A DNA stretch of 63,055 nucleotides from Pirellulales bacterium (lineage in GTDB: Bacteria > Planctomycetota > Planctomycetia > Pirellulales > JADZDJ01). The stretch lies in NCBI GenBank assembly GCA_020851115.1, contig JADZDJ010000183.1, positions 1 to 63,055 on the forward strand. Reading direction: 5' to 3'. Positions 1 to 63,055 of this stretch are shown one piece after another. The position numbers and the translations under genes were made by a program. The stretch's first letter is position 1; the number at the start of each line of letters is the position of its first letter. Under the pieces are notes generated by a model. That model was not told where the DNA came from. It did not search any database and was given only the letters and a program-made list of their open reading frames with translations.

Positions 1-602
1 CAAAACACATCGAGCGTGGCATATTCGTTGCCAAGCCCCCAATCGGCTATGGCATACGAGAGATAGGTCGGCGGATACGTGAGTGCATACGTGCCCAAGC
101 TCGAAGTGGGCGAGCCGAGAAATTGATGCGGATTCCAGGTGGAAAACGTGCCATCGTGAAACATACTCCGACATCCGTGCAGCACGACGGGCAAAAACTG
201 CGATAGATTGTCGTCCTGGACAAAATAGTAGGGCTGCCGTAATTCCATGGCGGCCAATAATCCGGCGACGAAAACTAAGCCCACCAACAGCCAGCGTCGG
301 CAGCCAATACGCGACCAACCGTCGACTTCGGCAGTGTGAACGAATATCGTCGCCTGCGAGTTGTCTAAATGGACGCCCAGCAGGCCCTCGACGAATCGTT
401 GGACGAATTTCAATTGCCCGGCCAGCCACACCAGCGCCAACAGCACAGCAAAGATAACAAATCCCCAGGTCAGTTGCTTGCTGACTCCGCCTACTGGCGA
501 GGCTTTTACAGCTACAAACAATGCAGCGACCAGCCACAAGTCGCGCAAGTGGCGGAACGGTCGAGTGGTGAGCACTGTCGATGGCGAAGAAAGCGATTGC
601 AT
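1..602 (-). CDS. Partial multi-pass membrane protein, YfhO/GT-C-like (N-terminal part)
   Basis: The minus strand is open from an ATG at 600-602 to the window edge, so only about 200 N-terminal residues are visible. They include hydrophobic segments (one around WLVAALFVAV, one around WGFVIFAVLLALVWLAG, one around LLVGLVFVAGLLAA). A short loop follows with DDNLSQFLPVVLHG and then WNPHQFLGSP and YALTYPPTYLSY. The order 'acidic pair, QF.P, WNP..G.P, tyrosine/proline-rich' resembles the first extracytoplasmic loop of YfhO-type and other GT-C membrane glycosyltransferases. The frame stays open upstream of this ATG, so a start further out cannot be excluded. Function is inferred from this pattern only; the rest of the gene lies outside the window. 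Confidence 0.6.
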   Translation of the reverse strand, partial: MQSLSSPSTVLTTRPFRHLRDLWLVAALFVAVKASPVGGVSKQLTWGFVIFAVLLALVWLAGQLKFVQRFVEGLLGVHLDNSQATIFVHTAEVDGWSRIGCRRWLLVGLVFVAGLLAAMELRQPYYFVQDDNLSQFLPVVLHGCRSMFHDGTFSTWNPHQFLGSPTSSLGTYALTYPPTYLSYAIADWGLGNEYATLDVF

Positions 603-806
603 AGAAATATCGAGCCAAATGGCGAAATCGACGAGAGGGGCGATGAGGTTTGTACCGTCATTCAAGTCATCAGGGCAAGGGAATTTGGGTGGGTTGCCCT
701 CGTTTTGACCCCAGATGCTAGCACAACTGCCCTTGCTCGAATCGCGACATTTTGCGAGAGTTTTCGCCGCTTTTCGCGATATCGCTTCGAAGCGGGCCTT
801 GTTGTC

Positions 807-1046
807 ATGGAACGGCCAGTGTCGGAAGAAGTCGAAAGAACCGTCAGGCGAGGTTGGCTGTGGGCAGCCGTCGTTGGCATTGCGCTGACGATCTCAGGCT
901 GCAATCTGCCAAATTGGCGCGGAGGTAATTTCCGCGACGATTTGGCCAAATGGGGAGAAGAGGAGCATCGCCCCGGCACGCCTACGCCACTCTGGGGCGC
1001 TAGTGAGCAAGCGCGGCAAGTAGAGCGAAACCTGGGAGCGGATTAA
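807..1046 (+). CDS. Small predicted lipoprotein (79 aa)
   Basis: A longer open frame begins at 369, but its first part is antisense to the membrane-protein gene and has no protein-like character. The ATG at 807 gives a sensible product: a charged N-terminus, a hydrophobic stretch (WLWAAVVGIALTISGC) with a lipobox-like LTISGC, then a polar tail ending in ASEQARQVERNLGAD. The cysteine at about residue 31 would be the lipidated residue after signal peptidase II cleavage. It is divergent from the membrane-protein gene at 1-602. I do not recognise a family; the ERNLG-type ending recurs, in my recollection, in short planctomycete proteins. Role unknown, probably envelope-anchored. Confidence 0.55.
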   Translation: MERPVSEEVERTVRRGWLWAAVVGIALTISGCNLPNWRGGNFRDDLAKWGEEEHRPGTPTPLWGASEQARQVERNLGAD

Positions 1047-1107
1047 AACTGCGAGGCGAAACCTGCATTTGAGCATTGCGGGCAGTCGCGACACGCTGCG
1101 AGGCCAT

Positions 1108-2343
1108 TCAAAGAAGCGTTTCCAAATCGGAGTTATGCCCGTCAGAAAGCAGCGGAGAATCGCTCGCTGGCAGTCGCGGCTCTGGATTCAATGGATGAAT
1201 CTTGACTACACGATCACCGATCATCGCAGCGGTAAAACCGACCGGATCATCGCGCTCGCGACAGCGCTTGAGCATTGCTGAATAATCGCCCGCCATGCCG
1301 CACAGTTCGAACAATGTCGGCGCGAAACCCGTCGTGCTTTCGCTCGATGGAATGAGCTTTGCCAGAGCTTGGGCCGCTTCGGCGTAGCGCCTTAGTCGCA
1401 CCAACAGCACCACCCATGTTTCAGCAGGCATGGTACCGATTTCACCGACCGTTGCGGCTTCGGCCCGCTGGCGAAAATAATTAACCGCCTCTTCGACGTG
1501 CGAGCCAAGTTGTGCGGCAAAAAACAAGCGATGAGCTGGGTAGATGTCCACGAATGGCTCGTCGCCGCGGAAATGAAAATTGGCATGCAATCGGCAGCCA
1601 TACTCGGTTAGCTCGAGCGCCAGGCGCAACACTTCGGGCTCTTCGATGATTCGAGCCGCTCGTACCACCGATGCCAAATGGGTGGCATCAATGTGATAGC
1701 TGAATTCACCGAATAGCCAATCGCGACCTGCGATCATTTCACCAAGCATTGCAAAGTCCGCTGCCCGGTTCTCTTCAGTTTCAATATGGCGGCGGACATT
1801 TTCAGTTATTTCGCGGTGCAAATGCGTCACGAGGAGTGCCGCCGCCGGTTGCCGAACCGATAATGACCGTCCGGCCAAAACCGAATCGAAGGCCGTAATG
1901 GCGTTGCATGTGCCAAAACGGTCGAGGACCATGCGAAGTCCCAACTCCGGCGCGACACCTTCGTGCAGTAAAATTTCGATCAGCGGCTCGGCGTTTTCTT
2001 CGGTTGGTGTGATTTTTTCGAGAGCCGCCGCCACCGATTCATTCTCGCCAAGGGGCCGCAGGTACATCCAAGCTTCGCGCAATTGGCCTCGTTCCAAGAA
2101 CTTCCAGCCCACTTCGCGGCAGGCATCAAGATATGCCTGCTCAATTTTGCCGCGTAGCGGTTCTTGCAACTCGTCAAGCGAATTCCGCATCGCGACGGGC
2201 AACCGATGCTTGATGCGCGATTGCATGAGCCGAGCGTCGAATAGCTCGTGCCACCGTCCGTCGGCCTTTAGGCGATCGCACAGCAGAGCCAGGGCAAGTT
2301 CAACTCTGCCCGATTGAACCAGATGGTGAATATGGTCGTACAT
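1108..2343 (-). CDS. Hypothetical protein with helical-repeat character (411 aa)
   Basis: The frame could start at 2433, but the ATG at 2341-2343 (MYDHIHHLVQSGR) begins the first clear helix-rich part, and the region before it overlaps the divergent hemDE promoter. The product is soluble, with no signal peptide or membrane segment. It is built of short amphipathic helix pairs such as GRVELALALLCDRLKADGRW and RLRRYAEAAQALAKLIPS. These resemble TPR-like helical repeats, although no canonical repeat series can be aligned by eye. The last 30 residues are Pro/Ser-rich. It lies back to back with hemDE and may share its promoter region. No function is assigned. Confidence 0.6.
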   Translation of the reverse strand: MYDHIHHLVQSGRVELALALLCDRLKADGRWHELFDARLMQSRIKHRLPVAMRNSLDELQEPLRGKIEQAYLDACREVGWKFLERGQLREAWMYLRPLGENESVAAALEKITPTEENAEPLIEILLHEGVAPELGLRMVLDRFGTCNAITAFDSVLAGRSLSVRQPAAALLVTHLHREITENVRRHIETEENRAADFAMLGEMIAGRDWLFGEFSYHIDATHLASVVRAARIIEEPEVLRLALELTEYGCRLHANFHFRGDEPFVDIYPAHRLFFAAQLGSHVEEAVNYFRQRAEAATVGEIGTMPAETWVVLLVRLRRYAEAAQALAKLIPSSESTTGFAPTLFELCGMAGDYSAMLKRCRERDDPVGFTAAMIGDRVVKIHPLNPEPRLPASDSPLLSDGHNSDLETLL

Positions 2344-2478
2344 GCGAGATGTCGCCGCCGGTAAAACGCAGGTGAGAATCTGGCACTCACTATCGTACCG
2401 AGCGGGCCGTGCAAATTCCACGAGAAGCTGCACCGACGCCCTAGTTTCTCCGCCGCAAGTTTGGGTACGATCACAAAC

Positions 2479-4434
2479 ATGGACTCCGCATTAACCAATT
2501 CGGGCAGACTGCGCATTGCTGCCTTCGAGAATCGCCGCGCGGTCGAACTGTCATCGCTCATTGAACAATTCGGCGGAATTCCGCTCATCGCGGCCGCCAT
2601 GCGAGAGGCCGCGCCCGCCAAAAACCCTGAGGCCGTCGACTTTGCGAACCGCGTCATGACCGGCCAGGTTGACACGATCATTTTTACCACGGAAGGCGGC
2701 GTCCGGCGGTTAGTCGAGCAAGTCGAGCGTCACGTCGATCGGCAGCGATTTCTAATGGCGATCTCCGATGTCGTTACGATTTCGCGCGGCCCCAAGCCCG
2801 CGGCAGCACTGCGCCAATTTGGCATTCTTCCAACTTATATTACCGCTGAACCGCACACTTGGCGAGAAATCTTGCAGACGGTCGATCACTATGTCTCTCT
2901 GGCCAATCTAACCGTCGGATTGCAAGAGCACGGCGAACCGAACGCTAGTTTGCTCGCTGGATTGGAAGCACGCGGCGCAGCGGTGATCAACTTGAAGTTG
3001 TACCGTTGGGAATTGCCCAATGATACTGCGCCTCTGGAAGCAGTGCTGAGGCAAACAGCTCGTGGGGAAATCGACGTCATACTGTTCACTTCCGGCCAAC
3101 AAGCGACCAATATCCTGAACGTTGCCGAACGTCACAATTTCGCCGATCAACTGCGTCAAGGCATCCGTTCGGCTGTCGTTGGTTCCATCGGTCCCAGCAC
3201 CAGCGCGATGTTGCGGCAACTCGATTTATCCGTGGATGCACAGCCCGACCATGCCACGATGTCGGCGCTTGTCGAAACGGTTGCAACGCGCGCCGCCGGA
3301 TTGTTGGCGAAGAAGCGTTGGCTATCGAATGCAATTCCTGCCACGGCAAAATCCACAACGATTGCGGAAACGAAACTAGCCAGTGCGTTGGACGTCAGCG
3401 ATCCGGCCTATCAAAGCGCGTTCCTTAAAGCCTGCCGCAGCGAAGCCGTGCCGTACACGCCGATTTGGCTGATGCGTCAAGCCGGCAGATATATGCCCGA
3501 ATATCGGGCGGTTCGCGAAAAGGTCGGTTTTCTTGAACTTTGCAAGGATCCCGCCCTTTGCGCCGAGGTAATGATCACTGCAGTGAAGCGGTTGGGGGTC
3601 GATGCCGCGATCATCTTTTCCGATCTGCTGCCAATTCTGGAACCGATGGGCCTCGAGTTGGAATTCGCAGCGGGAGAAGGTCCGGTAATTCACAATCCCG
3701 TGCGCGAAGCGCGCGATGTCGATCGCGTGCTGGAACTGGAAAGTGTCGAATCTCTCAGTTTTGCAATGGAAGCGGTGCGTCTCACTCGCGAAGGTTTGCC
3801 GCGCGGCCTGCCGGTGATCGGCTTTGCCGGCGCCCCGTTCACATTGGCAAGCTATGTGATCGAAGGTGGAGCGAGCAGAAACTTCTTGCATACGAAAACG
3901 CTGATGTACCGCGACAGCGGCGCATGGACCGTGCTGATGAGCCGTTTGTCCCGCGCCATTACGCGGTATCTCAACGCTCAAATTGCCGCCGGCGCCCATT
4001 GCGTGCAACTATTCGATAGCTGGGTCGGCTGCCTCAGCCCCGACGATTACCGCCGCTTCGTCCTGCCGCACGTAAAGTGCATCATCGAGGGCCTCATTCC
4101 AGGCATTCCGGTCATCAATTTCGCTACTGGCAATCCTGCGCTTATCCCACTGCAAACCGAAGCCGGCGGCAGCGTGGTCGGCATCGATTGGCGAATTCGC
4201 CTCGATGATGCCTGGCGAGCGGTCGGCCACGACCGCGCCATTCAGGGAAATTTGGAACCTGCCGTGCTGTTTGCTGACCGAAATGAGCTACGCCGGCGGG
4301 CCAAGGAAATCCTGGACCAAGCCGCCAGCCGCCCTGGACACATCTTCAACCTCGGCCACGGCATCTTGCCGCAAACGCCAGTCGATCACGCGGTAGCCCT
4401 GGTCGACGCCGTGCATGAACTGAGCGCGAAGTAG
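2479..4434 (+). CDS. hemDE: Fused uroporphyrinogen-III synthase / uroporphyrinogen decarboxylase
   Basis: One uninterrupted frame carries two successive enzymes of heme synthesis. Residues about 8-275 form a HemD-like Rossmann pair (RIAAFENRRAVELSSLIEQF, then DVILFTSGQQATNIL and SAVVGSIGPSTSAMLRQL), which closes hydroxymethylbilane to uroporphyrinogen III. After a linker, residues about 300-650 are a full HemE. Its hallmarks are PIWLMRQAGRYMPEYR (from about residue 326), FSDLLPILEPMG with the catalytic aspartate, GFAGAPFTLASYVIEGG, CVQLFDSWVG and FNLGHGILPQTP. HemE decarboxylates uroporphyrinogen III to coproporphyrinogen III, so the fusion joins consecutive steps. A TTG at 2461 is an alternative start; the ATG at 2479 is preferred. 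Both domains look intact. The gene is divergent from the hypothetical protein before it and convergent with the DUF1559 gene after it. Confidence 0.93.
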   Translation: MDSALTNSGRLRIAAFENRRAVELSSLIEQFGGIPLIAAAMREAAPAKNPEAVDFANRVMTGQVDTIIFTTEGGVRRLVEQVERHVDRQRFLMAISDVVTISRGPKPAAALRQFGILPTYITAEPHTWREILQTVDHYVSLANLTVGLQEHGEPNASLLAGLEARGAAVINLKLYRWELPNDTAPLEAVLRQTARGEIDVILFTSGQQATNILNVAERHNFADQLRQGIRSAVVGSIGPSTSAMLRQLDLSVDAQPDHATMSALVETVATRAAGLLAKKRWLSNAIPATAKSTTIAETKLASALDVSDPAYQSAFLKACRSEAVPYTPIWLMRQAGRYMPEYRAVREKVGFLELCKDPALCAEVMITAVKRLGVDAAIIFSDLLPILEPMGLELEFAAGEGPVIHNPVREARDVDRVLELESVESLSFAMEAVRLTREGLPRGLPVIGFAGAPFTLASYVIEGGASRNFLHTKTLMYRDSGAWTVLMSRLSRAITRYLNAQIAAGAHCVQLFDSWVGCLSPDDYRRFVLPHVKCIIEGLIPGIPVINFATGNPALIPLQTEAGGSVVGIDWRIRLDDAWRAVGHDRAIQGNLEPAVLFADRNELRRRAKEILDQAASRPGHIFNLGHGILPQTPVDHAVALVDAVHELSAK

Positions 4435-4464
4435 CCCAGTGATACAGAATTGTGCCCGTGAGTT

Positions 4465-5529
4465 TCATTGCAAATCCGACAAACTCGATTCGCCGCCTGA
4501 CCGGGTGGCGATCTCCTTCCAAATCACGCCGTTCACGCCATCGGGAATGAAATGGACCGCCCCGTCGGCCAACAACGCGTTGACTCCGCCATTGTGATAA
4601 CTTCGAGCGGCTCGCCAGCCATAAGCGGCATACAGCTCAGTAATCGGCGCAGTAACCAGCGCGGCCATGCAGTCGAACTCGGGCGCGTTTGGCGTCCCGT
4701 GGTGATTATAAAGCGCGCAGCGATACTCCCCGCTCACCCACGCGAAACCGGCAGGATCCTGATAGTTCCAAGAAGTGCTCACGGCATTGCACGAATTTTC
4801 GGTCAGCGGCACTGATTGCGAGAAGGCGTACGCAGTTTTGGGAGCTACTTGCGAGCGCTGACGGATGCCTGCAATGACTTCGCCCAGCGTGCCTTCCGAA
4901 AATGCAATCGTCTTACTAGCACCATCCGTGATGTCGGCAAGACTCGTTCGCGAATTCACATAAAATAGGCCGTCCGTTTCGAAGGGTGTTCCGCCGCCAA
5001 TGCCAGTGCCGGAACATGCCGCGTAATTTGTCGGTCCAAAGCTGTCGCGGAGCCGCGTTTCTTTGTCGCTCGGACAAAGAAATTCTGGTAACAGTAGCTT
5101 CACGACGGCTTGATTCTGACTCGATTGAAATAAGTTGCCTGTAATCGAGTAAAGCGGAAGATTAAAGTCTAGGCCATGGTGAGCTGCCGATTGTTCCAGG
5201 TACGGCGTCAGATGAGCCAGCGCCGACCAGCGGAAAAAATTATGCGGTGTAAACGGCAATAGATTGTACGGCTTCGAATCGGCACCAACGGGAAATTTCT
5301 TCTTGACGGCTACGTGATTGTGCAGCGCCATGCCGATTTGCCGCAAATTGTTGGCACACTTGGTTCGGCGCGCCGATTCGCGCGCGGCTTGGATCGCAGG
5401 CAGCAACAACGCGATCAGCAGCCCGATGATTGCAATGACGATCAACAACTCAACGAGCGTGAAGCCCCGGCGAAGTAATAAACTCGCGGGCGTGCGATGG
5501 AGCTTGAAATGACGATCGATACACCGCAT
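4465..5529 (-). CDS. DUF1559 pseudopilin-like protein
   Basis: The N-terminus has a prepilin-type cleavage and methylation site: after RRG comes [20 protein letters not shown] and then [12 protein letters not shown]. The body (about residues 55-330) is of the DUF1559 type that is greatly expanded in planctomycetes, and near the C-terminus it shows the characteristic [16 protein letters not shown] (an H-X9-DG motif). Length (354 aa) is typical. A prepilin peptidase would be expected to process it, and it is presumably exported by a type II secretion or pilus-like system; its actual role is unknown. It follows, in the same orientation, the propeller/dockerin/PEP-CTERM gene about 85 nt upstream and is convergent with hemDE. 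Confidence 0.9.
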
Positions 5530-5613
5530 GTTGAGATGATCAGGGATGGCAGTTTTACGTGGATCCTGTTGAAAAAAATCGTTCGTCGAAAGAAGACTTC
5601 CTCGTCACTTGCG

Positions 5614-6915
5614 CTACTGCTTACGTTGCAATCGACGTACGGCCCAAGCCGCCAGGTAGCAGGCAGACAGCAGCCAAGTCGCGGGTTCTGGCACGAGTGA
5701 TGAGACTGAGCCGGGTTGCGTTTGCGGAAAATGCGTTTGCCAAACCACAAAGTCCGCGCCGTCAACGTCGCCGTCTCCATCTGCATCTCCGTCGGCTAGA
5801 ATTTTTCCGCTATCGGCAGGAAAATTCGTTTGCCAAACCACAAAGTCGACTCCATTCACATCCCCATCACCGTCAAAATCTCCAGGTGTCGGCGTTTCTC
5901 GTAGCAGCAAGCTGGTCGCTTGAAACCCAACATTTGGATCTTGGTTGAGTGCGTCTCCGCCCCAGACCAGAGTTCCGGTATATACGCCGCTAGTGAGATC
6001 AAATTTCTGCACGCTTCCCGGGAAAAGGAAGCTCCCATAAATCGGGTCTGCGGCATTATTATTCCCCATCGTAGCAACGAGCAAACTATTTCCATCGATT
6101 AGGAAGCCCGCCGGGTATGCCGTCGGCGGGTTCGCCATGTTAGGAGGATTTTGTGCGCTGAGGATTCCTGTCACCATGCCGGCGGTAGTCAGCCGAATAA
6201 CTTCCTGGCCAAACAAACTTGCGCTGTACAGGTTTCCGTTGCCGTCGATCGTCAGACCAAACATGCCGGCGACAATTGGTTCGCTGGGATCGAAATCGTT
6301 ATCTCCTGCGATCAATACCTGCGGCGGACCAGTGAAATCTGGCCCGGCAAACTTCAGCACCGCCCCGCTTTCGCCTGGTCCGAAACCTGTTTCGCTGAAA
6401 CTATTCACATACAAGTCGCCTCCTGCAAGCACCATTCCTGTGCGCCCGCCTGCCGGCCCGCCGTCGATCGTTCCGATCTCGTTTCCTGCGCTATTGAAAA
6501 TTTTTACAATCGTTGCATCTGAATTCCCTAAGTTACTGACAAACAGCCGATCGTTGGAGGCGTCGAACCACAGGCCTGTTGGGCCAGGTAGTGAATCTAA
6601 AAACACCGGGCTGCCCGGCGAGTTTCCTTTGGGGGCACCGCTCACGGCATTGTATCGCAGCACTTTTCCTGTGGATTGGCTCGCGACAAATAGATCGCCC
6701 CCGAAGCCAATGGTCATCGAAGAGGGAGTATACAAATTGGTTGGATCCTGACCGACCACTACCCGCTGAAAAATGCCTGTCACAGCGTCGAACGCCATGA
6801 TCCGGCTCGTCGCTCGATCGCTGACCAGCAACTCATTCGACGAGCATGTTGAAAACGGAGTCAATGCGATTGCAGCGCAGAGGACAAGTACACTATTCAA
6901 GCAACACGTTCTCAT
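5614..6915 (-). CDS. Secreted beta-propeller protein with dockerin-like repeats and PEP-CTERM tail
   Basis: The start is placed at the ATG at 6913-6915 because it is directly followed by a signal peptide (MRTCCLNSVLVLCAAIAL). Repeated blocks of the kind LLVSDRATSRIMAFDAVTG, GPTGLWFDASNDRLFVSNLG and GLTIDGNGNLYSASLF point to an NHL-like or SMP-30-like six-bladed propeller over about residues 25-340. Two Asp-rich calcium loops follow (GDFDGDGDVNGVDFVVWQ and DADGDGDVDGADFVVWQ), a dockerin type I-like pair as found in planctomycete surface proteins. The C-terminus is a PEP-CTERM sorting signal: VPEPATW, a hydrophobic helix, then RRLQRKQ. An exosortase elsewhere in the genome would be expected to process it. 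Substrate or partner unknown. Confidence 0.85.
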   Translation of the reverse strand: MRTCCLNSVLVLCAAIALTPFSTCSSNELLVSDRATSRIMAFDAVTGIFQRVVVGQDPTNLYTPSSMTIGFGGDLFVASQSTGKVLRYNAVSGAPKGNSPGSPVFLDSLPGPTGLWFDASNDRLFVSNLGNSDATIVKIFNSAGNEIGTIDGGPAGGRTGMVLAGGDLYVNSFSETGFGPGESGAVLKFAGPDFTGPPQVLIAGDNDFDPSEPIVAGMFGLTIDGNGNLYSASLFGQEVIRLTTAGMVTGILSAQNPPNMANPPTAYPAGFLIDGNSLLVATMGNNNAADPIYGSFLFPGSVQKFDLTSGVYTGTLVWGGDALNQDPNVGFQATSLLLRETPTPGDFDGDGDVNGVDFVVWQTNFPADSGKILADGDADGDGDVDGADFVVWQTHFPQTQPGSVSSLVPEPATWLLSACYLAAWAVRRLQRKQ

Positions 6916-7201
6916 GGTTGAGGCTCTCATAGGGGTGACGAATCCAGGGTGCGGCTCAAGCGAATCATCCACGAATTCGGCGAAATTTATCGAGACACTT
7001 CGCGTACAGGCGGGACCATCGGGCGGGATACTACCATGGATCGTAGGCGGCTAACGCTGAATCACAGTGATACCCTAACAGGTAGGGCTTTTCGACGCAA
7101 TCCTCCGAGCGGCTGCTCCCTTGGAGCGACCTATTTGCCCAGTGAAGCGGCTACCAGCTATCATGGAGTTGTATTCGCCATTTCGTTCCGCGAGATTTGC
7201 C

Positions 7202-8113
7202 ATGAAATACGATGTTTCCCTCGACCGCCGGGCATTCCTGCAATCGGCCACGGCCGTCGCAATTTCGATGAGCGCTGTCCCGCTGTGCGCGGCCGAAGCT
7301 GTTGCGAACGGCAAGGTGATTGGCAAGCCCAAACTCCGCAAAGCGGTCAAGTACTCCATGATCCAGGAAGGCCACTCACCACAGGCGAAGCTCGACCTTG
7401 CCAAGTCGCTGGGCTTTGAAGGCGTGGAGATCGACGCGCCGAATCATTTGGACCGCGACGAGGTAAGAAAGGCCAGCGAAGAATCTGGCGTTCACATTCA
7501 CGGTACAATCACTGCTGGACAGTGGAAGACTCGGCTGTCGGATCCCGATCCTGCAGTGCGCGCAGTCGGCGCGAAATCGCTGCTGGCGGCAATCGAAGAC
7601 GCCGGCTTCTACGGGGCTGATACCGTGCTGCTCGTCCCCGGCCAAGTCACCAACAAAGACACCGAAAACTTTGATCAGGTGTGGGAGCGATCGCAGGCGG
7701 AAGTGCGCAAAGCCATTCCAGCCGCTGAAAAAGCGAATGTGAAAATCTGCATCGAAACGGTGTGGAACGATTTCATCACTAAGCCACAGCAATTGATCGA
7801 TTATGTCGATCAATTGAACTCGCCGCACATCGCAGCCTATTTCGATATCAGCAACATGATCAAGTATGGACTGCCGCCAGCCGAGTGGATTCGAAAGCTT
7901 GGCAAGCGGATCGCGAAATTCGATTTCAAGGGATACAGCAAGACGAAGAAATGGGTGGCCATCGGCGAAGGCGACGAAGATTGGCCGGAAGTGCTCAAGG
8001 CTCTCGCCGAAATCGGCTACGATGGCTGGGCGACGTCCGAAGTCGACGGCGGTGGAAAGAAAGAATTGGAAGAAATTTCAAAGCGGATGGATCGAGTGTT
8101 GGGATTGGGATGA
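7202..8113 (+). CDS. Tat-exported sugar phosphate isomerase/epimerase-like TIM-barrel protein
   Basis: The frame opens at 7121, but the ATG at 7202 is followed at once by a twin-arginine leader (SLDRRAFLQSATAVAIS) ending in an AEA-type cleavage region, so it is taken as the start (303 aa). The mature part is an AP-endonuclease-2 type TIM barrel: FEGVEIDAPN, GADTVLLVPGQV, NVKICIETVWNDF, IAAYFDISNMIKYG and FDFKGYSKTKKW. The Glu in the IETVW strand, the Asp in YFDISN and the final GWATSEVDGG correspond to usual metal-binding positions. The family includes xylose isomerase-like and hydroxypyruvate isomerase-like enzymes. The substrate is not predictable. Export by Tat fits a cofactor- or metal-loaded enzyme. 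Confidence 0.85.
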   Translation: MKYDVSLDRRAFLQSATAVAISMSAVPLCAAEAVANGKVIGKPKLRKAVKYSMIQEGHSPQAKLDLAKSLGFEGVEIDAPNHLDRDEVRKASEESGVHIHGTITAGQWKTRLSDPDPAVRAVGAKSLLAAIEDAGFYGADTVLLVPGQVTNKDTENFDQVWERSQAEVRKAIPAAEKANVKICIETVWNDFITKPQQLIDYVDQLNSPHIAAYFDISNMIKYGLPPAEWIRKLGKRIAKFDFKGYSKTKKWVAIGEGDEDWPEVLKALAEIGYDGWATSEVDGGGKKELEEISKRMDRVLGLG

Positions 8114-8183
8114 ACGGTCGAGGGGCTGGGCAAGTTCGCTTCGTCTGCGATTCACCATTTCGGTTTGCCGCTCCAACCACGCA

Positions 8184-8609
8184 ATGAAACGCGCCGCCGG
8201 CCTATTAATCTATCGATGTGTTCAGCAGCAGCTCGAAGTGCTGCTTGTCCATCCCTCGGGCAATTACAACCGCCATGCGCCTTGGAGCCTTCCCAAAGGG
8301 CTCCTAGACGAAGGGGAATCGCTGATCGACGCGGCTATTCGCGAGACGCACGAAGAAGCCGGAGTCAACGGCGTCACGGCCGAGCAACTTACGCCGCTCG
8401 GTCACGTCGACTATACACGCAGCAACAAGCGCGTTTATGCTTTTGCCGTTGTGTCACCCACCGATGCAGCCCCACATCCAAATTGCTGGGAGATCGAAAA
8501 GGTCGAGTTCGTACCTGTGGAGGTTGCCCGCCAGCGGCTGCATCGCGATCAGCGACCATTCCTAGACCGTCTAATTGAACTGCTTGGGGGGTCGAACCGT
8601 GAAGCGTAA
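8184..8609 (+). CDS. NUDIX hydrolase (141 aa)
   Basis: The open frame reaches back into the previous gene, but the ATG at 8184 gives a standard NUDIX start (MKRAAGLLIYR). The NUDIX box is complete: G39, E45, R53-E54, E57-E58, G60-V61 (GX5EX7REXXEEXGV). HAPWSLPKG just before it and DYTRSNKRVYAFAV after it resemble bis(5'-nucleosyl)-tetraphosphatase-like or diadenosine hexaphosphate hydrolase-like members. The protein should hydrolyse a nucleoside diphosphate linked to another moiety, and the exact substrate is open. It is 70 nt downstream of the TIM-barrel gene on the same strand. The last codons overlap a possible small ORF at 8599. Confidence 0.88.
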   Translation: MKRAAGLLIYRCVQQQLEVLLVHPSGNYNRHAPWSLPKGLLDEGESLIDAAIRETHEEAGVNGVTAEQLTPLGHVDYTRSNKRVYAFAVVSPTDAAPHPNCWEIEKVEFVPVEVARQRLHRDQRPFLDRLIELLGGSNREA

Positions 8610-8709
8610 AAAAACTCATCTCGGCAAAAGCAGCTCTCTCAACTTGGAGAAGGCGCTAGCCCAAGGTAAAGAGTTTCGACGTTCGGCAAAGGACTTCGAT
8701 GCGATTTGA
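8599..8709 (+). CDS. Possible 36-aa basic peptide, overlapping the NUDIX gene end
   Basis: A GTG at 8599 opens a 36-codon frame that overlaps the last codons of the NUDIX gene in another frame. It starts MKRKKTHLGKSSSLNLEKAL and ends SAKDFDAI before a TGA. The charge pattern and helix-like middle look protein-like, and the overlap could allow coupled translation. It may instead be the 5' end of a gene whose remainder was lost when the adjacent IS-derived debris arrived. No family recognised. Confidence 0.25.
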   Translation: MKRKKTHLGKSSSLNLEKALAQGKEFRRSAKDFDAI

Positions 8710-8723
8710 GGGGGATTATTTCA

Positions 8724-9068
8724 CTACATTTGAATGATGTTATCGAGGCGGCGGAGACGTCGGGGCGGGGTGAGACCGAGGCGGAGAAGGATCGCGGCTT
8801 GGGCCTCATCGGGTTCGGTGGCGCAGCGCAAGGTAGTTTGTCGTTCGGGGCCGCCATGCGGCGAGCGGGCGCGTAGCACGAGATCGCCGCTCTAAAGTTT
8901 CGCCAACTCTTCGATCACGGTGCGTGGCGCATTCAGCTCGACTTCCAGCCGTGCGGTGAACTTCTCATGCATCGCCAGTTCCTTGGCCCGGCGGTCGGCG
9001 CTGCGGGCCAGGATGAGCGTCCCGTCGCCGCTGGGGCTAAGCGATCCTTCACCTGCGAGGATCCATCG
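8724..9068 (-). pseudogene. Remnant of an IS1634/IS4-superfamily transposase
   Basis: One minus-strand frame reads GDGTLILARSADRRAKELAM and on through HEKFTARLEVELN, then hits TAG at 8892-8894. It continues in the same frame with TTLRCATEPDEAQAAILLRL and GLTPPRRLRRLDNIIQM, then a TAG. The first block resembles the mid-protein 'L.RS..RRAKE.AM' segment of IS1634-like DDE transposases. The second resembles their extreme C-terminus (LRC..EPD..Q..LL.RLGL..PKRLR). The usual stretch between these blocks is missing, so the gene carries an internal deletion and a nonsense codon and lacks its N-terminal half. No terminal inverted repeats were found. The assignment is from memory of the family. Confidence 0.55.
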
Positions 9069-9659
9069 CTAGTAAGAATCGCACACCTCAGAGCAATGTC
9101 AATGAACTAGGTCTTCACTACATCGCCATTTGCCGCTCCACGCCCCATCGCGATTGGACTTACGCTCGATGCTCAACGCAATAATCTCGAAATCGCTCCC
9201 AAACTCCTTAACTTGAGGTAGCTCTGCGATCATGGCACTTAGTGGCGCTGTCCAACAACCATGCATTCGGTATCGACCCGAAGACGATCGTCTACAACCA
9301 CCTGAACCAGTCACGCGAAATAGTGCAAGCCGACGCAGTAACGGCGCTGTTCGTGTAAGCCCATTGCTTCGATGCGCTGTGCGACAAACCATGGACGCAT
9401 CGGGCAAATATGTGCCGGCCTGATTCTACCATTGCGACATTTCCGGTAGGAGCGAATCCACGATCATCAGCCGCGGCCTCGGCCTGGAAATCCAAGTAGC
9501 TCGGATTTCTGTATACGACGTGAAAGACGTTTGTATGGTGAGATGAGCAAATCGAGGGTCCGGGGACGTCAGTGCTTCATCATACGGCAGATTTACCCGC
9601 GCACTGCCATCAAATACCCAACCCATTTCATATCTAATTGGCGTGCCGCTCGTGATTGG
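9069..9659. other. Gap between IS remnant and pyrD; short protein-like debris only
   Basis: No intact gene is seen. Two short stretches look like decayed coding sequence. One is a plus-strand frame around 9216-9356 that reads [20 protein letters not shown] between stops. The other is a minus-strand frame of about 44 codons (9099-9233) that starts [20 protein letters not shown]. Neither has a clear ribosome binding site or recognisable family. Together with the transposase remnant next door, this fits a region of gene loss. Confidence 0.35.
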
Positions 9660-10598
9660 CTACCGAGGCTCTACCATCAAAGTGCCGACAACTTCGGCAA
9701 CGCTCGTTGCACTGATTTGGGTGAAAGCCGCCGGCAGCGCATCGAGCAGGCTCATCGTGGCCGTCGGACAATAGAAATTCGCCGTACCTATTTGGACAGC
9801 GCTGGCCCCTGCGACGATGAACTCCATGACGTCGTCGATCGTCGCGATGCCGCCAATGCCGATGATCGGGATTTTTACCGCACGAGCGATCTGATAAACG
9901 CAGCGCAGCGCAATCGGCTTGATCGCAGGGCCGCTCAGGCCTCCCAGCACATTGCCGAGCAGCGGACGGCGGCGGCGCCAATCGACCGCCATGCCTTGTA
10001 CGGTATTGATGGCTGAGATGCAATCCGCGCCACCATCGGCCGCGGCCTTGGCGATCTCGGCAATGCTGGTGACATTCGGCGTGAGCTTTGCAATGATCGG
10101 AAATGCACAAGCGGTTCGGCAGCCGGCCACGACTTGCTGGCAGGCGACCGGATCAATGCCCAAATCGACGCCACAACTGACGTTGGGGCAAGAAATGTTC
10201 AACTCGACCGCAGAAATGCCCGGCAAGCCGTCCATGCGAGCGCACATTTCGACAAACTCGTCGGATGTGCGGCCGGCGACACTCACGATAATCGGTGCTC
10301 CGACGGCGGCCAAGTAGGGTAAGTGATGCTCGATGAACGCTTCCTGCCCGTCGTTGTCCAGGCCGATGCTATTGAGCATTCCTGCGGCTGTTTCCAGCGT
10401 GCGCCAAGGACGATTTCCACTTCGCGGCTCGCGAGTAATCGTTTTCGGAATGATACCGCCGAGCCGCCGCAGATCGACAATAGCCGCCATTTCGCGCGCA
10501 TAGCCGAACGTTCCGGAGGCGACCAAGATTGGGTTCGGCAGCGTCAACCGGCCGAGCCGCACGGTCAAATCGAGCGATGTCCGATCTGGAGATGGCAC
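9660..10598 (-). CDS. pyrD: Dihydroorotate dehydrogenase, class 1B catalytic subunit type
   Basis: The enzyme oxidises dihydroorotate to orotate in pyrimidine synthesis and binds FMN. The start is set at GTG 10596-10598 because the family begins just before the [20 protein letters not shown] segment; the longer frame to 10814 overlaps the giant gene's end and is not protein-like. Motifs include GTFGYAREM, the substrate loop around [23 protein letters not shown] with the cysteine that serves as catalytic base in class 1B, AKLTPNV, and the FMN phosphate site IIGIGGI plus [12 protein letters not shown]. Length (312 aa) is normal. It lies directly downstream (86 nt) of the giant exported protein pair. 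No pyrK partner is seen nearby. Confidence 0.93.
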
Positions 10599-10683
10599 GG
10601 CAAAAGTCTCATCCGCACACGGCCAGGTTTTTCCGCAACACAACGACCGCAGCTTACCCAACTCGCAGGGAGAAGGGAACCCA

Positions 10684-13600
10684 TCACCGCGGTCGAACTC
10701 GAAGCTGCGAGGACTTCGGCTCTGCTGCCAGACGAGCCACCGTTGACCCAGCCGCCGTCGCCGCTGGTCGAGCAGGCCTGCGCGAACTCCATGCGGCAGC
10801 GATGCTGACAACAATTATTCCTGGCCCAACGACGGCTGGGGACAGCCAAATCCACCACGCCAAACCAGCGAGCACGCCGATGCCTTCCGGCAGAAATCGG
10901 ATGCTGCGGACGCTCCTCGAAGTTCGCCAAGTAACCGCCATCAATACCCCTCCTAGCAGCACTGTGGCTAGCGCGGCCAGTAAGCGTTTCACCGTAGGGT
11001 CGCCGGCACGATGCGGAAACTCTAAGTTCAGTGTCGATTCATTGCCGCGGAGCAAGACATGCGTTTTAGCGTCACTTGAGGGTTGTATCGACTCCAGTAA
11101 TGCGCCGAGATTGGCGACGGTGGGCCGACTCGCGGTGGCTTGTTGGAAGGTGTCGGTCATGCCCAATCGATCGGCAAGCTTCGCTTGGCTGGCTACGATT
11201 TGAGCGAATTGTGCGGTCGTCTCGTCGTTCGCCGTGTCGCCAGTTTTCGCCTCAAGAATGCGTTCTCTGGCATAGCGACCTGATTGCAACCGCTGTAACC
11301 ATTCCTGATACCAACCGCTCAAACGCGATTCGGGTTCTTGAAGCGCTTCTTTTTCGGCCGATGCAAGCAAATCCGCGACACTTTGGGCCCGTAATAGGCC
11401 GTGAGCGTTTTCATCCATGATCCTGCCAGACTCGGGCGAGGCCGTTCCCATATTTTCGCGGGTGCAAATCGTCCAGAGAGTTTTTCGGACTGGTACGTCC
11501 ACCATAATTGGCGCTTGCAGTTCCGCTGGAGATTGGAAAGTGGCTGATTGCAATTGGAAATATAGAACATCGAACTGACGCGGCAGGCTGCTTTCGCCGA
11601 GCCACACATTCCAACGATTGTCGCTCAACCGCGACATTTGTGCCGGCGCGCGGTCGAGACGCGCGTCGATTAATTGCGCGCCGTTGGGCAGTTCCAGTGG
11701 ACAATTTGCCGCCCCCCCCGGTTCAAGCTCGAAGCCGGCAACTCCGACTACGCTGCCGTCAGATCGTAGTGCGATCGAAAAATCCGCCAATCGTACTTGA
11801 GCATTGCCGATGCCACGTTCCACCGAGCGTAGTTCTGCCCGATAGTAGTCCGACACTTGCTCCAGGCTGCGGTAGTTCTTGAGATCAAGATCTCCGGACG
11901 GCAAGCCTTCTGGCAAGGGCTTATCGACCAACCCAGAGGTATCCCACGAAAGCTGCTCTTGCTCGTAGCGTCTGGGAAGCAAGAGATAACTCGATCTCGA
12001 ACCAAGGCCGCGCATTCGCACTTGGGGAGCGGCCCACCGGCGGTTGGAAGCCAACGCGATTGGTCCGGCAATTCGCAAACGAAACGACTTGGCGATCGGC
12101 GATGGTGGTTGCACCACTAGCTGCTTTTGATCTCGATGAGTCGAATCTTCCCAATGGCTTGGTAGTTTCGGCACGATTTCGAACGGTCCGGTCCAATTCG
12201 CGGGAACATCGAATCGAAGTTGGTCGAGTAGCCCAGCCTCCACGCGCACGTCAACGTCGATCATTGCCTGCCATCGTTCGGCTTGTCGTTCCAGCGTCGT
12301 AAGTTGCCTTACGCGGGTGCGCGGCGAATTGGACTGAATTTTCACGGCGACTGGCGCATATTGCTTGCTGCCATTTACAACCGCCACGACGCGAGCATCC
12401 TCCAGCAATATCGCAGGAATGTCGCCACTTTCTTGCCAGGAATGACCGAGCGAGGCTTGCGAGTCCGCGGAGATCGTCGTCGCTCCGGAAGCATCCGTGA
12501 TTTCGACGAGCGCGTCTGGGCGGCGCAAGATCAGCGCGTCGAATGTTTCGTGCGAAGAGCCATCAAGGCGAATATCCGGTAAGACCCACTCGCCGGATGG
12601 CTGCAGCGGCATTCGTCCTCGGACGAGCAGTTTGCGCTCGCCCGAAAAAGAGGCGTCGAGAAAAATGGTTACGGCCGTATCACGACAGCGCGTCCAGCGC
12701 AAGGGGTGGCGCTCAGCGCCATCCAATGCCAACACTTCCTCAATTTGAAAGTTCTCCGGCGTCCGGAGGCGATATTGAAAAAACGGTGCGTCTGACGAGA
12801 CCGCCGCCTGAAAGTACAACTCAACCGCGGTCGGCTCGACAATGGCCGCCAGTTGATATCGAGCACTACGTTTTGGTACGGCGGGGTGTACGGCCAGATA
12901 GGACGCTCCAACTTCGTTACCGCTGAGTGAAAAAGCCAATTGGGGTATGGACGATGCCGCTTCCCAGGCGGCGCCAAATTCTTCAGCCGTCACTTTCGCG
13001 GCTTCGTTACTGAGGTGCGCGGAAAATTCGAGAGTCGGATCGACGCTTACCCCCCAGAATCGTCGGATGGTTTGTCCATCCCGTAAATCCATCACGGGAA
13101 AATGCAGATTGCCAATCCCCGTAGCGTCGGTCAGCATCAACGACAGGTTAACGGTCGTTTGGCCAGCGATCGGTTCAGGCCAATCGATCAGCAGCAACCC
13201 CGGCTCATTTTCCGCGACGCGAAACCTTGGCGGCACGCCCGACTCTGCCGAAGGCAACAATTGCAGCCGCGGGTCGATCGCCAAACGAAGCTGCGACAAG
13301 CGGCCTTTCCGCACTCGCACCAAATATCGTACATCGACCGTCACAGCGCCCGGTCGCACGTTAAGCCAGCAAACCTGATCGCCTTCGAAATCCGCAACTT
13401 CATGGCCGTCTTGACTCGCATGTGGCACGGGCATTGATTCTTGGAGGACAATGCGAGGTGAGGGGCCAAGCGCAACAGTCGCGTGGTCTCTATCTACTGA
13501 ACGCCTCTCCCCAATCGCTGAAACGATCAACGGCGCTGCAGAGTCACGCGATGTCAAATGCAATTCCGCGCAGGCTGTAACCGGGATGGCGAAATCGTAT

Positions 13601-16600
13601 CCGACCGCATTGTATTGTGGTCGGAATTGCACTTCTAACCGATGGCGACCGGCGTCCGGTACTTCAATACCGACGGAGTCGAGCGATTCGTTCTTACGGA
13701 GGTTCGCAGGTTTGCCATCAATCAGTACTCCGCCCGGTTCGAGTGCAGCGCCGTTGAAACCCAGCGGCATGTCGATGATGGCTTGGGTAACGAGCGATTC
13801 AATTTCGTAGATTGATTTCCAGCCGCGGGAGACAGGTGCTGCATCATTTCCTGCGCGGTTCTGAGCCGCTTCATAAACAGCACTCAATAGGAGATAATCG
13901 GGCGATGGCGATTCGTGGCGCTCCGTTTGCATCACCAGCCAACGGTGAAACGATTCCGGCAAGTAACATGCACCGCCCACAGGATGCCCGTCTGGATCCG
14001 CTGGAATCAAGACTTGAACGGGGGGTGATTCTTGGTCAACACTTGCCGTGGATTGCAGCGGCAATTTCCTGCGGTTTTCATGGGCAATCTCCGGGCGTCC
14101 TGTTTCCGCCTGGGTGGTCGTTGGTTCCTGCGCCGAAATCAGTCCGTGACAGGCTGCAACAATCAGCCATCCTGTCGCCGTTCCTGCCGCCACCAACGCT
14201 CTTCGCCGCGCAAAAGATTCACTAGCGAACATCGCGGAACCGGCCGATCCTGATCTTGGACGACACCAAAGGAAACATTGAGTTGCAACCATCGCTAGCC
14301 AAACTGCGGCGGAAAAAGTCGTCCATGCAGGTGGCACGAGGAGCGCTGCTGCCGTAACCGCTGTCACAAGACCAATTTCTACCGTTGGACGCCGATTCCC
14401 AATCCACCCGCGAATCGCCGCTGCAATTGCAAAGGTCGCCCAGAACCACGCGAGCGCTGAGCGCTCGTTGGCGACCCAGATAGTCGCTCGGTTGCCGGAG
14501 AGCCCTTCGAATCGATAGATTTTCCAGCCGTCGCTTTCCAAAAAGCGATCTTTCAAATCGACTTTCCAAGGCAACGCCAGCGATTTGTGATCGGCATCGG
14601 TTCCGTTGTCAGCCGTAACCGTCGCCGTTGACACCGATTGAATCGGAGCGTCAGCCACTCGCAGCAAAGGGCCAAACAACCTCGGCAACATGCCACGATC
14701 GTTTTGACTTCCATTTCCTAAATCGGCCCAAGCGACCTCCGTTCCGGGTGGTATTGCAACTGTCCATTTACGCATCAAAATCGGTACTGCACACTCTGGC
14801 CACGGCGATGCGAACTGCGAAAGCTTGCCAAGGCGTGCGTGCGCATCGATCCAGCGCAGGACGACGGTGATGAAACGCGCCTCGGGTGGAAGCTTAACCT
14901 GGCAGTGCTGAGGATCCGCCAGTAACGGATCGATCGTCGCTCGATCGTCGATCCAGGCGCCCTTGAGATCGGCGCCTGCCGGCAGTTGGAAGCGAATTTG
15001 GTCGCGCCCCGTATTTTCCACTCGGCAGGTTAGTACGTGCTCAGCTTCTTCATTGTCATAACGCGACTCTAAATGAGCCTGCCAAACCCACGCGCCAGCG
15101 CGGGCCGATAGCTCAAGCCGCGGAGCCAAAATCAATGGCGGCTCGGCCGACACCAAGCTGATCTCATTCGGATCGTATTGCAGTGCCGCCAGAATATTAG
15201 AAATTTGATTCGGAGGCAGCGGCTCCAGCGGGATCGACTTCAGCCGGCGGCTGCGAATCTCTGGAGCATTTGGCCCCGAGTAGCGAATCTGTACCGAAGC
15301 CAGTTGAGTGTCGGCTCTCAAGACGGAGGCCAAGGCAACGGGGGTATCACCGCGAAAAGGCCGATCGCGCTCAGCACTTAGCGAGAATTCTTTGTTCTGC
15401 GGAACAGGGAGTCTTACTTCCCATGTTTCGCCTTCGGGAAAACCCAATTCGGTTTGCTCTTCGGCCGCCAATCGACGCGACAGCAATTCGACTTGCGGTT
15501 CGCCGATTAACTGCCATCGCACAGCCTCTTCGCGCGGCTGGGTGAATCGAACGAGCAGCCGATCGATTTCCTGCCCCTGCGGTCGAATCGCCAAGTGATA
15601 CATTTCGCTTAACGTGCCTTCGTGAACGTGAACGTCGCCGCGAATGATCGTAGAGAATCGAGGCGGCTGCGCGATCGTCGAAATGGAAAGTGTTCGCGCT
15701 CGCTCGTCATCGACAAATATCAGGCCGATTGCTTGCCCTGCAAGCAACGCGGCATCGGACGACGCGAGGCTTTCGGCGGCGAGTCGCTGCAATCTTTCAT
15801 CGTTAGCGGATTGAATTTGGAGTTTCTCCGTCGTTTGAACCTGAATTAGCCGCCGTGTGGAAATCGTATCGTCAAAATCGAGCATGCGCAGGTCTTCGAC
15901 ATTTAAAGTCTCCCGACCATTCGCGCGCCGCCGATGGCCGGAGATTTTCAATTCAATGCCGCGACGTGAAGTTAAAGGAGACTTAAGTTCAATCGCCAGT
16001 TTTCCAACCCGGCCGTCCAAGGCCGTAAAATTCCAATCGTCGACCAGCTCCACGGGCTGTGGCGCCGGCATTGCCTTGCCAACCGATGCCGCTGGTGGCG
16101 CTGTTTCTCGGCCGAATTGCAACGATGTCGCCGCGACGCTGTCGATGGTCCATTGCGGAGCCACGATAGCTTCGATCGTAAATCGCTCGTCGGCAGTTGC
16201 CGTAAGTGCTCCGCGAAAGTGCCCGACTGCTTGATTCGGGCGCAACACGATCGATGTCCCGGCGGCGATTTGAATGCGATCCTGTTTGGACGCCACTTGA
16301 AATTTGATCTGCGGAGCATTGCTGTAGAGTTGCACCTCAAGGGCCTCCGGCGCCGAAGATACGGCGAGCGATTCGGCGGCGATTTGTCGGCAATCGACGG
16401 TCGTCAAGTCTTCCAGCAGGAGTGGTGGCAAAATGATTAGCGATACAGTACCTTGTTGCCAGCGCGTCTCGGCAATTTGCAGCAGTGGTAGCCGCTGAAG
16501 CGTGCCGTACTTGAGCGGAGCCACCGCGCGGATTCGCAATTTTCGATTGCGGCCCGACAACGGCTCTGGCAAGCGAAGCGTCCATTGACTGTGTCCGCCG

Positions 16601-17559
16601 ACATCGTCAGCGCTCAACTTCACAGAACATTCCACTTCGTCCAGATGCGCAGAGACGACGGTTAAAGGCTCGTCGGCCAGCAGTGTGAGCCGAGCGACTG
16701 CATCCCCGGCGGCATCCATTCGGAACTCGGCGTTCAATTCCAAACCTCGTTCGGAACACTCATAAACGAAATGATTGCGAATAATGGGTGAGGGCCGCTG
16801 CTGGCGAGACGCTTCGCGTGGAGCAATCCGCAGATGAGCTTGGGAATAGCCGCCCAGTTGGATTGCCCACGTCCGCACGCCACCTTGCGAGGTTGCCGAG
16901 GTTGCCAGCGAGACGAGTCCACGGTCGACCGTAGGAATGAGTTTGGCCGGCAAGGCGATCTCCAGAGTACTCACGGCACAAGGCGGCAGCGAGAGATCGA
17001 AACGCAGTTGGCCGCCGGCGCTTCGCTGCCCGCGCAACGACCAGTTACAGTGGAGTTTTCCAGACCGTTCGACGATCGCAGCCAATCGGCCTTGGCGGTC
17101 GCTGCCGAGAATCGCCGGTCGTTGCGAGTCTAACCAAGCGGGGCTGTTGATCGCCAGCCGGCAGTTTTCGAGGAAGACGATTTTTCGATCTTTTCCGTTA
17201 TGTTCAAAGTGCCATGTCGCCGTGCCGGTGAGGCAATCATCGGTTAACTTGGCGGCATACTGCGCATCGAGTAGACTTGCGGCAGGAATCGTCGCTGACC
17301 TGGTGTATGATTCTCCGAGTTGTCGCACGCGGCGTTCAAATTCATCAATGGACATCGGCAGGTAGTGCTGCGATTCGTCCTTCGGCCATTGATTCGGCTG
17401 ATCGGCAGGAACGAAAATCCGCTGGAATTGCCTGGGCGCGACGACACTTGTCGCAGGATCGCTTCTATCGGATGGTTCTCCGGTCGCCCCCGCGACGATT
17501 GCCAATTGTGCAATCCATATCGCGATGCCTATCCAATTGGTATTGATGCCGCTGCGCAT
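10684..17559 (-). CDS. Giant exported/membrane protein, 2291 aa, function unknown
   Basis: The start ATG (17557-17559) lies 3 nt after the stop of the 1154-aa gene, so the two are almost certainly co-translated. An N-terminal signal-like helix ([20 protein letters not shown]) is followed by [16 protein letters not shown] and [13 protein letters not shown]. After that come more than 900 residues of repeated beta-strand-rich segments of the type [17 protein letters not shown] and [21 protein letters not shown] hydrophobic cluster at about residues 1033-1150 holds several membrane segments ([33 protein letters not shown] and [12 protein letters not shown]). A second long extracytoplasmic part follows, then paired helices at about 2190-2260. 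No catalytic motif was found. It looks like two similar halves, each ending in a membrane anchor. The last 30 residues are basic. Family not recognised beyond resemblance to large planctomycete hypothetical proteins. Confidence 0.85.
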
Positions 17560-17562
17560 CGC

Positions 17563-20500
17563 TCACCTACTTGAAGATTCCGTCGATAACTCGATTTCGA
17601 CGGGAAGGCTCTCGGTCGAAGCGGGGGCCGGCGTCTCGATGGCGCGGACCGATGTTGCGGCAGGACGCGGATCAATAATGGAACTGCCGGCACTGCGAAC
17701 GATCGTCGGCGATACTCGCTGGCGGCGTTGTGCAAACTCGATCAGTGTCGCCAACAACACCAGCGCGAAACCAAGCAACGATGCCTGTACGAACAATAGC
17801 GCCAACTCGGCCTTCCACGCGGCCAGCCCCGCGATGACCACGCCCATCGCCAAGAGCGAAACCGGCCGGCGTAGGATATGAAAATAAATCAGTAACAGCC
17901 CCCAGGCGAGCACCGCGATGGAGGCCACCAACACCAATTCTCCGCGGGCGGCAGTCCAAAGTTCGATTCTAGCGGGGCTACCAGCCATGCTGAACAGGTA
18001 TCGATTCGTCGATTCCGGCAAATCGGCACCTAGATCAACGCCGGTCCAATTCTCCAATTCGTTTTGCTCCATCGTGGAGCGGCGCTGCCATCCAAACTGG
18101 TCCCATTGCCAAGTGAATTCCGGCGTAATTCGCGCCGGTGCATCGATTAAATGACGATCGGCCGGCACCGCCAGTTGCCAATAGAAGTGCTGAACGCCGA
18201 CGCTGGCCGCAAACTTGGGCAAGTCGACCGAAACCGAATGCATGTCGTCGGCGTCGGCAAGTTGATAGGTCACGACCAAGGAATGCGATGACTTTTGAAC
18301 GGGCCAACGCAATGTCACGGTGCGACTTTCGTCGGGTTGCGCTGGGATAGATTCATCATCCACTTTGATTTGAACGTGATCGAGCGGTCCGCTGGGCAAT
18401 GTGAAGCTGATTTGTTCCTCGGAACTGGACAGCACATAAGCTGCGCGGTCTTGACGCACTCCGCCGCCAATCCACGTTTGCACCCAACCTCGCTCCACCA
18501 CCGTGCTGCCCGTGCCCTGACGCACCTCGCGGCTGACGTCGAGCTGAATCTCTGACTGCGCGCCGGTCGCCGACAAGCGGATCGGTGGAATGCCATTGCG
18601 CTCGGTCAATCCGCTCGCGGGTTCTTCGTCGATCGTCCACGCCTCGTCATCGGGAGTCACCCGCAAAGCCGACTCGCGTGTTACCGTGAGACGGTTGGCG
18701 ACCAGTAAATCCGCTGGAGGCATCACGAGCGGAATCTTCACGGGATCACCCGACATAAAATCCGCTTGTGCGAAAGGCAGACGGTATTTGATCTTGGCGG
18801 TAAACCGGCCGAAGCGCGATTCGAGCAAAGGCACTCGCACCGTTGTTTTGTCGGTTCTATCGGGCGAAGTTCCTCCTGAAATGGGAGCCACCGGCACGTC
18901 GTCGATCAGAATCTGCCAGTTTTCTTGGTTTTCCACTTGCCGTGGAACGAGCAAGGTTAGCTCGGAAAGCGGCTCGTGCTCGACGCGATATTCCAATTGC
19001 TGCTCGACCACCGCGCCGTCGTGGCGAACTTCAACGGCACCGTCGACCGCGACGCTCATTGCTTGCGGCAATGGCTCTGCGACGGCAACGAATTTGGCAT
19101 GCGGCTGGTCGGCTCGATAGCTGAACGGCGGTTGTTCACGCGGCGGCAATCGCAACGTGTTTGCCGACGACACTCGAGTCAACCCGACGATTTCTTCTTC
19201 ATCAGGTCGCAATCGCACGTTGTTTTCAGGTTGAACGAGAACGGCGGCTGGCTCGATCTTGTCAGCATGCGGTGTCGGCAAAACAAGTTCGATCCGACTT
19301 CGATCTTCTGCTCGGTAACGATGAGCCGAAATCGTCAGTTCGAATTTGCCGTTGATGCCCTGTGGAAGGTGCGCTGTTTGCAACGGCCCTTCGCCAGACC
19401 AGAACTGCTCGGCATCGATGGCCTCGGTCGGCTCAATGCCGTCCGGCGTCCATCCGGGCATTTCGACTGCCAAGTCGAACACCTTGCCGCCTCGGATGGT
19501 GTATTTCAGCTTCGCTTCAAGTCGGATTCGGTCGGCTTCAACCTTGTAGGTATACTCCGGCTCCAACGCAATTTGTGTCTTTCGCGGCGAAACCCGCGCC
19601 GCCAACGATGCAGGTCGGCCGAAGTACTTGAAGCCGATGGCGTCGTCGCGCTTGAGTGCGGGAGGCAATTCTTCAATCTGTCGCACGCGCTCGGTCTTGC
19701 TGAAGGATAATCGCCAGTCATCTCGCACCACGACGGCAATGTGGCCCCATTGTAAGTGCGGCAATGCTTCTACTACGTCGAATCCCGCCAATTCGAGCGT
19801 CTCGCTGGGGTTCGTCGCATCGTAGGCGCGTTCGGCCGCAATGCGTACCTTGACCGGACCTTTGCTTTTCTGGGCTAATTGTACGGTGACAATCCCTTCA
19901 TCATCCGTGCCGCCGGTTAGCGTATAGCCGGCATTGTTTGTGTCGGCGGCAACGCGACTGGACTTCGCCGGCAACTTGATCTGAAATCGATCGAACTCGT
20001 CGGCCAGGCTACGAACGGTCAGCAAAGCGTCAAATCGCACGCTGCGGCTATCGAGTTCTGCGAGAATCTGCCCTTCAACTTCTAGCCGCGACGTTGCCGG
20101 CGCCACCGTTGCAGCGCCTTCTTTCCACATGAGTGAAAGCGGACCACCCAAGCCCCAAGCATGGATTTCCGACTTGCCGTCGTCGAGATGACCGACGTCG
20201 GCAGTAACTGCGCCTGTATAGGTCGTCACGGAAACGCTATCGTGCGGCACCACAATCGATAATCGCGAGGCCGCGGCAGTGGGCAAATCGACTTCCAGTC
20301 GTCGCTGGCCGTGGACATTCTTTAGCGTCACGAAGTATTTGAGCGTCAACTCGTGCTGCGATTTCGCAGGCCCCTGGACGACGACCGAATATCCACCGGT
20401 AGCGGCATCAAATTGAACGCGTTGATCACCAGGGCCGTGATAGGAGGCCGGCTCGATTAACACAGCGCCGCCGGTCACTAGCGGCACGGTTGACAACTGC

Positions 20501-21027
20501 TCGTCGCCCAGCCGAATCGTATACGTCGCCGTCAGTTGCGCTCGGTTTTCGGTGGCCTCGCCTGCGATCACCAGTTGCTGCAAATCATGCGAACGCGGTT
20601 GTGACGCACCGTTGCTTTCGGCTTGCTTCCGGCGATGAAATTCTTGAAGTTCCTCCCAGGTAAAGCCCAAGAGAGGAACGAGCCGACCTTGCTTGTCGCG
20701 GACATACTTGATTGCCGGTTGTTCGAGGATGCGCTGGGAATGTTCCGGTTTGGCGGAATGGTTCGTTGATTCAGATTGATCGTCGTCCGCTGCCGTAGCT
20801 GGTGGGGAAGCCGCCGTTTGTGGCTCACCGTCCGCCGCGCGCGCAATGCGTCTCCTGGTATCGGCGCTGGTAAAAACCAGCGCCAAAAGCACCGCGACTA
20901 CCAGACGCTTGGCGTTCGGTCGCAAGGATCCTGTTCCAATCTGCTTGATGCCTTTGTCCGGACTGGCGGGACAGCAGCACAATGAAAAGTTGCCGGGACG
21001 AAAGTACTTCGGCACGCCGGCCGCCAC
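17563..21027 (-). CDS. Large exported/membrane protein, 1154 aa, partner of the giant gene
   Basis: A basic N-terminus leads to a signal-like helix (KRLVVAVLLALVFTSA) and then an acidic/Ser-rich stretch. After that comes YVRDKQGRLVPLLGFTWEEL, which parallels the [13 protein letters not shown] region of the next gene. The middle is beta-rich (QLTATYTIRLGDEQLSTVPL, LSIVVPHDSVSVTTY, HELTLKYFVTL). The C-terminus has membrane helices at about residues 1000-1085 (LVLVASIAVLAWGLLLIYF and LLAMGVVIAGLAAW) and a Ser/Pro/Thr-rich cytoplasmic tail. The start is uncertain: ATG at 21027 leaves about 40 residues before the signal, and a TTG near 20925 would be tighter. It shares fold-like features and arrangement with the 2291-aa protein and probably works with it. 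No enzymatic motif seen. Confidence 0.85.
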   Translation of the reverse strand: MAAGVPKYFRPGNFSLCCCPASPDKGIKQIGTGSLRPNAKRLVVAVLLALVFTSADTRRRIARAADGEPQTAASPPATAADDDQSESTNHSAKPEHSQRILEQPAIKYVRDKQGRLVPLLGFTWEELQEFHRRKQAESNGASQPRSHDLQQLVIAGEATENRAQLTATYTIRLGDEQLSTVPLVTGGAVLIEPASYHGPGDQRVQFDAATGGYSVVVQGPAKSQHELTLKYFVTLKNVHGQRRLEVDLPTAAASRLSIVVPHDSVSVTTYTGAVTADVGHLDDGKSEIHAWGLGGPLSLMWKEGAATVAPATSRLEVEGQILAELDSRSVRFDALLTVRSLADEFDRFQIKLPAKSSRVAADTNNAGYTLTGGTDDEGIVTVQLAQKSKGPVKVRIAAERAYDATNPSETLELAGFDVVEALPHLQWGHIAVVVRDDWRLSFSKTERVRQIEELPPALKRDDAIGFKYFGRPASLAARVSPRKTQIALEPEYTYKVEADRIRLEAKLKYTIRGGKVFDLAVEMPGWTPDGIEPTEAIDAEQFWSGEGPLQTAHLPQGINGKFELTISAHRYRAEDRSRIELVLPTPHADKIEPAAVLVQPENNVRLRPDEEEIVGLTRVSSANTLRLPPREQPPFSYRADQPHAKFVAVAEPLPQAMSVAVDGAVEVRHDGAVVEQQLEYRVEHEPLSELTLLVPRQVENQENWQILIDDVPVAPISGGTSPDRTDKTTVRVPLLESRFGRFTAKIKYRLPFAQADFMSGDPVKIPLVMPPADLLVANRLTVTRESALRVTPDDEAWTIDEEPASGLTERNGIPPIRLSATGAQSEIQLDVSREVRQGTGSTVVERGWVQTWIGGGVRQDRAAYVLSSSEEQISFTLPSGPLDHVQIKVDDESIPAQPDESRTVTLRWPVQKSSHSLVVTYQLADADDMHSVSVDLPKFAASVGVQHFYWQLAVPADRHLIDAPARITPEFTWQWDQFGWQRRSTMEQNELENWTGVDLGADLPESTNRYLFSMAGSPARIELWTAARGELVLVASIAVLAWGLLLIYFHILRRPVSLLAMGVVIAGLAAWKAELALLFVQASLLGFALVLLATLIEFAQRRQRVSPTIVRSAGSSIIDPRPAATSVRAIETPAPASTESLPVEIELSTESSSR

Positions 21028-21545
21028 CTTGCCGCCGGCCTGTTGCGCGCGTCAAGGAGAATCCTTTCGACCAGCTCGACGATGTTAATAACGGCCAGTC
21101 GCAATCCCGAATCGACCAACCATTAGTTTACCTAGCAGGCAATGGTAATTGAAGTCGCACGCAAAATTTCGTCGACGAGCCAATAATCTGCAAAGTCAAT
21201 GCTGGCAAGGGGTTATGGGCCTGGATGCCATCGATCGGCGAGAAGTTTGGACAGTCGAGAGGCGAGCATGTCCGCGCGTCGATGGTGGACGCGACGAGAT
21301 GAACAAGAAATGCCGAGTGGCGATAAACTGCGAAGGGCTTTCCCAACGGCCAGTTGTTTTCGTTCGGTTCGGTGCTGCGTGGTGAACGTCGGCCTAACCC
21401 GGCTTTGCGCGGCCTGGCCATTCAAGCCGATTTTCCAATGGATGTAGCTCTTCGATTAAACCGAGAAGGCGAAGTTGGCCAAGGGATCTTAACGGGACGG
21501 GGATCATTGATTGACTACATGGTACTGGTGCGGTAAATTGCCGCC
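21028..21545. other. Gap of about 520 bp between divergent genes; promoter region
   Basis: This stretch separates the minus-strand giant-protein pair from the plus-strand RAYT gene. Several overlapping short frames exist on both strands, but none has a plausible start signal or protein-like composition. It presumably holds the promoter for the giant-protein operon. No clear hairpin, tRNA or repeat was found. Confidence 0.4.
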
Positions 21546-22244
21546 ATGCCACGTCAAGCGCGAAGAATTGTCGGCGGATACATCTATCACGTGCTCAATC
21601 GAGCCAACGGACGACAACGCCTGTTTAAGAAGGACGCTGATTTCACGGCATTTGAAAATGTCGTGGCCGAGGCCCGCGAGCACGTGCCGCTGCGGATTCT
21701 CGGCTACACGGTCATGCGCAACCACTGGCACTTTGTCGTGTGGCCCAAGCAGGGGAAACACGAGCAGGTGTCGGAATTCTTCCGCTGGATGACGGCGACC
21801 CATTCACAGCGTTGGCATTCGCAGCACGATACCACCGGCATGGGCCATCTTTACCAGGGCCGGTTTAAATCGTTCCCGATTTCCGCCGACGAGCATCTAT
21901 TGGCTGTGCTGCGCTATGTAGAACGCAACGCGCTACGGGCAGGACTCGTCAATAAAGCCGAAGCCTGGCGCTGGAGCAGCCTTTATCGCCGATTGCACGG
22001 CTCGCCGGAAGAGCGAGCATTGCTGACCGAATCCCCAGTACCGCTCGGACGATTGTGGACGAAGCATGTGAACAATCCGGAACCCGAAGCGGAACTGGCG
22101 GCCATCCGGCGCAGCGTCGTCCGCGGTCAACCTTTCGGCGGCGAGCAGTGGACAAAGCGAGTCACCCGACTAATGGGACTAGAACACACCTTCCGCCCCC
22201 GCGGCCGCCCGCGATTGCAGCCCCTTGCCGTTCCCGCCATCTAG
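21546..22244 (+). CDS. REP-associated tyrosine transposase (RAYT, Y1 family)
   Basis: This single-strand HUH nuclease of the IS200/IS605-related TnpA_REP type nicks and rejoins palindromic DNA. The opening PRQARRIVGGYIYHVLNR is typical. The metal-binding HUH motif is HWH at residues 60-62 within MRNHWHFVVWP, and the nucleophile is the tyrosine of RYVERNALRAGLV (Tyr124). DTTGMGHLYQGRFKSF is the usual conserved block between them. The C-terminus is extended and basic (FRPRGRPRLQPL). Length (232 aa) is normal and the gene looks intact. Only a weak inverted similarity flanks it (AATTGCCGCC at the start, GGCGGAATT just after the stop), so no REP/BIME array was identified. Such genes are usually domesticated single copies rather than mobile IS elements. 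Confidence 0.9.
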   Translation: MPRQARRIVGGYIYHVLNRANGRQRLFKKDADFTAFENVVAEAREHVPLRILGYTVMRNHWHFVVWPKQGKHEQVSEFFRWMTATHSQRWHSQHDTTGMGHLYQGRFKSFPISADEHLLAVLRYVERNALRAGLVNKAEAWRWSSLYRRLHGSPEERALLTESPVPLGRLWTKHVNNPEPEAELAAIRRSVVRGQPFGGEQWTKRVTRLMGLEHTFRPRGRPRLQPLAVPAI

Positions 22245-22580
22245 CGGCGGAATTCAGAAATCGGCAGGATAATGATTCACGCCCGCTAAGCAATGGGTTT
22301 TCATTCCGCTACCCATTTGTTATTTGTTATCCACATCCATCCGCAGACTTACGAATGTGTAATGTCCAGCTAGTTTGCCTCGACCTATCATAAACATTTC
22401 GTAACAATATGAACTTTTGGAACTTGCACCTGTAGCATTTTATCCAGACTGCCACAATTCCTGCCTCGTGAATCGCTTTGAACGCTGCGCGGCTGGTCTC
22501 GCCGCGGGCCGAAAAAGTGCGCAATTGCTTTGCTGGCTGCCATTTGCAGCATCTTTGAGTGTCTTGATTGGAACCTGGCC

Positions 22581-25500
22581 GTGAATTCCGCCGCTTTGTT
22601 TGAATCGAGAAATAGCCCCAGTGCCGATTTGCGCTGGAAATTTGATCGCTTGCAGCAGATCATCGAACGCGCAGCCCATCGCCTGCCGTCGCAGGGACCG
22701 ATTTCGACATTCATTCATCATAACACGCTGCACGCCTTGGAAGGACTGCGCTTTCAGGCTGCTGTGGCGGAAGGGTCCAAAGTCTTCGGTTGCAATGCCT
22801 ATCTCTCGGAAGACCGTTATCGCGATCAGTTGGCGAAAGGTCGAATCCGCGGAGAAGATCTGGAAGCCATCCTGTGTCGTGACTTAGGGCCGGAGGCCGA
22901 CGTGCCTGTCCTGCCAGGATGTCGCCGCATCGACCTCCGGCTAGCAATGTTGCGCTATCCGCTGCGAGCTGCGCCATCCACCGAGCTTCGCTGGTTCTTC
23001 GCTGAGATGGATGCGCTGCGAAAATTTCGCACCGATGCTCCCGATAATGCCCGGCAGCAATTCCTCGATGAAGCGCGGCACTGGGCGATGCGCGACCTGC
23101 GGCTCAACGCGCAGTCGCCCACTGCGATCAACAATGCGACCGATCGATCGCTAGTCGCACTGTTGAATCGATTCGGCGCAAAATCGATCGAACATTGGAG
23201 CGCCGCTACCTGGGAAGCCTTTGCACTGCAGGCGCTGTGGCGAGTCGTGCGCGATGGTGTTCACGACGTTCCGCCGCCTACCGATGCCGCGCAGCCGAAT
23301 CTTCGCGGGCGCGACTGGCTGCTTTCGGTAACCGGGGAAGATGCCGACTGGCTCGTGAACGACTTGCTAATTCGATTTTGTGGAGCGTTTCTCGACCAAG
23401 GATTTGCCACCTGCCCGCTTCCAAACCGCGATCAGGGGTTCTTCCGAGCGTTTTGCGAACTCTATCGTCAGCGTGGAACATCACCGGACCGATGGCGACG
23501 CGATTTGGCTGGCGAGTTGGCTCGATGGGAAAATCTGCAAGCGACGCCGTTGGACTGCATCCTGGAATCGCTCGACGAACTTGGAATCGCGGAATATAAC
23601 TGGGAAGAGTTTATTTCACAGACATTCCTCGCGTTGCGCGGTTGGGGTGGAATGATTCGTCAGATGGCCTTGCGAGACGCCGCCGCAGTGCAGGCGACGC
23701 TGCCGCAAAGCATCGTGGAATTTCTGGCGGTACGTTTACTGTTGGATCGGCTGGCGTGGAAACACTTGGCGAAGCGCGTGTCAAGTTTCAGCGGGCCGCT
23801 CAGCGAGTTGCGGCAAGTCCATCGGCCTTCGTTTGGGGTGAACGAAACCGCGGGGGTCGATCAGCGCGCATTCGCTCTTTTCCAATTGGCTCAAGTCTTG
23901 GGGTGGCCGCCTTCGGTACTGCATCGATTGTCCGCCGAATCATGGGTATCGCTAGTCGAGGAAATCGAGGCTTTTCCTGAAATCGAGCGCCAACGAGTTT
24001 TGCATTTCGCCTACGAACGGCGATATCGCATTCAAACTCTCGACGGCATACAGATCGCATCTAGGGAGAATGCCAAGCAAAGGCTTCGGCCCGAGTTTCA
24101 GGTGGTTTGTTGCATTGATGAGCGGGAAGAATCGTTCCGCCGACACTTGGAAGAGATTGCTCCTCAGGTTCAGACTTTCGGCGCGGTCGGCTTCTTTAAT
24201 CTGGCGATGTACTATCGCGGCGCGGCCGACGCAAACTTTACTCCTCTGTGCCCGATTTCCACCCAGCCGTACATTTGGGTTCAAGAGGAAGTCGCGTATT
24301 CCATGACCGATGTCCATCGTCGGCGCGCTTCGGCTCGACGAGCACTGGGCGCAGCATCGCACCGCGTTCATATCGGAAGCCGCAGCTTTGCCGGCGGATT
24401 GATCGCGGCGATTTTTGGAATGCTGGCGTCGATTCCGCTCGTGGCGCGAATCATGTTTCCCCGATTGACGGCTCGAGTGCGGCGGATCTTTGCCCGATTT
24501 ATCCAGCCTCCGCCGGTGACGCAATTGCAATTGGAACGCATCGACGCTTCGCCAGGGCACGAAAACCGCGGAATCGGGCTCTCGCTGCAGGAAATGGTGG
24601 TTGCCGGCGAGCAATTCCTCCGCGATATCGGCATGACGGGAGAATTCACGCGAATTGTTGTGGTGTTGGGACACGGCTCCAGCAGCCTCAACAACCCGCA
24701 CAACTCCGCCTACAACTGCGGCGCTTGCGGAGGCGCCGCCGGCGGCCCCAACGCACGCGCGATCGCGCGAATTCTCAACGATCCACGGGTACGATTTATC
24801 CTGGCGGAGCGCGGCTTGAAAGTTCCGGATGAAACCGTGTTTATCGGCGGAATACACAACACTTGCACCGATTCAGTTGCATTCCTGGATATCGACGACT
24901 TTCCGCCAGCTCGGCTGCGAGAATTTGAAGCAATTCGCGCTCTGATCGAACAAGCTTGCAACCGAAATGCTCACGAGCGATGTCGACGATTCCAGTCCGC
25001 TCCGCTCGATTTGTCATTTGAGGAAGCCCGCGCCCACGTCGAGGAGCGCTCGGAAGACCTCTCTCAAACGCGGCCGGAATGCGGGCACGCAACAAATGCG
25101 GTTTGCTATGTCGGACGCCGCGAGCGAGTTCGCGGGCTGTATATGGACCGTCGCACCTTCCTGGTTTCCTACAATCCGACAAAAGACTCTGCCGACTCGG
25201 ATATCCTCTTGCGGCTGCTGCAAGCGGCAGTGCCAGTTTGCGCTGGTATTAACTTGGAATACTACTTTTCGTATGTTGATCCGGCCGGTTGGGGGTGTGG
25301 TTCAAAATTGCCTCACAACGTCACGTCGCTTTTGGGAGTGATGGACGGCGCTGCGAGCGACCTGCGAACTGGCCTACCCTGGCAGATGGTGGAAATCCAC
25401 GAACCTGTCCGCTTGCTCTTCGTCGTCGAAACGACGCCGGAAGCGATGATGAGCATACTCGATCGGAGCGAAGAAATCGGCCGGCTATTTCGCAACGAGT

Positions 25501-25673
25501 GGATTCAACTAGCGATCCACAGTCCTGGTGCGTCGGATATTCATGTCTTTGTCGATGGGCGACTGGAACCTTACCTTGGCGCAGCCTCCGAATTGCCGCG
25601 AGTCGGTTCATCGACTGAGTGGTATCGCGGCTGGCGCGACCACTTGGGATATGCGCTGATTGAGTCGTCGTAA
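22581..25673 (+). CDS. dabA: Inorganic carbon transporter subunit DabA (DUF2309)
   Basis: DabA is the cytoplasmic, beta-carbonic-anhydrase-like subunit of DAB, which couples CO2 hydration or bicarbonate accumulation to a cation gradient. The predicted zinc site is complete. CIDEREESFRRHLEE supplies Cys511 and Asp513. LGHGSSSLNNPHNS supplies His698, and NCGACGG supplies Cys713 (Cys716 is also present). His to Cys spacing is 15 residues, as I recall for characterised DabA. FIHHNTLHALEG near the N-terminus is another family hallmark. At 1030 aa it is longer than the roughly 830 aa of proteobacterial DabA, mostly in the N-terminal half. The start is GTG 22581; a TTG at 22530 is possible. The membrane-subunit gene follows after 37 nt. 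Confidence 0.92.
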   Translation: MNSAALFESRNSPSADLRWKFDRLQQIIERAAHRLPSQGPISTFIHHNTLHALEGLRFQAAVAEGSKVFGCNAYLSEDRYRDQLAKGRIRGEDLEAILCRDLGPEADVPVLPGCRRIDLRLAMLRYPLRAAPSTELRWFFAEMDALRKFRTDAPDNARQQFLDEARHWAMRDLRLNAQSPTAINNATDRSLVALLNRFGAKSIEHWSAATWEAFALQALWRVVRDGVHDVPPPTDAAQPNLRGRDWLLSVTGEDADWLVNDLLIRFCGAFLDQGFATCPLPNRDQGFFRAFCELYRQRGTSPDRWRRDLAGELARWENLQATPLDCILESLDELGIAEYNWEEFISQTFLALRGWGGMIRQMALRDAAAVQATLPQSIVEFLAVRLLLDRLAWKHLAKRVSSFSGPLSELRQVHRPSFGVNETAGVDQRAFALFQLAQVLGWPPSVLHRLSAESWVSLVEEIEAFPEIERQRVLHFAYERRYRIQTLDGIQIASRENAKQRLRPEFQVVCCIDEREESFRRHLEEIAPQVQTFGAVGFFNLAMYYRGAADANFTPLCPISTQPYIWVQEEVAYSMTDVHRRRASARRALGAASHRVHIGSRSFAGGLIAAIFGMLASIPLVARIMFPRLTARVRRIFARFIQPPPVTQLQLERIDASPGHENRGIGLSLQEMVVAGEQFLRDIGMTGEFTRIVVVLGHGSSSLNNPHNSAYNCGACGGAAGGPNARAIARILNDPRVRFILAERGLKVPDETVFIGGIHNTCTDSVAFLDIDDFPPARLREFEAIRALIEQACNRNAHERCRRFQSAPLDLSFEEARAHVEERSEDLSQTRPECGHATNAVCYVGRRERVRGLYMDRRTFLVSYNPTKDSADSDILLRLLQAAVPVCAGINLEYYFSYVDPAGWGCGSKLPHNVTSLLGVMDGAASDLRTGLPWQMVEIHEPVRLLFVVETTPEAMMSILDRSEEIGRLFRNEWIQLAIHSPGASDIHVFVDGRLEPYLGAASELPRVGSSTEWYRGWRDHLGYALIESS

Positions 25674-25710
25674 ACGTTGCAAATACCGGATTAAGGCAAG
25701 GGAGTGACCT

Positions 25711-27099
25711 TTGGACCTGATTACAAATTTAGAAACAGCATTTGCCTATCTGATCGTTGGCGCACCTGCGCTGTTGGTTGTCGTACTTGGCTTGTGTCTT
25801 CTGTTTGAGCGACCGCTGAGCGAGCGAACAACGTGCCAACTAGTGGCTACTGTGCTGTCTGTGGGGTTTATCTCGGCTCTGGCGATGAGTGGATGCGCGT
25901 GGTTGCACGGCATGCCGCAGCGAACGGTGCCGCTGGGCGATTGGGTCGTTGTTTCGGGTTACAAATTCTCCGGAAAATTGCTGTTTGACTGGCTTTCGCT
26001 GCTATTTCTGGTTCTATCGTTCATGCTCTGCGGCGTGATCGGTCGATTTGCGACTCACTACTTGCACCGCGAACCGGGGTTCCATCGCTTCTTTGTGCTA
26101 TTTGCTGTTTTTGTTTTCGGAATGACGCTGACTTCGATCGCCGGGACGATCGAAACCCTGTTCACCGGCTGGGAATTGGTCGGTTTGTCGTCGGCACTGC
26201 TTGTGGCGTTCTTTCAAGATCGCTCAGCTCCTGTGCGAAATGGGTTGCGCGTCTGGTCGGTCTATCGAATATCCGACGCGGCTTTGCTGATTGGCGCCGT
26301 CGCGCTTCACGGGATGAAAGGTTTTGGCGACTTCCAGGCGCTGTTTGGCGAGACTGCTTGGCCGCACGGCGAGCCGAGGCTACTTGCGTCGCAAGCGCTG
26401 CTCGTGGGAGTCTTATTCGCGGTCGCGGCGGCTGGAAAATCCGCGCTTGTACCATTTTCCGGTTGGCTGCCGCGCGCCATGGAAGGCCCGACCCCATCGA
26501 GCGCTATTTTCTACGGTGCACTGTCCGTGCATCTGGGCGCGTTCTTGCTATTACGCGCCGGCCCGCTGATTTCCCTGTCGATTCCACTCTGTGTGCTGCT
26601 CGTGGTCTGGGGACTGGCTACCGCGGCCCTATCCGCCAGCGCAGCACGCGTTCAAAGCGATATCAAAAGTGCTTTGGCGTTCGCGTCGTTGACGCAAGTG
26701 GGATTGATCGTGGCCGAAATCGGTCTCGGGTTGCGTTGGATTCCGCTGATTCACATGATTGGTCACGCCTCGTTGCGTACGCTGCAATTCGTTCGCGCTC
26801 CCAATCTGCTGCAGGATTACCGATCGATGGAAAACGCCATGGGTAGGCGGCTGCCGCACTCGATCAACGCCCCTCGGCGTGTCCTGCGATCGCGGTGGCA
26901 AAGGTGGTTTTATCGCTGGGCGCTGGAACGCGGCTATTTTGACGAATTTCTCAATGAATTTATCGTACGGCCCTTTTTGTCCATGTTTCGCTGGTTTGAT
27001 TCGCTGGAGCGCCGGTGGACTGATTTCTTATCGAGTCGTCCTTCGCGCGAGTCTGATGAAATCAAACCGCATAGCGACTTGGTTGAGGAATTCGTATGA
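25711..27099 (+). CDS. dabB: DabB-like NuoL-type membrane subunit
   Basis: The start is TTG 25711, set by a strong AAGGGAGTGA ribosome binding sequence 7-10 nt before it. The protein is a multi-pass antiporter-like (Proton_antipo_M) subunit. It has GWELVGLSSALLVAFFQDR, the AGKSALVPFSGWLP block with the conserved lysine, MEGPTPSSAIFYGALSV, and DIKSALAFASLTQVG carrying the second lysine. At 462 aa it is shorter than NuoL (about 600). It ends in a soluble Arg/Glu-rich tail of about 90 residues (RWFYRWALERGYFDEFLNEF) that resembles the C-terminal arm of NuoL/DabB. It should drive cation movement coupled to DabA. The stop overlaps the next ATG (ATGA), so translation is coupled. Confidence 0.9.
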   Translation: MDLITNLETAFAYLIVGAPALLVVVLGLCLLFERPLSERTTCQLVATVLSVGFISALAMSGCAWLHGMPQRTVPLGDWVVVSGYKFSGKLLFDWLSLLFLVLSFMLCGVIGRFATHYLHREPGFHRFFVLFAVFVFGMTLTSIAGTIETLFTGWELVGLSSALLVAFFQDRSAPVRNGLRVWSVYRISDAALLIGAVALHGMKGFGDFQALFGETAWPHGEPRLLASQALLVGVLFAVAAAGKSALVPFSGWLPRAMEGPTPSSAIFYGALSVHLGAFLLLRAGPLISLSIPLCVLLVVWGLATAALSASAARVQSDIKSALAFASLTQVGLIVAEIGLGLRWIPLIHMIGHASLRTLQFVRAPNLLQDYRSMENAMGRRLPHSINAPRRVLRSRWQRWFYRWALERGYFDEFLNEFIVRPFLSMFRWFDSLERRWTDFLSSRPSRESDEIKPHSDLVEEFV

Positions 27100-28541
27100 C
27101 GACGCTGCATTTGCCGTGGCTCGAAGCGTCTATTCTCGTGTTACTGGGCGGCGCGGCATGGGTTTCGAGGCTGCGCACGGCGGAAGCGAAATCATCCACC
27201 TGCTTGTGGATTTCAGCGATTGCATTTGCGTTGACCGTCGCAGCTTGGGTGGATTATGTGGCGCTGATGCAAGAAACGGCCCAAGGGCCAGTTGCGTCGT
27301 GGCTGGAACTCGAAAGTATTCTAATCATCGACTCGTTAGCTGCGCCGCTTCTGCCGTTGGCGTCGATTCTGTATTTGTTCACATTCGCAGGAACGTTGAA
27401 AACAAAGTTTCGGCAGTTTTCGTTTCCAGGAGCATTAATCGCGGAGGCGATCTTGCTGGCGATATTCGCTTGCCGGGCCGGTTGGCCGCTGGCAGTGCTG
27501 TTAATGTTCCGCCTCGTCCCGCCCTACTTGGAAATGCGAAGCCGCGATAAGCCGACGGGAGCCTACGTATTCCATCTGCTTGCTTTCGCCATCCTGCTCG
27601 TCGGAGGTTATGCGCTGGTCAAGAGCCAAACCCAATTGCCGGCCAGTGGCTGGATCGTAGCGCCCCTGACGATCGCCGTTCTCATCCGCGGCGGCATTGC
27701 GCCATTTCATTGTTGGGCGCCCGATTTGTTCGAGCATGCAACCTTTGGCACCGCGCTGCTGTTTCTGACGCCGATGGTTGGTGCGTACTCCGCGGCAAGA
27801 TTTGTACTGCCCATTGCCACCATCGACACCTTGCATGCGCTCGGTCTGATTGCATTGGTCTCGGCCTTGTACGCGGCGGGCATGGCAATGATTCAGCGAG
27901 AGGCTCGACGCTTCTTTTGTTATCTACTGCTAAGTCACTCGGCGCTGGTGTTTGTCGGCCTCATGAGCGGCTTCGAGGTGTGCCTTACCGGAGGTTTGTG
28001 CATCTGGCTCTCGATTGGCCTGTCGTTGGGAGGCTTGGGATTGACCTTGCGAGCGTTGGAGGCTCGCCACGGGCGATTATCGCTAGTCCGGTTCCAAGGG
28101 TTGTACGATCACACCCCGGCGCTGGCCGTCTGTTTTCTGTTGACGGGCCTGGCAAGCGTAGGGTTTCCCTATACGTTTGGCTATATTGGAACTGAAATGC
28201 TTGTGGATGGCGCCATTCACGCGTATCCATACGTCGTCGGCGCGATCGTCGTGATGGTCGCCGCGCTCAATGGCATTGCCGTAGTGCAAGCGTACTTCAA
28301 AATATTCACCGGCTCGCAGCACGTTTCGACGATTCACTTGGGCATCGGCATTCGCGAGCGCTGGACAGTGCTGAGCTTAGCCGCGCTAATTTTCGCGGGC
28401 GGATTGTTTCCGCAATCCGGAGTTGCTTCGCGCTTTCACGCCGCCCAAGAGTTGCTGAAACCGCAACAAACGCATCCTGCGTCGCCAAGGTCCGCGAACT
28501 TGTCGCCCGTGCGACACGTCAGCCGTCGCAGTGACGGGTAA
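27096..28541 (+). CDS. Second Nuo-like membrane subunit of the DAB locus
   Basis: A 481-aa multi-pass protein with NuoM/NuoN character follows. IRGGIAPFHCWAPDLFEHA corresponds to the 'KGG..PFH.W.PD.YE.AP' block, with arginine at the usual lysine position. After that come FLTPMVGAYSAARFVLP, MAMIQREARRFFCYLLLSHS and FGYIGTEMLVDGAIH. The start ATG at 27096 overlaps the stop of the previous subunit by 4 nt. Standard DAB operons have one DabB; here the membrane part is split over two different antiporter-like subunits. The C-terminus carries about 40 polar, Ser/Arg-rich residues. I infer that this is a third DAB subunit because of the tight coupling and lack of any other nuo gene in the window. 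Confidence 0.85.
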   Translation: MTTLHLPWLEASILVLLGGAAWVSRLRTAEAKSSTCLWISAIAFALTVAAWVDYVALMQETAQGPVASWLELESILIIDSLAAPLLPLASILYLFTFAGTLKTKFRQFSFPGALIAEAILLAIFACRAGWPLAVLLMFRLVPPYLEMRSRDKPTGAYVFHLLAFAILLVGGYALVKSQTQLPASGWIVAPLTIAVLIRGGIAPFHCWAPDLFEHATFGTALLFLTPMVGAYSAARFVLPIATIDTLHALGLIALVSALYAAGMAMIQREARRFFCYLLLSHSALVFVGLMSGFEVCLTGGLCIWLSIGLSLGGLGLTLRALEARHGRLSLVRFQGLYDHTPALAVCFLLTGLASVGFPYTFGYIGTEMLVDGAIHAYPYVVGAIVVMVAALNGIAVVQAYFKIFTGSQHVSTIHLGIGIRERWTVLSLAALIFAGGLFPQSGVASRFHAAQELLKPQQTHPASPRSANLSPVRHVSRRSDG

Positions 28542-28660
28542 GAGGCCGCCTCCCAATCATGCGACCGTGGCGCATACTCCAAGGCACCGCGTCAACATCG
28601 CGTACGATTGCCCACAATCTTGACCCATCGGTCGTCGGGGGAAGGTCAGCAGCAAGGAAA

Positions 28661-29047
28661 TCACTCCTTCGTACTACAACGAAAAATTGGAACTGGGTGT
28701 AAAAAATCGCTCATGATGTACTCGATCCACAGAAACTCGTGGTTGGCAATTCGCCAGTCGTACGCGCGATTGACGTTGGTCAGCGTGCTGCGCGAGACAT
28801 TGCCGCGAAAGCCCGCATGATACAACTTTGGCCCCAACGCCCGCAGGCAAGTTTCGATGTCGCGCAGGCTTTCGCGGAATGTCAGTTGCGCAAAACTGAG
28901 ACACAAGAAATGGTCACGGCAAGAAAAGCTGCGCCAGCGACGATCGCCACGATACCGCTGAACACAAGCGTTGAATTCTCGTCGCGGCAGAAAATCCATC
29001 ATTTGCGCAAACACGAATTGTTGCGAACACAAGTCCATCTCGAGCAA
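28661..29047 (-). pseudogene. Truncated IS4-family transposase (DUF4372-type N-terminus)
   Basis: The frame reads FVFAQMMDFLPRREFNACVQ, then CRDHFLCLSFAQLTFRESLR, GPKLYHAGFRGNVSRSTLTN and VNRAYDWRIA. This matches the N-terminal 95 or so residues of IS4-type transposases with a DUF4372 domain (FAQLMDFLP..EF..CV.RY, FAQLTYRESLRDIE.CL, VSRSTLA.AN..RDWRI). After DWRIA (about position 28755) the match is lost and the frame runs into unrelated sequence, so the whole DDE catalytic part is missing. No inverted repeats were found at the edges. It lies directly downstream of the DAB operon, convergent with it. Confidence 0.75.
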
Positions 29048-29123
29048 TTTGGCCGGAAATATTTACCCCCGCCAAAGCTCAAGTGTGCTTGCCAGCTCAA
29101 GTCGTGTACACGCATTGGAAAAC

Positions 29124-29498
29124 CTAAACCCAGATCACTTGACAAGTTACTGCGGACTGCTGAACGGTTAGCCGGACAGCAGTGAGATGAAATATTGATT
29201 TGCGCAGGCGAGAGGAAGGAAAATCAACAGGTATATAGAGCAGGCCGTAGAGGCTGCCGCGGATTGCTCCCAGGATTGTTGAGCGCCACAGATCGCAATT
29301 GGTTACCGGTCGGCGGCGGGTGCAGTCGATCAGAGTCAAGACCATGATGTAGGAGATTCCCAGCAGCATGGTGTTGAGGCCGGTTTGTAGCTGGTGATTG
29401 ACGGCGACGTTGCGGTATTCGTTCGTTGCAATTAGTAGCGGAGAAAGCACGAGTGGCGTCAGCAATAGCGTTGCCAACGAAAATTGAAAGCGTTTCAT
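29124..29498 (-). CDS. Small membrane protein of unknown function (124 aa)
   Basis: The ATG at 29496-29498 gives MKRFQFSLATLLLTPLVLSP, a start common among planctomycete membrane proteins (F-S-L-x-T-L-L). Two or three hydrophobic helices follow (about residues 7-25 and 42-62, with a shorter one around GSLYGLLYIPVDF), with basic stretches between them. The last 25 residues look less protein-like and run towards the IS4 remnant, so the 3' end may be disrupted. No function is assigned. Confidence 0.5.
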   Translation of the reverse strand: MKRFQFSLATLLLTPLVLSPLLIATNEYRNVAVNHQLQTGLNTMLLGISYIMVLTLIDCTRRRPVTNCDLWRSTILGAIRGSLYGLLYIPVDFPSSRLRKSIFHLTAVRLTVQQSAVTCQVIWV

Positions 29499-29772
29499 CT
29501 CTGACATCCTATCCGTACCGAGCGTATTGCGCAAGAAAGTGCTTATGGCAGCGGGGATCTATGAGATGTTTTCGCCATTGGCGGGGCGGGCCGTGTTTTG
29601 TGGGCAATCAGAGTGTTTTCGCCGTGCAAAAATTCCGAACAGCATAAAACCCACCACCGATATTTTTCGATTTCATGCCCTGAATGAGGTAGAATTAACT
29701 TGCCCTATCGCCTTGGCCTAGTTAAGGTTTGTAGATGGGCCTAGATTGGCAACATCGTGGGGAACATGCACC

Positions 29773-30405
29773 ATGGACGAGAGACGCGAGGATGAAGGTC
29801 CGCTCGAAATCGCCATTGTCGGCGATCTCACCGAGGCCGAAGCCGAATTGACCGACAAGCTGTTGGCCGTCGAGCCTGGCGGTGAATGTACTCTGTACAT
29901 TGATTCGCCCGGCGGCAGCCCATATTGTGCGATGTCGTTGACATCGCTCATCATGCTCCGCGGCCTTCGCTGCACGGCGATTGTGACCGGCGAATGTTCG
30001 TCGGCCGCGCTATGGCCGTTTGCTGCTTGTGTGCGGCGGATGGTGACGCCGTACAGTGTGATGCTGTTTCATCCGATGAAATGGCAGAGCGAAGAGCACG
30101 TCGGTCTAAACGAAGCGGCCGAATGGGCGCGCCATTTTGGCCAACTCGAAACCGACATGGACGATTTCCTCGGCGAGCTGTTCGGTACGGCGCAAGGGGA
30201 GATTCAGCGATGGATCAAGGCGCACCGCTACGTCTCGGGTCCGGAATTGGCCGCCGCAGGGCTGGCCGAGTTGATCGACTTTAAGATGCTCGACTTGTTT
30301 CGCTCCAGCGCCGCGCCGCGCCGACAGCAGACAATTCCAATTCCAAAGCGATCGGAACAGCCGCGCAATGCCGAACGCAGCAAACGGGCGGCGAAACGGA
30401 AATAA
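29773..30405 (+). CDS. ClpP-like serine protease homologue (210 aa)
   Basis: The start is placed at the ATG of MDERREDEGPLE because a GGGGAA stretch lies 10-15 nt before it; an upstream in-frame codon at 29746 is possible. The crotonase/ClpP fold signature is clear: LYIDSPGGSPYCAMSLTSLI, then VTGECSSAALWPFAA with the expected nucleophile Ser77, then SVMLFHPMKW with His100. Where ClpP has the catalytic Asp (the ERDRFLS region), this protein has KAHRYVSG, so His151 appears to replace it. The C-terminus is basic (SKRAAKRK). It might be an inactive or atypical ClpP paralogue, a ClpR-like subunit, or a protease with an altered triad. No clpX lies nearby. Confidence 0.75.
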   Translation: MDERREDEGPLEIAIVGDLTEAEAELTDKLLAVEPGGECTLYIDSPGGSPYCAMSLTSLIMLRGLRCTAIVTGECSSAALWPFAACVRRMVTPYSVMLFHPMKWQSEEHVGLNEAAEWARHFGQLETDMDDFLGELFGTAQGEIQRWIKAHRYVSGPELAAAGLAELIDFKMLDLFRSSAAPRRQQTIPIPKRSEQPRNAERSKRAAKRK

Positions 30406-30492
30406 TCCCGGGAGAAGGGGAGTATGGGAGAATCGGAGATTCGAGCTGGAACTTGCTCTCTCTTCTCGTTTCCTCCCCCTCTCGCCGTCAAT

Positions 30493-31470
30493 TCAGCTTC
30501 GATAATCGGCGTGGCATGCATTGCACGACTTGTTTAGCACTCCAGCAGCGGTTCGAGCGGCCTCTGCATTGCCGCTCTTTGCAGCCTCGACGATTTGCTG
30601 GGCGGCATGCTGCATCGCCTTCGCATAGCCGACGTAGGTTTCGTCGCCGGCATCGTCTTGACCGTCGCGAGTTAGCACTTCTGCAATGGCGGCGATAAGC
30701 TCGGCTTCGTGCTGAATGGCGTCGGAGGACTTGTTGAAATCGCCGGCATTGGCGGTCCACGGGGCGAGGCGATCCTGCTGGGCAAGCTCCAAGCGGATCA
30801 TGAGCGGGGCACGGTTGGCGACCTTGCCCCATTGATTCTTCGGCTCTACGCTGGAGGGGGGCGTAACGGTTTCGCCTTGTAGCAGAGCACCAAGATCTTG
30901 CCAACGCAGTTTGGCTTCGTTGAACGATTGGTCGGTCGCCGTTTTGCAGTTGAAACCAGCCCGGGCGAAAAGGTCTCTGGCTGCCGCAGCCTGGTTCTTC
31001 CAGCGAGATTCTTTGTCGTATTCGTTGACGATCGCGAAGGCGACCGCCAGGACACTAAAGCTGCGGCGGGCATTTTTGTACGATCCCCCCTTAAAGACCT
31101 GGAGCGATTTCACGTCGGCCGCCAGTAGCGGTTGATGGGACTTGATTTCGTCTTGCAGGGTTACGGCGGAAACGAGCTTCGACCAGGCGAATGTGCCGTC
31201 AGCGCTGTTCGCCGTGCCCCCGGTTGCGCCACTGTCGCCGCTGGTTGTCGGGGCCGTGGCCGAGGAATTGCGGCTGCCAACCTCATAGTCAGGCCTCGTG
31301 CCTTTGAGCTCTTTGAAGGCGTCGGGGAAGAATACTTTGGAGACGCGATGTTCCCACTGTGTCGGCGTGGCAGCGCGTTTTTCCGCTTTGCTGTCGGCAT
31401 CGGCGACGACGGTTAAAACTGCCGAACTGAGCAACAGCGCGACGCCCGCGAAAAAGAATCTTTGCCACAT
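30493..31470 (-). CDS. Exported cytochrome c-like protein, single heme near C-terminus
   Basis: The ATG at 31468-31470 starts a signal peptide (MWQRFFFAGVALLLSSAVLT). The longer frame upstream is antisense to the ApbE gene's 5' region and is discounted. A low-complexity linker with Ser/Thr/Gly (SSATAPTTSGDSGATGG) divides the N-terminal part. A helical domain of about 150 residues follows. It ends in SCNACHADYR, a single CXXCH heme site about 8 residues from the C-terminus, as in cytochrome c-prime/c556-type four-helix bundles. The heme site and helical bundle suggest a periplasmic electron carrier or sensor. It is convergent with the ClpP-like gene and divergent from apbE. Confidence 0.8.
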   Translation of the reverse strand: MWQRFFFAGVALLLSSAVLTVVADADSKAEKRAATPTQWEHRVSKVFFPDAFKELKGTRPDYEVGSRNSSATAPTTSGDSGATGGTANSADGTFAWSKLVSAVTLQDEIKSHQPLLAADVKSLQVFKGGSYKNARRSFSVLAVAFAIVNEYDKESRWKNQAAAARDLFARAGFNCKTATDQSFNEAKLRWQDLGALLQGETVTPPSSVEPKNQWGKVANRAPLMIRLELAQQDRLAPWTANAGDFNKSSDAIQHEAELIAAIAEVLTRDGQDDAGDETYVGYAKAMQHAAQQIVEAAKSGNAEAARTAAGVLNKSCNACHADYRS

Positions 31471-31720
31471 GGTGTTGTTTTCGAAACAGGTCAGAACCAC
31501 TCTATTATTTCCCGGATGTATTTCGCGTGCAATGTATAATAATTCAAGATACGGATAGCCCGTGAGCGATGCCGCGAACCCAACACGACCAGCAGTGGGA
31601 CGCAGCGCGGCAATCGTGCTTCTGATTTTGCCGCCACGATGATGGGTGATTCGCATCGATTTGCTTTCGCAAATCTCGTTCTCTGCAATCTCGGCTGACT
31701 CCTGTTGCAAAACGCTAACC

Positions 31721-32881
31721 ATGGTCAAGTTTATGCCAGACTCGCGCAAATCTTCCCGCCGGGCGTTTCTTCGGGGCCAAGCAGCCATCGAGGCGCTGCA
31801 GGATGTGGCCGACCATGTGGCAGTCGATGAAGGCATTGGCTTGCCGCTATCGGCCTCAAGTGGATATTTACTGCGAATGGGCCGTCGGGCGATGGCTTGC
31901 GAGTTTGAAGTGCTGCTGAATTCCAAACAGTCGCCACATGGAACACAAGCCGCCTTCGAAGCGCTCGATCTGGTCGATCAATTGGAGGTTCAGCTTACAA
32001 CTTACCGCGATGACAGCGACGTCAGCATGCTCAATCGCACCGCTCACGAGCAAGCTATGAAAGTCGAGCCACGGCTGTTTGCGCTGCTGCAGCGGGCAGC
32101 GGAGATTCATTGTGAAACGGACGGTGCCTATGACATCACTTCAGGCCCGCTTTCCATGGCTTGGGGGTTTTACCGTCGCGAAGGTCAGATGCCGAATGAG
32201 GCCGAAATTTCACAGGCGCTTGAGTGCGTCGGTATGAATCACATCGAATTTGATGTTGCTCGGCAAACCATAAAGTTCGATCGGCCGGGAATTGAAATCA
32301 ATCTCGGCAGCATTGGTAAAGGCTATGCACTAGATCTCGTTGCCGAACTGCTGGAACAGGCCGGCCTCGGTGATTTTCTCCTTCACGGTGGCAACAGCAG
32401 CGTGCTAGGGCGCGGAACGACTGTCGGCAATTCTGGTGAGAACCAAGGTTGGTGGGTCGGTTTGCGGCATCCGCATCGGCCCGACAAACGCTTGGGACAA
32501 GTGCGACTTGTTAATCGTGCGCTGGGAACGTCGGGAAGCGGAACGCAGTTTTTCGTTCATGGGGGGCGGCGTTTTGGGCATCTGCTCGATCCACGCACGG
32601 GCTGGCCGACCGAGGGCATGTTGAGCACGACGGTCGCTGCTTCGACCGGGGCCGACGCCGACGCTCTGGCGACGGCGCTGTACGTGTTGGGTGCCGACTC
32701 GGCGCTCGATTATTGCCGCCAACATCCCGAGATCAGCGCGGTTATCATGTCGCCCGGAGCAAACTCAGCGCAGGCGAATATCGCAATTTGGAATTGGGCT
32801 GATGCCGACATTCAATTAGAAGACGACCCGATGCTGTCGGTTCATCGGCACGGTCCAAGCTCCCTTCAGACCTCGCCGTGA
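31721..32881 (+). CDS. apbE: FAD:protein FMN transferase
   Basis: ApbE transfers FMN from FAD to Thr residues of exported flavoproteins such as NqrC or RnfG. The ATG at 31721 is followed by a twin-arginine leader (KSSRRAFLRGQAA). Motifs in order: MGRRAMACEFEVLL, LTTYRDDSDVSMLNR, TDGAYDITSGPLSMAWGF, GIEINLGSIGKGYALDLVAE, LLHGGNSSVLGRG, GTSGSGTQFF, HLLDPRTGWP and TGADADALATALYVLG, the last carrying the metal-binding Asp/Thr pair. All expected blocks are intact and length (386 aa) is normal for the exported type. No obvious flavinylation target is next to it. It is divergent from the cytochrome c gene, which could share a redox theme. Confidence 0.93.
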   Translation: MVKFMPDSRKSSRRAFLRGQAAIEALQDVADHVAVDEGIGLPLSASSGYLLRMGRRAMACEFEVLLNSKQSPHGTQAAFEALDLVDQLEVQLTTYRDDSDVSMLNRTAHEQAMKVEPRLFALLQRAAEIHCETDGAYDITSGPLSMAWGFYRREGQMPNEAEISQALECVGMNHIEFDVARQTIKFDRPGIEINLGSIGKGYALDLVAELLEQAGLGDFLLHGGNSSVLGRGTTVGNSGENQGWWVGLRHPHRPDKRLGQVRLVNRALGTSGSGTQFFVHGGRRFGHLLDPRTGWPTEGMLSTTVAASTGADADALATALYVLGADSALDYCRQHPEISAVIMSPGANSAQANIAIWNWADADIQLEDDPMLSVHRHGPSSLQTSP

Positions 32882-32963
32882 ATGAGCGAAGGATCTGGCG
32901 CCACGATCGAGTCGTGGCGAATCCAACGCGGTGCCTCCTCAAGGCAGAGCGTGAGGAATCTGT

Positions 32964-33719
32964 TTATTCCACGCGTAGCCGCTCGCGCTCCAATCGCTCG
33001 ATCAGAAATTGCATCGCCCGCGGTGCCATTTGGTTGTAGTACTCGAAGCTGTGACCGCCACCGGTCGTTTCTAGATCGCACTCGTGCGGCACTCCCAATG
33101 CGTTGAGCTTCATTCGCAATTTATCGGCGCTTTCGTGCCAGCGATGGTCTACGGGATCGCAACAGAACCACATATTCCGCGGCCAATTCAAGGGATGTAC
33201 GTGGAGCGTGGCGGTGTCTTGTCGCGCTTCCTCCTGGTTGTCGTACATTAGCGGCAGAGTCTGGTCTCCTTCGTTCCAGCGCCATTGATAATCGATGGCC
33301 GGCGAGATGGCGGCGGCAATGGGAAACCAATTCGGCCGCTTGAATGAAAACCGCAGCGCTCCTTGGCCTCCCATGCTCGTGCCGAGCAAGGCGATTCGCG
33401 GCGGGACTGCATTCCAGCGCTGGTGAATCCACGGCATTATGTTGTCGAGCAAATGTCGTTCTGCCGTCATCCGCTTGTCAAATTCGGGATAGATTCGGTC
33501 GGTCCACCAACTTCGGCCGGTCAGCGGAGCGATTACTCTCAATCCATATTTTTCGAATTCTGCGGTGAATGCTGGCTTGTCGGTCAATCGATTCAAATGT
33601 ACGCCGTGAAGGTAGACGACGGTGTATCCGTGTGGACTGGGAGCGGCCGGCTCGAAGATATCGCACGGTTTATCGGCGAGATGAATTGTAGACCATGAAC
33701 CGGCGTTAGGAGTCATCAT
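32964..33719 (-). CDS. Alpha/beta hydrolase, esterase-D-like
   Basis: A single-domain serine hydrolase of 251 aa. It shows the oxyanion strand VVYLHGVHLNRL, the nucleophile elbow GTSMGGQGAL with Ser in GXSXG, an acid residue in CDPVDHRWHESADK and the catalytic His in TGGGHSFEYYNQMA. The arrangement resembles the esterase D/S-formylglutathione hydrolase and PHB depolymerase-like groups. There is no signal peptide, so it should be cytoplasmic. The start is the first of two ATGs at 33714-33719. Substrate unknown. It lies on the strand opposite to its two neighbours. Confidence 0.85.
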   Translation of the reverse strand: MMTPNAGSWSTIHLADKPCDIFEPAAPSPHGYTVVYLHGVHLNRLTDKPAFTAEFEKYGLRVIAPLTGRSWWTDRIYPEFDKRMTAERHLLDNIMPWIHQRWNAVPPRIALLGTSMGGQGALRFSFKRPNWFPIAAAISPAIDYQWRWNEGDQTLPLMYDNQEEARQDTATLHVHPLNWPRNMWFCCDPVDHRWHESADKLRMKLNALGVPHECDLETTGGGHSFEYYNQMAPRAMQFLIERLERERLRVE

Positions 33720-33797
33720 CGTTTCTCGTTTCCGTTCTTCTATTCTGCCTCTACACGGCGGCTTGTCCAGCCTTTACAATGGCAATTTGCTTGTAGG

Positions 33798-33865
33798 TTC
33801 CGCGAGCCGAGCGGAACTTGGAGCGTAACATCGCCTCGCCAATCGATTCCGCTCGGCTCGCGGAA
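33798..33865. repeat. Perfect 19-bp inverted repeat, each arm itself palindromic
   Basis: The sequence TTCCGCGAGCCGAGCGGAA at 33798-33816 is followed after 30 nt by its exact reverse complement TTCCGCTCGGCTCGCGGAA at 33847-33865. Each arm also forms its own small hairpin (TTCCGC paired with GCGGAA around a 7-nt loop). It sits just before the start of hpt and ends about 15 nt upstream of its GTG. It could be a REP/BIME-like element of the kind RAYTs act on, or a cis-regulatory RNA structure controlling hpt. Confidence 0.75.
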
Positions 33866-33880
33866 TGTGTGTGTGACCTC

Positions 33881-34414
33881 GTGAAAGTCCTTCTTACTGC
33901 GGAGCAGTTGCGCGAAGGGGTCGATCGGATCGCCACCGAAGTGGTGGAGTTCTACGCCGGTCGGCCGCTGACGATCGTGGGCGTGCTGACGGGCAGCATC
34001 GTGCTGCTGGCCGATTTGATCCGCCGCATCGACATGCCGCTGCGCGTCGGTTTAGTACAAGCCTCGAGCTATCGGGGCAGCGCGACGGAACCAGGCTCGC
34101 TCACGCTGAACCTGGATTTGCTGCCGGACATCGAACACCGCGATGTGCTGCTGGTCGACGATATTTTTGACACCGGCAAGACACTGCTTGCATTGAGCGA
34201 TCACTTGAAGAGTTTCCAACCCACTAGCCTTCGCACGGTCGTACTCCTGCGAAAGCATGGACGCAAGGCCGTAGCCATCGAACCCGACCATGTGGGTTTC
34301 GAGATTCCCAATGCGTTTGTCGTTGGTTACGGGCTTGATTATCGCGACGCTTATCGCAATTTGCCCTATTTAGGAGCGCTGGAAGATCACGAGATCGCAG
34401 TAGCTGGCAACTAA
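33881..34414 (+). CDS. hpt: Hypoxanthine phosphoribosyltransferase
   Basis: Salvages hypoxanthine or guanine with PRPP. The frame is open from TTG 33818, but that would translate through the palindromic repeat; the GTG at 33881 (MKVLLTAEQLREGV) matches the usual start and gives 177 aa, the normal length. Family blocks: LTIVGVLTGSIVLLADL, SSYRGSATEPGSL, the PRPP-binding DVLLVDDIFDTGKTL, LRTVVLLRKHGRK and FVVGYGLDYRDAYRNLPYLG. All functional residues appear present. Transcription or translation is probably affected by the nested inverted repeat directly upstream. Confidence 0.93.
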   Translation: MKVLLTAEQLREGVDRIATEVVEFYAGRPLTIVGVLTGSIVLLADLIRRIDMPLRVGLVQASSYRGSATEPGSLTLNLDLLPDIEHRDVLLVDDIFDTGKTLLALSDHLKSFQPTSLRTVVLLRKHGRKAVAIEPDHVGFEIPNAFVVGYGLDYRDAYRNLPYLGALEDHEIAVAGN

Positions 34415-34678
34415 CGAAATAAGTGCGATTACGGTAGAACGATAGAGCGGTACGCAAGCCTGCCGGGTCAGCCATGGTATCACGGTGCGACCGCAAGGCC
34501 ACAGCCAAAACAGCAATGTGCGTCAATGAAAGCCGAGGTTTTCGAGAGCCGGTGCCTCTCAAATTTCCGCGACTCCCCTTGTCGCGGGTTTAGCTTAAAG
34601 CAAAGATCGAATTTTCTGCGTTACCAAAGTTGATGCTGACAAGACAAAATCGAGTTCGCTTCTTTGATTTACCGCACT

Positions 34679-35776
34679 GTGATTCGCATCCTGCACATTG
34701 TCGGTTCGGCGATTTCCGACGGAACGATCAAGCACATCGCATCGCTGGCACACGTTTGGCCGCGAACGGAATTTGAAATCCACGTCTGCTTTCTCAATGC
34801 CGGAGAGGGTTGCGGCGAGCGTTTGCGGGGTAGTGGCATATGGCCAGCGCTCGTTCGTCGCCGCGACGCATTCGATCCGTTGGGATTTTATCGGCTCTGG
34901 CAGCATATTCGCCGTTTACGACCGGACATTGTCCATACCTGGCAACTCGATACTGGTGGATACGCGAGACTGGCCGCCCTGGCGGCCGGAGTTAAACGAA
35001 TCGTTGTGAGCGAGCGCCGGATCGATGTTGGTCGCAGCGATATTCAGTGGTCGATCGACCGCCGCCTTGCGATTCACGCCGACTACATTGTGGCCAACGG
35101 CGTAGCAGTGCGCGATTTCTGTATTGCCCAAGGATTGCCGCAAAACAAGCTCCTTTGCCTAGCCAATGCGGTCTTGCCCGCAGAACCGGCCCGGCTGGCG
35201 CGATCCGATTTTCTGGCACAGCTTGGATTGCCATCCGACGCCAAACTCGTTCTCTCAATTGGGCCCTTGGCGAAGGAAAAGCGGTTGAAGGATTTAATTT
35301 GGGCAGCCGATCAGTTAAAGGCCGTTGCCACCGCGGCACATTTGCTGATCGTGGGAGACGGACCGCTGCGCGGGCGGCTCGAGCGGTATCGATGGCAGAA
35401 TCGGATCGGCGACCGGGTTCACTTTCTCGGCCGTCGCAGCGATGTGGCGGAATTTTTAGCGCATGCCGACGTACTGTGGCAAGCCGACGCCCACGAAGGC
35501 CAATCGAGCGCGGTTCTCGAAGCTATGGCGGCGGGCGTACCGGTCGTCGTCGCCGACGCAGGGGGAAATCGAGAGCTGATAGCCAATGGCGAATCCGGCT
35601 TTTTGGTTCCGATGAGCCAGCGAGCCGGTTTTGCCCGCTGGACGCTGCCGCTGCTGGAAAATGCCCAGCTTGCGCGGCGAATGGGTGCGGCAGGGCGACG
35701 GCAGGCTGAGCAATGTCATCAGATCGAAGACATTGCCGGGCAATATATGGAGTTGTATCGGAGTTTACCACTTTAG
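34679..35776 (+). CDS. GT4-family glycosyltransferase
   Basis: A GT-B fold glycosyltransferase of 365 aa. The N-terminal domain has MIRILHIVGSAISDGTIKHI (donor-side glycine-poor variant) and RLRPDIVHTWQLDTGGYARL. The C-terminal domain has LVLSIGPLAKEKRLKDLIWA, AHLLIVGDGPLRGRLER, VHFLGRRSDVAEFLAHADVL and the EX7E motif in EGQSSAVLEAMAAGVPVVV. The closing part (NGESGFLVP) is typical. The start is uncertain: GTG 34679 is chosen, TTG 34664 is possible. No clear ribosome binding site. glgC follows 59 nt downstream, which may be a chance neighbour or point to a role in polysaccharide synthesis. Confidence 0.88.
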   Translation: MIRILHIVGSAISDGTIKHIASLAHVWPRTEFEIHVCFLNAGEGCGERLRGSGIWPALVRRRDAFDPLGFYRLWQHIRRLRPDIVHTWQLDTGGYARLAALAAGVKRIVVSERRIDVGRSDIQWSIDRRLAIHADYIVANGVAVRDFCIAQGLPQNKLLCLANAVLPAEPARLARSDFLAQLGLPSDAKLVLSIGPLAKEKRLKDLIWAADQLKAVATAAHLLIVGDGPLRGRLERYRWQNRIGDRVHFLGRRSDVAEFLAHADVLWQADAHEGQSSAVLEAMAAGVPVVVADAGGNRELIANGESGFLVPMSQRAGFARWTLPLLENAQLARRMGAAGRRQAEQCHQIEDIAGQYMELYRSLPL

Positions 35777-35835
35777 CCAACCGCTCGATCGAGATAAAAT
35801 AAGCCCACTAGGGCTTCAACCTTGGAGGAGGCGTC

Positions 35836-37125
35836 ATGCTGCACGAAAGTAATGGGCACGTGCGACGGCATAGCGTGCTGGCAGTCGTACTCGCCGGTGG
35901 CAAAGGGACTCGGTTAGAGCCGTTGACGCGCGATCGCGCCAAACCCGCCGTGCCTTTCGGCGGGCTCTACCGCATTATTGACTTCACGCTGTCAAACTGT
36001 CTCAACAGCGGACTGCGCAAGATGCTGGTGCTGACTCAGTACAAGGCGATGAGCCTCGATCGGCATCTGGCCTTGGGCTGGAAGCGATTGATGAGCCGCG
36101 AATTAGGGGAATTTGTCGATGTCGTTCCGCCGCAGCAGCGGATCGACGATCATTGGTATCAAGGTACGGCGGACGCCGTCTATCAGAATATCTATACGAT
36201 TGAAAAAGAGCGGCCCAATTTAGTAGTGATCCTTGCCGGCGACCATATCTACAAGATGAACTACGGTTCGATGGTCGATTACCACTTGCAAGTCGGCGCG
36301 GACCTGACGGTCGGTGCGTTGCGGGTTAGCCCGATGGAAGCTCGACACTTCGGCGTCATGCAGATCGATCAAAATAGTCGAGTAATCGGCTTCGAAGAAA
36401 AACTGCCGAATCCAAAAACGATTCCAGGTGATCCGCATCACTGTCTGGCGTCGATGGGCATCTATGTCTTCAACGCGCGATTTATGTTCGAGCAACTTTG
36501 CCGAGACGCCACGCATCAGGACAGTCGCCACGATTTCGGCCACAATATCATCCCGGCGGTCATCGATTCCCACCGGGTATTTGCCTTTCCATTCCGCGAT
36601 GAAAACCGGAAAAAAGACGCCTATTGGCGTGATGTCGGCACGCTGGACGCCTATTTCGAGGCCAATATGGATTTGGTTTCGGTCGATCCAGAATTAAATC
36701 TGTACGACACTGATTGGCCGATTCGTTCCTATCAGCCGAGCTATCCGCCGCCGAAGTTTGTCTTTGCCGAAGACGGCGCCGATGGTCGCCGCGGTGAAGC
36801 GCTCGACAGCGTTGTTTGCAGCGGCAGCATCATTTCGGGTGGGCATGTGCGAAAATCAATCCTCGGCCACAATGTGCGGGTCAACAGCTACGCCAAAGTT
36901 GAAGATTCGATTCTTTTCGAAGGGGTCGATATCGGGCGTCACGCCCGTGTGAATCGGGCGATCATCGACAAGGGAGTGCAGATTCCAGCCGGAACCGAAA
37001 TCGGCTTTGACGCCGAGCAAGACCGTGCCCGCGGGTTCTTGGTGACCGAGAGCGGCGTTACCGTGATTGCCAAAGCAGACGGCGTGGAGCACTTTTTAGA
37101 GCCTGAGGCGCTGGAACGAGCGTAG
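35836..37125 (+). CDS. glgC: Glucose-1-phosphate adenylyltransferase
   Basis: Makes ADP-glucose from glucose-1-phosphate and ATP, the committed step of glycogen synthesis. A strong ribosome binding site (GGAGGAGG) lies 6-8 nt before the ATG. Hallmarks: VVLAGGKGTRLEPLTRDRAK, FGGLYRIIDFTLSNCLNSGL, HWYQGTADAVYQNIYTIE, VVILAGDHIYKMNYG, VIGFEEKLPNPKT, ASMGIYVFNARFM, DAYWRDVGTLDAYFEANMDL. A left-handed beta-helix with HVRKSILGHNVRVNSYAKVE forms the C-terminal domain. Length (429 aa) is normal. It is not in a visible glg operon; the upstream neighbour is a GT4 glycosyltransferase. Confidence 0.96.
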   Translation: MLHESNGHVRRHSVLAVVLAGGKGTRLEPLTRDRAKPAVPFGGLYRIIDFTLSNCLNSGLRKMLVLTQYKAMSLDRHLALGWKRLMSRELGEFVDVVPPQQRIDDHWYQGTADAVYQNIYTIEKERPNLVVILAGDHIYKMNYGSMVDYHLQVGADLTVGALRVSPMEARHFGVMQIDQNSRVIGFEEKLPNPKTIPGDPHHCLASMGIYVFNARFMFEQLCRDATHQDSRHDFGHNIIPAVIDSHRVFAFPFRDENRKKDAYWRDVGTLDAYFEANMDLVSVDPELNLYDTDWPIRSYQPSYPPPKFVFAEDGADGRRGEALDSVVCSGSIISGGHVRKSILGHNVRVNSYAKVEDSILFEGVDIGRHARVNRAIIDKGVQIPAGTEIGFDAEQDRARGFLVTESGVTVIAKADGVEHFLEPEALERA

Positions 37126-37217
37126 CGCGAACCTCAAGAGTTTGCTTGCCGGAGTTGGAGGAGTGGCTGCCGCGGGAGCAATGCCATTGCCGCTCATTTT
37201 GATGGATCAATCGCTTC

Positions 37218-38258
37218 TCAGCTTCCCTTGGCTACTCTGCAAATCTTGGAACGACTGTGTTGGCGGAAGAGCATCGCGAAGAACGCCAACACACAATATT
37301 CGATCTCGGTCGGCTCTGGTACGCTCGTCGCTGGAAAATCTGCCGCGCTGACAAAACTCGTTTGCCAGGCGACAAAATCCGCGCCATCGACGTCGCCGTC
37401 GTGATCCGCATCTCCAGACGCTCCCGTCAAGCCGCCGGCCGCAGGGAAATTTATTTGCCAGGCGACAAAATCCGCGCCATCAACGTTGCCGTCGGCGTCA
37501 AAATCACCAGGAATCGTTGGGTTCGAGACGATGAACAAATCAGACAGCGACGTTGCCACAACCAGGTTATCAATCGTTTTGTCGCCGCTACGGCCGGACG
37601 TACCATCGATGCGAAAGGCGATCCAATTCAAGCCGACAATTGGTAAACCAATTCCAGTCGCGTTCATCACGTGCGGGCTGACAAGGGATGTTGGATTCAC
37701 CCACAGCGTTGAAACCGCCGCATCGAGATCGTATCCGACGACAACGCGGTATGTCAGACCATTGGCAAGATTTTCTCCCCAGCGCGTCGTCGTGGCGGTG
37801 CTGCCCCCGCCGCGTACAATTCCGAGGCGAAATGTGTCCGCGATCGTGCCGGGATTCATGACTAACCGCGAGACAATTTGTGAAGCGCCGCCGCCGAAAT
37901 CTTCTGAAAAGTGCATAAAATAGGGCGTGCTGGTGCTTGTACTCTCGGGTGGGTCGCTGATTGAAACATTGAGATCGAATGCGGCGTATACGGCCCCGCG
38001 CGTAATTGGCGGAAAATCTCCCAGCGCACGGCTGTAATCGTTCGTGCCGTCATCGTCGATGAAGAGCGATCGGCTGACGACAAACTGTCCAGGGCTATTG
38101 CCGCTGTGCTTGAGCCACAGGTAGCGGCTGGCTACTTGCAATTCGCCATCCGCGTAGTCGAACGAGTCGCGAAAAAGTATGGCGGCAAACAACTCGCATC
38201 GCGCAGCGCCCAAAACCAAGACGAGAGCCGCCGTCAAAATCCCGGTTCGCAGCGTCAT
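37218..38258 (-). CDS. Exported protein with LamG-like domain, dockerin repeats and PEP-CTERM-like end
   Basis: The start is the ATG just before the signal peptide (MTLRTGILTAALVLVLGAA, ATG 38256-38258); earlier ATGs at 38273 and 38399 are possible. The body (about residues 30-255) resembles a concanavalin/LamG-type fold: LFRDSFDYADGELQ, GAVYAAFDLNVSIS and WIAFRIDGTSGRSGDKTIDN. Two calcium loops, GDFDADGNVDGADFVAWQ and DADHDGDVDGADFVAWQ, form a dockerin-like pair separated by a Gly/Ala linker. It ends with VPEPTEIEYCVLAFF and then basic residues. This is a somewhat unusual PEP-CTERM signal, because charged residues follow the VPEP directly. Surface location is likely; the ligand is unknown. 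Confidence 0.8.
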   Translation of the reverse strand: MTLRTGILTAALVLVLGAARCELFAAILFRDSFDYADGELQVASRYLWLKHSGNSPGQFVVSRSLFIDDDGTNDYSRALGDFPPITRGAVYAAFDLNVSISDPPESTSTSTPYFMHFSEDFGGGASQIVSRLVMNPGTIADTFRLGIVRGGGSTATTTRWGENLANGLTYRVVVGYDLDAAVSTLWVNPTSLVSPHVMNATGIGLPIVGLNWIAFRIDGTSGRSGDKTIDNLVVATSLSDLFIVSNPTIPGDFDADGNVDGADFVAWQINFPAAGGLTGASGDADHDGDVDGADFVAWQTSFVSAADFPATSVPEPTEIEYCVLAFFAMLFRQHSRSKICRVAKGS

Positions 38259-38568
38259 GCGGCACCGCACCATCCGAGTGCGCCAGTCCATGACCGGTGA
38301 GCCGTAATCAATCGCTTGCAATCCGTTGTTCCCTGCAAGCGTCACCGGTCGATGCCGCGCTTTATAAGCAGTGCCCTTGCAAGTGTCAATGATGTGCAAT
38401 CGGTATTGCCAGAATTGCTACAAGTCTATCCCTCGTCAGATGTTACGCGTCGGAATTCTTGGATTCACAGGCGTTTTTAGGGAAATTACTCTTCGGATCG
38501 TTAAAGCTACGATCCGTGCGGCGTCGGCGGAAGCGTCCGACTCATTGTGGCGGAATGCCGCATGCGTA

Positions 38569-41500
38569 CTAATGGCCGGTGGACACGAAGAAGGCAAAGA
38601 TTTGCTTCGTGTCGGTTTCGGCGAAGGCCACCGGGAAGTTAAAGTCGAAAGCTAATGGCGCTGGGCCCATGGCCGGCACATTGATGCGAAGGCCAAAACC
38701 GGGCGCCACGCGGAATTGATTCCTATTGATCGCCACATTCTGCTCGACCGTACCGAAGTCGCAAGATATCACGCCGCGCAAGGCGTCATCCGCGGTGATG
38801 GGGAACATATACTCCACCGTATTGAGCCATTCGAGTCGACCGCCGACTTGAATGCCTTGCACGACTGGCGATGCGCCTCGGAACTGAAAGCCGCGCAGCG
38901 TGCTGAAACCACCCGCGAAAAAATTGTCGTAAATCGGCGTATCGGACCCCGTGACGCCGAATACGCTGCCGACCGAAAGCGTGTGCCGGCCGGAACCGTC
39001 GGCCCGCTGTCGCAACAAGTAATACTGGCGGCCTTCCAGGATCACGCGTGGATACTGAAATGAGCCGACGACCTGTTCGAAATCGGCCGACAGCAGATGA
39101 CCCTGGGTGGGCAGGAAGGGGCTGTCGCGAGTGTCTTGCGATGCGCCAACGCCGAAGCCATACAAATCGTTTCCGCCGACGACTTCCTTTAATTGCTCGA
39201 CTGTGGTGCTGCGCGGATTGAATACCGTCACTCGTTCGCCGCGGAAGCTGGCTCGCACTGAGAAATCGGCCGTAATCAAACGCCCGACGCCGACCTTGCC
39301 GCCGAGCCGCTCTTCGCTCCAATCGCGATAGATTCGGGTGAAATAATAACCCGACACATTGAGCTGATTCGGCGTGCCGAACAAATACGGTTCTTGAAAC
39401 GTGACCGCATATCGCTGGACGACCGTGCCGGGATTGGCCTCAAGGCGGAATCGCTGCCCCATGCCGCGCCATGCGGTCCCGTTGCGAATGTCTTCCCACG
39501 ATCGCGGCAGCCGGGTGATGTCGAAGTTTTGCTCGTCGAGCACAAAGTTGCCGATCAGACCGGCATCGGAGTTCACACCGACGCCGAGCATGAGGCGGCC
39601 GGTTTGCCGTTCGCTGGGGTTGATCTCCAGCGGAATCGTCGGATCGGTCGGCGGACTGAAAATTGGCGCATTGCTGATTGCGCCCGTTCCGGGATCAAGC
39701 GGCGAAGGCTGTCCTGCTGCGCCGCCGGGCGGAGTGACCAGCGAATCGCCGAACGCTGGCTGCTGTTGGACGACATAGGGCTGCGGATTTTCGTAGGCTG
39801 GGCCGCCAAAAACAGTTCCTCCGCCTGCTGGGGGCGAGTATACAGGCTGGTTGAAGCCAGGCGGCTGCGGGTTTGCGTAAGGATCGAAAGGCGCAGTGGT
39901 GGGCGCGGCAACAGTTGCAGTGGGAGCCGACTGCGGGTATGCAGGCGTTCCGGTGTAGTTCGGCGCAGGGGTAGAAATGGCTGGAGATATGGGTGTGCTC
40001 CGAGGATAGGCGGGCGCGGTGTTGGATGGAAATGTCGGCGCAGGGCTTGAAATTGGCGGCGTTGTTTTTTGATACGCGCCTGGAGGCGAAGTGGCCATAT
40101 TGGGCGGCAATGGCTGGCTACCAGATGGCAGATAGGGGGAGGAGTTTGCCGCGGTTCGCACTGTCGCCGGAGGTTCGACTGATTGATCATGAGCGCCCCA
40201 GGACGACGCAGGCTGGCCTGGCGTGTTGGGGTTATAGTTCTTCCAGTAATTGTTAGGCGCAGCACTCCAGTTTGAGCCGGAGCGATCGGGGCTTTGGGCG
40301 CGCACTTTTGCATTTTCGAGAGACTGCGGCCGGCTAGCCTCTTGCTCCGGCCATAGCACGCGGCGCACCGCGCCAACCGAATCGCGAAGGAAGGTCCGAA
40401 CGCCGCTTTGATCGCGAACATAGAAAATATCCATCTCCACGGCGTCGTCGGGAGATTGGCCGCGATAGTTGGGGGCACTTTCGCTGCCGGTGCGTGGAGT
40501 CGGGCTGGTGCGGCGCGGCTCTTCGGCCAGTTCGCTGTTTTCGTTGTCAGGCCTGGCCAGAATGAACTTGGGCGGTCCGCCCTTGGTGGGATCGGACTCA
40601 AACACCTGGGCAAAGCCAATTCGGCGTTCATCCTCGCGGAGCTTGCGTGTGTCGATGATGTCGCCAGGCTTGATCGACATCCGCTCTAAGATCACCTGAT
40701 GGGCGGTGTGTGGGTGCTCGCCGCCAATGTTGATCTTCACTTGGCCGGCGCGGTAGCGTCGCCCCTCCTGGATATCGTAGACCAAATCGACTTCTGGCTT
40801 CTCTTCGAGCAGGCGCGTCTCCGGCTGCACATCGGCGAAGATATATCCGTGGCCACCGTAGATGTCGCGCAGCAGGGCCGCGTCTTTGTTCAGTGAATCC
40901 TGGTTGAACGGTACGCCGGATTTGAGCACGAGGTCTTTGTTCAGCGTATCGTTGGTAAACTTTTCGTTGCCAAGGAACGACACATTCCGAATCGAATAGC
41001 GCTGACCTTCGTTGATAATGAACCGAACCGTGAGCCATTTCTTGCTTTCACTGTATTCCAAGATTCGACCGACTTTCGCATCGAAGAAGCCAAGACTGCG
41101 ATAATAGGATGTCAAACGCTGCACGTCTTCTTCGATTTTGCTTCGATCGACTTTGCCGCCAAACACCCACAGCACGCTCCGCGAAGTTTGAATTTGCGTG
41201 CGTAAGCGGCCGTCGCTGGCAATGGTATTTCCTTCGAATGATGTCCAAAAGATTTTTTCTTGCGTCCCTTCGTGAACGCTGAGGACAGCCTTGGCGTCTT
41301 TCAGGTCGTTCCCCTCGATCACCTTGACGGAGGCGTGTGGGTAGCCTTGCGCGCGATATTCGGTTTCCAGCCGCCGGCGGGCTTCTTCGACTTGATAGGG
41401 GTCGAGCGCGCCTCCTTTTTGCAATTCCGACTGTTTGAGTAGCTTGCGATTAGTTCTGTCTTGATTGCCGACGAAGATCACGTCTTGCAGCATCGACCGC

Positions 41501-42048
41501 TCGACGACCTGGAAAATCACCTCCACGCCATCGGGCAAGTCGCGAAGCTGCACTTTCGCGTCAAGAAAGTGACGGTCGCTGTTCAGGTTGCGAACGTCTT
41601 CAAGCACCAAACGCTGATCGTAGGGCTGCCCGATGCGGGTGTTCAGTTTTTGCAGCTTCGCCACGTCGGTCGTATGGTTCCCCTCGAAGCGGATGCTCTT
41701 GACGATGCGTTCGCCGGCAGTCGGCGGCAATGGCTGGCTGCCCTTCGGAACTGCAATGGCGCCTGAATACCCCGCAGAACCGTCCGCTGATCTCTGTGGG
41801 GGTCGCTTCGGCGTACCGCTTCGATCTTGCTGCTCGTAGAATTCTGGTGAATCCAAGTTTTGTGAACCGGGCGAGCCTGGCATGCCCGGCGGAATCGCGA
41901 AGTTTGGTTCCGTATAGGGAGGATAGCTCGACTGCGGCGTGGACGGGCCATTTTGCGAGTACTGCGCATAGAGCGGCCAGGCCACCGTCAGCGAGGCAGC
42001 AAACACCAGTGTGCAGCCGACCACCAGTCGCAGGCGGAATGCCACCAT
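38569..42048 (-). CDS. bamA: Outer membrane assembly factor BamA with long proline-rich insertion
   Basis: The start ATG 42046-42048 precedes a signal peptide (VGCTLVFAASLTVAWPLYAQ); a longer frame to 42156 exists. A Pro/Ser-rich segment precedes POTRA domains (VKSIRFEGNHTTDVAKLQKL, LQDVIFVGNQDRTNRKLL, KIFWTSFEGNTIASDGRL, YSIRNVSFLGNEKFTNDTL). Then comes a Pro/Ser/Thr/Gln-rich region of roughly 270 residues, about 39,670-40,530. The C-terminal barrel has LMLGVGVNSDAGLIGNFVL and the surface-loop motif FSTLRGFQFRG. It ends in FAFFVSTGH. The L6-type LRGF is the conserved barrel motif. BamA inserts outer-membrane proteins; skp and lpx genes lie about 4 kb away. The disordered insert between POTRAs and barrel is unusual. 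Confidence 0.9.
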   Translation of the reverse strand: MVAFRLRLVVGCTLVFAASLTVAWPLYAQYSQNGPSTPQSSYPPYTEPNFAIPPGMPGSPGSQNLDSPEFYEQQDRSGTPKRPPQRSADGSAGYSGAIAVPKGSQPLPPTAGERIVKSIRFEGNHTTDVAKLQKLNTRIGQPYDQRLVLEDVRNLNSDRHFLDAKVQLRDLPDGVEVIFQVVERSMLQDVIFVGNQDRTNRKLLKQSELQKGGALDPYQVEEARRRLETEYRAQGYPHASVKVIEGNDLKDAKAVLSVHEGTQEKIFWTSFEGNTIASDGRLRTQIQTSRSVLWVFGGKVDRSKIEEDVQRLTSYYRSLGFFDAKVGRILEYSESKKWLTVRFIINEGQRYSIRNVSFLGNEKFTNDTLNKDLVLKSGVPFNQDSLNKDAALLRDIYGGHGYIFADVQPETRLLEEKPEVDLVYDIQEGRRYRAGQVKINIGGEHPHTAHQVILERMSIKPGDIIDTRKLREDERRIGFAQVFESDPTKGGPPKFILARPDNENSELAEEPRRTSPTPRTGSESAPNYRGQSPDDAVEMDIFYVRDQSGVRTFLRDSVGAVRRVLWPEQEASRPQSLENAKVRAQSPDRSGSNWSAAPNNYWKNYNPNTPGQPASSWGAHDQSVEPPATVRTAANSSPYLPSGSQPLPPNMATSPPGAYQKTTPPISSPAPTFPSNTAPAYPRSTPISPAISTPAPNYTGTPAYPQSAPTATVAAPTTAPFDPYANPQPPGFNQPVYSPPAGGGTVFGGPAYENPQPYVVQQQPAFGDSLVTPPGGAAGQPSPLDPGTGAISNAPIFSPPTDPTIPLEINPSERQTGRLMLGVGVNSDAGLIGNFVLDEQNFDITRLPRSWEDIRNGTAWRGMGQRFRLEANPGTVVQRYAVTFQEPYLFGTPNQLNVSGYYFTRIYRDWSEERLGGKVGVGRLITADFSVRASFRGERVTVFNPRSTTVEQLKEVVGGNDLYGFGVGASQDTRDSPFLPTQGHLLSADFEQVVGSFQYPRVILEGRQYYLLRQRADGSGRHTLSVGSVFGVTGSDTPIYDNFFAGGFSTLRGFQFRGASPVVQGIQVGGRLEWLNTVEYMFPITADDALRGVISCDFGTVEQNVAINRNQFRVAPGFGLRINVPAMGPAPLAFDFNFPVAFAETDTKQIFAFFVSTGH

Positions 42049-42542
42049 CGAGCGCGGTTCCCTACCAAAGTTGCGAGGCACCGGAAAAGGATGTTCGAGA
42101 CGAGTTGATCGCGGCGGCGCGGCGAACCGCGACCGAGCAGCGCTGAATTCCGACAAGTGTGCCCGTCGCGAACTGCGACGAGCAACGATCTTGTGGATGG
42201 CAAGCCTACTTAAGTGCGCGCGCGGTGAACCCGTGGCGGCGCACTTTTACCGCTCAAGGAAGGCGGGTAAATACTGGAAATTGGCCTGCCGCGGCAAGGG
42301 GAGTTCGGCAAAAAGCCATGATCCACGAAAACCCGAGCCACGCCCGCTCGGAAGCGATCTGTCGCGCTAATCGCTTCTTATTGGGCGCTGCCTGGAATTG
42401 TATCACTCGTGGTTGGGTAGCGTAGAACCGTGGAAGATCGCCAGGAACTGCCTATCTTTCCAGAGGTCTAAAAAATCGCTAGAACACAAGCTAGCGATTC
42501 TGCAAAATTCAACCATCCTTCTCTATTTTGACGGATCTAGAA
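42049..42542. other. Divergent intergenic region between bamA and the DUF1611 gene
   Basis: No gene is supported. Open frames on both strands are shadow-like. The region should hold the promoters of bamA (minus) and of the DUF1611 gene (plus). A 9-bp inverted repeat near its right end is listed separately. Confidence 0.4.
42474..42499. promoter_or_regulatory. 9-bp inverted repeat upstream of the DUF1611 gene
   Basis: AATCGCTAG at 42474-42482 pairs perfectly with CTAGCGATT at 42491-42499, across an 8-nt spacer. It ends 43 nt before the ATG at 42543. An operator-like site for a dimeric regulator is the simplest reading; a terminator is less likely since no T-run follows directly. Confidence 0.4.
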
Positions 42543-43586
42543 ATGGCTCGGCGTTTGATTGTTCTGACGGAAGGCTACAGCAACCCGATCAACGCCAAGA
42601 CGGCAGTCAGTGTCATTCGCTATCGACCTGGTGACGTGGTGGCCGTACTCGATTCGGCATTTGCTGGCAAGACGGCTAGCGACTTGCTGGGCATTGGCGG
42701 CGACATTCCTGTGGTCGGTTCGATTGAACAAGCGCCTGTGGCTGATACGCTTCTGGTAGGAATCGCGCCACAAGGAGGCAAGCTGCCCGCGGGAATGCGA
42801 CAAGCAGTGCTAGCAGCGATCCAGCGCGGCATGACGATCGAATCGGGCCTGCACGAGTTCTTGGCCGATGACCCCGAATTTGCCGCCGCCGCCGCCGAGC
42901 ACGGCTCCCAATTGATCGACGTTCGCCGCAATCGCGAGCGTGACGTGGCCAAACGCGAAGGGATCGACGAACGTTGCCTGCGCATTCACGCGGTCGGCAA
43001 CGATTGCTGCGTTGGCAAAATGGTCGTATCGATCGAAGTGGCCGATGCGCTGAAGGCCAAGGGGCACGATGCAGTGTTCGTCGCCACGGGACAAACTGGG
43101 ATCATGATCGCCGGTTCGGGGTGTCCCATCGATTGTGTGGTGTCGGACTTTATCAACGGGGCCTCCGAAAAGCTGGTGCTCGCCCATCAGCAGCATGAAA
43201 TAATGGTGATCGAAGGGCAGGGTTCGCTCGCGCATCCAGCCTATTCCGCGGTGACGCTGGGCTTGTTGCATGGCTGCATGCCGGACGGACTGATCGTGTG
43301 CTACGAAGTTGGCCGCACGCACGTCAACGGCCTGGAGCATGTTCCACTCAAGTCGCTAGAAGAAATCATTCGCGCCAATGAAGCGATGGCCAATCTGATG
43401 CACCCGTGCCGGGTGATTGGCGTTGCAATGAACAGCCGGCTTTGCACACCTCAGCAGGCGGAAATTGAACGCGAGCAAGTGCGTGCGCGGTTAAGCTTAC
43501 CCGTGTGCGACGTTTACCGCCACGGCGCGGACGAACTGGCCGATGCAGTGCTGAGGCTGCAGCGCGAAATTGGCAAAGGGGTGTGA
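42543..43586 (+). CDS. DUF1611 family protein (DgcN-like)
   Basis: A 347-aa P-loop protein of the DUF1611 family. The first domain starts MARRLIVLTEGYSNPINAKT. The second holds GNDCCVGKMVVSIEVADAL, a Walker A-like loop (G-x4-GK), then VFVATGQTGIMIAG, VIEGQGSLAHPAY and YEVGRTHVNGLEHVPLK. Some members (DgcN) act with the enolase-superfamily enzyme DgcA in D-glutamate metabolism, where DgcN is described as an N-acyltransferase; others occur by themselves. No epimerase partner is seen here, so the precise role is open. The ATG at 42543 is preferred to TTG 42528. It is divergent from bamA and preceded by a short inverted repeat. Confidence 0.82.
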   Translation: MARRLIVLTEGYSNPINAKTAVSVIRYRPGDVVAVLDSAFAGKTASDLLGIGGDIPVVGSIEQAPVADTLLVGIAPQGGKLPAGMRQAVLAAIQRGMTIESGLHEFLADDPEFAAAAAEHGSQLIDVRRNRERDVAKREGIDERCLRIHAVGNDCCVGKMVVSIEVADALKAKGHDAVFVATGQTGIMIAGSGCPIDCVVSDFINGASEKLVLAHQQHEIMVIEGQGSLAHPAYSAVTLGLLHGCMPDGLIVCYEVGRTHVNGLEHVPLKSLEEIIRANEAMANLMHPCRVIGVAMNSRLCTPQQAEIEREQVRARLSLPVCDVYRHGADELADAVLRLQREIGKGV

Positions 43587-43739
43587 AATAATGCGCTCGT
43601 CACGCTCCGCCGTGAAGTATTCAGATGCATACCGATCGCGCGTGCAAATTCTGTAAGTTATCAAAGCCTTTTTCGCTGTAATCATCACGGCGGAGCCTGA
43701 TAATTGCATGTGAGGTAGGATGCTGAGTGTCGATTCGAT

Positions 43740-45782
43740 CTACCAAATCTGCACACGTTCTTCCGGCTTTCGATACCACTTATCGCCAGGTTCGATGTCG
43801 AAAGCATCATAAAACGGCCCGAAGTTCGACAGCGGCACAAGGGTGCGGAACTTGCCCGGCGAGTGCGGGTTGGTGCGGATCATCAGACGCAGTTCGGCAT
43901 CGCGATCTGAACCTCGCCACACTTGGGCGAAGCCGATAAAAAACCGCTGCGGGCCGGTAAAGCCGTCGATCACGGGCGCTTCCTTACCGCCGAGCGAGTC
44001 TTGATACGCGGCATAAGCAATGGAGACGCCGCCCAGGTCGGCGATGTTTTCTCCCAGCGTCAAGCGGCCGTTGACATGCAGGTCATCAATCGCGAGGCAG
44101 TCGTCGTATTGCTTCACGAGCTTGTTGGCCAGCGCCATGAAGCGGCCGCGATCGGCTTCGGTCCACCAGTTTCGTAAATTGCCGTCGCCGTCGGATTGGC
44201 TGCCTTGGTCGTCGAAGCCGTGCGTGATTTCGTGGCCGATTACCGCGCCGATGGCTCCGTAATTCACGGCATCGTCGGCTGTGGGATTGAAAAACGGCGG
44301 CTGCAAAATTCCGGCTGGAAACGTAATTTCATTCTGCGTGGAACTATAGAAGGCGTTCACAGTCTGCGGCGTCGTGTGCCATTCTTCTCGGTCGACGGTC
44401 TTCCCGAGCTTCGAGAATCGATAGCGGGTATCGAAGGCCTCGGCCCGAAGTACGTTTTGCACGTAAGAATCGGCGACAACTTCCAGGTCGGAATAATCTC
44501 GCCATTTTTCCGGATAGCCAATTTTTGGCGCGATCTTCGCCAGTTTGTCGAGCGCCTGTTTCTTGGTTTCATCTCCCATCCAGTCGCGCGTCGCCAACCG
44601 CTGGCGGAAGGCGTCGATCAGGTTCTTCACGAGTTGGTCCATTCGCCGCTTGGCGGCGGGTTGGAAGTGCTTTTCGACATAGAGTTTACCGAGCGCCTCG
44701 CCCATTTCTCCGTCGATGGTCGCGATCACACGTTTGAAGCGTGGCTGCATTTCTTTCACGCCGCGCAGCTCGCCGCTGTAAAAGCGAAAGTGCTCTTCCT
44801 CAAATGGCGAGCTAAGAAAGGGAGCGGTCGAGCGAATTAAATGCCAGCGCAAGTAGGTTTGCCAATCCTCGATGGGCGCGCTTGTCAACAGTATATTGAC
44901 GCGCTGGAAAAACTCCGGCTGTCCGACGATGATCTCCTTTGCTTGGCTAAGACCCACAATTTGCAGATATTTCAGCCAGTCGATACTTGGAGCCAGCGCC
45001 GACAATTCCGCGATTGTTTTCTTGTTGTACTGCGATTCGCGGTCCCGAAGCTGCGTCGGCGTGCGCGATGCTTCCGCCAGCTTGGTTTCGATCTCCACGA
45101 CCGTACTGGCGTGCTTCTTTGCGTCGAGGTCGGAGTCCCCCAGCAATTGAAACATCCTGGCCACATGTTCTCGGTACTTTTCGCGGATCTTTTTCAAATC
45201 ATCCTTGTCGCCGAGATAGTAGTCTCGCTCGGGCAGCCCCAGGCCGCCTTGCATCAAATCAACGGCGTAGTGAGTGCTGTCTTTTTCATCGGGGCTGACG
45301 CCGAGGTGAAACAGCAACGAAATGCCCTCGGCCTGAAAACTCGCCAGTGCATTCCCCAAGCCCTCGATGCTGTCGATGTGCTCGATGCGTTGCAATTCCC
45401 CGGCCAGCGGCTTCAGGCCCTGCTGCTCAATTTTTTCTTCGTTCATCGCGGTGCGATAAAAATCTCGCAGCTTGCGGCGCTCGGGATCGAGCTTGCCACT
45501 GTCGGCAACGAGCGCCTCCAGGATGTCGCGCAGCGCAAGCGTGGTGCTGTCGCGAAGCTGATGAAACGCACCCCAGCGGCTGAATTCCGATGGAATCGGG
45601 TGATGCGCAATCCATGTGCCATTCACATATTGAAAAAAATCATCTCCCGGCTTTACGGATGTATCGAACGCCTTGCGATCGATGCCGCTACCGAGCGTAT
45701 TGGCTAAGGTCATCGCCGCCAATCCGAACACGGCAAGCGAACCCATGAAATATGAAATGCTCCGTTGCTGCTGGCTCGTCAT
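43740..45782 (-). CDS. M13-family zinc metallopeptidase (neprilysin/PepO-like)
   Basis: A signal peptide-like N-terminus (SISYFMGSLAVFGLAAMTLA) is followed by the M13 start FDTSVKPGDDFFQYVNGTWI. The zinc site is intact: VIGHEITHGFDDQG contains HEXXH, GENIADLGGVSIAY supplies the third ligand (Glu) and the downstream Asp. NAFYSSTQNEITFPAGILQP, the substrate-binding NAFY motif, and GPQRFFIGFAQVWRG are typical. The end YRKPEERVQIW has the usual C-terminal Trp. Length (680 aa) is normal. It is predicted to be a periplasmic or membrane-anchored peptidase acting on oligopeptides. It is transcribed away from the skp-lpx operon. Confidence 0.94.
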   Translation of the reverse strand: MTSQQQRSISYFMGSLAVFGLAAMTLANTLGSGIDRKAFDTSVKPGDDFFQYVNGTWIAHHPIPSEFSRWGAFHQLRDSTTLALRDILEALVADSGKLDPERRKLRDFYRTAMNEEKIEQQGLKPLAGELQRIEHIDSIEGLGNALASFQAEGISLLFHLGVSPDEKDSTHYAVDLMQGGLGLPERDYYLGDKDDLKKIREKYREHVARMFQLLGDSDLDAKKHASTVVEIETKLAEASRTPTQLRDRESQYNKKTIAELSALAPSIDWLKYLQIVGLSQAKEIIVGQPEFFQRVNILLTSAPIEDWQTYLRWHLIRSTAPFLSSPFEEEHFRFYSGELRGVKEMQPRFKRVIATIDGEMGEALGKLYVEKHFQPAAKRRMDQLVKNLIDAFRQRLATRDWMGDETKKQALDKLAKIAPKIGYPEKWRDYSDLEVVADSYVQNVLRAEAFDTRYRFSKLGKTVDREEWHTTPQTVNAFYSSTQNEITFPAGILQPPFFNPTADDAVNYGAIGAVIGHEITHGFDDQGSQSDGDGNLRNWWTEADRGRFMALANKLVKQYDDCLAIDDLHVNGRLTLGENIADLGGVSIAYAAYQDSLGGKEAPVIDGFTGPQRFFIGFAQVWRGSDRDAELRLMIRTNPHSPGKFRTLVPLSNFGPFYDAFDIEPGDKWYRKPEERVQIW

Positions 45783-46305
45783 CGTGAAAAAGTCCTATTG
45801 CATGAGAATTGAAAATACAAATTCTGGCGATGCTCGAGGCCATCGCCAACAACGCGCTACCGAACCTTCAACCTTGACCGCCAGCAAGCGGTCGGTTCGA
45901 TTTCGCTCGCTAACGGGCGCGGCTCGAAAATGCGCCAGCGTTTCATGGTTGGGCCATATCTTCTACTACGCTCCCCAAAGCCCGCTGGCAGGCTCCAAAA
46001 GAGTATTGCCGCCGACTTTGTGCTCCGCAAGCGCTCTGTCGTATGGAATTGCCAGAAACGCGCAGCGTCCACAACTCGCACCATGTTTTTCGGATAACGC
46101 TGCGTTATCGGCACCGATTTTTCGTGGTTACACGGATAAATACGCCACGTTTTTGCCCTTGCGGCGAAATTTGCTTGTCGCCACAATACCGCCCGCTTTT
46201 TGCCTGACCCATCGCCTCCAAGCAAAATTGGAAGTGCATCGGCAGGACGATTTTCAGCGGCCGGTCAAGGAAGATCGGCCCGCAAAACAAGCAAGGAGTG
46301 CTGAC
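45783..46305. other. Divergent intergenic region of about 520 bp (M13 peptidase / skp)
   Basis: No gene is supported; the plus-strand frame that continues into skp from 45673 is not protein-like here, and a minus-strand frame of 122 codons has no family resemblance. It should contain the promoters for the M13 peptidase and for the skp-lpxC-lpxA operon. No clear hairpin was seen. Confidence 0.4.
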
Positions 46306-47034
46306 GTGCCTACGATCCGCTTTTCGACCGCGTTGGCGGTCGCTGCAACGCTTCTGACCGGCTACGCTTCGAATTCATTTGGTCAAGGGCAAGCCCCCCT
46401 GGGACAATCCGGTCCCTCATCCTACGGGCAGCCGGTTTCCAACGCCGGTACCCCTGCACCGCACACCGCCGCACCGACCCCAGGCGGGTCGGGAGTGAAT
46501 GGAATTGCTGTCGTAGACATCTCGTACATCTTGAAAACCTACCCGAAACTCAAGGGACAGCTAGATGGGATGAAGTCCAAAGTCGAAGTCGCCGAAGCCG
46601 CGGCGCGAGCGGAGGCCGAGGAAATTCGCAAGATGCAGGAGGACCTGAAAAAATATCCGGAAAACGGCGCTGAGTTCAAGCGGGGCGAAGAGGCCGTGCT
46701 CCGACGACAAGGCGAGTTGCAGGTGAAAATCAGCATGCAAAAGCGACAATTCATCGAGGAAGAAGGCAGAATCTTCTTCTCGGTATCTCGCGAGATCGAC
46801 GATGCCGTGCGGTCCGTCGCCTCACGATATGGAATCAATTTGGTGCTGCGGTTCAGTGGTGTCGATTCTCCCGATCCGAACGACCGAAACCAAACGTTGC
46901 AGGGCATGAACAAGATCGTCGTCTACTACGACTCGCGGATGGACATTACCCCGTTTGTGCTGACCGAGTTACAGCGCGGCGGCAGTGGCGCCATTACTCA
47001 AGGCGTCAGCACGCCGCCGGTTCCACGACGATAG
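46306..47034 (+). CDS. OmpH/Skp-family periplasmic chaperone
   Basis: The start is GTG 46306, fixed by AAGGAG 10 nt upstream (GCAAGGAGTGCTGACGTG) and by the signal peptide that follows (FSTALAVAATLLTGYASNSF). A Gly/Pro/Ser-rich stretch leads to GIAVVDISYILKTYPKLKG, the canonical Skp opening, and then a long coiled coil (VEVAEAAARAEAEEIRKMQE and onwards to FIEEEGRIFFSVSREIDDAV). VASRYGINLVLRFSG closes the fold. Skp-like proteins hold unfolded outer-membrane proteins for BamA. The C-terminus is longer than usual and Gly/Pro-rich. lpxC follows 182 nt downstream, consistent with a shared outer-membrane operon. 242 aa. Confidence 0.85.
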   Translation: MPTIRFSTALAVAATLLTGYASNSFGQGQAPLGQSGPSSYGQPVSNAGTPAPHTAAPTPGGSGVNGIAVVDISYILKTYPKLKGQLDGMKSKVEVAEAAARAEAEEIRKMQEDLKKYPENGAEFKRGEEAVLRRQGELQVKISMQKRQFIEEEGRIFFSVSREIDDAVRSVASRYGINLVLRFSGVDSPDPNDRNQTLQGMNKIVVYYDSRMDITPFVLTELQRGGSGAITQGVSTPPVPRR

Positions 47035-47216
47035 CTTTTCTCTTTCTCGATCGACCTTGGCTTGGTCGATGCGCTCGACGTGGTTCGCATGTGCGGTTCC
47101 CATGCTGAGCGCATCGGCCGTTTGAATGGTTCGGGGTTCGAGATTCGGTGCATGCAGCAAAACCGAGCCTCGACCAACCTCCTGAACCGGGAACCCTGAA
47201 TTCTCTGCTCCACTCC

Positions 47217-48110
47217 ATGACGAAAACCCGCGTGTCTTGCAATCAGCGAAATCAACGTACCCTTGCCGGCGTGGCTGTCGTCGAAGGCTATGGCTACTGG
47301 ACCGGACGTGATGTGAAGGTGGAGTTCCGCCCGGCCGCGCCCGACACGGGCGTGGTCTTCGTTCGTAGCGATCTGACGCCGACTGTTCAGTTGCCAGCCG
47401 CGGTCGAGCATCGCGTTGAAGTGCCCCGGCGCACGGTGCTTCGTCGCGGCAGCGCCAGCGTGGAAATGGTCGAACACGTTTTAGCCGCGCTGGCAGGCTT
47501 GCAAATCGACAATTGCGAAGTCTGGGTGGATCGGCCGGAATTGCCCGGCCTCGATGGCTCGGCCAAAGCGCTCGTCGAAGCGCTCGATACCGTCGGCGTC
47601 GTCGTGCAGCATGCAACCCGCTCGCAACTCATCGTGCGAGAAATCACGCGACTAGGCGACGATGAAAGCTGGATCGAAGTCCGCCCCGCGCAGACCGATG
47701 GCCTGTCCGTGCGCTACCGCGTCGATTACGGGGCCGACAGCAGCATCGGCCGTCAGACGCTGCAAGTTTCCATCACCCCCGAGACGTTTCGCCGCGACCT
47801 GGCCCCAGCCCGCACGTTCATGTTGAAGGAAGAAGCTGAGTGGCTGCAAGCACAAGGCTTCGGCAAGCGAGCCAAACTGACCGATCTGCTGGTGTTCGAC
47901 GCCGACGGGCCGATCGAAAACGAATTGCGATATCGCGACGAATGCGCGCGGCACAAAATCCTGGATCTCGTTGGCGATTTCGCCCTGGCCGGTTGCGATG
48001 TCGTCGGCCAAGTCATCGCTCACCGCAGCGGTCACCGGCTCAACGCGGAAATGGTTCGAGTTCTCTTGTCTGAAGGCGAGAAAGTTGTCGGCCGTCGTCG
48101 GGCGGGTTAA
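47217..48110 (+). CDS. lpxC: UDP-3-O-acyl-N-acetylglucosamine deacetylase
   Basis: Zinc deacetylase that commits UDP-acyl-GlcNAc to lipid A. The ATG at 47217 gives QRNQRTLAGVAVVEGYGYWT. Zinc and catalytic residues are all in place: SVEMVEHVLAALAGLQIDNC with Glu86/His87, and YRDECARHKILDLVGDFALA with His246 and Asp250. His273 lies in AHRSGHRLNAEMV. The hydrophobic channel block PELPGLDGSAKALVEAL and ARTFMLKEEAEWLQAQG are typical. At 297 aa it is a single-domain enzyme, not the LpxC-FabZ fusion some bacteria have. It lies between skp and lpxA. Confidence 0.95.
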   Translation: MTKTRVSCNQRNQRTLAGVAVVEGYGYWTGRDVKVEFRPAAPDTGVVFVRSDLTPTVQLPAAVEHRVEVPRRTVLRRGSASVEMVEHVLAALAGLQIDNCEVWVDRPELPGLDGSAKALVEALDTVGVVVQHATRSQLIVREITRLGDDESWIEVRPAQTDGLSVRYRVDYGADSSIGRQTLQVSITPETFRRDLAPARTFMLKEEAEWLQAQGFGKRAKLTDLLVFDADGPIENELRYRDECARHKILDLVGDFALAGCDVVGQVIAHRSGHRLNAEMVRVLLSEGEKVVGRRRAG

Positions 48111-48238
48111 TCCATTGTCGGTGGTCGATGTTCGAGATCCGGGGATCGGCGTCGATCTGTCTTCCTCAACGAGCGATGAGCAACAAACGACCAACTGAGA
48201 ACGGTTCAAACTACAATCGTTGATTGCAATTCAACTGC

Positions 48239-49045
48239 ATGGCCTCTCACATTTCTCAACATGCCATCGTCGATCCGCAGGCCGAAATCGGCGACGATGT
48301 GCAAATCGGTCCGTTCTGCGTTGTCGGGCCAGACGCGAAGATCGGTCGCGGCACGCGGCTGGAAAATAATGTGACGCTGATGGGCCGCGTCACGCTCGGT
48401 GAAGAGAATCATCTGTTTCCCGGCGTGGTCATTGGAGCGCATCCTCAAGATGTCAGCTACCGCGGCACGGATACACAAGTTGCCATTGGCGACCACAACA
48501 TCTTTCGCGAAAGCGTCACGGTGAACCGCGCCACCGAAAAGGAAGACGGGGTCACCCGCATCGGCAGCTACAACTTTTTCATGGCCTGCAGTCATGTGGC
48601 ACACGATTGCCAACTCGGCAATCACATCATCATGGCCAATGCGACCCTGCTCGGGGGTCACGTTCACATTCACGACCATGCCACGCTCAGCGGCGGCATC
48701 GGCGTACACCACTTTACGACCATTGGCCGATATTCGTTCGTGGCCGGATTGGCCCGCGTGATTCACGATGTCCCGCCGTTTATGCTTTGCGAAGGGCATC
48801 CTGCCCGCCCCCGATGCATCAACGTTGTGGCCTTGAAGCGGCGAAACTTCTCGTCCGCGACCATTCAATGCCTTTCCGAAACCCACCGCTTGCTGTACCG
48901 CGCCAAAGTCGGACTCGACCATGCGCGCGAGATCCTACGTAGCAACGACAAGCTCGTGCCGGCCGTCAATGAGTTGCTAGACTTCATTCAGACTCAACAA
49001 GAAGGCAAGCACGGCCGTTCGCGCGAACGACGCCGCGCGGCGTAA
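48239..49045 (+). CDS. lpxA: UDP-N-acetylglucosamine O-acyltransferase
   Basis: First enzyme of lipid A synthesis, a left-handed beta-helix trimer. Hexapeptide repeats begin at HAIVDPQAEIGDDVQIGPFC and continue through VVIGAHPQDVSYRG, RESVTVNRATEKEDG and MACSHVAHDCQLGNHIIMAN. His122 in SHVAHDC is the general base. Then come GVHHFTTIGRYSFVAGLARV and the helical C-terminal domain (RNFSSATIQCLSETHRLLYR). The start ATG 48239 is the best fit; 268 aa, normal length. It follows lpxC by 128 nt and precedes the Gfo/Idh/MocA gene by 67 nt. Confidence 0.95.
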   Translation: MASHISQHAIVDPQAEIGDDVQIGPFCVVGPDAKIGRGTRLENNVTLMGRVTLGEENHLFPGVVIGAHPQDVSYRGTDTQVAIGDHNIFRESVTVNRATEKEDGVTRIGSYNFFMACSHVAHDCQLGNHIIMANATLLGGHVHIHDHATLSGGIGVHHFTTIGRYSFVAGLARVIHDVPPFMLCEGHPARPRCINVVALKRRNFSSATIQCLSETHRLLYRAKVGLDHAREILRSNDKLVPAVNELLDFIQTQQEGKHGRSRERRRAA

Positions 49046-49112
49046 ATCGACGACGAGCATACAATCCCCTTCGCCCCTGCATTTTTTCTCCACGGGATGC
49101 AAGGAATCACCT

Positions 49113-50240
49113 ATGTCTGAATCACTTCGCCTTGCAGTCATCGGTGCGGGCCATCTGGGCCGCATTCACGCCAAGCTGGCGACGCAGGTGTCCGGCGTCG
49201 AGTTGGTCGGCGTCGTCGATCCGCTCCCCGAAGCGCGGCGATTGGCCGAGGCCGAGTGCCAAGCGCCCGTGATGGCCGACTATCACGACCTGATCGGCAA
49301 GATCGATGCCGCCGTGGTCGCCACGCCGACGCGGTTTCATCATGCGGTCGGTGAGTCGCTGCTCTCGCAGGGCATTCACTGTCTGGTGGAAAAGCCACTG
49401 GCCACGTCCGTCGCGGAAGCCGATGGCATGCTTGCCGCGGCGAAGAAATCGGGCGCCATCGTGCAGGTCGGCCATATCGAGCGGTTCAATCCAGCGTGGA
49501 ATCAGCCGGCCGTAGCGCCGCTGATGCGCGAGCCGAAGTATATCGAAGCCTCGCGGTGCAGCGGATTCACGTTTCGCTCGACCGATATTGGCGTGGTTCT
49601 CGATCTGATGATTCACGACCTCGATTTGGCGTTGCATTTTGCCAACTCGTCGGTGCATAGCGTGCAGGCGCTCGGTATTTCGGTGATTGGCGAAAACGAA
49701 GACGTGGCCCAGGCTCGGGTCGAATTTGCCAACGGTTGCGTTGCGAACCTGTGTGCTTCGAGAATCAGTTACAAGCCTCTGCGGCAGATGCAAATCTGGT
49801 CGGAGCGCGGATCCGTATCGCTCGATTTTGCCACCCGCGCAGCCACCGTGGTGCGACCGGTGACGGAATTGTTGCATCGCGAGTTCGATTTGGACGATGT
49901 CGGACCCGAATCGCGCGCTCATTTGAAAGACCACCTGTTTGAAGACCTGTTGCCCATCGAACGATTTGAAGCGACGGCGCAAAATGCAATCCTTGACGAA
50001 CTGACCGATTTTGCCGACAGCATCCGCCAGCAACGCGAGCCACGAGTAACCGGGCAGCAAGGGCGAGCGGTATTGGCCGTCGCGGAACAGGTTTTGGAAT
50101 CCATCGCCGCCCACGCCTGGGATGGCCATCCGGGAGGTCGCGTCGGCGGCATGGCCATGCCGGCCGCTGCGATTCTCCGCGGCCCGCACTGGTTGCATCA
50201 GACCAACGTCGAACCACCGCAGCGCCGCGAAGCGGGATGA
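49113..50240 (+). CDS. Gfo/Idh/MocA-family oxidoreductase, possibly GnnA-like
   Basis: An NAD(P)-dependent sugar dehydrogenase. Residues 6-20 (RLAVIGAGHLGRIHA) form the Rossmann GXGXXG, the EKP motif is at 93-95 in CLVEKPLATSVAEAD, and IVQVGHIERFNPAWNQP and VVLDLMIHDLDLALHF are the substrate-side blocks with the H-D-L catalytic region. Length 375 aa. It is directly downstream of lpxA. In bacteria that make 2,3-diamino-2,3-dideoxyglucose lipid A, GnnA, a member of this family, oxidises UDP-GlcNAc and its gene sits beside lpxA. That makes GnnA a reasonable inference. The aminotransferase partner GnnB is not visible in the window. The last 50 residues look like a poorly conserved extension. Confidence 0.85.
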   Translation: MSESLRLAVIGAGHLGRIHAKLATQVSGVELVGVVDPLPEARRLAEAECQAPVMADYHDLIGKIDAAVVATPTRFHHAVGESLLSQGIHCLVEKPLATSVAEADGMLAAAKKSGAIVQVGHIERFNPAWNQPAVAPLMREPKYIEASRCSGFTFRSTDIGVVLDLMIHDLDLALHFANSSVHSVQALGISVIGENEDVAQARVEFANGCVANLCASRISYKPLRQMQIWSERGSVSLDFATRAATVVRPVTELLHREFDLDDVGPESRAHLKDHLFEDLLPIERFEATAQNAILDELTDFADSIRQQREPRVTGQQGRAVLAVAEQVLESIAAHAWDGHPGGRVGGMAMPAAAILRGPHWLHQTNVEPPQRREAG

Positions 50241-50388
50241 AGAACGCGGTCTTCACACTCTTCCGCAACGTAGAACCGCTGGACAGAGGCGGTCGAATAG
50301 TCCGTTGGCGCTTGACTATTGCTTGCAATCGGCTCCACCAATCGTCAAACGCGCTGCTCACGATGGCCCGCGAGGAATCCATTGATTC

Positions 50389-51444
50389 CTAGCGGCCAAG
50401 CAAGGTTTGAAAACTTCGTACGCCTGCGGTTATATCGGCCGCTTTGACGACGGCGCCGCTCACCGCCACGCGATCGATCCCAGCGGCAAGCACTTGGGGC
50501 AGATTCTCCCGCGTGATTCCGCCGATGGCAAATGTCGGCAGGCGGATTTCCACAGCCACTTGGCCGAGCAACGCTGCGCCAACGAACTCATCGAACGATT
50601 TGGTGCCCGAAGGAAATGCCGGTCCGATGCCAATATAATTCGCGCCATCGAGCACTGCTTTCCGCGCCTGCTCGATCGAGTGCGTCGAAACGCCGATCAG
50701 CATTTTTGTGCCGACGATCGATCGCGCGTTCTTCACGCTCGAATCATCCTGCCCGACGTGAACGCCATCGGCACGCGAAAGCGCGGCCAGATCGGGTCGG
50801 TCGTTCATGACAAACAGTGTGCTTGATCCACTGGTCAAAGCGCGCAATTGACGCGCGCGGTTCAGTAGCTCGCGATCGACAAGTCGCTTGTCGCGCAGTT
50901 GAATTGCATCCACGCCCGCGGCGACGAGTGTTTCGATCAGCCTGACGAATTCGGCTTCCGTCGACTGGCCATCGACCAATACGTACAGTCGAGCATCGGC
51001 CAGTCGCGCGATCGCATCGGCGGCAATGACGGCGGCCCGTTCGAGCGTATAAAAACGATAGCGCAGTGATTCGACCTGTCGCGCCGCGGTTGTATCGACC
51101 AGTTTGGTGTACTCTTCCAGTGCCCGCAGAGCCTGTTGTGTGCGTTTGAAACTAGCGGCGGCAACCGACGCGGCATCGGTGCGATCCGATTCGGAACGGG
51201 TCGAAATGTCCGCACCCACATCGGCCAGCGATTCGCGTGCGGCCAGCCGGTCGGCCATTGCCATTGGCCGCAGCGCCGCCTCCAAATCGTGTCGCAATTG
51301 CTTGACCTGTTCGGTCAAATGCCGGTCGTCGAGCACGAACCGCACGTAGTCTTCGACCACGCGCAAGCCTTCGCCGGCACGATTCGCCTCGGCATCGACG
51401 ATCCGCAACACGTCAACGGGCGGCAGATGGATTGAATCCGGCAT
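50389..51444 (-). CDS. thiE: Thiamine phosphate synthase with N-terminal ThiD2-like domain
   Basis: The C-terminal half (about residues 145-345) is a canonical ThiE TIM barrel: DARLYVLVDG, GVDAIQLRDKRLVDRELLNR, STLFVMNDRPDLAALSRADG, VHVGQDD, LIGVSTHSIEQARKAVLDGA, YIGIGPAFPSGTKS and FAIGGITRENLPQVLAAGID. It joins HMP diphosphate to thiazole phosphate. The N-terminal 135 residues (RIVDAEANRAGEGLRVVEDY, then SFKRTQQALRALEEYTKLVD) match the ThiD2-like helical domain found fused to some bacterial ThiE proteins; ThiD2 is described as an HMP phosphate kinase. The full protein is 351 aa, versus about 215 for ThiE alone. It stands by itself, convergent with the lpx operon. Confidence 0.92.
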   Translation of the reverse strand: MPDSIHLPPVDVLRIVDAEANRAGEGLRVVEDYVRFVLDDRHLTEQVKQLRHDLEAALRPMAMADRLAARESLADVGADISTRSESDRTDAASVAAASFKRTQQALRALEEYTKLVDTTAARQVESLRYRFYTLERAAVIAADAIARLADARLYVLVDGQSTEAEFVRLIETLVAAGVDAIQLRDKRLVDRELLNRARQLRALTSGSSTLFVMNDRPDLAALSRADGVHVGQDDSSVKNARSIVGTKMLIGVSTHSIEQARKAVLDGANYIGIGPAFPSGTKSFDEFVGAALLGQVAVEIRLPTFAIGGITRENLPQVLAAGIDRVAVSGAVVKAADITAGVRSFQTLLGR

Positions 51445-51946
51445 AGTTGTTTATCAGGCGCGAAATCTCACTCTCTACAGTGAAAACAACTCGGGGGAAA
51501 TGCCACTTTCGCAGGTTGGTTTTCGCTAGTAATGAACGGATCATCAAACGACCGCCATCGTTTTATTTCATTCGTATAGAATCCAGTTGGCGACGTCTCG
51601 CAACATTGTACTTGCGCCATATTTCCAAAATAACAACCTGCAAATCAACGCAGGTGCGATTTTAAGCGAGTTGCATTTGGATTGCCAGCGACGCGCCTCA
51701 TCACAGCGTTGGCAGTCGTGAGCTTGTTAGGAATGCTGGATCGCTGTCGTGTATGCCTTGCGAAAAGGGCTCACGGTCGTAGGCCATTGGCACAGGAATG
51801 TTGACACCCTCCATCATTTAGATCGGATGAATTTTGGCCCAGTTGCGACAATTACCACAATATGGCACGATGTTGGCTAGTATCTTGCCGATCGCGCCTC
51901 TTTTGCGCGCACCCGATCACCGACCCCTGTAGCAATAGGCCAGCCC
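51445..51946. other. Intergenic region of about 500 bp between thiE and xylA
   Basis: The two genes are divergent, so both promoters should lie here. A plus-strand frame at 51447-51665 has no protein-like composition. I see no tRNA and no repeat. No TPP-riboswitch-like sequence (such as the CTGAGA and ACCTGATC blocks) was recognised upstream of thiE. Confidence 0.4.
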
Positions 51947-53257
51947 ATGCCCGCATTTCCTGAAATTGCGAAGATCAAGTTCGAAGGCCCCAAGAGCAAA
52001 AATCCCCTTGCCTTCCATTGGTACGACGAAAACGAAGTCGTCGAAGGTAAGAAGATGAAGGACCACTTCCGCTTTAGCGTCGCCTATTGGCACACCTTTC
52101 GCGGCACAGGCAGCGACCCTTTTGGCCCGGGCACGATGGTCCGCCCCTGGGAAGGACCGACCGACAACGTCGAAAATGCCTGCATCCGCGCGCGAGTCGC
52201 CTTCGAATTCATCGAAAAACTCGGTGCGCCGTTCTACTGCTTTCACGATCGCGATGTCGCTCCCGAAGGCGCTACGCTCGCAGAGTCGAATAAAAACTTC
52301 GACGCGGTCGCTAAAATCTTCAAAGAAGAACAGCAGCGCACCGGTATTAGTCTGTTGTGGGGAACCGCGAATCTGTTCAGTAATCGGCGCTACATGCACG
52401 GCGCGGCCACGAGCTGCAACGCCGACGCCTTCGCCTTTGCGGCGGCGCAAGTAAAAAAATGCCTCGAAGTCACCAAAGACCTCGGTGGCGCTGGATACAC
52501 GTTCTGGGGCGGCCGAGAAGGCTATCAAAACCTATGGAACACGAACATGAAGCGCGAGATCGATCACCTCGCCCGCTTCATGCACATGGCGGTCGATTAC
52601 GCCAAGGAAATCGGCTTCACCGGTCAGTTCTATTTCGAGCCGAAGCCGAAAGAACCGACCAAGCATCAATACGACTTCGACAGTGCCGCCTGCATCAACT
52701 TCCTCCGCGCCTATGGCCTGGAAAAACATGTGAAGATGAACATCGAGGCCAATCATGCCACGCTGGCCGGCCACTCGATGCACCACGAGCTCGAATATGC
52801 CGCCATGCAAGGTTTTCTCGGCTCGATCGACGCCAACTACGGCGACTTGCTCCTCGGCTGGGACACCGACCAATTCCCGACCGACATCTACCTGACCACC
52901 CAAATCATGCTGGTCTTGCTTCAATACGGCGGCTTCACCAGCGGCGGCCTCAACTTCGATGCCAAAGTTCGCCGCGAAAGTTTCGAGCCGGTCGATCTGT
53001 TCCACGCCCACATCGGCGGCATGGACGCCTTCGCCCGCGGCCTGAAAATCGCCGCCGCCGTTCGCGCCGATGGCACGCTCGATAAGCTCGTCAAAGATCG
53101 CTACGCCTCCTACGACAGCGGCATCGGTGCCGAAATCGAAGCGGGCAAAGCCAACTTCAAAACGCTGGAAAAATATATGCTCGACAAGGGCGAAATCACC
53201 CCCAACACCAGCGGCAGGCAAGAGATGATTGAAAATTTGATTAACACGTTTATCTAA
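51947..53257 (+). CDS. xylA: Xylose isomerase
   Basis: Interconverts D-xylose and D-xylulose (and glucose/fructose). It is the class II, about 440-residue type: 436 aa starting [20 protein letters not shown]. Hallmarks: [40 protein letters not shown] with the catalytic His, [77 protein letters not shown] and [15 protein letters not shown] with the metal-binding Asp residues. All key positions appear conserved. It is monocistronic here, with no xylB or transporter adjacent, and is flanked by gaps of about 500 and 730 bp. Confidence 0.97.
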
Positions 53258-53989
53258 CTTTTTTGTGACACGGTCGAGAGACGCGCGTACGACGCAGTGA
53301 AATTTTCGCTACGTGCTGCTTGTTGCCTACCTCCTTCCGCCTGCCTAAATGTTCCTCAATCGCACGCTCCGCCAAGCGCCGTGCAACATTCAGCCACTCC
53401 GGCTTCCTCGTCACATGTCGCGTGACGTAGACGCCTTCTCACAACAGACAAAGTTCCTGCGATCGCCCGAGCGTATCTTTCGCGCGGTAGCCGCCTTTAC
53501 CCCGCTTTTCTCAGTGTGCCGTGAAAAGGAGTTGAGTTTCCGTGGGTACAAGGCCCGCCCGGCAAAGGGCCGCTCCAGCCGGGAGCAGTCGGAGTAGGAA
53601 TGAAAGCGCTGACGCTGTCGAAGCCTTCGATGTCAAAGGGTCGCCTTGGCGACTCAGCAAGTCAACAGGCCATCATGGAGACGTGAACGTCGAGCAGGCC
53701 TCGAAAAGGGTAATTTGGAAGCCGGCTCGCCTGGAACACCCTGTGAGCAGTGCCCATGAGGAAAGCCGCTGCTGTGAGGATTGGTAGAGCGACAGGATTT
53801 CGCAGTTCCACCGGGGTAGTGACGACTGTTTATCCAACCGGCGAGATGGCTGCCGCGCTTGGAGGGTAGCTAGCCGAGGGGAATTATTCGCTTGACCGTC
53901 GAACGTCACCAGTTTGGCCACAGCATCTTTCGTCGTCTTGCGGAATGACCTAGAATTTAGACACTCACAGACCCTCTCGCGCACCAAGT
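53258..53989. other. Gap of about 730 bp after xylA, GC-rich and structured; no gene seen
   Basis: No protein-coding gene is supported on either strand. The part from about 53,520 to 53,860 is unlike a random spacer: it has paired motifs (GGCCCGCCCGGCAAAGGGCC, CAGCCGGGAGCAGTCGG, GGTCGCCTTGGCGACTC) that could fold into several short stems, as in a structured RNA or an intron remnant. No group II intron domain V, reverse transcriptase or tRNA could be identified. See the findings. Confidence 0.3.
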
Positions 53990-54490
53990 ATGGCCAAGAC
54001 TTCCTTTGAGCGCTTCTGGTTGATGAAATCGGAACCAGCGTGCTTTTCGATCGACGATTTAGCCAACAGCCCCAGGCAGACAACGTGTTGGTCTGGCGTG
54101 CGCAACTATCAGGCCCGCAACTTCATGCGCGAGATGCAAAAGGGAGACAGAGTGCTGTTCTATCACTCGAGCACACTGCCGCCGGCAGTGGTCGGCGTGG
54201 CCGTCGTCGTGAAAGAGGCATACCCCGATCACACCGCCTGGGACCAAAGAGACGACCATTTCGATCCCAAAGCTTCGCCGGAAAATCAGATTTGGCAGAT
54301 GGTTGATATCAAGCTCGACAAAATATTTCCCCGCGCTGTGTCGATCGGCGAGCTGCGCAGCGTGAAGCAATTGAAATCCATGGAACTGCTCCGGCGCGGC
54401 TCGCGGCTGTCGGTGCAAAGCGTGACATCGGAAGAATTCCAGACGATTGTGCGATTGTCGCATTCAATCGTTGACAAATCGAGGAACTAA
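53990..54490 (+). CDS. EVE-domain protein
   Basis: A 166-aa single-domain protein: FWLMKSEPACFSIDDLANSP, WSGVRNYQARNFMREMQKGD, VLFYHSSTLPPAVVGVAVVV and IWQMVDIKLDKIFPRAVSIG. These are the EVE (PUA-like) family blocks of the human THYN1 relatives, which bind modified nucleobases in DNA or RNA. Bacterial EVE proteins occur alone, as here, or fused to restriction enzymes. The next gene starts 2 nt after its stop, suggesting translational coupling with the DUF2007 gene. The biological target is unknown. Confidence 0.9.
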   Translation: MAKTSFERFWLMKSEPACFSIDDLANSPRQTTCWSGVRNYQARNFMREMQKGDRVLFYHSSTLPPAVVGVAVVVKEAYPDHTAWDQRDDHFDPKASPENQIWQMVDIKLDKIFPRAVSIGELRSVKQLKSMELLRRGSRLSVQSVTSEEFQTIVRLSHSIVDKSRN

Positions 54491-54492
54491 CT

Positions 54493-54708
54493 ATGCCCGA
54501 CCCAAACGAAGTCATCACAATTTATAAGGCAAAGAACCCTACCGCGGCGTATCTCATTCGCAATGCCTTGCAAGATGCAGGCATTCAATGCCAGGTGGCC
54601 GAGGTGAACGATCCCTTCCCAGGCCTGCCCTTGGGCGAACCAGACGTAATGGTGCGCGCTTCCGACGCCGATCGCGCGCTTGCCATCATCGAGCAGCTAG
54701 ATTCCTAG
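54493..54708 (+). CDS. DUF2007 small protein (71 aa)
   Basis: The product MPDPNEVITIYKAKNPTAAY followed by LIRNALQDAGIQCQVAEVND matches the DUF2007 type, a small alpha/beta domain annotated as putative signal-transducing protein. DADRALAIIEQL ends the fold. It starts 2 nt after the EVE gene's stop, so the two form a small operon. Its function is not known. Confidence 0.85.
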   Translation: MPDPNEVITIYKAKNPTAAYLIRNALQDAGIQCQVAEVNDPFPGLPLGEPDVMVRASDADRALAIIEQLDS

Positions 54709-55345
54709 CATCAGAGGTTGAAGTTTAACTACCACGAATGATAAATTTGTGCGACTGCATGTGAGTATGTATTGGTTCTCTGCTTGTGCTTTTCTCTAGT
54801 CATCGCTTCGACAGGTTCCCGCAGTTCAACATGAGAGCCCAGATCCAGCTCACGCCACCTCGATGCCGCGCGCCGTTTGGCCAGTAAACAGGTTCCCGCC
54901 AAACTTTTCCCGCGGCAACATCTACTCCCCGGTTTCGACGTCATCTCCAACCTTCGACAATTGAGCGGTGGATCACTTGCGTTCGTCTGCTTGATCCCTA
55001 CCTGACGCCTCAAGGACGCCTTTTCCGTAACGCTCACGACCGCGGTGTTTGCGCAGCGGGCTTCCTGCTTGGCATGTTTGGCATTCCATTTGGGACGACC
55101 GCAAAGTCGATGCAAGGTGCTCGAGGAATAGGAGATGGGGAGAATGGAACAAAGAGAGCTGGCGACAACGGCTGATGAAAAACTTCAATTCTTCTCCCTG
55201 GCCTTCGACTCTTCAAAACAATGTTTCGGGCTTTGCAATCTTCCAGGCAATTCACGCTGTCGGCTCAACCATCTCTTCGCGGCTTCCATTGCCGAGCCAC
55301 CCTGGCAATTGAGATCGACGTTTTATCTCAACAAGGGCGACAATA
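54709..55345. other. Gap of about 640 bp between the DUF2007 gene and moaA; no gene seen
   Basis: Frames of 60-130 codons exist on both strands but lack recognisable domains. The neighbouring genes are convergent, so no promoter is required here. No RNA gene or repeat recognised. It may hold a decayed gene. Confidence 0.35.
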
Positions 55346-56347
55346 TTATCCGCCGATTTGATACATCGATCGTTCCGGCCGGATAAAATTGGGCGTGTCG
55401 ATGCCGTGGCCGAGCTTTTTGGCACCGACACAGGCGGCGATCAGCTTGCCGAGCCGCTCGTCGGCGGTTGCCGGCGAGATGGCAGAGTCACGCAAGATCG
55501 CGCGAGCGTCCCACTCGATGGTCGAAAACAGGCAATTGCGAACCTGTCCTTCGGCCGTCAGCCGTAGGCGATTGCAATTGCCACAGAACGGTTGTGTGAC
55601 CGGGTTGATAAAACCAATGCGGCCGCCGCCGTCGATGTAGCGAAAGTCCGTCGCAGGCTGACTGGTGTCTTCGACGGGAAGCAGTTCGAGCGGGCCGACG
55701 TCGCGTTCGATGATCCCCCGCACTTCTTCGCCGCCGAGAACTTGATCGTGCTCCCAATGTTGCTCGGCATCGAGCGGCATGTATTCGATAAACCGAAGTT
55801 CGAGACCGTGCTGGCGAGCAAATTCGGCCAGCGGCACGATTTCGCTCTCGGTAATGCCGCGAATCGAGACGGCATTGAGGCGAATCTTTCGAAAACCAGC
55901 CCGCTGCGCGGCCGCGATGCCATTGAGAACTCGCCGCAGTCCTTGGCGGCGGGAAATCTGTTCGAAAACTTCCTCGGACAGCGCATCGAGGCTGATGTTC
56001 AGCCGATGCAGTCCAGCCGCCTTGAGGTCGGCCGCCTGCTTCTCGAGTAGAATGCCGTTGGTCGTCAGCGCAATATCGCGAATGCCCGGTACCGCAGCCA
56101 GACGCTCGACGAGCTTCGGCAATTCGTGACGCAGCAGTGGTTCTCCGCCGGTCAACCGCAATCTGTCGATACCCAGCTTTGCCGCCGCCCGCACGAAACG
56201 CAAAATCTCCTCAAACGTGAGTAGCTCACGTCGCGGCTTGAATCGCACATTTTCCGCCGGCATGCAATAAAAACAACGGATGTTGCAGCGATCGGTGACG
56301 CTGATCCGCAAATTGTTATGCACGCGACCAAAGGAGTCGATTAGCAC
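55346..56347 (-). CDS. moaA: GTP 3',8-cyclase MoaA
   Basis: Radical SAM enzyme that starts molybdenum cofactor synthesis from GTP. The N-terminal 4Fe-4S site is RISVTDRCNIRCFYCMPAEN with Cys21, Cys25 and Cys28 (CX3CX2C). RLTGGEPLLRHELPKLVERL and IALTTNGILLEKQA are the SAM-binding parts. The C-terminal cluster is PFCGNCNRLRLTAEGQVRNC, and GG ends the protein, as required in MoaA. Length 333 aa. It is the last gene of the minus-strand moaD-unknown-moaE-moaA run, 22 nt after moaE. Confidence 0.96.
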   Translation of the reverse strand: MLIDSFGRVHNNLRISVTDRCNIRCFYCMPAENVRFKPRRELLTFEEILRFVRAAAKLGIDRLRLTGGEPLLRHELPKLVERLAAVPGIRDIALTTNGILLEKQAADLKAAGLHRLNISLDALSEEVFEQISRRQGLRRVLNGIAAAQRAGFRKIRLNAVSIRGITESEIVPLAEFARQHGLELRFIEYMPLDAEQHWEHDQVLGGEEVRGIIERDVGPLELLPVEDTSQPATDFRYIDGGGRIGFINPVTQPFCGNCNRLRLTAEGQVRNCLFSTIEWDARAILRDSAISPATADERLGKLIAACVGAKKLGHGIDTPNFIRPERSMYQIGG

Positions 56348-56369
56348 GAATGGGTTTAAGGTTCAAGGG

Positions 56370-56795
56370 TCAGTGGGGCGGAATTGGGTGGACCCACTCC
56401 ATGGCTCCATCCGCCCAGTTTTCACATTTCCAAATCGGGACTTCTTGCTTAATCGCATCGATCAGCCAGCGTCCGGCGGCGAACGCTTCGTCGCGATGGG
56501 CAGTGCTAACGGCAACTGCGACGCTCGCTTCTCCCGGTAGCAGATGGCCGAGCCGATGGATCACACAACATTCTATCACAGACCAGCGGCAGCGGGCTTC
56601 AGTTTCCAACTCGGCAAGTTTCCGCTCGGCCATTTCGGAATAGGCCTCATAATCGAGCGATTTAGTGGCTCGCCCATCGGTCACCTCTCGCGTCGTGCCG
56701 AGAAACAGCACGACCGCCCCGGCGGCCGGCGATTGTACGCGGTCGAGCAAAGCGGCGATATCGATGGGCGAAGATATTAGGTGGTCAAACGACAT
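56370..56795 (-). CDS. moaE: Molybdopterin synthase catalytic subunit MoaE
   Basis: Adds sulfur, carried by MoaD, to cyclic pyranopterin. Hallmarks in order: AGAVVLFLGTTREVTDGRAT, LDYEAYSEMAERKLAELE, VIHRLGHLLPGEASVAVAVS, AHRDEAFAAGRWLIDAIK and EVPIWKCE, which holds the active-site lysine. Length 141 aa. The start ATG is adjacent to the stop of the small unknown gene (TAA then ATG on the minus strand), so translation is coupled. moaA follows after 22 nt. Confidence 0.94.
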   Translation of the reverse strand: MSFDHLISSPIDIAALLDRVQSPAAGAVVLFLGTTREVTDGRATKSLDYEAYSEMAERKLAELETEARCRWSVIECCVIHRLGHLLPGEASVAVAVSTAHRDEAFAAGRWLIDAIKQEVPIWKCENWADGAMEWVHPIPPH

Positions 56796-57068
56796 TTAGT
56801 ATCCGTAGATGAAGGATCGAGCCTGGATTTTGCCGATCTCTTCATCCTGCATCAGAGGCAATCGCCTTGCCGCGTGATCGTTGGTTTTGTGAACGAGTTC
56901 TTTGTAAGAAATAAAACAGCCCTCCGCCAATGCTTCCTCCGCGCGTTCAAGTTTCATTTTGAGGGATAGGTTCTGCATTAACGGTTCGGGATCGACTTCG
57001 TCGGAAAAATGATCCAGCACTTGTTGGATTTCTCGCTTTTCAACGTTCGCCAAAGCCAAGGAGGGCAA
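56796..57068 (-). CDS. Unknown 90-aa protein between moaD and moaE
   Basis: A TTG start at 57066-57068 lies 12 nt after the moaD stop, and its own TAA is directly followed by the moaE ATG, so it is part of the operon. The sequence has helical segments ANVEKREIQQVLDHFSDEVD and LKMKLERAEEALAEGCFISY. The second recalls the C-terminal part of Phd/YefM-like antitoxins or the small helical regulators that carry 'E.ALAEG..IS.EEL'. No toxin partner is adjacent. No match to any Moco protein is recognised. A role in Moco synthesis is inferred only from position. Confidence 0.6.
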   Translation of the reverse strand: MPSLALANVEKREIQQVLDHFSDEVDPEPLMQNLSLKMKLERAEEALAEGCFISYKELVHKTNDHAARRLPLMQDEEIGKIQARSFIYGY

Positions 57069-57080
57069 ATCACTGCTATT

Positions 57081-57326
57081 CTAACCACCACTGACAGGCG
57101 GAATACAGGCAACCTCGGTTTGCGCTGAAATCGGAGTATCATCGTCGGCAAATTCCGAATCCACCGCAAACCGCAACTGCGGACCGAATTGTTCCAGCCG
57201 CGGCAGTCGACTTGTCAAGGCGCGCCGTAGATCGGCGACCAAAGGCTTGTCTGACATCTCAAGTTCAACCGAGTCGGCGCCCGCCCATTGTCGCGCCGCG
57301 GCGAACAGTTTCACTTGGATTTTCAT
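57081..57326 (-). CDS. moaD: Molybdopterin synthase sulfur carrier MoaD
   Basis: A ubiquitin-fold protein of 81 aa: MKIQVKLFAAARQWAGADSV and, at the C-terminus, TEVACIPPVSGG ending in the essential Gly-Gly that is activated by MoeB. The start ATG (57324-57326) overlaps the stop of the Fe-S oxidoreductase (ATGA), so it is coupled to that gene. The longer open frame upstream to 57677 overlaps that gene and is disregarded. The small unknown gene and moaE follow immediately. Confidence 0.93.
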   Translation of the reverse strand: MKIQVKLFAAARQWAGADSVELEMSDKPLVADLRRALTSRLPRLEQFGPQLRFAVDSEFADDDTPISAQTEVACIPPVSGG

Positions 57327-58840
57327 GTTACCACCAATTCTTCGCCGCGGGCGGATAGTTGACTCGCGATGCTGGGGATCAGGCCGTACGACAGCGCCAA
57401 TAATTTTAACGGATGCAGCGTCGGCTTGGTCGTGCCTTGTTCCATTTGTATTTTGCACGCGCTGCACTCGGTCGAGCCTGCTTGCAGCGTGCTTTCTCGC
57501 AGCTTGGAAATCAATCCCCAGCCAGCGCGGAGGCTGTTGCGGTAGTTTTCTCGCTTTAACCCCCATAAACCGGCCATTCCCGAGCATCCGCGCTCGATGT
57601 GCTGCAACCCCAGACCAGGAATCAGCCGAAGCAAGTTTTCTGCCGGCGAACCAATTTGCAGCGCCCGAATGTGGCACGGTTGATGATACCCAATGGTTGC
57701 CGCCAGCGGCTCGAAATCAAGCTTTAACTTCCCCTGTTGATGCAATTGCCACAAATATCCGCACGCCTCGCTCGTGTTCGCCGCGACAGTGCGCGTATCG
57801 TCATCGTCGAGCAAGTTCACGTACTCGTGCGTCAGGCAGAGAACGGTCGATGGTTCGGTTGCGACAATGTGGTAGCCTTGCCGCACCGCCTCGGCCAGGA
57901 TCCGCACGTTCTGAGTGGCCCAGCGGCGGGCAGGTTCGGTAGCTCCCATCGAAATAAGGCCCATGCCGCTGGGATTCTGGTCGGGATGCACATAAACCGC
58001 CACACCATTGTGCTCCATCACCGCCACCAACGCCTCGGCCAACTGAGGGTCGTGATAGTTGGCGAAGGTATCGACAAAGTACAAGACTTTGCGTTCGCTG
58101 CGCCGCGTTGGCCGAGTCAGGCGTCGCCTGGCGGCGCGGCGCATAAAGCTGCGGGCCGCGAAACGCGGGAGCTTGCGCCCTTGCGCGATGCCAAGCATTT
58201 TTTCCAACCCCCACCGCGCGATGCGGTTGGAAATCATCCAGTTGGCAAGCAGACTGAACTTGCTGCCCCAGCCGCTGAGCTGGTCGAACCGAGCAAGCAG
58301 CCAATCGCTAGGTCGCAGGCCGTTGCTGGCGACATAGGCCGCTTTGGCTTCGAGCATCAACTTGGGAATATCGACGTTGGCTGGACACTCCAACCGGCAT
58401 TGATGACAGTTCACGCACAAATCGGCCACCGCCTTGAAGTCGTCGTGGGCCACCAAGTCGGAATTCAACCTCCCGTCGAGCAGTGCTCGCACCAGATTCG
58501 CCTTCGCTCGTGGCGAGGCTTCCTCGCTGGGCGTCACACGGAAAATCGGACACATTCGCACGTCATTCAATTGCGATCGACACGCTCCGCAGCCGTTGCA
58601 ACGATTGGCTTCCTGGCTCAATTGGGCCAAGTCCCAATTCAAGTGCAATGGGACGAGCGCATTGGTCGGTAGCGCTGACTCGCGATTGGCCGCTGTTTCG
58701 CTGCCGCTGGCTGGTTGGTTGTTTAGCGCCACCTCCAGCGGACGTAGATTCGCGGCAATCGACTGCGGTTGCTCGCTGACGATTTTTCCCGGATTGAGAA
58801 TATTCAGCGGATCAAAGATGTTCTTTACTTCGCAGAACAC
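57323..58840 (-). CDS. Fe-S oxidoreductase part of a split FAD/Fe-S oxidoreductase
   Basis: The region has two 4Fe-4S sites: RCNGCGACRSQ with RMCPIF, and LCVNCHQCRLECPANVDIPK. CCG (cysteine-rich) domains follow with ATIGYHQPCHIRALQIGSP and ERGCSGMAGLWGLKRENY. This is the GlcF/GlpC-type electron-transfer half. It starts (GTG 58838-58840) only two codons after the stop of the FAD-domain gene and in the same frame. Its first residues FCEVKNIFDPLNILNPGKIV are the missing C-terminal end of an FAD-linked oxidase, not a proper start. It may be made by re-initiation or readthrough, or be silent. Its stop overlaps moaD. Confidence 0.88.
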   Translation of the reverse strand: MFCEVKNIFDPLNILNPGKIVSEQPQSIAANLRPLEVALNNQPASGSETAANRESALPTNALVPLHLNWDLAQLSQEANRCNGCGACRSQLNDVRMCPIFRVTPSEEASPRAKANLVRALLDGRLNSDLVAHDDFKAVADLCVNCHQCRLECPANVDIPKLMLEAKAAYVASNGLRPSDWLLARFDQLSGWGSKFSLLANWMISNRIARWGLEKMLGIAQGRKLPRFAARSFMRRAARRRLTRPTRRSERKVLYFVDTFANYHDPQLAEALVAVMEHNGVAVYVHPDQNPSGMGLISMGATEPARRWATQNVRILAEAVRQGYHIVATEPSTVLCLTHEYVNLLDDDDTRTVAANTSEACGYLWQLHQQGKLKLDFEPLAATIGYHQPCHIRALQIGSPAENLLRLIPGLGLQHIERGCSGMAGLWGLKRENYRNSLRAGWGLISKLRESTLQAGSTECSACKIQMEQGTTKPTLHPLKLLALSYGLIPSIASQLSARGEELVVT

Positions 58841-58843
58841 TGG

Positions 58844-60346
58844 TTACAGCGGGCCGTATTGCTCGCATACAAATGGCGTACGGCTCAGCCCGTCGCCATG
58901 TTCGCCGCTGATCGTGCCGCCGAGATGGAATACGTCGGCGTACAATTCCGAGGCAAGCGATTCCATTCGCTGCACGTCGGCGGGATTTGCCAAATCGAGA
59001 AACGGCCGAATGTGCAACTGACCGTGGCCGACATGGCCAAACAGTGAGGCGGTCACTTGATGCTTCTTCAGCGTCGTTTGCATTCGGAGTAAAAACTCGG
59101 GCAGCACCGCCGGCGGCACTGCGACGTCTTCGACGATTGGAATCGGCCGCGCATTGCCTTTGAGCCGATGCAACCTCGGCACGACGCGGCGAGTGAGTTG
59201 CCAAAACAAATCGACTTCAGCCGCATCCAGCGCCAAGCGAGCATCGAACGCGAATTGCTTTTTTCGTCGTATTCGATCGACCAACTGGCTCTGCGGCTCG
59301 CGAACCTCGCTCGCTTCATCGCCCGATATCTCAACCAACAACACGGCTTCGGCGTCGGCCGGAATCAGCACTTCGTACTCAGGGCTAGTCTCGCGCGCCA
59401 GGCTCAAATGACGGCGGTCGAGCAAATCGCAGGCGCACGGCTCATATTTCAAAATCTCTGGCACCGCCAGGGCCGCATTTTCCAATCGGTCGAAAAACAG
59501 CATCGATACCGCGCGATGCTTGGGCAGCGGCTGCGTGGCGACGGTTGCCTCGGTAATGAGCGCCAGAGTCCCCTCCGAGCCGCTGAGCAGTCGCGCAACG
59601 TCGAGATGCCCATCTTTGAGAACCCCTGCCAATTGATAGCCGCAACGATTGAGGAGCGATTGCGGTTGGTATTTTTCGATAGCCTCTGCGTTCTGACTCA
59701 GCGTAGTCGATAATTGACGAATGAGTGCGCGTTGCCGCGCGGCGCTGCCGTCCGAGGCCACTGTGCTTGTTTCGGCAGCTTCCGTCGTCTCGCCGGAGGC
59801 CGGCAACGCCTCCTGCCCAACTTCCATCACGGTGCCATCGGCCAAGACCACTTGCAAGCTCAGGACATGGCGCCGGGCCGAGCCGTATTTCAGCCAATAG
59901 CTTCCCGACCCATCAATGGCAATCAAGCTGCCCATCGTGGTGACATTGCTGTTGGCCGGATCGGGCCCGAACGTGCGGCCATACGCTCGTAAATAATCGT
60001 TGAGCTGCGCGTGAACGACTCCCGGCTGAACACGGACCGATTCGGAATCGATCTGTAAAATGCGGCGCATGTACCGCGAAAAATCGACGACGATGCCAGG
60101 TCCAAGCGATTCACCGGCCAAACCCGTCCCTGCGCCTCGGGCATACACCGGTAGTCGCTTTTGGGCGGCATACGTGACGACGGCCACCACATCGGCGGTG
60201 CTTCTGGGCCGCACCACTGCTAGCGGCCGAACTTCATAGATGCTCGCGTCGCTGGCGTAGACTTGCGTGAATAGGTCGTCACATCGCACGTCGCCGGTCA
60301 CCAGCCCGCGCAAATCTTCTTGAAGTCGCTGACGTTCCGGATCCAT
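58844..60346 (-). CDS. FAD-linked oxidase part of a split FAD/Fe-S oxidoreductase
   Basis: GlcD/D-lactate dehydrogenase-type flavoprotein. The FAD-binding PCMH domain reads VVRPRSTADVVAVVTYAAQK, LPVYARGAGTGLAGESLGPG, VQPGVVHAQLNDYLRAYGRT and SNVTTMGSLIAIDGSGS. The C-terminal part has LLSGSEGTLALITEATVATQ, VTASLFGHVGHGQLHIRPFL and GTISGEHGDGLSRTPFVCEQ, and stops at TAA after QYGPL. The following in-frame codons encode PVFCEVKNIFDPLNILNPGK, the usual family ending. The gene is therefore interrupted by a single stop codon. Substrate is not predictable; D-2-hydroxyacids are typical. Confidence 0.92.
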   Translation of the reverse strand: MDPERQRLQEDLRGLVTGDVRCDDLFTQVYASDASIYEVRPLAVVRPRSTADVVAVVTYAAQKRLPVYARGAGTGLAGESLGPGIVVDFSRYMRRILQIDSESVRVQPGVVHAQLNDYLRAYGRTFGPDPANSNVTTMGSLIAIDGSGSYWLKYGSARRHVLSLQVVLADGTVMEVGQEALPASGETTEAAETSTVASDGSAARQRALIRQLSTTLSQNAEAIEKYQPQSLLNRCGYQLAGVLKDGHLDVARLLSGSEGTLALITEATVATQPLPKHRAVSMLFFDRLENAALAVPEILKYEPCACDLLDRRHLSLARETSPEYEVLIPADAEAVLLVEISGDEASEVREPQSQLVDRIRRKKQFAFDARLALDAAEVDLFWQLTRRVVPRLHRLKGNARPIPIVEDVAVPPAVLPEFLLRMQTTLKKHQVTASLFGHVGHGQLHIRPFLDLANPADVQRMESLASELYADVFHLGGTISGEHGDGLSRTPFVCEQYGPL

Positions 60347-60388
60347 GTACGGCGGCGGAAAGGTTCAGGGTGCAGGGTGCAACGGCAG

Positions 60389-60958
60389 TCAGTCCATCTC
60401 GATCGGCTGGGAGATGGGTTGGCGCGCGGACTGCGCATGCTGGAGTTCTGCGAGCCGAATTTTTTGTTGCCGATGGCGTTCGTGAACCTCCAAGCTAAAG
60501 GAACCATGTTCTTCCATGTTCCGCACTCCACGGTACATGGCCCCGCAGTGGTAGCACATCAAGGCGTTGGGAACTAGCGCGTAGAGCAATAAGTCGACCA
60601 GCGCCGATGCGAACAGGATTCCAAACGTCCAGTAGAGATAGCCGTAAGCCCAGGCGACACTGCTGCCGAGGAGACCAATCGTCACGAGCGTTACTCCCAA
60701 ACGTTGAGGAAAATCTTTGCGAACGAACAAATCTGCACTCGGGCAGGCCAGACAGCGCGTCACTTTGCCATCGTTCAGCGCGCCGGGTGGAATTTGCAGC
60801 GTGTGTTCGCAATGCGAACAAGACATCGCCGTTGCATCGTCGCCAATCTCAGCCTGATTGATCGATTCGCACTTGGGGCAGGAATAAGTAACATTCATGG
60901 CGTGGAATCGCAATGGATTGCTTTGATCCGAGTGTACTTTGGAGTCATCCGTCATCAT
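60389..60958 (-). CDS. Zinc-ribbon membrane protein (189 aa)
   Basis: The ATG at 60956-60958 overlaps the stop of the preceding membrane gene (ATGA). An ATG at 60896-60898 (MNVTYSCPKCESINQ) is an alternative. Pairs of CXXC motifs are visible: YSCPKC and MSCSHC in the first 60 residues, then RCLACPSADLF, and later LMCYHCGAMYRG. Two hydrophobic helices (about residues 110-150, LVTIGLLGSSVAWAYGYLYW and the next one) lie between the last two. A basic amphipathic helix (ERHRQQKIRLAELQHAQSAR) ends the protein. Structural zinc binding is likely; function unknown. Probably operates with the preceding membrane protein. Confidence 0.75.
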   Translation of the reverse strand: MMTDDSKVHSDQSNPLRFHAMNVTYSCPKCESINQAEIGDDATAMSCSHCEHTLQIPPGALNDGKVTRCLACPSADLFVRKDFPQRLGVTLVTIGLLGSSVAWAYGYLYWTFGILFASALVDLLLYALVPNALMCYHCGAMYRGVRNMEEHGSFSLEVHERHRQQKIRLAELQHAQSARQPISQPIEMD

Positions 60959-61722
60959 AAAGGATAGACCGTGCTGGCGGACAGTAGCTGCGCCGTAAGT
61001 TCGCCGATGAAAGTAGCGATAACCGCCACGTAGAGTATTCCGGTGGCACTTTGAGTATTGGGAATTTTTAGCGTCTGCCAAGCCATAATCGCTAGCACGG
61101 CAACGCCGACAATTCCCGCCGCCCAGCGGAGGAAATCCATCAAAAGATCAGGCGTCGAAAAACCATGCCCAGCTAGCTGAAAGGAGGTTCCGACGCCGCA
61201 AACGATCGACCGCACTACAACTGAAAAAATCATGAGCACGATCAATGTGCGCAGAGGAGAAAGTTCCATGGTCGGCGTGTTCAGGTACCAGTGTCCGAGA
61301 AACATGGCAGCCATCGTTGAGCCTAATACCAGCCCACCCACCATCGGATCGAGGTACCACAGCAGTTGTCGCGCAGGGGAGGATACAATATCGAAACGGG
61401 CAAGATGCAATGCCGATCCGGACCAAGCACCCAGCAGCGAAACCGCCGCCACGGCAAACAGCAATACTTTTCCCGCCTGCGGCTTTTCGTACAGCCAAAC
61501 CGCCGCGGACAAATAGCTGAGAATGGCACCCGCCAATGGCGGCCACAAGAGAAACTGCGAACGGTTGGCGAGCGCTACGAGCGTCGCCAGGACATTCAGC
61601 CCCAACAACACATACGCGTGATTACGAAAATAGCCGCTGGTCACCAGCCGCGAAGACGTCAGTCCCATCGAAAACGCCAATCCAAAGGAAAGGCGAAGTA
61701 CGAACTGTGAGAGAACGAGCAT
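60955..61722 (-). CDS. Multi-pass membrane protein of unknown function (255 aa)
   Basis: Starts MLVLSQFVLRLSFGLAFSMG and has about seven to eight hydrophobic helices, with basic loops such as RLVTSGYFRNH and a small polar loop HLARFDIVSSPAR. No catalytic motif is recognisable. Helix spacing and the scattered histidines (GHWYLN, GHGFS) leave a heme- or metal-related role possible, but this is speculation. It is translationally coupled to the zinc-ribbon protein and lies 113 nt downstream of folE on the same strand. Confidence 0.7.
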   Translation of the reverse strand: MLVLSQFVLRLSFGLAFSMGLTSSRLVTSGYFRNHAYVLLGLNVLATLVALANRSQFLLWPPLAGAILSYLSAAVWLYEKPQAGKVLLFAVAAVSLLGAWSGSALHLARFDIVSSPARQLLWYLDPMVGGLVLGSTMAAMFLGHWYLNTPTMELSPLRTLIVLMIFSVVVRSIVCGVGTSFQLAGHGFSTPDLLMDFLRWAAGIVGVAVLAIMAWQTLKIPNTQSATGILYVAVIATFIGELTAQLLSASTVYPL

Positions 61723-61835
61723 TACGGAATGTTACGGATTCGGGAAATGAGCTGTATTGTAGCTGCGGAATCTGACCCATGAAAAAACACCGCATGCATC
61801 CGATGTCCCAAACTCCACCTCCTCGGACAGTAAAC

Positions 61836-62492
61836 TCATCGGCGGTTGCCATAGATCAACGTCATGACTTCCGAGCGGCTCGATAAGTTTGCCCGGAAGG
61901 TTCCTTTCATCGCAGAGGTAACGCACATGCTCCCCGGCTTGCGAATTCCACGAATAGTCATGCACGAATGCGACGCCTCGATCACCACGGCGACGCCCTT
62001 GGCATTCAGCTCTTCGACGAGCAAGTTGGCGATTTCTTCAGTCAGTCGCTCCTGCACTTGCGGTCGCTTCGAGACCACTTCCACAACGCGCGCGAGCTTG
62101 CTGAGCCCGATCACGCGGCCGTTGGGGATGTAGGCGACATGCGCCACGCCGATAAACGGCATTAAATGGTGCTCGCAAACGCTGTTGAACGAAATATCGC
62201 GGACCAGCACAATTTCGTCGTACTTTTCGGTGAAGAATTTTTGCAGATGCTCGCGTGGGTCTTGATGCAACCCACTGAATAGCTCAGCATACATTCGCGC
62301 CACTCGAGCTGGCGTTTCGAGCAAGCCTTCGCGTTCAGGGTCTTCCCCAACGGCGGCGAGAATTTCGCGAACCGCCCGCTGTAATCGTGGTAGATCGACC
62401 TTGCCACTCTGAGTGACAGCCGCGGAAAAATCGTCTTCCTCCAGCGCGACACTGCCATTGTCTGCATTGCTTCTTGGATGATGCGTTCCCAT
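61836..62492 (-). CDS. folE: GTP cyclohydrolase I
   Basis: Converts GTP to 7,8-dihydroneopterin triphosphate. Family blocks: [60 protein letters not shown] with the zinc Cys and His pair, [20 protein letters not shown] and [20 protein letters not shown] with the third zinc ligand. Length 218 aa is typical, with about 30 variable N-terminal residues. It is 87 nt from the LON-domain gene upstream. Confidence 0.96.
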
Positions 62493-62579
62493 ATTTGAGA
62501 TTTTCGGTGAATGGATGAAAACAGGCTTTGCAGAGCACGAGCTTATTCCGCTCCTTCTGTGCTGTTTCCCTTGAAGTCC

Positions 62580-63055
62580 TCAATTCAAACTAAATTCCGG
62601 TGGAAATTTCGCCAACGTCAGGGGCCGACTGCGTGCTCCTAGGCACTCCAATAGTAGCAAAGCTCGCAAGTCGGGAAGAGGCTGGGCAAGCAAATCTTCC
62701 TTGATTTTTTGGTCGAGTTTCAGCGTAAACGCTACAATATCGGTGAGCACACCTAGCGAAAGATCGGACGCGAGTAGCGTTTCGATCTGCTCACGGTTAG
62801 TAGGAAACTTGGGCAGCACGTTGCGAAATGCAGCCACAAGCCGTTGCTGTAACACCCGCCGTCGCGTGGCGTTTTTCGGCGGGTAAACGTCTTCGATGAC
62901 ACGGACTTCTGCTTGGCGAAATGGCTTGACGGGCGGCAACTCGTCGAGGATCCGTATTCGCCGCAAGCCGACCATCAGCGCGTTGTACGTCCCTTGAGCA
63001 GCTTTGCAATGTGCGGCCACTTTACACAAACAGGCCGTGCGTCGAATTTCTGGCC
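62580..63055 (-). CDS. LON substrate-binding-domain protein, 5' end outside window
   Basis: The frame runs open to the window edge (PEIRRTACLCKV and on), so the N-terminus is missing. The visible part has VGLRRIRILDELPPVKPFRQ, AEVRVIEDVYPP, and the helical end (ETLLASDLSLGVLTDIVAFT, IKEDLLAQPLPDLRALLLLE). These match the LON N-terminal domain, which in planctomycetes is often a standalone protein of about 220 aa. It ends at a TAA/TGA-type stop before folE, so no ATPase or protease part follows. Function is uncertain; a substrate-recognition role is inferred from the fold. Confidence 0.85.
   Translation of the reverse strand, partial: PEIRRTACLCKVAAHCKAAQGTYNALMVGLRRIRILDELPPVKPFRQAEVRVIEDVYPPKNATRRRVLQQRLVAAFRNVLPKFPTNREQIETLLASDLSLGVLTDIVAFTLKLDQKIKEDLLAQPLPDLRALLLLECLGARSRPLTLAKFPPEFSLN

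Follow-up and report, generated by a model that had tools for sequence, protein, structure and literature searches.

The two adjoining genes described here, referred to as S and B, encode three giant paralogous proteins rather than two: S itself, and the units BN and BC, which are fused to each other in B. The co-retention of S, BN and BC and their architecture are well supported. The building block is a known one, a beta sandwich which in structural models resembles the N-terminal domain of M1 aminopeptidases and the arm of ribophorin I, and the bacterial system of three times five domains is undescribed as far as literature searches go: no paper was found on this gene pair or on ribophorin-like proteins in planctomycetes, and the S/B proteins are not named in the available part of PMC8567305. 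Planctomycete cell biology is unusual and largely built on proteins of unknown function, and one transposon study counts 108 essential phylum-specific planctomycete proteins of unknown function (PMC10632474). Three giant exported paralogues kept phylum-wide, even when unlinked, are a strong candidate for a part of the planctomycete cell plan, and the link to the ribophorin I fold, missed by sequence searches, offers a concrete, testable picture of the way such parts are built.

The window, that is, the whole stretch of DNA analysed, is 63,055 nucleotides long. The sequence-only reading of it had described two genes of 1154 and 2291 aa separated by 3 nt, and both open reading frames are confirmed on the minus strand, with S 5' of B and a gap of 3 nt (Table 1). 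The signal peptide, beta-rich extracytoplasmic regions and terminal anchors ascribed to both proteins agree with hydropathy and models. Hydropathy places three membrane segments at the C-terminal end of S (1023-1041, 1051-1069, and 1075-1093). In B, it finds one at the N-terminal end (5-23), two in the center (1060-1078 and 1123-1141), which correspond to the additional membrane cluster attributed to the larger protein, and two at the C-terminal end (2193-2211 and 2226-2244), plus an extra weak segment (598-616) within the beta-rich part. The hydropathy script does not score the N-terminal signal of S above its threshold, yet the model shows this signal as a helix (39-62), and the S tail (1105-1154) has a pLDDT below 50. 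By sequence, the three units carry export and anchor signals; their fold and the anchors themselves are predictions. The conserved residues of the S anchor (R1053, Q1081, and G1086) fit helix packing between subunits.

Table 1. Location of the S and B genes and of their parts in the window
Feature	Coordinates	Strand	Remarks
Gene S	17563..21027	-	1154 aa, GTG start, first of the pair
Gene B (BN unit and BC unit)	10684..17559	-	2291 aa, ATG start, second of the pair
S signal-sequence helix, residues 39-62	20842..20913	-	Model; hydrophobic N-terminal end in several relatives
S opening motif, residues 104-138, short beta hairpin and helix	20614..20718	-	Model secondary structure; conserved in alignment
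S domain 1, residues 142-310, predicted M1 N-domain-like	20098..20604	-	Z ~12, rmsd 3.4-3.5, ~158 aligned
S domain 2, residues 311-478	19594..20097	-	Repeat family by sequence profile, D2-D3 E 1.9e-12
S domain 3, residues 479-652	19072..19593	-	Repeat family by sequence profile, D3-D4 E 1e-10
S domain 4, residues 653-838, predicted M1 N-domain-like	18514..19071	-	LTA4H Z 12.3, rmsd 3.9, 162 aligned
S domain 5, residues 839-1027, predicted M1 N-domain-like; Ost1 match together with domain 4	17947..18513	-	LTA4H Z 12.2, rmsd 3.2, 154 aligned; Ost1 Z 14.7
S membrane anchor helices, residues 1028-1104	17716..17946	-	Hydropathy and model
B N-terminal signal, residues 5-23	17491..17547	-	Hydropathy
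BN unit, B residues 1-1150, S-homologous	14110..17559	-	Ends in central membrane cluster from ~residue 1060
BC unit, B residues 1180-2291, S-homologous	10687..14022	-	Own gene in some relatives
BC helical insertion in last beta domain, B residues 2050-2158	11086..11412	-	Model helices 926-1034
B C-terminal membrane helices, residues 2188-2259	10783..10998	-	Hydropathy and model

The suggestion that the larger protein is a tandem of the smaller one is borne out by profile-profile comparisons, for which profiles were built from 41 S and 40 B sequences. S matches BN with an E-value of 6.6e-47 over 1018 columns and BC with 3e-43 over 957 columns, and BN matches BC with 7e-40 over 987 columns. The ectodomains alone, with signal and membrane parts removed, still give 2.9e-42 (S-BN), 1.5e-40 (S-BC), and 7.2e-38 (BN-BC). 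In the controls, the best E-values with the second profile reversed are 0.015, 0.029, and 0.0074, and those with shuffled columns lie between 0.58 and 0.95 in the 15 comparisons listed. By these profiles, S, BN, and BC are homologous across their whole ectodomains and B is a tandem of S-type units; the shared opening stretch noticed earlier also recurs, by eye, at the start of each of the three. The repetition continues inside the units. The five domains of S start 168-186 aa apart, and their relatedness is clearest for D2-D3 and D3-D4, followed by D2-D4 (1.9e-7) and D4-D5 (1.2e-6). Weaker values (2e-5 to 4e-4) are obtained for D2-D5 and for D1 with each of the other domains, and D3-D5, with an E-value of 0.012, is indistinguishable from its controls (0.016-0.41).

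In six relatives (L108, L110, L121, L122, L141, and L142), BN and BC are separate genes beside S, and B is therefore a fusion. The separate BC of the first four of these starts with a hydrophobic, signal-like stretch, so that the central membrane cluster of B can be read as the anchor of BN followed by what was probably the former signal of BC.

The conservation of this set was followed at several levels. Of the 297 class genomes, 188 have S and 151 have BN; the two occur together in 109, and 230 have one or both. As these counts come from single-sequence searches, they are lower bounds. Among 40 class loci hand-picked from the S hits to span many families, a B-type ORF adjoins S in every case (39 complete and one cut by the contig end). 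A usable B start lies within -20 to +60 nt of the S stop in 39 of the 40, and a 4-nt stop/start overlap of the ATGA type is possible in 26, a pattern that suggests coupled translation. A pattern scan of named genomes, covering many phyla with two patterns only, gave 52 loci, all S-bearing by construction. They comprise 25 with a fused B, four with a split one, three with B cut by the contig end, two with BN only (both close to a contig end), nine with S itself at the contig end, and nine where S lacks an adjoining B. Loss of B in these last nine genomes is ruled out, since genome searches find BN and BC elsewhere in 9/9, on different contigs in eight and fused in G535; all three parts are therefore kept even unlinked. 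The BN and BC queries are themselves homologous, but their best-match places differ in eight of the nine genomes, and the positive controls L099 and L108 were matched in the same searches.

Beyond the class, S occurs in 24 further genomes of the phylum (40/246 in all). The 32 extra loci inspected, made up of 20 of these 24 genomes and 12 class loci (second copies or BN hits), include 23 with S and a fused B (B of L151 and S of L152 being cut by the fetched stretch), two split, three with two ORFs only (two of them cut), three with a short B, and one with S alone (L146). Six class genomes hold a second, diverged S-B pair (L127-L132). The family spans the phylum and not one class only. The named relatives from the pattern scan are all labelled planctomycetes, except L075, a likely mis-binned contig, and L088, labelled simply 'bacterium'. 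The planctomycete-specific character proposed in the sequence-only reading stands with these two exceptions, in a phylum-wide form, and so does the conservation of its gene pair, but the real unit is a set of three paralogous proteins. S had no match in a plasmid collection, which says little because few planctomycete plasmids are expected there.

Sequence searches assign the proteins to no known family, and a known family on this basis is ruled out by Pfam, NCBIfam and PDB searches. B has nothing in Pfam or NCBIfam, and S only Big_1, with an E-value of 0.56, far below the cut-off. Searches of PDB chains with phmmer return nothing for S and one chance match for B (2lte, E 1.2), and a 45-sequence S profile finds none at E<=10. 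For 41 S and 30 BC relatives, Pfam yields weak scattered matches only; DUF5693, weakly matched by 9 of the 41 S relatives (best E 0.00037), probably reflects membrane-helix similarity. The lack of a match to a characterised family holds for sequence, but not for structure, by which the fold is known.

AlphaFold2 models, computed from alignments of the window sequence and its relatives, show both S (mean pLDDT 81, pTM 0.48) and BC (mean pLDDT 77, pTM 0.47) as five tandem beta sandwiches followed by membrane helices. At these pTM values, the models do not fix how the domains are arranged along the arm. BN would have the same fold by homology. In structural comparisons, BC model residues 439-618 match ERAP1 (Z 13.6, rmsd 3.3, 156 aligned) and residues 796-1058 match LTA4H (Z 13.3, rmsd 3.0, 153 aligned), and S residues 655-832 and 840-1026 match LTA4H with the values listed for domains 4 and 5 in Table 1. 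The fold predicted for the tested single domains thus resembles that of M1-aminopeptidase N-domains (Z 12-13.6, rmsd 3-4 Å, ~155 aa), a call that rests on low-rmsd single-domain values repeated in two separately modelled proteins, as Z under ~13 can reflect, with this tool, an arrangement common to repeats. Two consecutive domains match Ost1/ribophorin I both in S (Z 14.7, rmsd 11.9, 311 aligned) and in BC (Z 13.7, rmsd 22.0, 319 aligned), and among the matches listed this is the only protein with two-domain matches of more than 300 aligned residues. The high rmsd points to a different angle between the domains. A fold shared with ribophorin I and M1 enzymes, as predicted, is no proof of common function or ancestry. 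Likeness to integrins or to alpha-2-macroglobulins is probably that of strings of beta domains, given the large rmsd and low TM-scores: integrin alpha chains, which have a beta-propeller head and thigh/calf domains, lead the Foldseek results by E-value (1e-7 to 5e-10) with an rmsd of ~22-39 Å and a TM-score of ~0.1, and the alpha-2-macroglobulin family, marked by a thioester domain, is represented by weak rows only (5a42 with probability 0.30 for BC, 6tav with 0.12 for S).

The earlier statement that no catalytic motif is seen is upheld by the absence from S and B of HExxH and GxMEN-type motifs, the forms typical of M1 aminopeptidases; HExxH occurs in 6 of 229 family ORFs longer than 900 aa, at scattered positions. 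Columns conserved at 80% or more hold P, G, L, W, Y, V, A, Q, and R in S (41 sequences) and P, G, W, L, F, A, V, Y, and R in B (40 sequences); none of these columns is a D, E, H, C, K, S, or T. Lacking a zinc motif as well as any strongly conserved acid, His, Cys, or Lys, the proteins are read as probably non-enzymatic. The conservation pattern looks like that of a structural or binding protein, and the few polar columns which appear in S at 60%, such as D326, H959, and E992, would be compatible with a small functional site.

Among known systems, ribophorin I/Ost1 has the closest layout in the models: a signal, tandem M1-N-like extracytoplasmic domains, and an anchor near the C-terminal end, without an enzyme site. 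According to three papers, the luminal part of Ost1 comprises two beta domains that resemble each other and bind glycosylated peptide (PMC7226087), OST1 is reported in eukaryotes and in TACK and Asgard archaea (PMC11417166), and a BLASTp search for the non-catalytic OST subunits gave no relatives in bacteria or archaea (PMC4973528). The differences are considerable. Here there are five domains in each of three paralogous units, whereas ribophorin I is one protein with two; the anchor is a helix bundle followed by a low-confidence tail instead of a single helix with a folded cytosolic ribosome-binding domain; there is no sequence-profile match; and the host is a bacterium with no STT3 in its own genome. 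None of the Pfam families matched at E<=1 by the window S and B, 41 S members, or 30 BC members is PF04597. STT3 (PF02516) has 0 matches in the host genome, which is 98.8% complete, and across the class it reaches E<=0.001 in 7 of 98 genomes and the cut-off in two. Membership in OST is ruled out on these grounds (no PF04597, no STT3 here, and a different anchor and tail). The likeness to M1 aminopeptidases (LTA4H, ERAP1, APN; PF17900) is restricted to the N-terminal beta-saddle fold of single modelled S and BC domains; in contrast to these enzymes, S and B have no catalytic domain and no HExxH, and their domains are chained in tandem. PF17900 and PF01433 are likewise not among the families at E<=1 for the window S and B, 41 S and 30 BC members. 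S and B stand apart from both groups as membrane-anchored, non-catalytic M1-N-domain proteins. BatD and other vWA-associated proteins may resemble S/B in being large, beta-rich and exported, with C-terminal membrane helices, and in being sometimes encoded beside vWA proteins; Pfam detects no BatD-type family in 41 S and 30 BC members.

The tentative reading put forward here makes S, BN, and BC the three subunits of a single exported complex, a non-enzymatic and membrane-anchored periplasmic scaffold or tether/spacer. Each of them would be exported by its signal sequence, fold in the periplasm into a short cap and five inactive M1-N-like beta sandwiches, and be held in the cytoplasmic membrane by its C-terminal helix bundle. 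The 15 domains would form long non-enzymatic arms that bind envelope partners and organise the enlarged planctomycete periplasm; PMC5394234 describes how this periplasm can be greatly enlarged. Envelope stress may control the scaffold, some relatives having an ECF/vWA module upstream of the pair. Both the joint assembly of the three units and the scaffold role are what we infer from these features. Of the surface or envelope system first proposed, the envelope location stands because of the signal sequences and anchors, but the membrane anchors point to the periplasm rather than to the surface. The lack of conserved polar residues is compatible with binding or regulatory work, and the upstream ECF/vWA module of some non-class loci points equally to signalling.

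Signalling is the basis of an alternative in which the arms would serve in envelope-stress sensing or output, a vWA/YfbK-type anti-sigma protein and its ECF sigma factor having them as partners or as targets. A vWA/YfbK protein is encoded directly upstream of S, on the same strand, in four of the 20 non-class loci (L145, L149, L150, and L155), and in L150 and L155 a sigma-factor gene comes first, then a vWA(YfbK) gene with an anti-sigma zinc finger, then S and B, all on one strand and nearly touching. These assignments come from Pfam for the L155 sigma factor and both vWA proteins, and, for the sigma factor of L150, from 52% identity to that of L155. vWA domains bind protein ligands in integrins. 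Against such a role, no relative of these vWA proteins is found in the 40 class loci, where the upstream same-strand gene falls in one cluster in 24 of the 40, three scanned members of which belong by Pfam to the inositol-monophosphatase family; this alternative is considered unlikely. The same low likelihood is given to a ribophorin I-like role, in which non-catalytic accessory arms would hold exported polypeptides or glycans, or offer them to a membrane enzyme or the Sec translocon. The shared layout and the two-domain Ost1 match of both independent models among the matches listed speak for it, but the virtual absence of STT3 from the class, the several predicted membrane helices with a low-confidence tail, the two-domain rmsd of 11.9 and 22 Å and the unmatched PF04597 all speak against it.

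A bolder version of that role is decidedly improbable. It would make S/B a phylum-wide planctomycete relative of the ribophorin I arm, with three subunits and 15 domains, that acts at the membrane on exported polypeptides or glycans although STT3 is missing. Such a system would be the bacterial equivalent of the non-catalytic part of the eukaryotic translocon/OST machinery, possibly of common ancestry with it. A surface adhesin or cell-surface layer protein is more doubtful still. Adhesins typically contain long series of repeated beta domains, and integrin alpha chains lead the Foldseek results, but the rmsd and TM-scores of the integrin alignments suggest a beads-on-a-string likeness only, and multi-helix anchors in a three-part set kept phylum-wide are unlike a variable adhesin.

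In the window, which contains no tRNA, pyrD had been pointed out as a neighbor, and it does lie directly downstream of the pair (DHO_dh, E 1.6e-69). Upstream of S are found a divergent IS200-type transposase gene (21546-22244) and then a DabA gene, the transposase occupying the place where class loci usually have the inositol-monophosphatase family gene.

The gene pair under study, in which a 1154-aa protein (S) with signals for export and membrane anchoring is followed by a 2291-aa protein (B) built of two S-type units, is found in several variant forms among its relatives. Six genomes of the class Planctomycetia carry a second, more diverged S-B pair (L127-L132), whose B protein reaches 2640-2800 aa. 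In another locus (L152), B is followed by a third ORF of the S/B type (1286 aa), and this single locus may thus hold four units. Short B proteins of 1169-1594 aa adjoin S in L135, L136, and L137, where the part corresponding to the C-terminal half of B is reduced or missing. A typical planctomycete S-B pair is also present on a contig labelled Candidatus Nealsonbacteria (L075), which is probably mis-binned.

Close to its C-terminal end, S holds a short Ser/Thr-Pro stretch common to many relatives, with conservation of 73% at T1138 and 71% at P1142.

Regarding the genetic neighborhood, the position upstream of S that is taken in the window by a transposase is often occupied in relatives by a gene of the inositol-monophosphatase family. 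In L150 and L155, the genes for a sigma factor, a zinc-finger-vWA protein (YfbK), S, and B follow one another in this order on a single strand. The table also lists other genes of the window.

Features of the window
Feature	Position	Strand
HemD (uroporphyrinogen-III synthase) and uroporphyrinogen decarboxylase joined in a single ORF	2461-4434	+
C-terminal tail of S	17563-17715	-
IS200/REP-associated tyrosine-type transposase, immediately upstream of S	21546-22244	+
DabA-type inorganic carbon transporter, then two NuoL/Mrp-like membrane subunits	22530-28541	+
Omp85/BamA-type protein with POTRA domains, 1195 aa	38569-42156	-
M13-family peptidase, 680 aa	43740-45782	-

Follow-up and report, generated by a model that had tools for sequence, protein, structure and literature searches.

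In the solved DAB2 complex (DabA2-DabB2) of Halothiobacillus neapolitanus, ions pass through DabB, and their path is completed by a glutamate that sits on a membrane-inserted finger of DabA (PMC13144422). This residue, Glu444, completes the exit side of the path among DabB2 TM11-14, and activity is abolished by either of the substitutions E444A and E444Q; the zinc ligands His524 and Cys539 of DabA2 are separated by a spacing of 15 (PMC13144422). The third of the three subunits that make up DAB1 of H. neapolitanus is described as a small hypothetical transmembrane protein (PMC13144422). A gene neighbourhood of a related kind appears in the COGNAT paper of 2017, where 'clade C' has nuoM (COG1008) and sulP (COG0659) genes beside operons of COG3002 ybcC(dabA) and COG1009 nuoL (PMC5700660). 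The statement in an earlier note on the present DNA that known DAB systems pair DabA with one DabB is not supported, given the NuoM and SulP genes beside dabA-nuoL in the COGNAT paper (PMC5700660) and the three subunits of DAB1 (PMC13144422).

The window analysed here is the whole stretch of 63,055 nucleotides at the start of contig JADZDJ010000183.1 from a Pirellulales bacterium. The three same-strand reading frames and the ATGA overlap that had been claimed for it are borne out, and we refer to the genes as dabA, B and C.

22581..25673, + strand: dabA, long type, from a GTG start (1030 aa), or from a TTG at 22530 (1047 aa); PF10070, E 3.8e-235
25711..27099, + strand: B, truncated NuoL/DabB-like protein of 462 aa, with about 11 TM helices and an amphipathic end, and without TM12-15
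27096..28541, + strand: C, NuoM-like third subunit of 481 aa with 14 TM helices; PF00361
27096..27099, + strand: ATGA overlap between the stop codon of B and the start codon of C

The spacing between dabA and B is 37 nt, and B and C overlap by 4 nt. DabA matches PF10070 with 783 bits over the whole model (cut-off 25), B matches PF00361 and PF00662 with 122 and 39 bits respectively, and C matches PF00361 with 74 bits; in NCBIfam, B comes nearest to NuoL and C to NuoM, both scoring far below the cut-offs of these models. The identity of the locus as a DAB-type system is well supported, and with a PF10070 DabA, a NuoL-like B and a NuoM-like C the proposal that it has two different antiporter-like subunits is supported too. 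Along the 294 positions of PF00361, B matches 6-227 and C matches 79-291, such that the front of the antiporter domain is kept by B and the back by C. The operon is flanked by a Y1 transposase gene and a Clp-like protease gene. There are no electron-transfer subunit genes within it, the MrpA-G set is absent, and no other antiporter genes adjoin it; the complex I-type genes of the window genome lie on other contigs.

DabA is present in 198 of 297 Planctomycetia genomes, and among the 80 DabA loci that we read, 55 are of the long type and 25 are canonical, the two DabA types separating cleanly. At canonical loci DabB (mostly 510-570 aa) precedes DabA (mostly about 800-920 aa); at long loci the order is DabA (about 1015-1100 aa), B (about 450-490 aa), C (mostly 460-530 aa). 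A search for dabA-linked loci with two Nuo-like genes, which the earlier note had suggested, finds C almost wherever the long DabA occurs: across 148 Planctomycetia genomes, 74 contain both, 2 contain only the long DabA, 2 only C and 70 neither, the four genomes with one alone being partly fragmentary assemblies. About half of the genomes in this sample contain the long DabA type. B and C adjoin dabA at 50 of the 55 long loci, and among the remaining five are a locus at a contig end and genomes in which dabA is unlinked; each of these genomes has a B-C pair elsewhere. Linkage to dabA is not strict, since two near-complete genomes (L101 and L108) hold dabA far from B-C; in one assembly (L154) dabA directly adjoins C without B between them. 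At 47 of 50 loci the B and C genes share 4 nt or 1 nt, and the correlation between distance matrices across loci is highest for this pair (0.89, with 0.82 for A-B and 0.79 for A-C). The three-gene arrangement is found in tens of genera, far beyond chance, and is a large clade within the phylum rather than the oddity of a single genome. Carriers of C among the best 80 of 203 relatives in a contig search include Singulisphaera acidiphila, Rhodopirellula baltica, Bythopirellula polymerisocia and Tautonia sociabilis; all but one of these 80 are assigned to the Planctomycetota, and the picture of occurrence is that of a Planctomycetota sample. In a search of plasmids, DabA matches cover no more than 70% of the query and C matches are only at the level of NuoM.

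The catalytic subunit is distinguished by what it keeps and by what it lacks (residues are numbered from the GTG start at 22581).

24111..24125, + strand: codons for the DabA zinc-site residues Cys511, Asp513 and Arg515, invariant in aligned long, anammox and canonical DabA
24672..24719, + strand: DabA zinc ligands from His698 to Cys713, spacing 15, invariant
24378..24455, + strand: core of the DabA membrane finger, residues 600-625 (SRSFAGGLIAAIFGMLASIPLVARIM), with no Glu at the position of Glu444

The full zinc site that had been predicted, including the His-Cys spacing found in DabA2, is confirmed: Cys511, Asp513, Arg515, His698 and Cys713 are unchanged in all 33 long DabA proteins and in all 56 of a wider set. 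An acid at the Glu444 position of the finger is present in none of 42 DabA proteins of the long or anammox type; of 25 canonical planctomycete DabA proteins, 24 have the finger Glu, in the motif FVE. The finger is still predicted to be helical in an AlphaFold2 model of the window DabA (pLDDT 84.7). Compared with known folds using VIA-align, this model resembles beta-carbonic anhydrases, the best match being CsoSCA (Z 10.8 over 312 residues); a Foldseek comparison with the PDB yielded nothing at E <= 0.001, and the DAB2 structures were not among its results. On its predicted fold, DabA is a cytoplasmic subunit resembling a beta-carbonic anhydrase.

The NuoL-like subunit B has a mixture of conserved and substituted positions in the ion path.

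26173..26175, + strand: B Glu155, equivalent of NuoL Glu144, in 52/52
26437..26439, + strand: B Lys243, equivalent of NuoL Lys229, in 52/52
26512..26514, + strand: B Tyr268, replacing NuoL His254 / DabB2 His260, Tyr in 52/52
26665..26667, + strand: B Lys319, equivalent of NuoL Lys305 / DabB2 Lys310, in 52/52
26776..26778, + strand: B Arg356, replacing NuoL Lys342 / DabB2 Lys347, Arg in 52/52

Among 52 B proteins, equivalents of NuoL E144, R175, D178, K229, S250, K305, H334 and H338 are retained. Of the polar entry-half and ion-pair residues of DabB2, which include Ser256, His260, Lys310, His339, His343, Lys347, Lys235, Asp185 and Arg182, most have equivalents in B; His260 is Tyr and Lys347 is Arg in every one of the 52. 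The description of B as having conserved lysines consequently holds for the equivalents of K229 and K305 and fails for that of K342, which is always Arg (as that of H254 is always Tyr). Because Tyr and Arg replace two residues, H260 and K347, that are important in DAB2, the entry half of B may work differently from that of DAB2. The B chain aligns with NuoL TM1-11 and ends after TM11 and an amphipathic segment.

Two positions stand out in the third subunit.

27687..27689, + strand: C Arg198 in the broken TM7, replacing NuoM Lys234, Arg in 51/51
28194..28196, + strand: C Glu367, an acid in TM12 one residue from NuoM Glu407, Glu or Asp in 51/51

C is without the TM5 Glu and the TM8 Lys of NuoM, and the TM7 Lys has become Arg in 51/51, in agreement with the arginine that had been noticed at the lysine position of its IRGGIAPFH block. 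All 51 sequences have Glu or Asp as residue 367, which lies in the broken TM12, and the other strongly conserved positions include E322 and R324 in a cytoplasmic loop. The losses of residues and TM helices in B and C complement one another, so that the half lost from one membrane subunit is retained in the other.

In a relative (L197) the B and C genes share one frame, and the two proteins could therefore be modelled as a single chain by reading through the stop codon. The C part of this model adopts the NuoM fold in full, with 14 TM helices (Z 42.7 over 453 residues; the value for MrpD is 42.1). The fused chain, which itself favours contact and in which only five alignment rows cover the B half, has a mean pLDDT of 84.1 and a pTM of 0.86; a pTM this high over two domains of similar size suggests that B and C are placed confidently relative to each other, and the two are predicted to dock.

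Phylogenetic comparisons and a natural variant also bear on the relationship between B and C. A tree of antiporter-like proteins places B and its anammox counterpart in a single clade (99), whose sister on the NuoL side is canonical DabB (91); C is a single clade (99) beside NuoM (89) and apart from the NuoM proteins of the same genomes. With B grouping with canonical DabB and C forming a clade separate from, though next to, NuoM, the third subunit is not a relic of complex I, and the notion of a split DAB membrane module survives the phylogenetic check set for it, with C falling outside the complex I subunits. In the DabA tree the long and anammox proteins are together, separate from canonical DabA (100). 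The anammox planctomycetes in question are one family (f62), recognized as such because hydrazine synthase is carried by 3 of 4 genomes tested. Their loci (L216-L225) encode a DabA without the finger Glu and a membrane protein of 650-665 aa, with no C adjoining. Nearly the whole length of B is matched by residues 33-448 of the 653 aa form (324 bits), and C positions 314-419 by its residues 546-650 (52 bits, i-Evalue 1.4e-17); this part of C is the TM12-13 stretch including the TM12 acid. This one-chain form is Rosetta-stone evidence linking B with the TM12-13 stretch of C, and supports the idea of a split membrane module in that the relatives hold its pieces in one polypeptide.

We favour the explanation that the operon encodes a three-subunit, gradient-driven carbonic anhydrase of the DAB/DAC family with ion half-channels in B and C, and assign it a probability of roughly 0.55. 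The gene set, its co-occurrence, the losses and gains of residues and the natural one-chain version can all be read directly from the sequences, and from these we infer a half-channel mechanism and the use of H+ rather than Na+. The complex probably converts CO2 to bicarbonate using an ion gradient. Cytoplasmic CO2 would be hydrated to bicarbonate at the buried zinc site of DabA, with B acting as an entry half-channel via Lys243 and Lys319 and C supplying the missing exit half-channel via its TM12 acid, Glu367; B and C together would form one joint ion path driving DabA, and the driving ion would be protons, not sodium. A related version, to which we would give slightly less than an even chance, is that there is a single channel with its entry half in the truncated B and its exit half in C, whose own entry half is disabled, and that DabA could dispose of its finger Glu once C provided the exit acid.

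If this version is right, the system would couple ion flow to zinc-based CO2 hydration by a second route and would amount to a natural dissection of the antiporter module known from complex I. The DAB2 model needs the finger Glu, and a widespread clade of DabA proteins with an intact zinc site, without this Glu and with an added subunit constitutes a direct natural test of it. A complex I-type antiporter in complementary halves would also bear on the disputed proton routes of complex I, and the operon offers a defined three-gene target for asking whether protons or sodium are used in this family.

Other explanations for the third subunit must be weighed against these data. C could be a structural or assembly subunit that anchors DabA and B and transports no ions, leaving B and the DabA finger to conduct alone; its loss of most antiporter relay residues, as in a degenerate paralogue, and the strong conservation of E322 and R324 in a cytoplasmic loop would fit such a role. 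We nevertheless regard this as unlikely, since the TM12 acid is kept in 51/51 despite the loss of the relay, the anammox chain retains TM12-13 of C, and without C there would be no TM12-15 in B and no acid on the finger. It is less likely still that the complex carries out sodium-coupled bicarbonate transport rather than proton-driven CO2 hydration, as has been proposed for Staphylococcus aureus MpsAB, a homologue that has been argued to be a sodium/bicarbonate symporter (PMC13144422). A SulP-type transporter gene near some of the loci (about 13 of 55) is in keeping with transport, but a pure transporter would have no need of a full carbonic anhydrase zinc site with its Asp-Arg dyad, such as is kept here. 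Separate ion channels in B and C, with more than one ion moved per CO2 hydrated, would be suggested by the presence of two antiporter-fold subunits and by the idea, put forward in the COGNAT paper, that subunit number sets ion number (PMC5700660); this is improbable, as C is without the TM5 Glu, TM7 Lys and TM8 Lys and B without TM12-15, and neither therefore has a complete canonical channel. That C, for all its homology to NuoM, has nothing to do with the neighbouring dabAB and is left over from complex I or Mrp is scarcely credible given that its clade (99) lies outside the NuoM of the same genomes, that its co-occurrence with long DabA is near perfect and that the complex I-type genes of the window genome are on other contigs.

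No RuBisCO large subunit was found in the window genome; autotrophy was rejected as the reason for the system, and the bicarbonate would instead be passed to ordinary carboxylases. A beta-carbonic anhydrase gene is present in 135 of 148 genomes; the window genome, like most, has a separate one, and the complex is thus no simple stand-in for carbonic anhydrase. Replacement of the cytosolic carbonic anhydrase by the long DAB was rejected for the sample as a whole, as the only long-DAB genomes without a beta-carbonic anhydrase are three (G010, G130 and G147). Of the 55 long loci, 9 have a beta-carbonic anhydrase gene within about 6 kb, in six cases divergent from dabA; no such gene lies near any of the 25 canonical loci. 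Members of the SulP-type transporter family are found near about 13 of the 55 long loci, in agreement with the neighbourhood given in the COGNAT paper (PMC5700660).

Several described systems resemble the present one in part. With DAB2 (PDB 9rd0, 9rd8 and 9rd9) it shares a PF10070 DabA with the same zinc site and a NuoL-like membrane subunit, together with a beta-carbonic-anhydrase-like fold and a helical finger, both of which are predictions here. It differs in having dabA first with B and C after it, an extra NuoM-like subunit, a DabA of about 1030 aa with N-terminal domain insertions, no equivalent of the finger Glu444, and a DabB truncated after TM11, without the TM12-15 that hold the finger; in addition, DabB2 has Ile151 at the NuoL Glu144 position, whereas Glu155 is kept here in 52/52. 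DAB1 also has three subunits, with DabA and DabB types among them, but its third is small whereas C is a 14-TM NuoM-like protein. Relative to complex I and Mrp, C has the NuoM/MrpD fold and B aligns with NuoL TM1-11; unlike NuoM, C is without the relay residues, has its TM12 acid shifted by one residue and belongs to a separate clade, and B differs from NuoL in being without TM12-15. The anammox system likewise has no finger Glu and combines a B-like part with (in the 653 aa form) TM12-13 of C, differing in that it consists of two genes with one membrane polypeptide and no separate C adjoining. The operons in the COGNAT paper have the same layout as ours, with ybcC/dabA upstream of a nuoL homologue and with nuoM and sulP (PMC5700660), and are almost certainly the present system; in the open-licence literature beyond that paper we found no description of it. 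The layout was therefore already reported in 2017, as a neighbourhood without function and, in the sections consulted, without residue-level, anammox or half-channel analysis (PMC5700660). As far as the open literature that was searched shows, what is new is the loss of the finger Glu, the complementary truncations of the two membrane subunits, the invariant TM12 acid of C and the one-chain form in anammox planctomycetes.

Immediately upstream of the long dabA gene in the window, and on the same strand, lies a transposase gene, and further 5' are two very large ORFs that neighbour each other 3 nt apart and for which no Pfam match was found. These three and one further gene noted in the window are:

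2461-4434, + strand, single 657 aa ORF with HEM4 (uroporphyrinogen-III synthase) and URO-D (uroporphyrinogen decarboxylase) domains
10684-17559, - strand, 2291 aa ORF
17563-21027, - strand, 1154 aa ORF
21546-22244, + strand, IS200-like Y1 transposase (PF01797)

Among the loci compared in related genomes, a divergent beta-carbonic anhydrase gene is found immediately upstream of the long dabA in six (L070, L067, L072, L061, L118 and L107), with a second such gene downstream in some of these loci; none of the 25 canonical dabA loci has a beta-carbonic anhydrase gene nearby. A further neighbour is a transporter gene that lies a short distance 3' of gene C, the NuoM-like third subunit, in the long locus L106, with related ORFs near approximately 13 of the 55 long loci:

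L106, 11961-14516, + strand, SulP-family transporter, universal-stress-protein domain at its C-terminus

A few loci are exceptional in their organization or sequence. At L154 and L162 gene C directly follows the long dabA, with no gene for B, the truncated NuoL/DabB-like subunit, detected between them; in the L154 assembly a B-C pair lies apart from this locus, at L140. In one canonical DabA, that of L073, the finger motif reads FVGP instead of FVE.

The anammox planctomycete genomes represented by L216, L217 and L225 contain two distinct DabA/membrane-protein pairs arranged head to head. The profile search found no match to C in the 665 aa membrane protein of the second type in these loci, although this protein contains a glutamate in a similar TM12-like segment.
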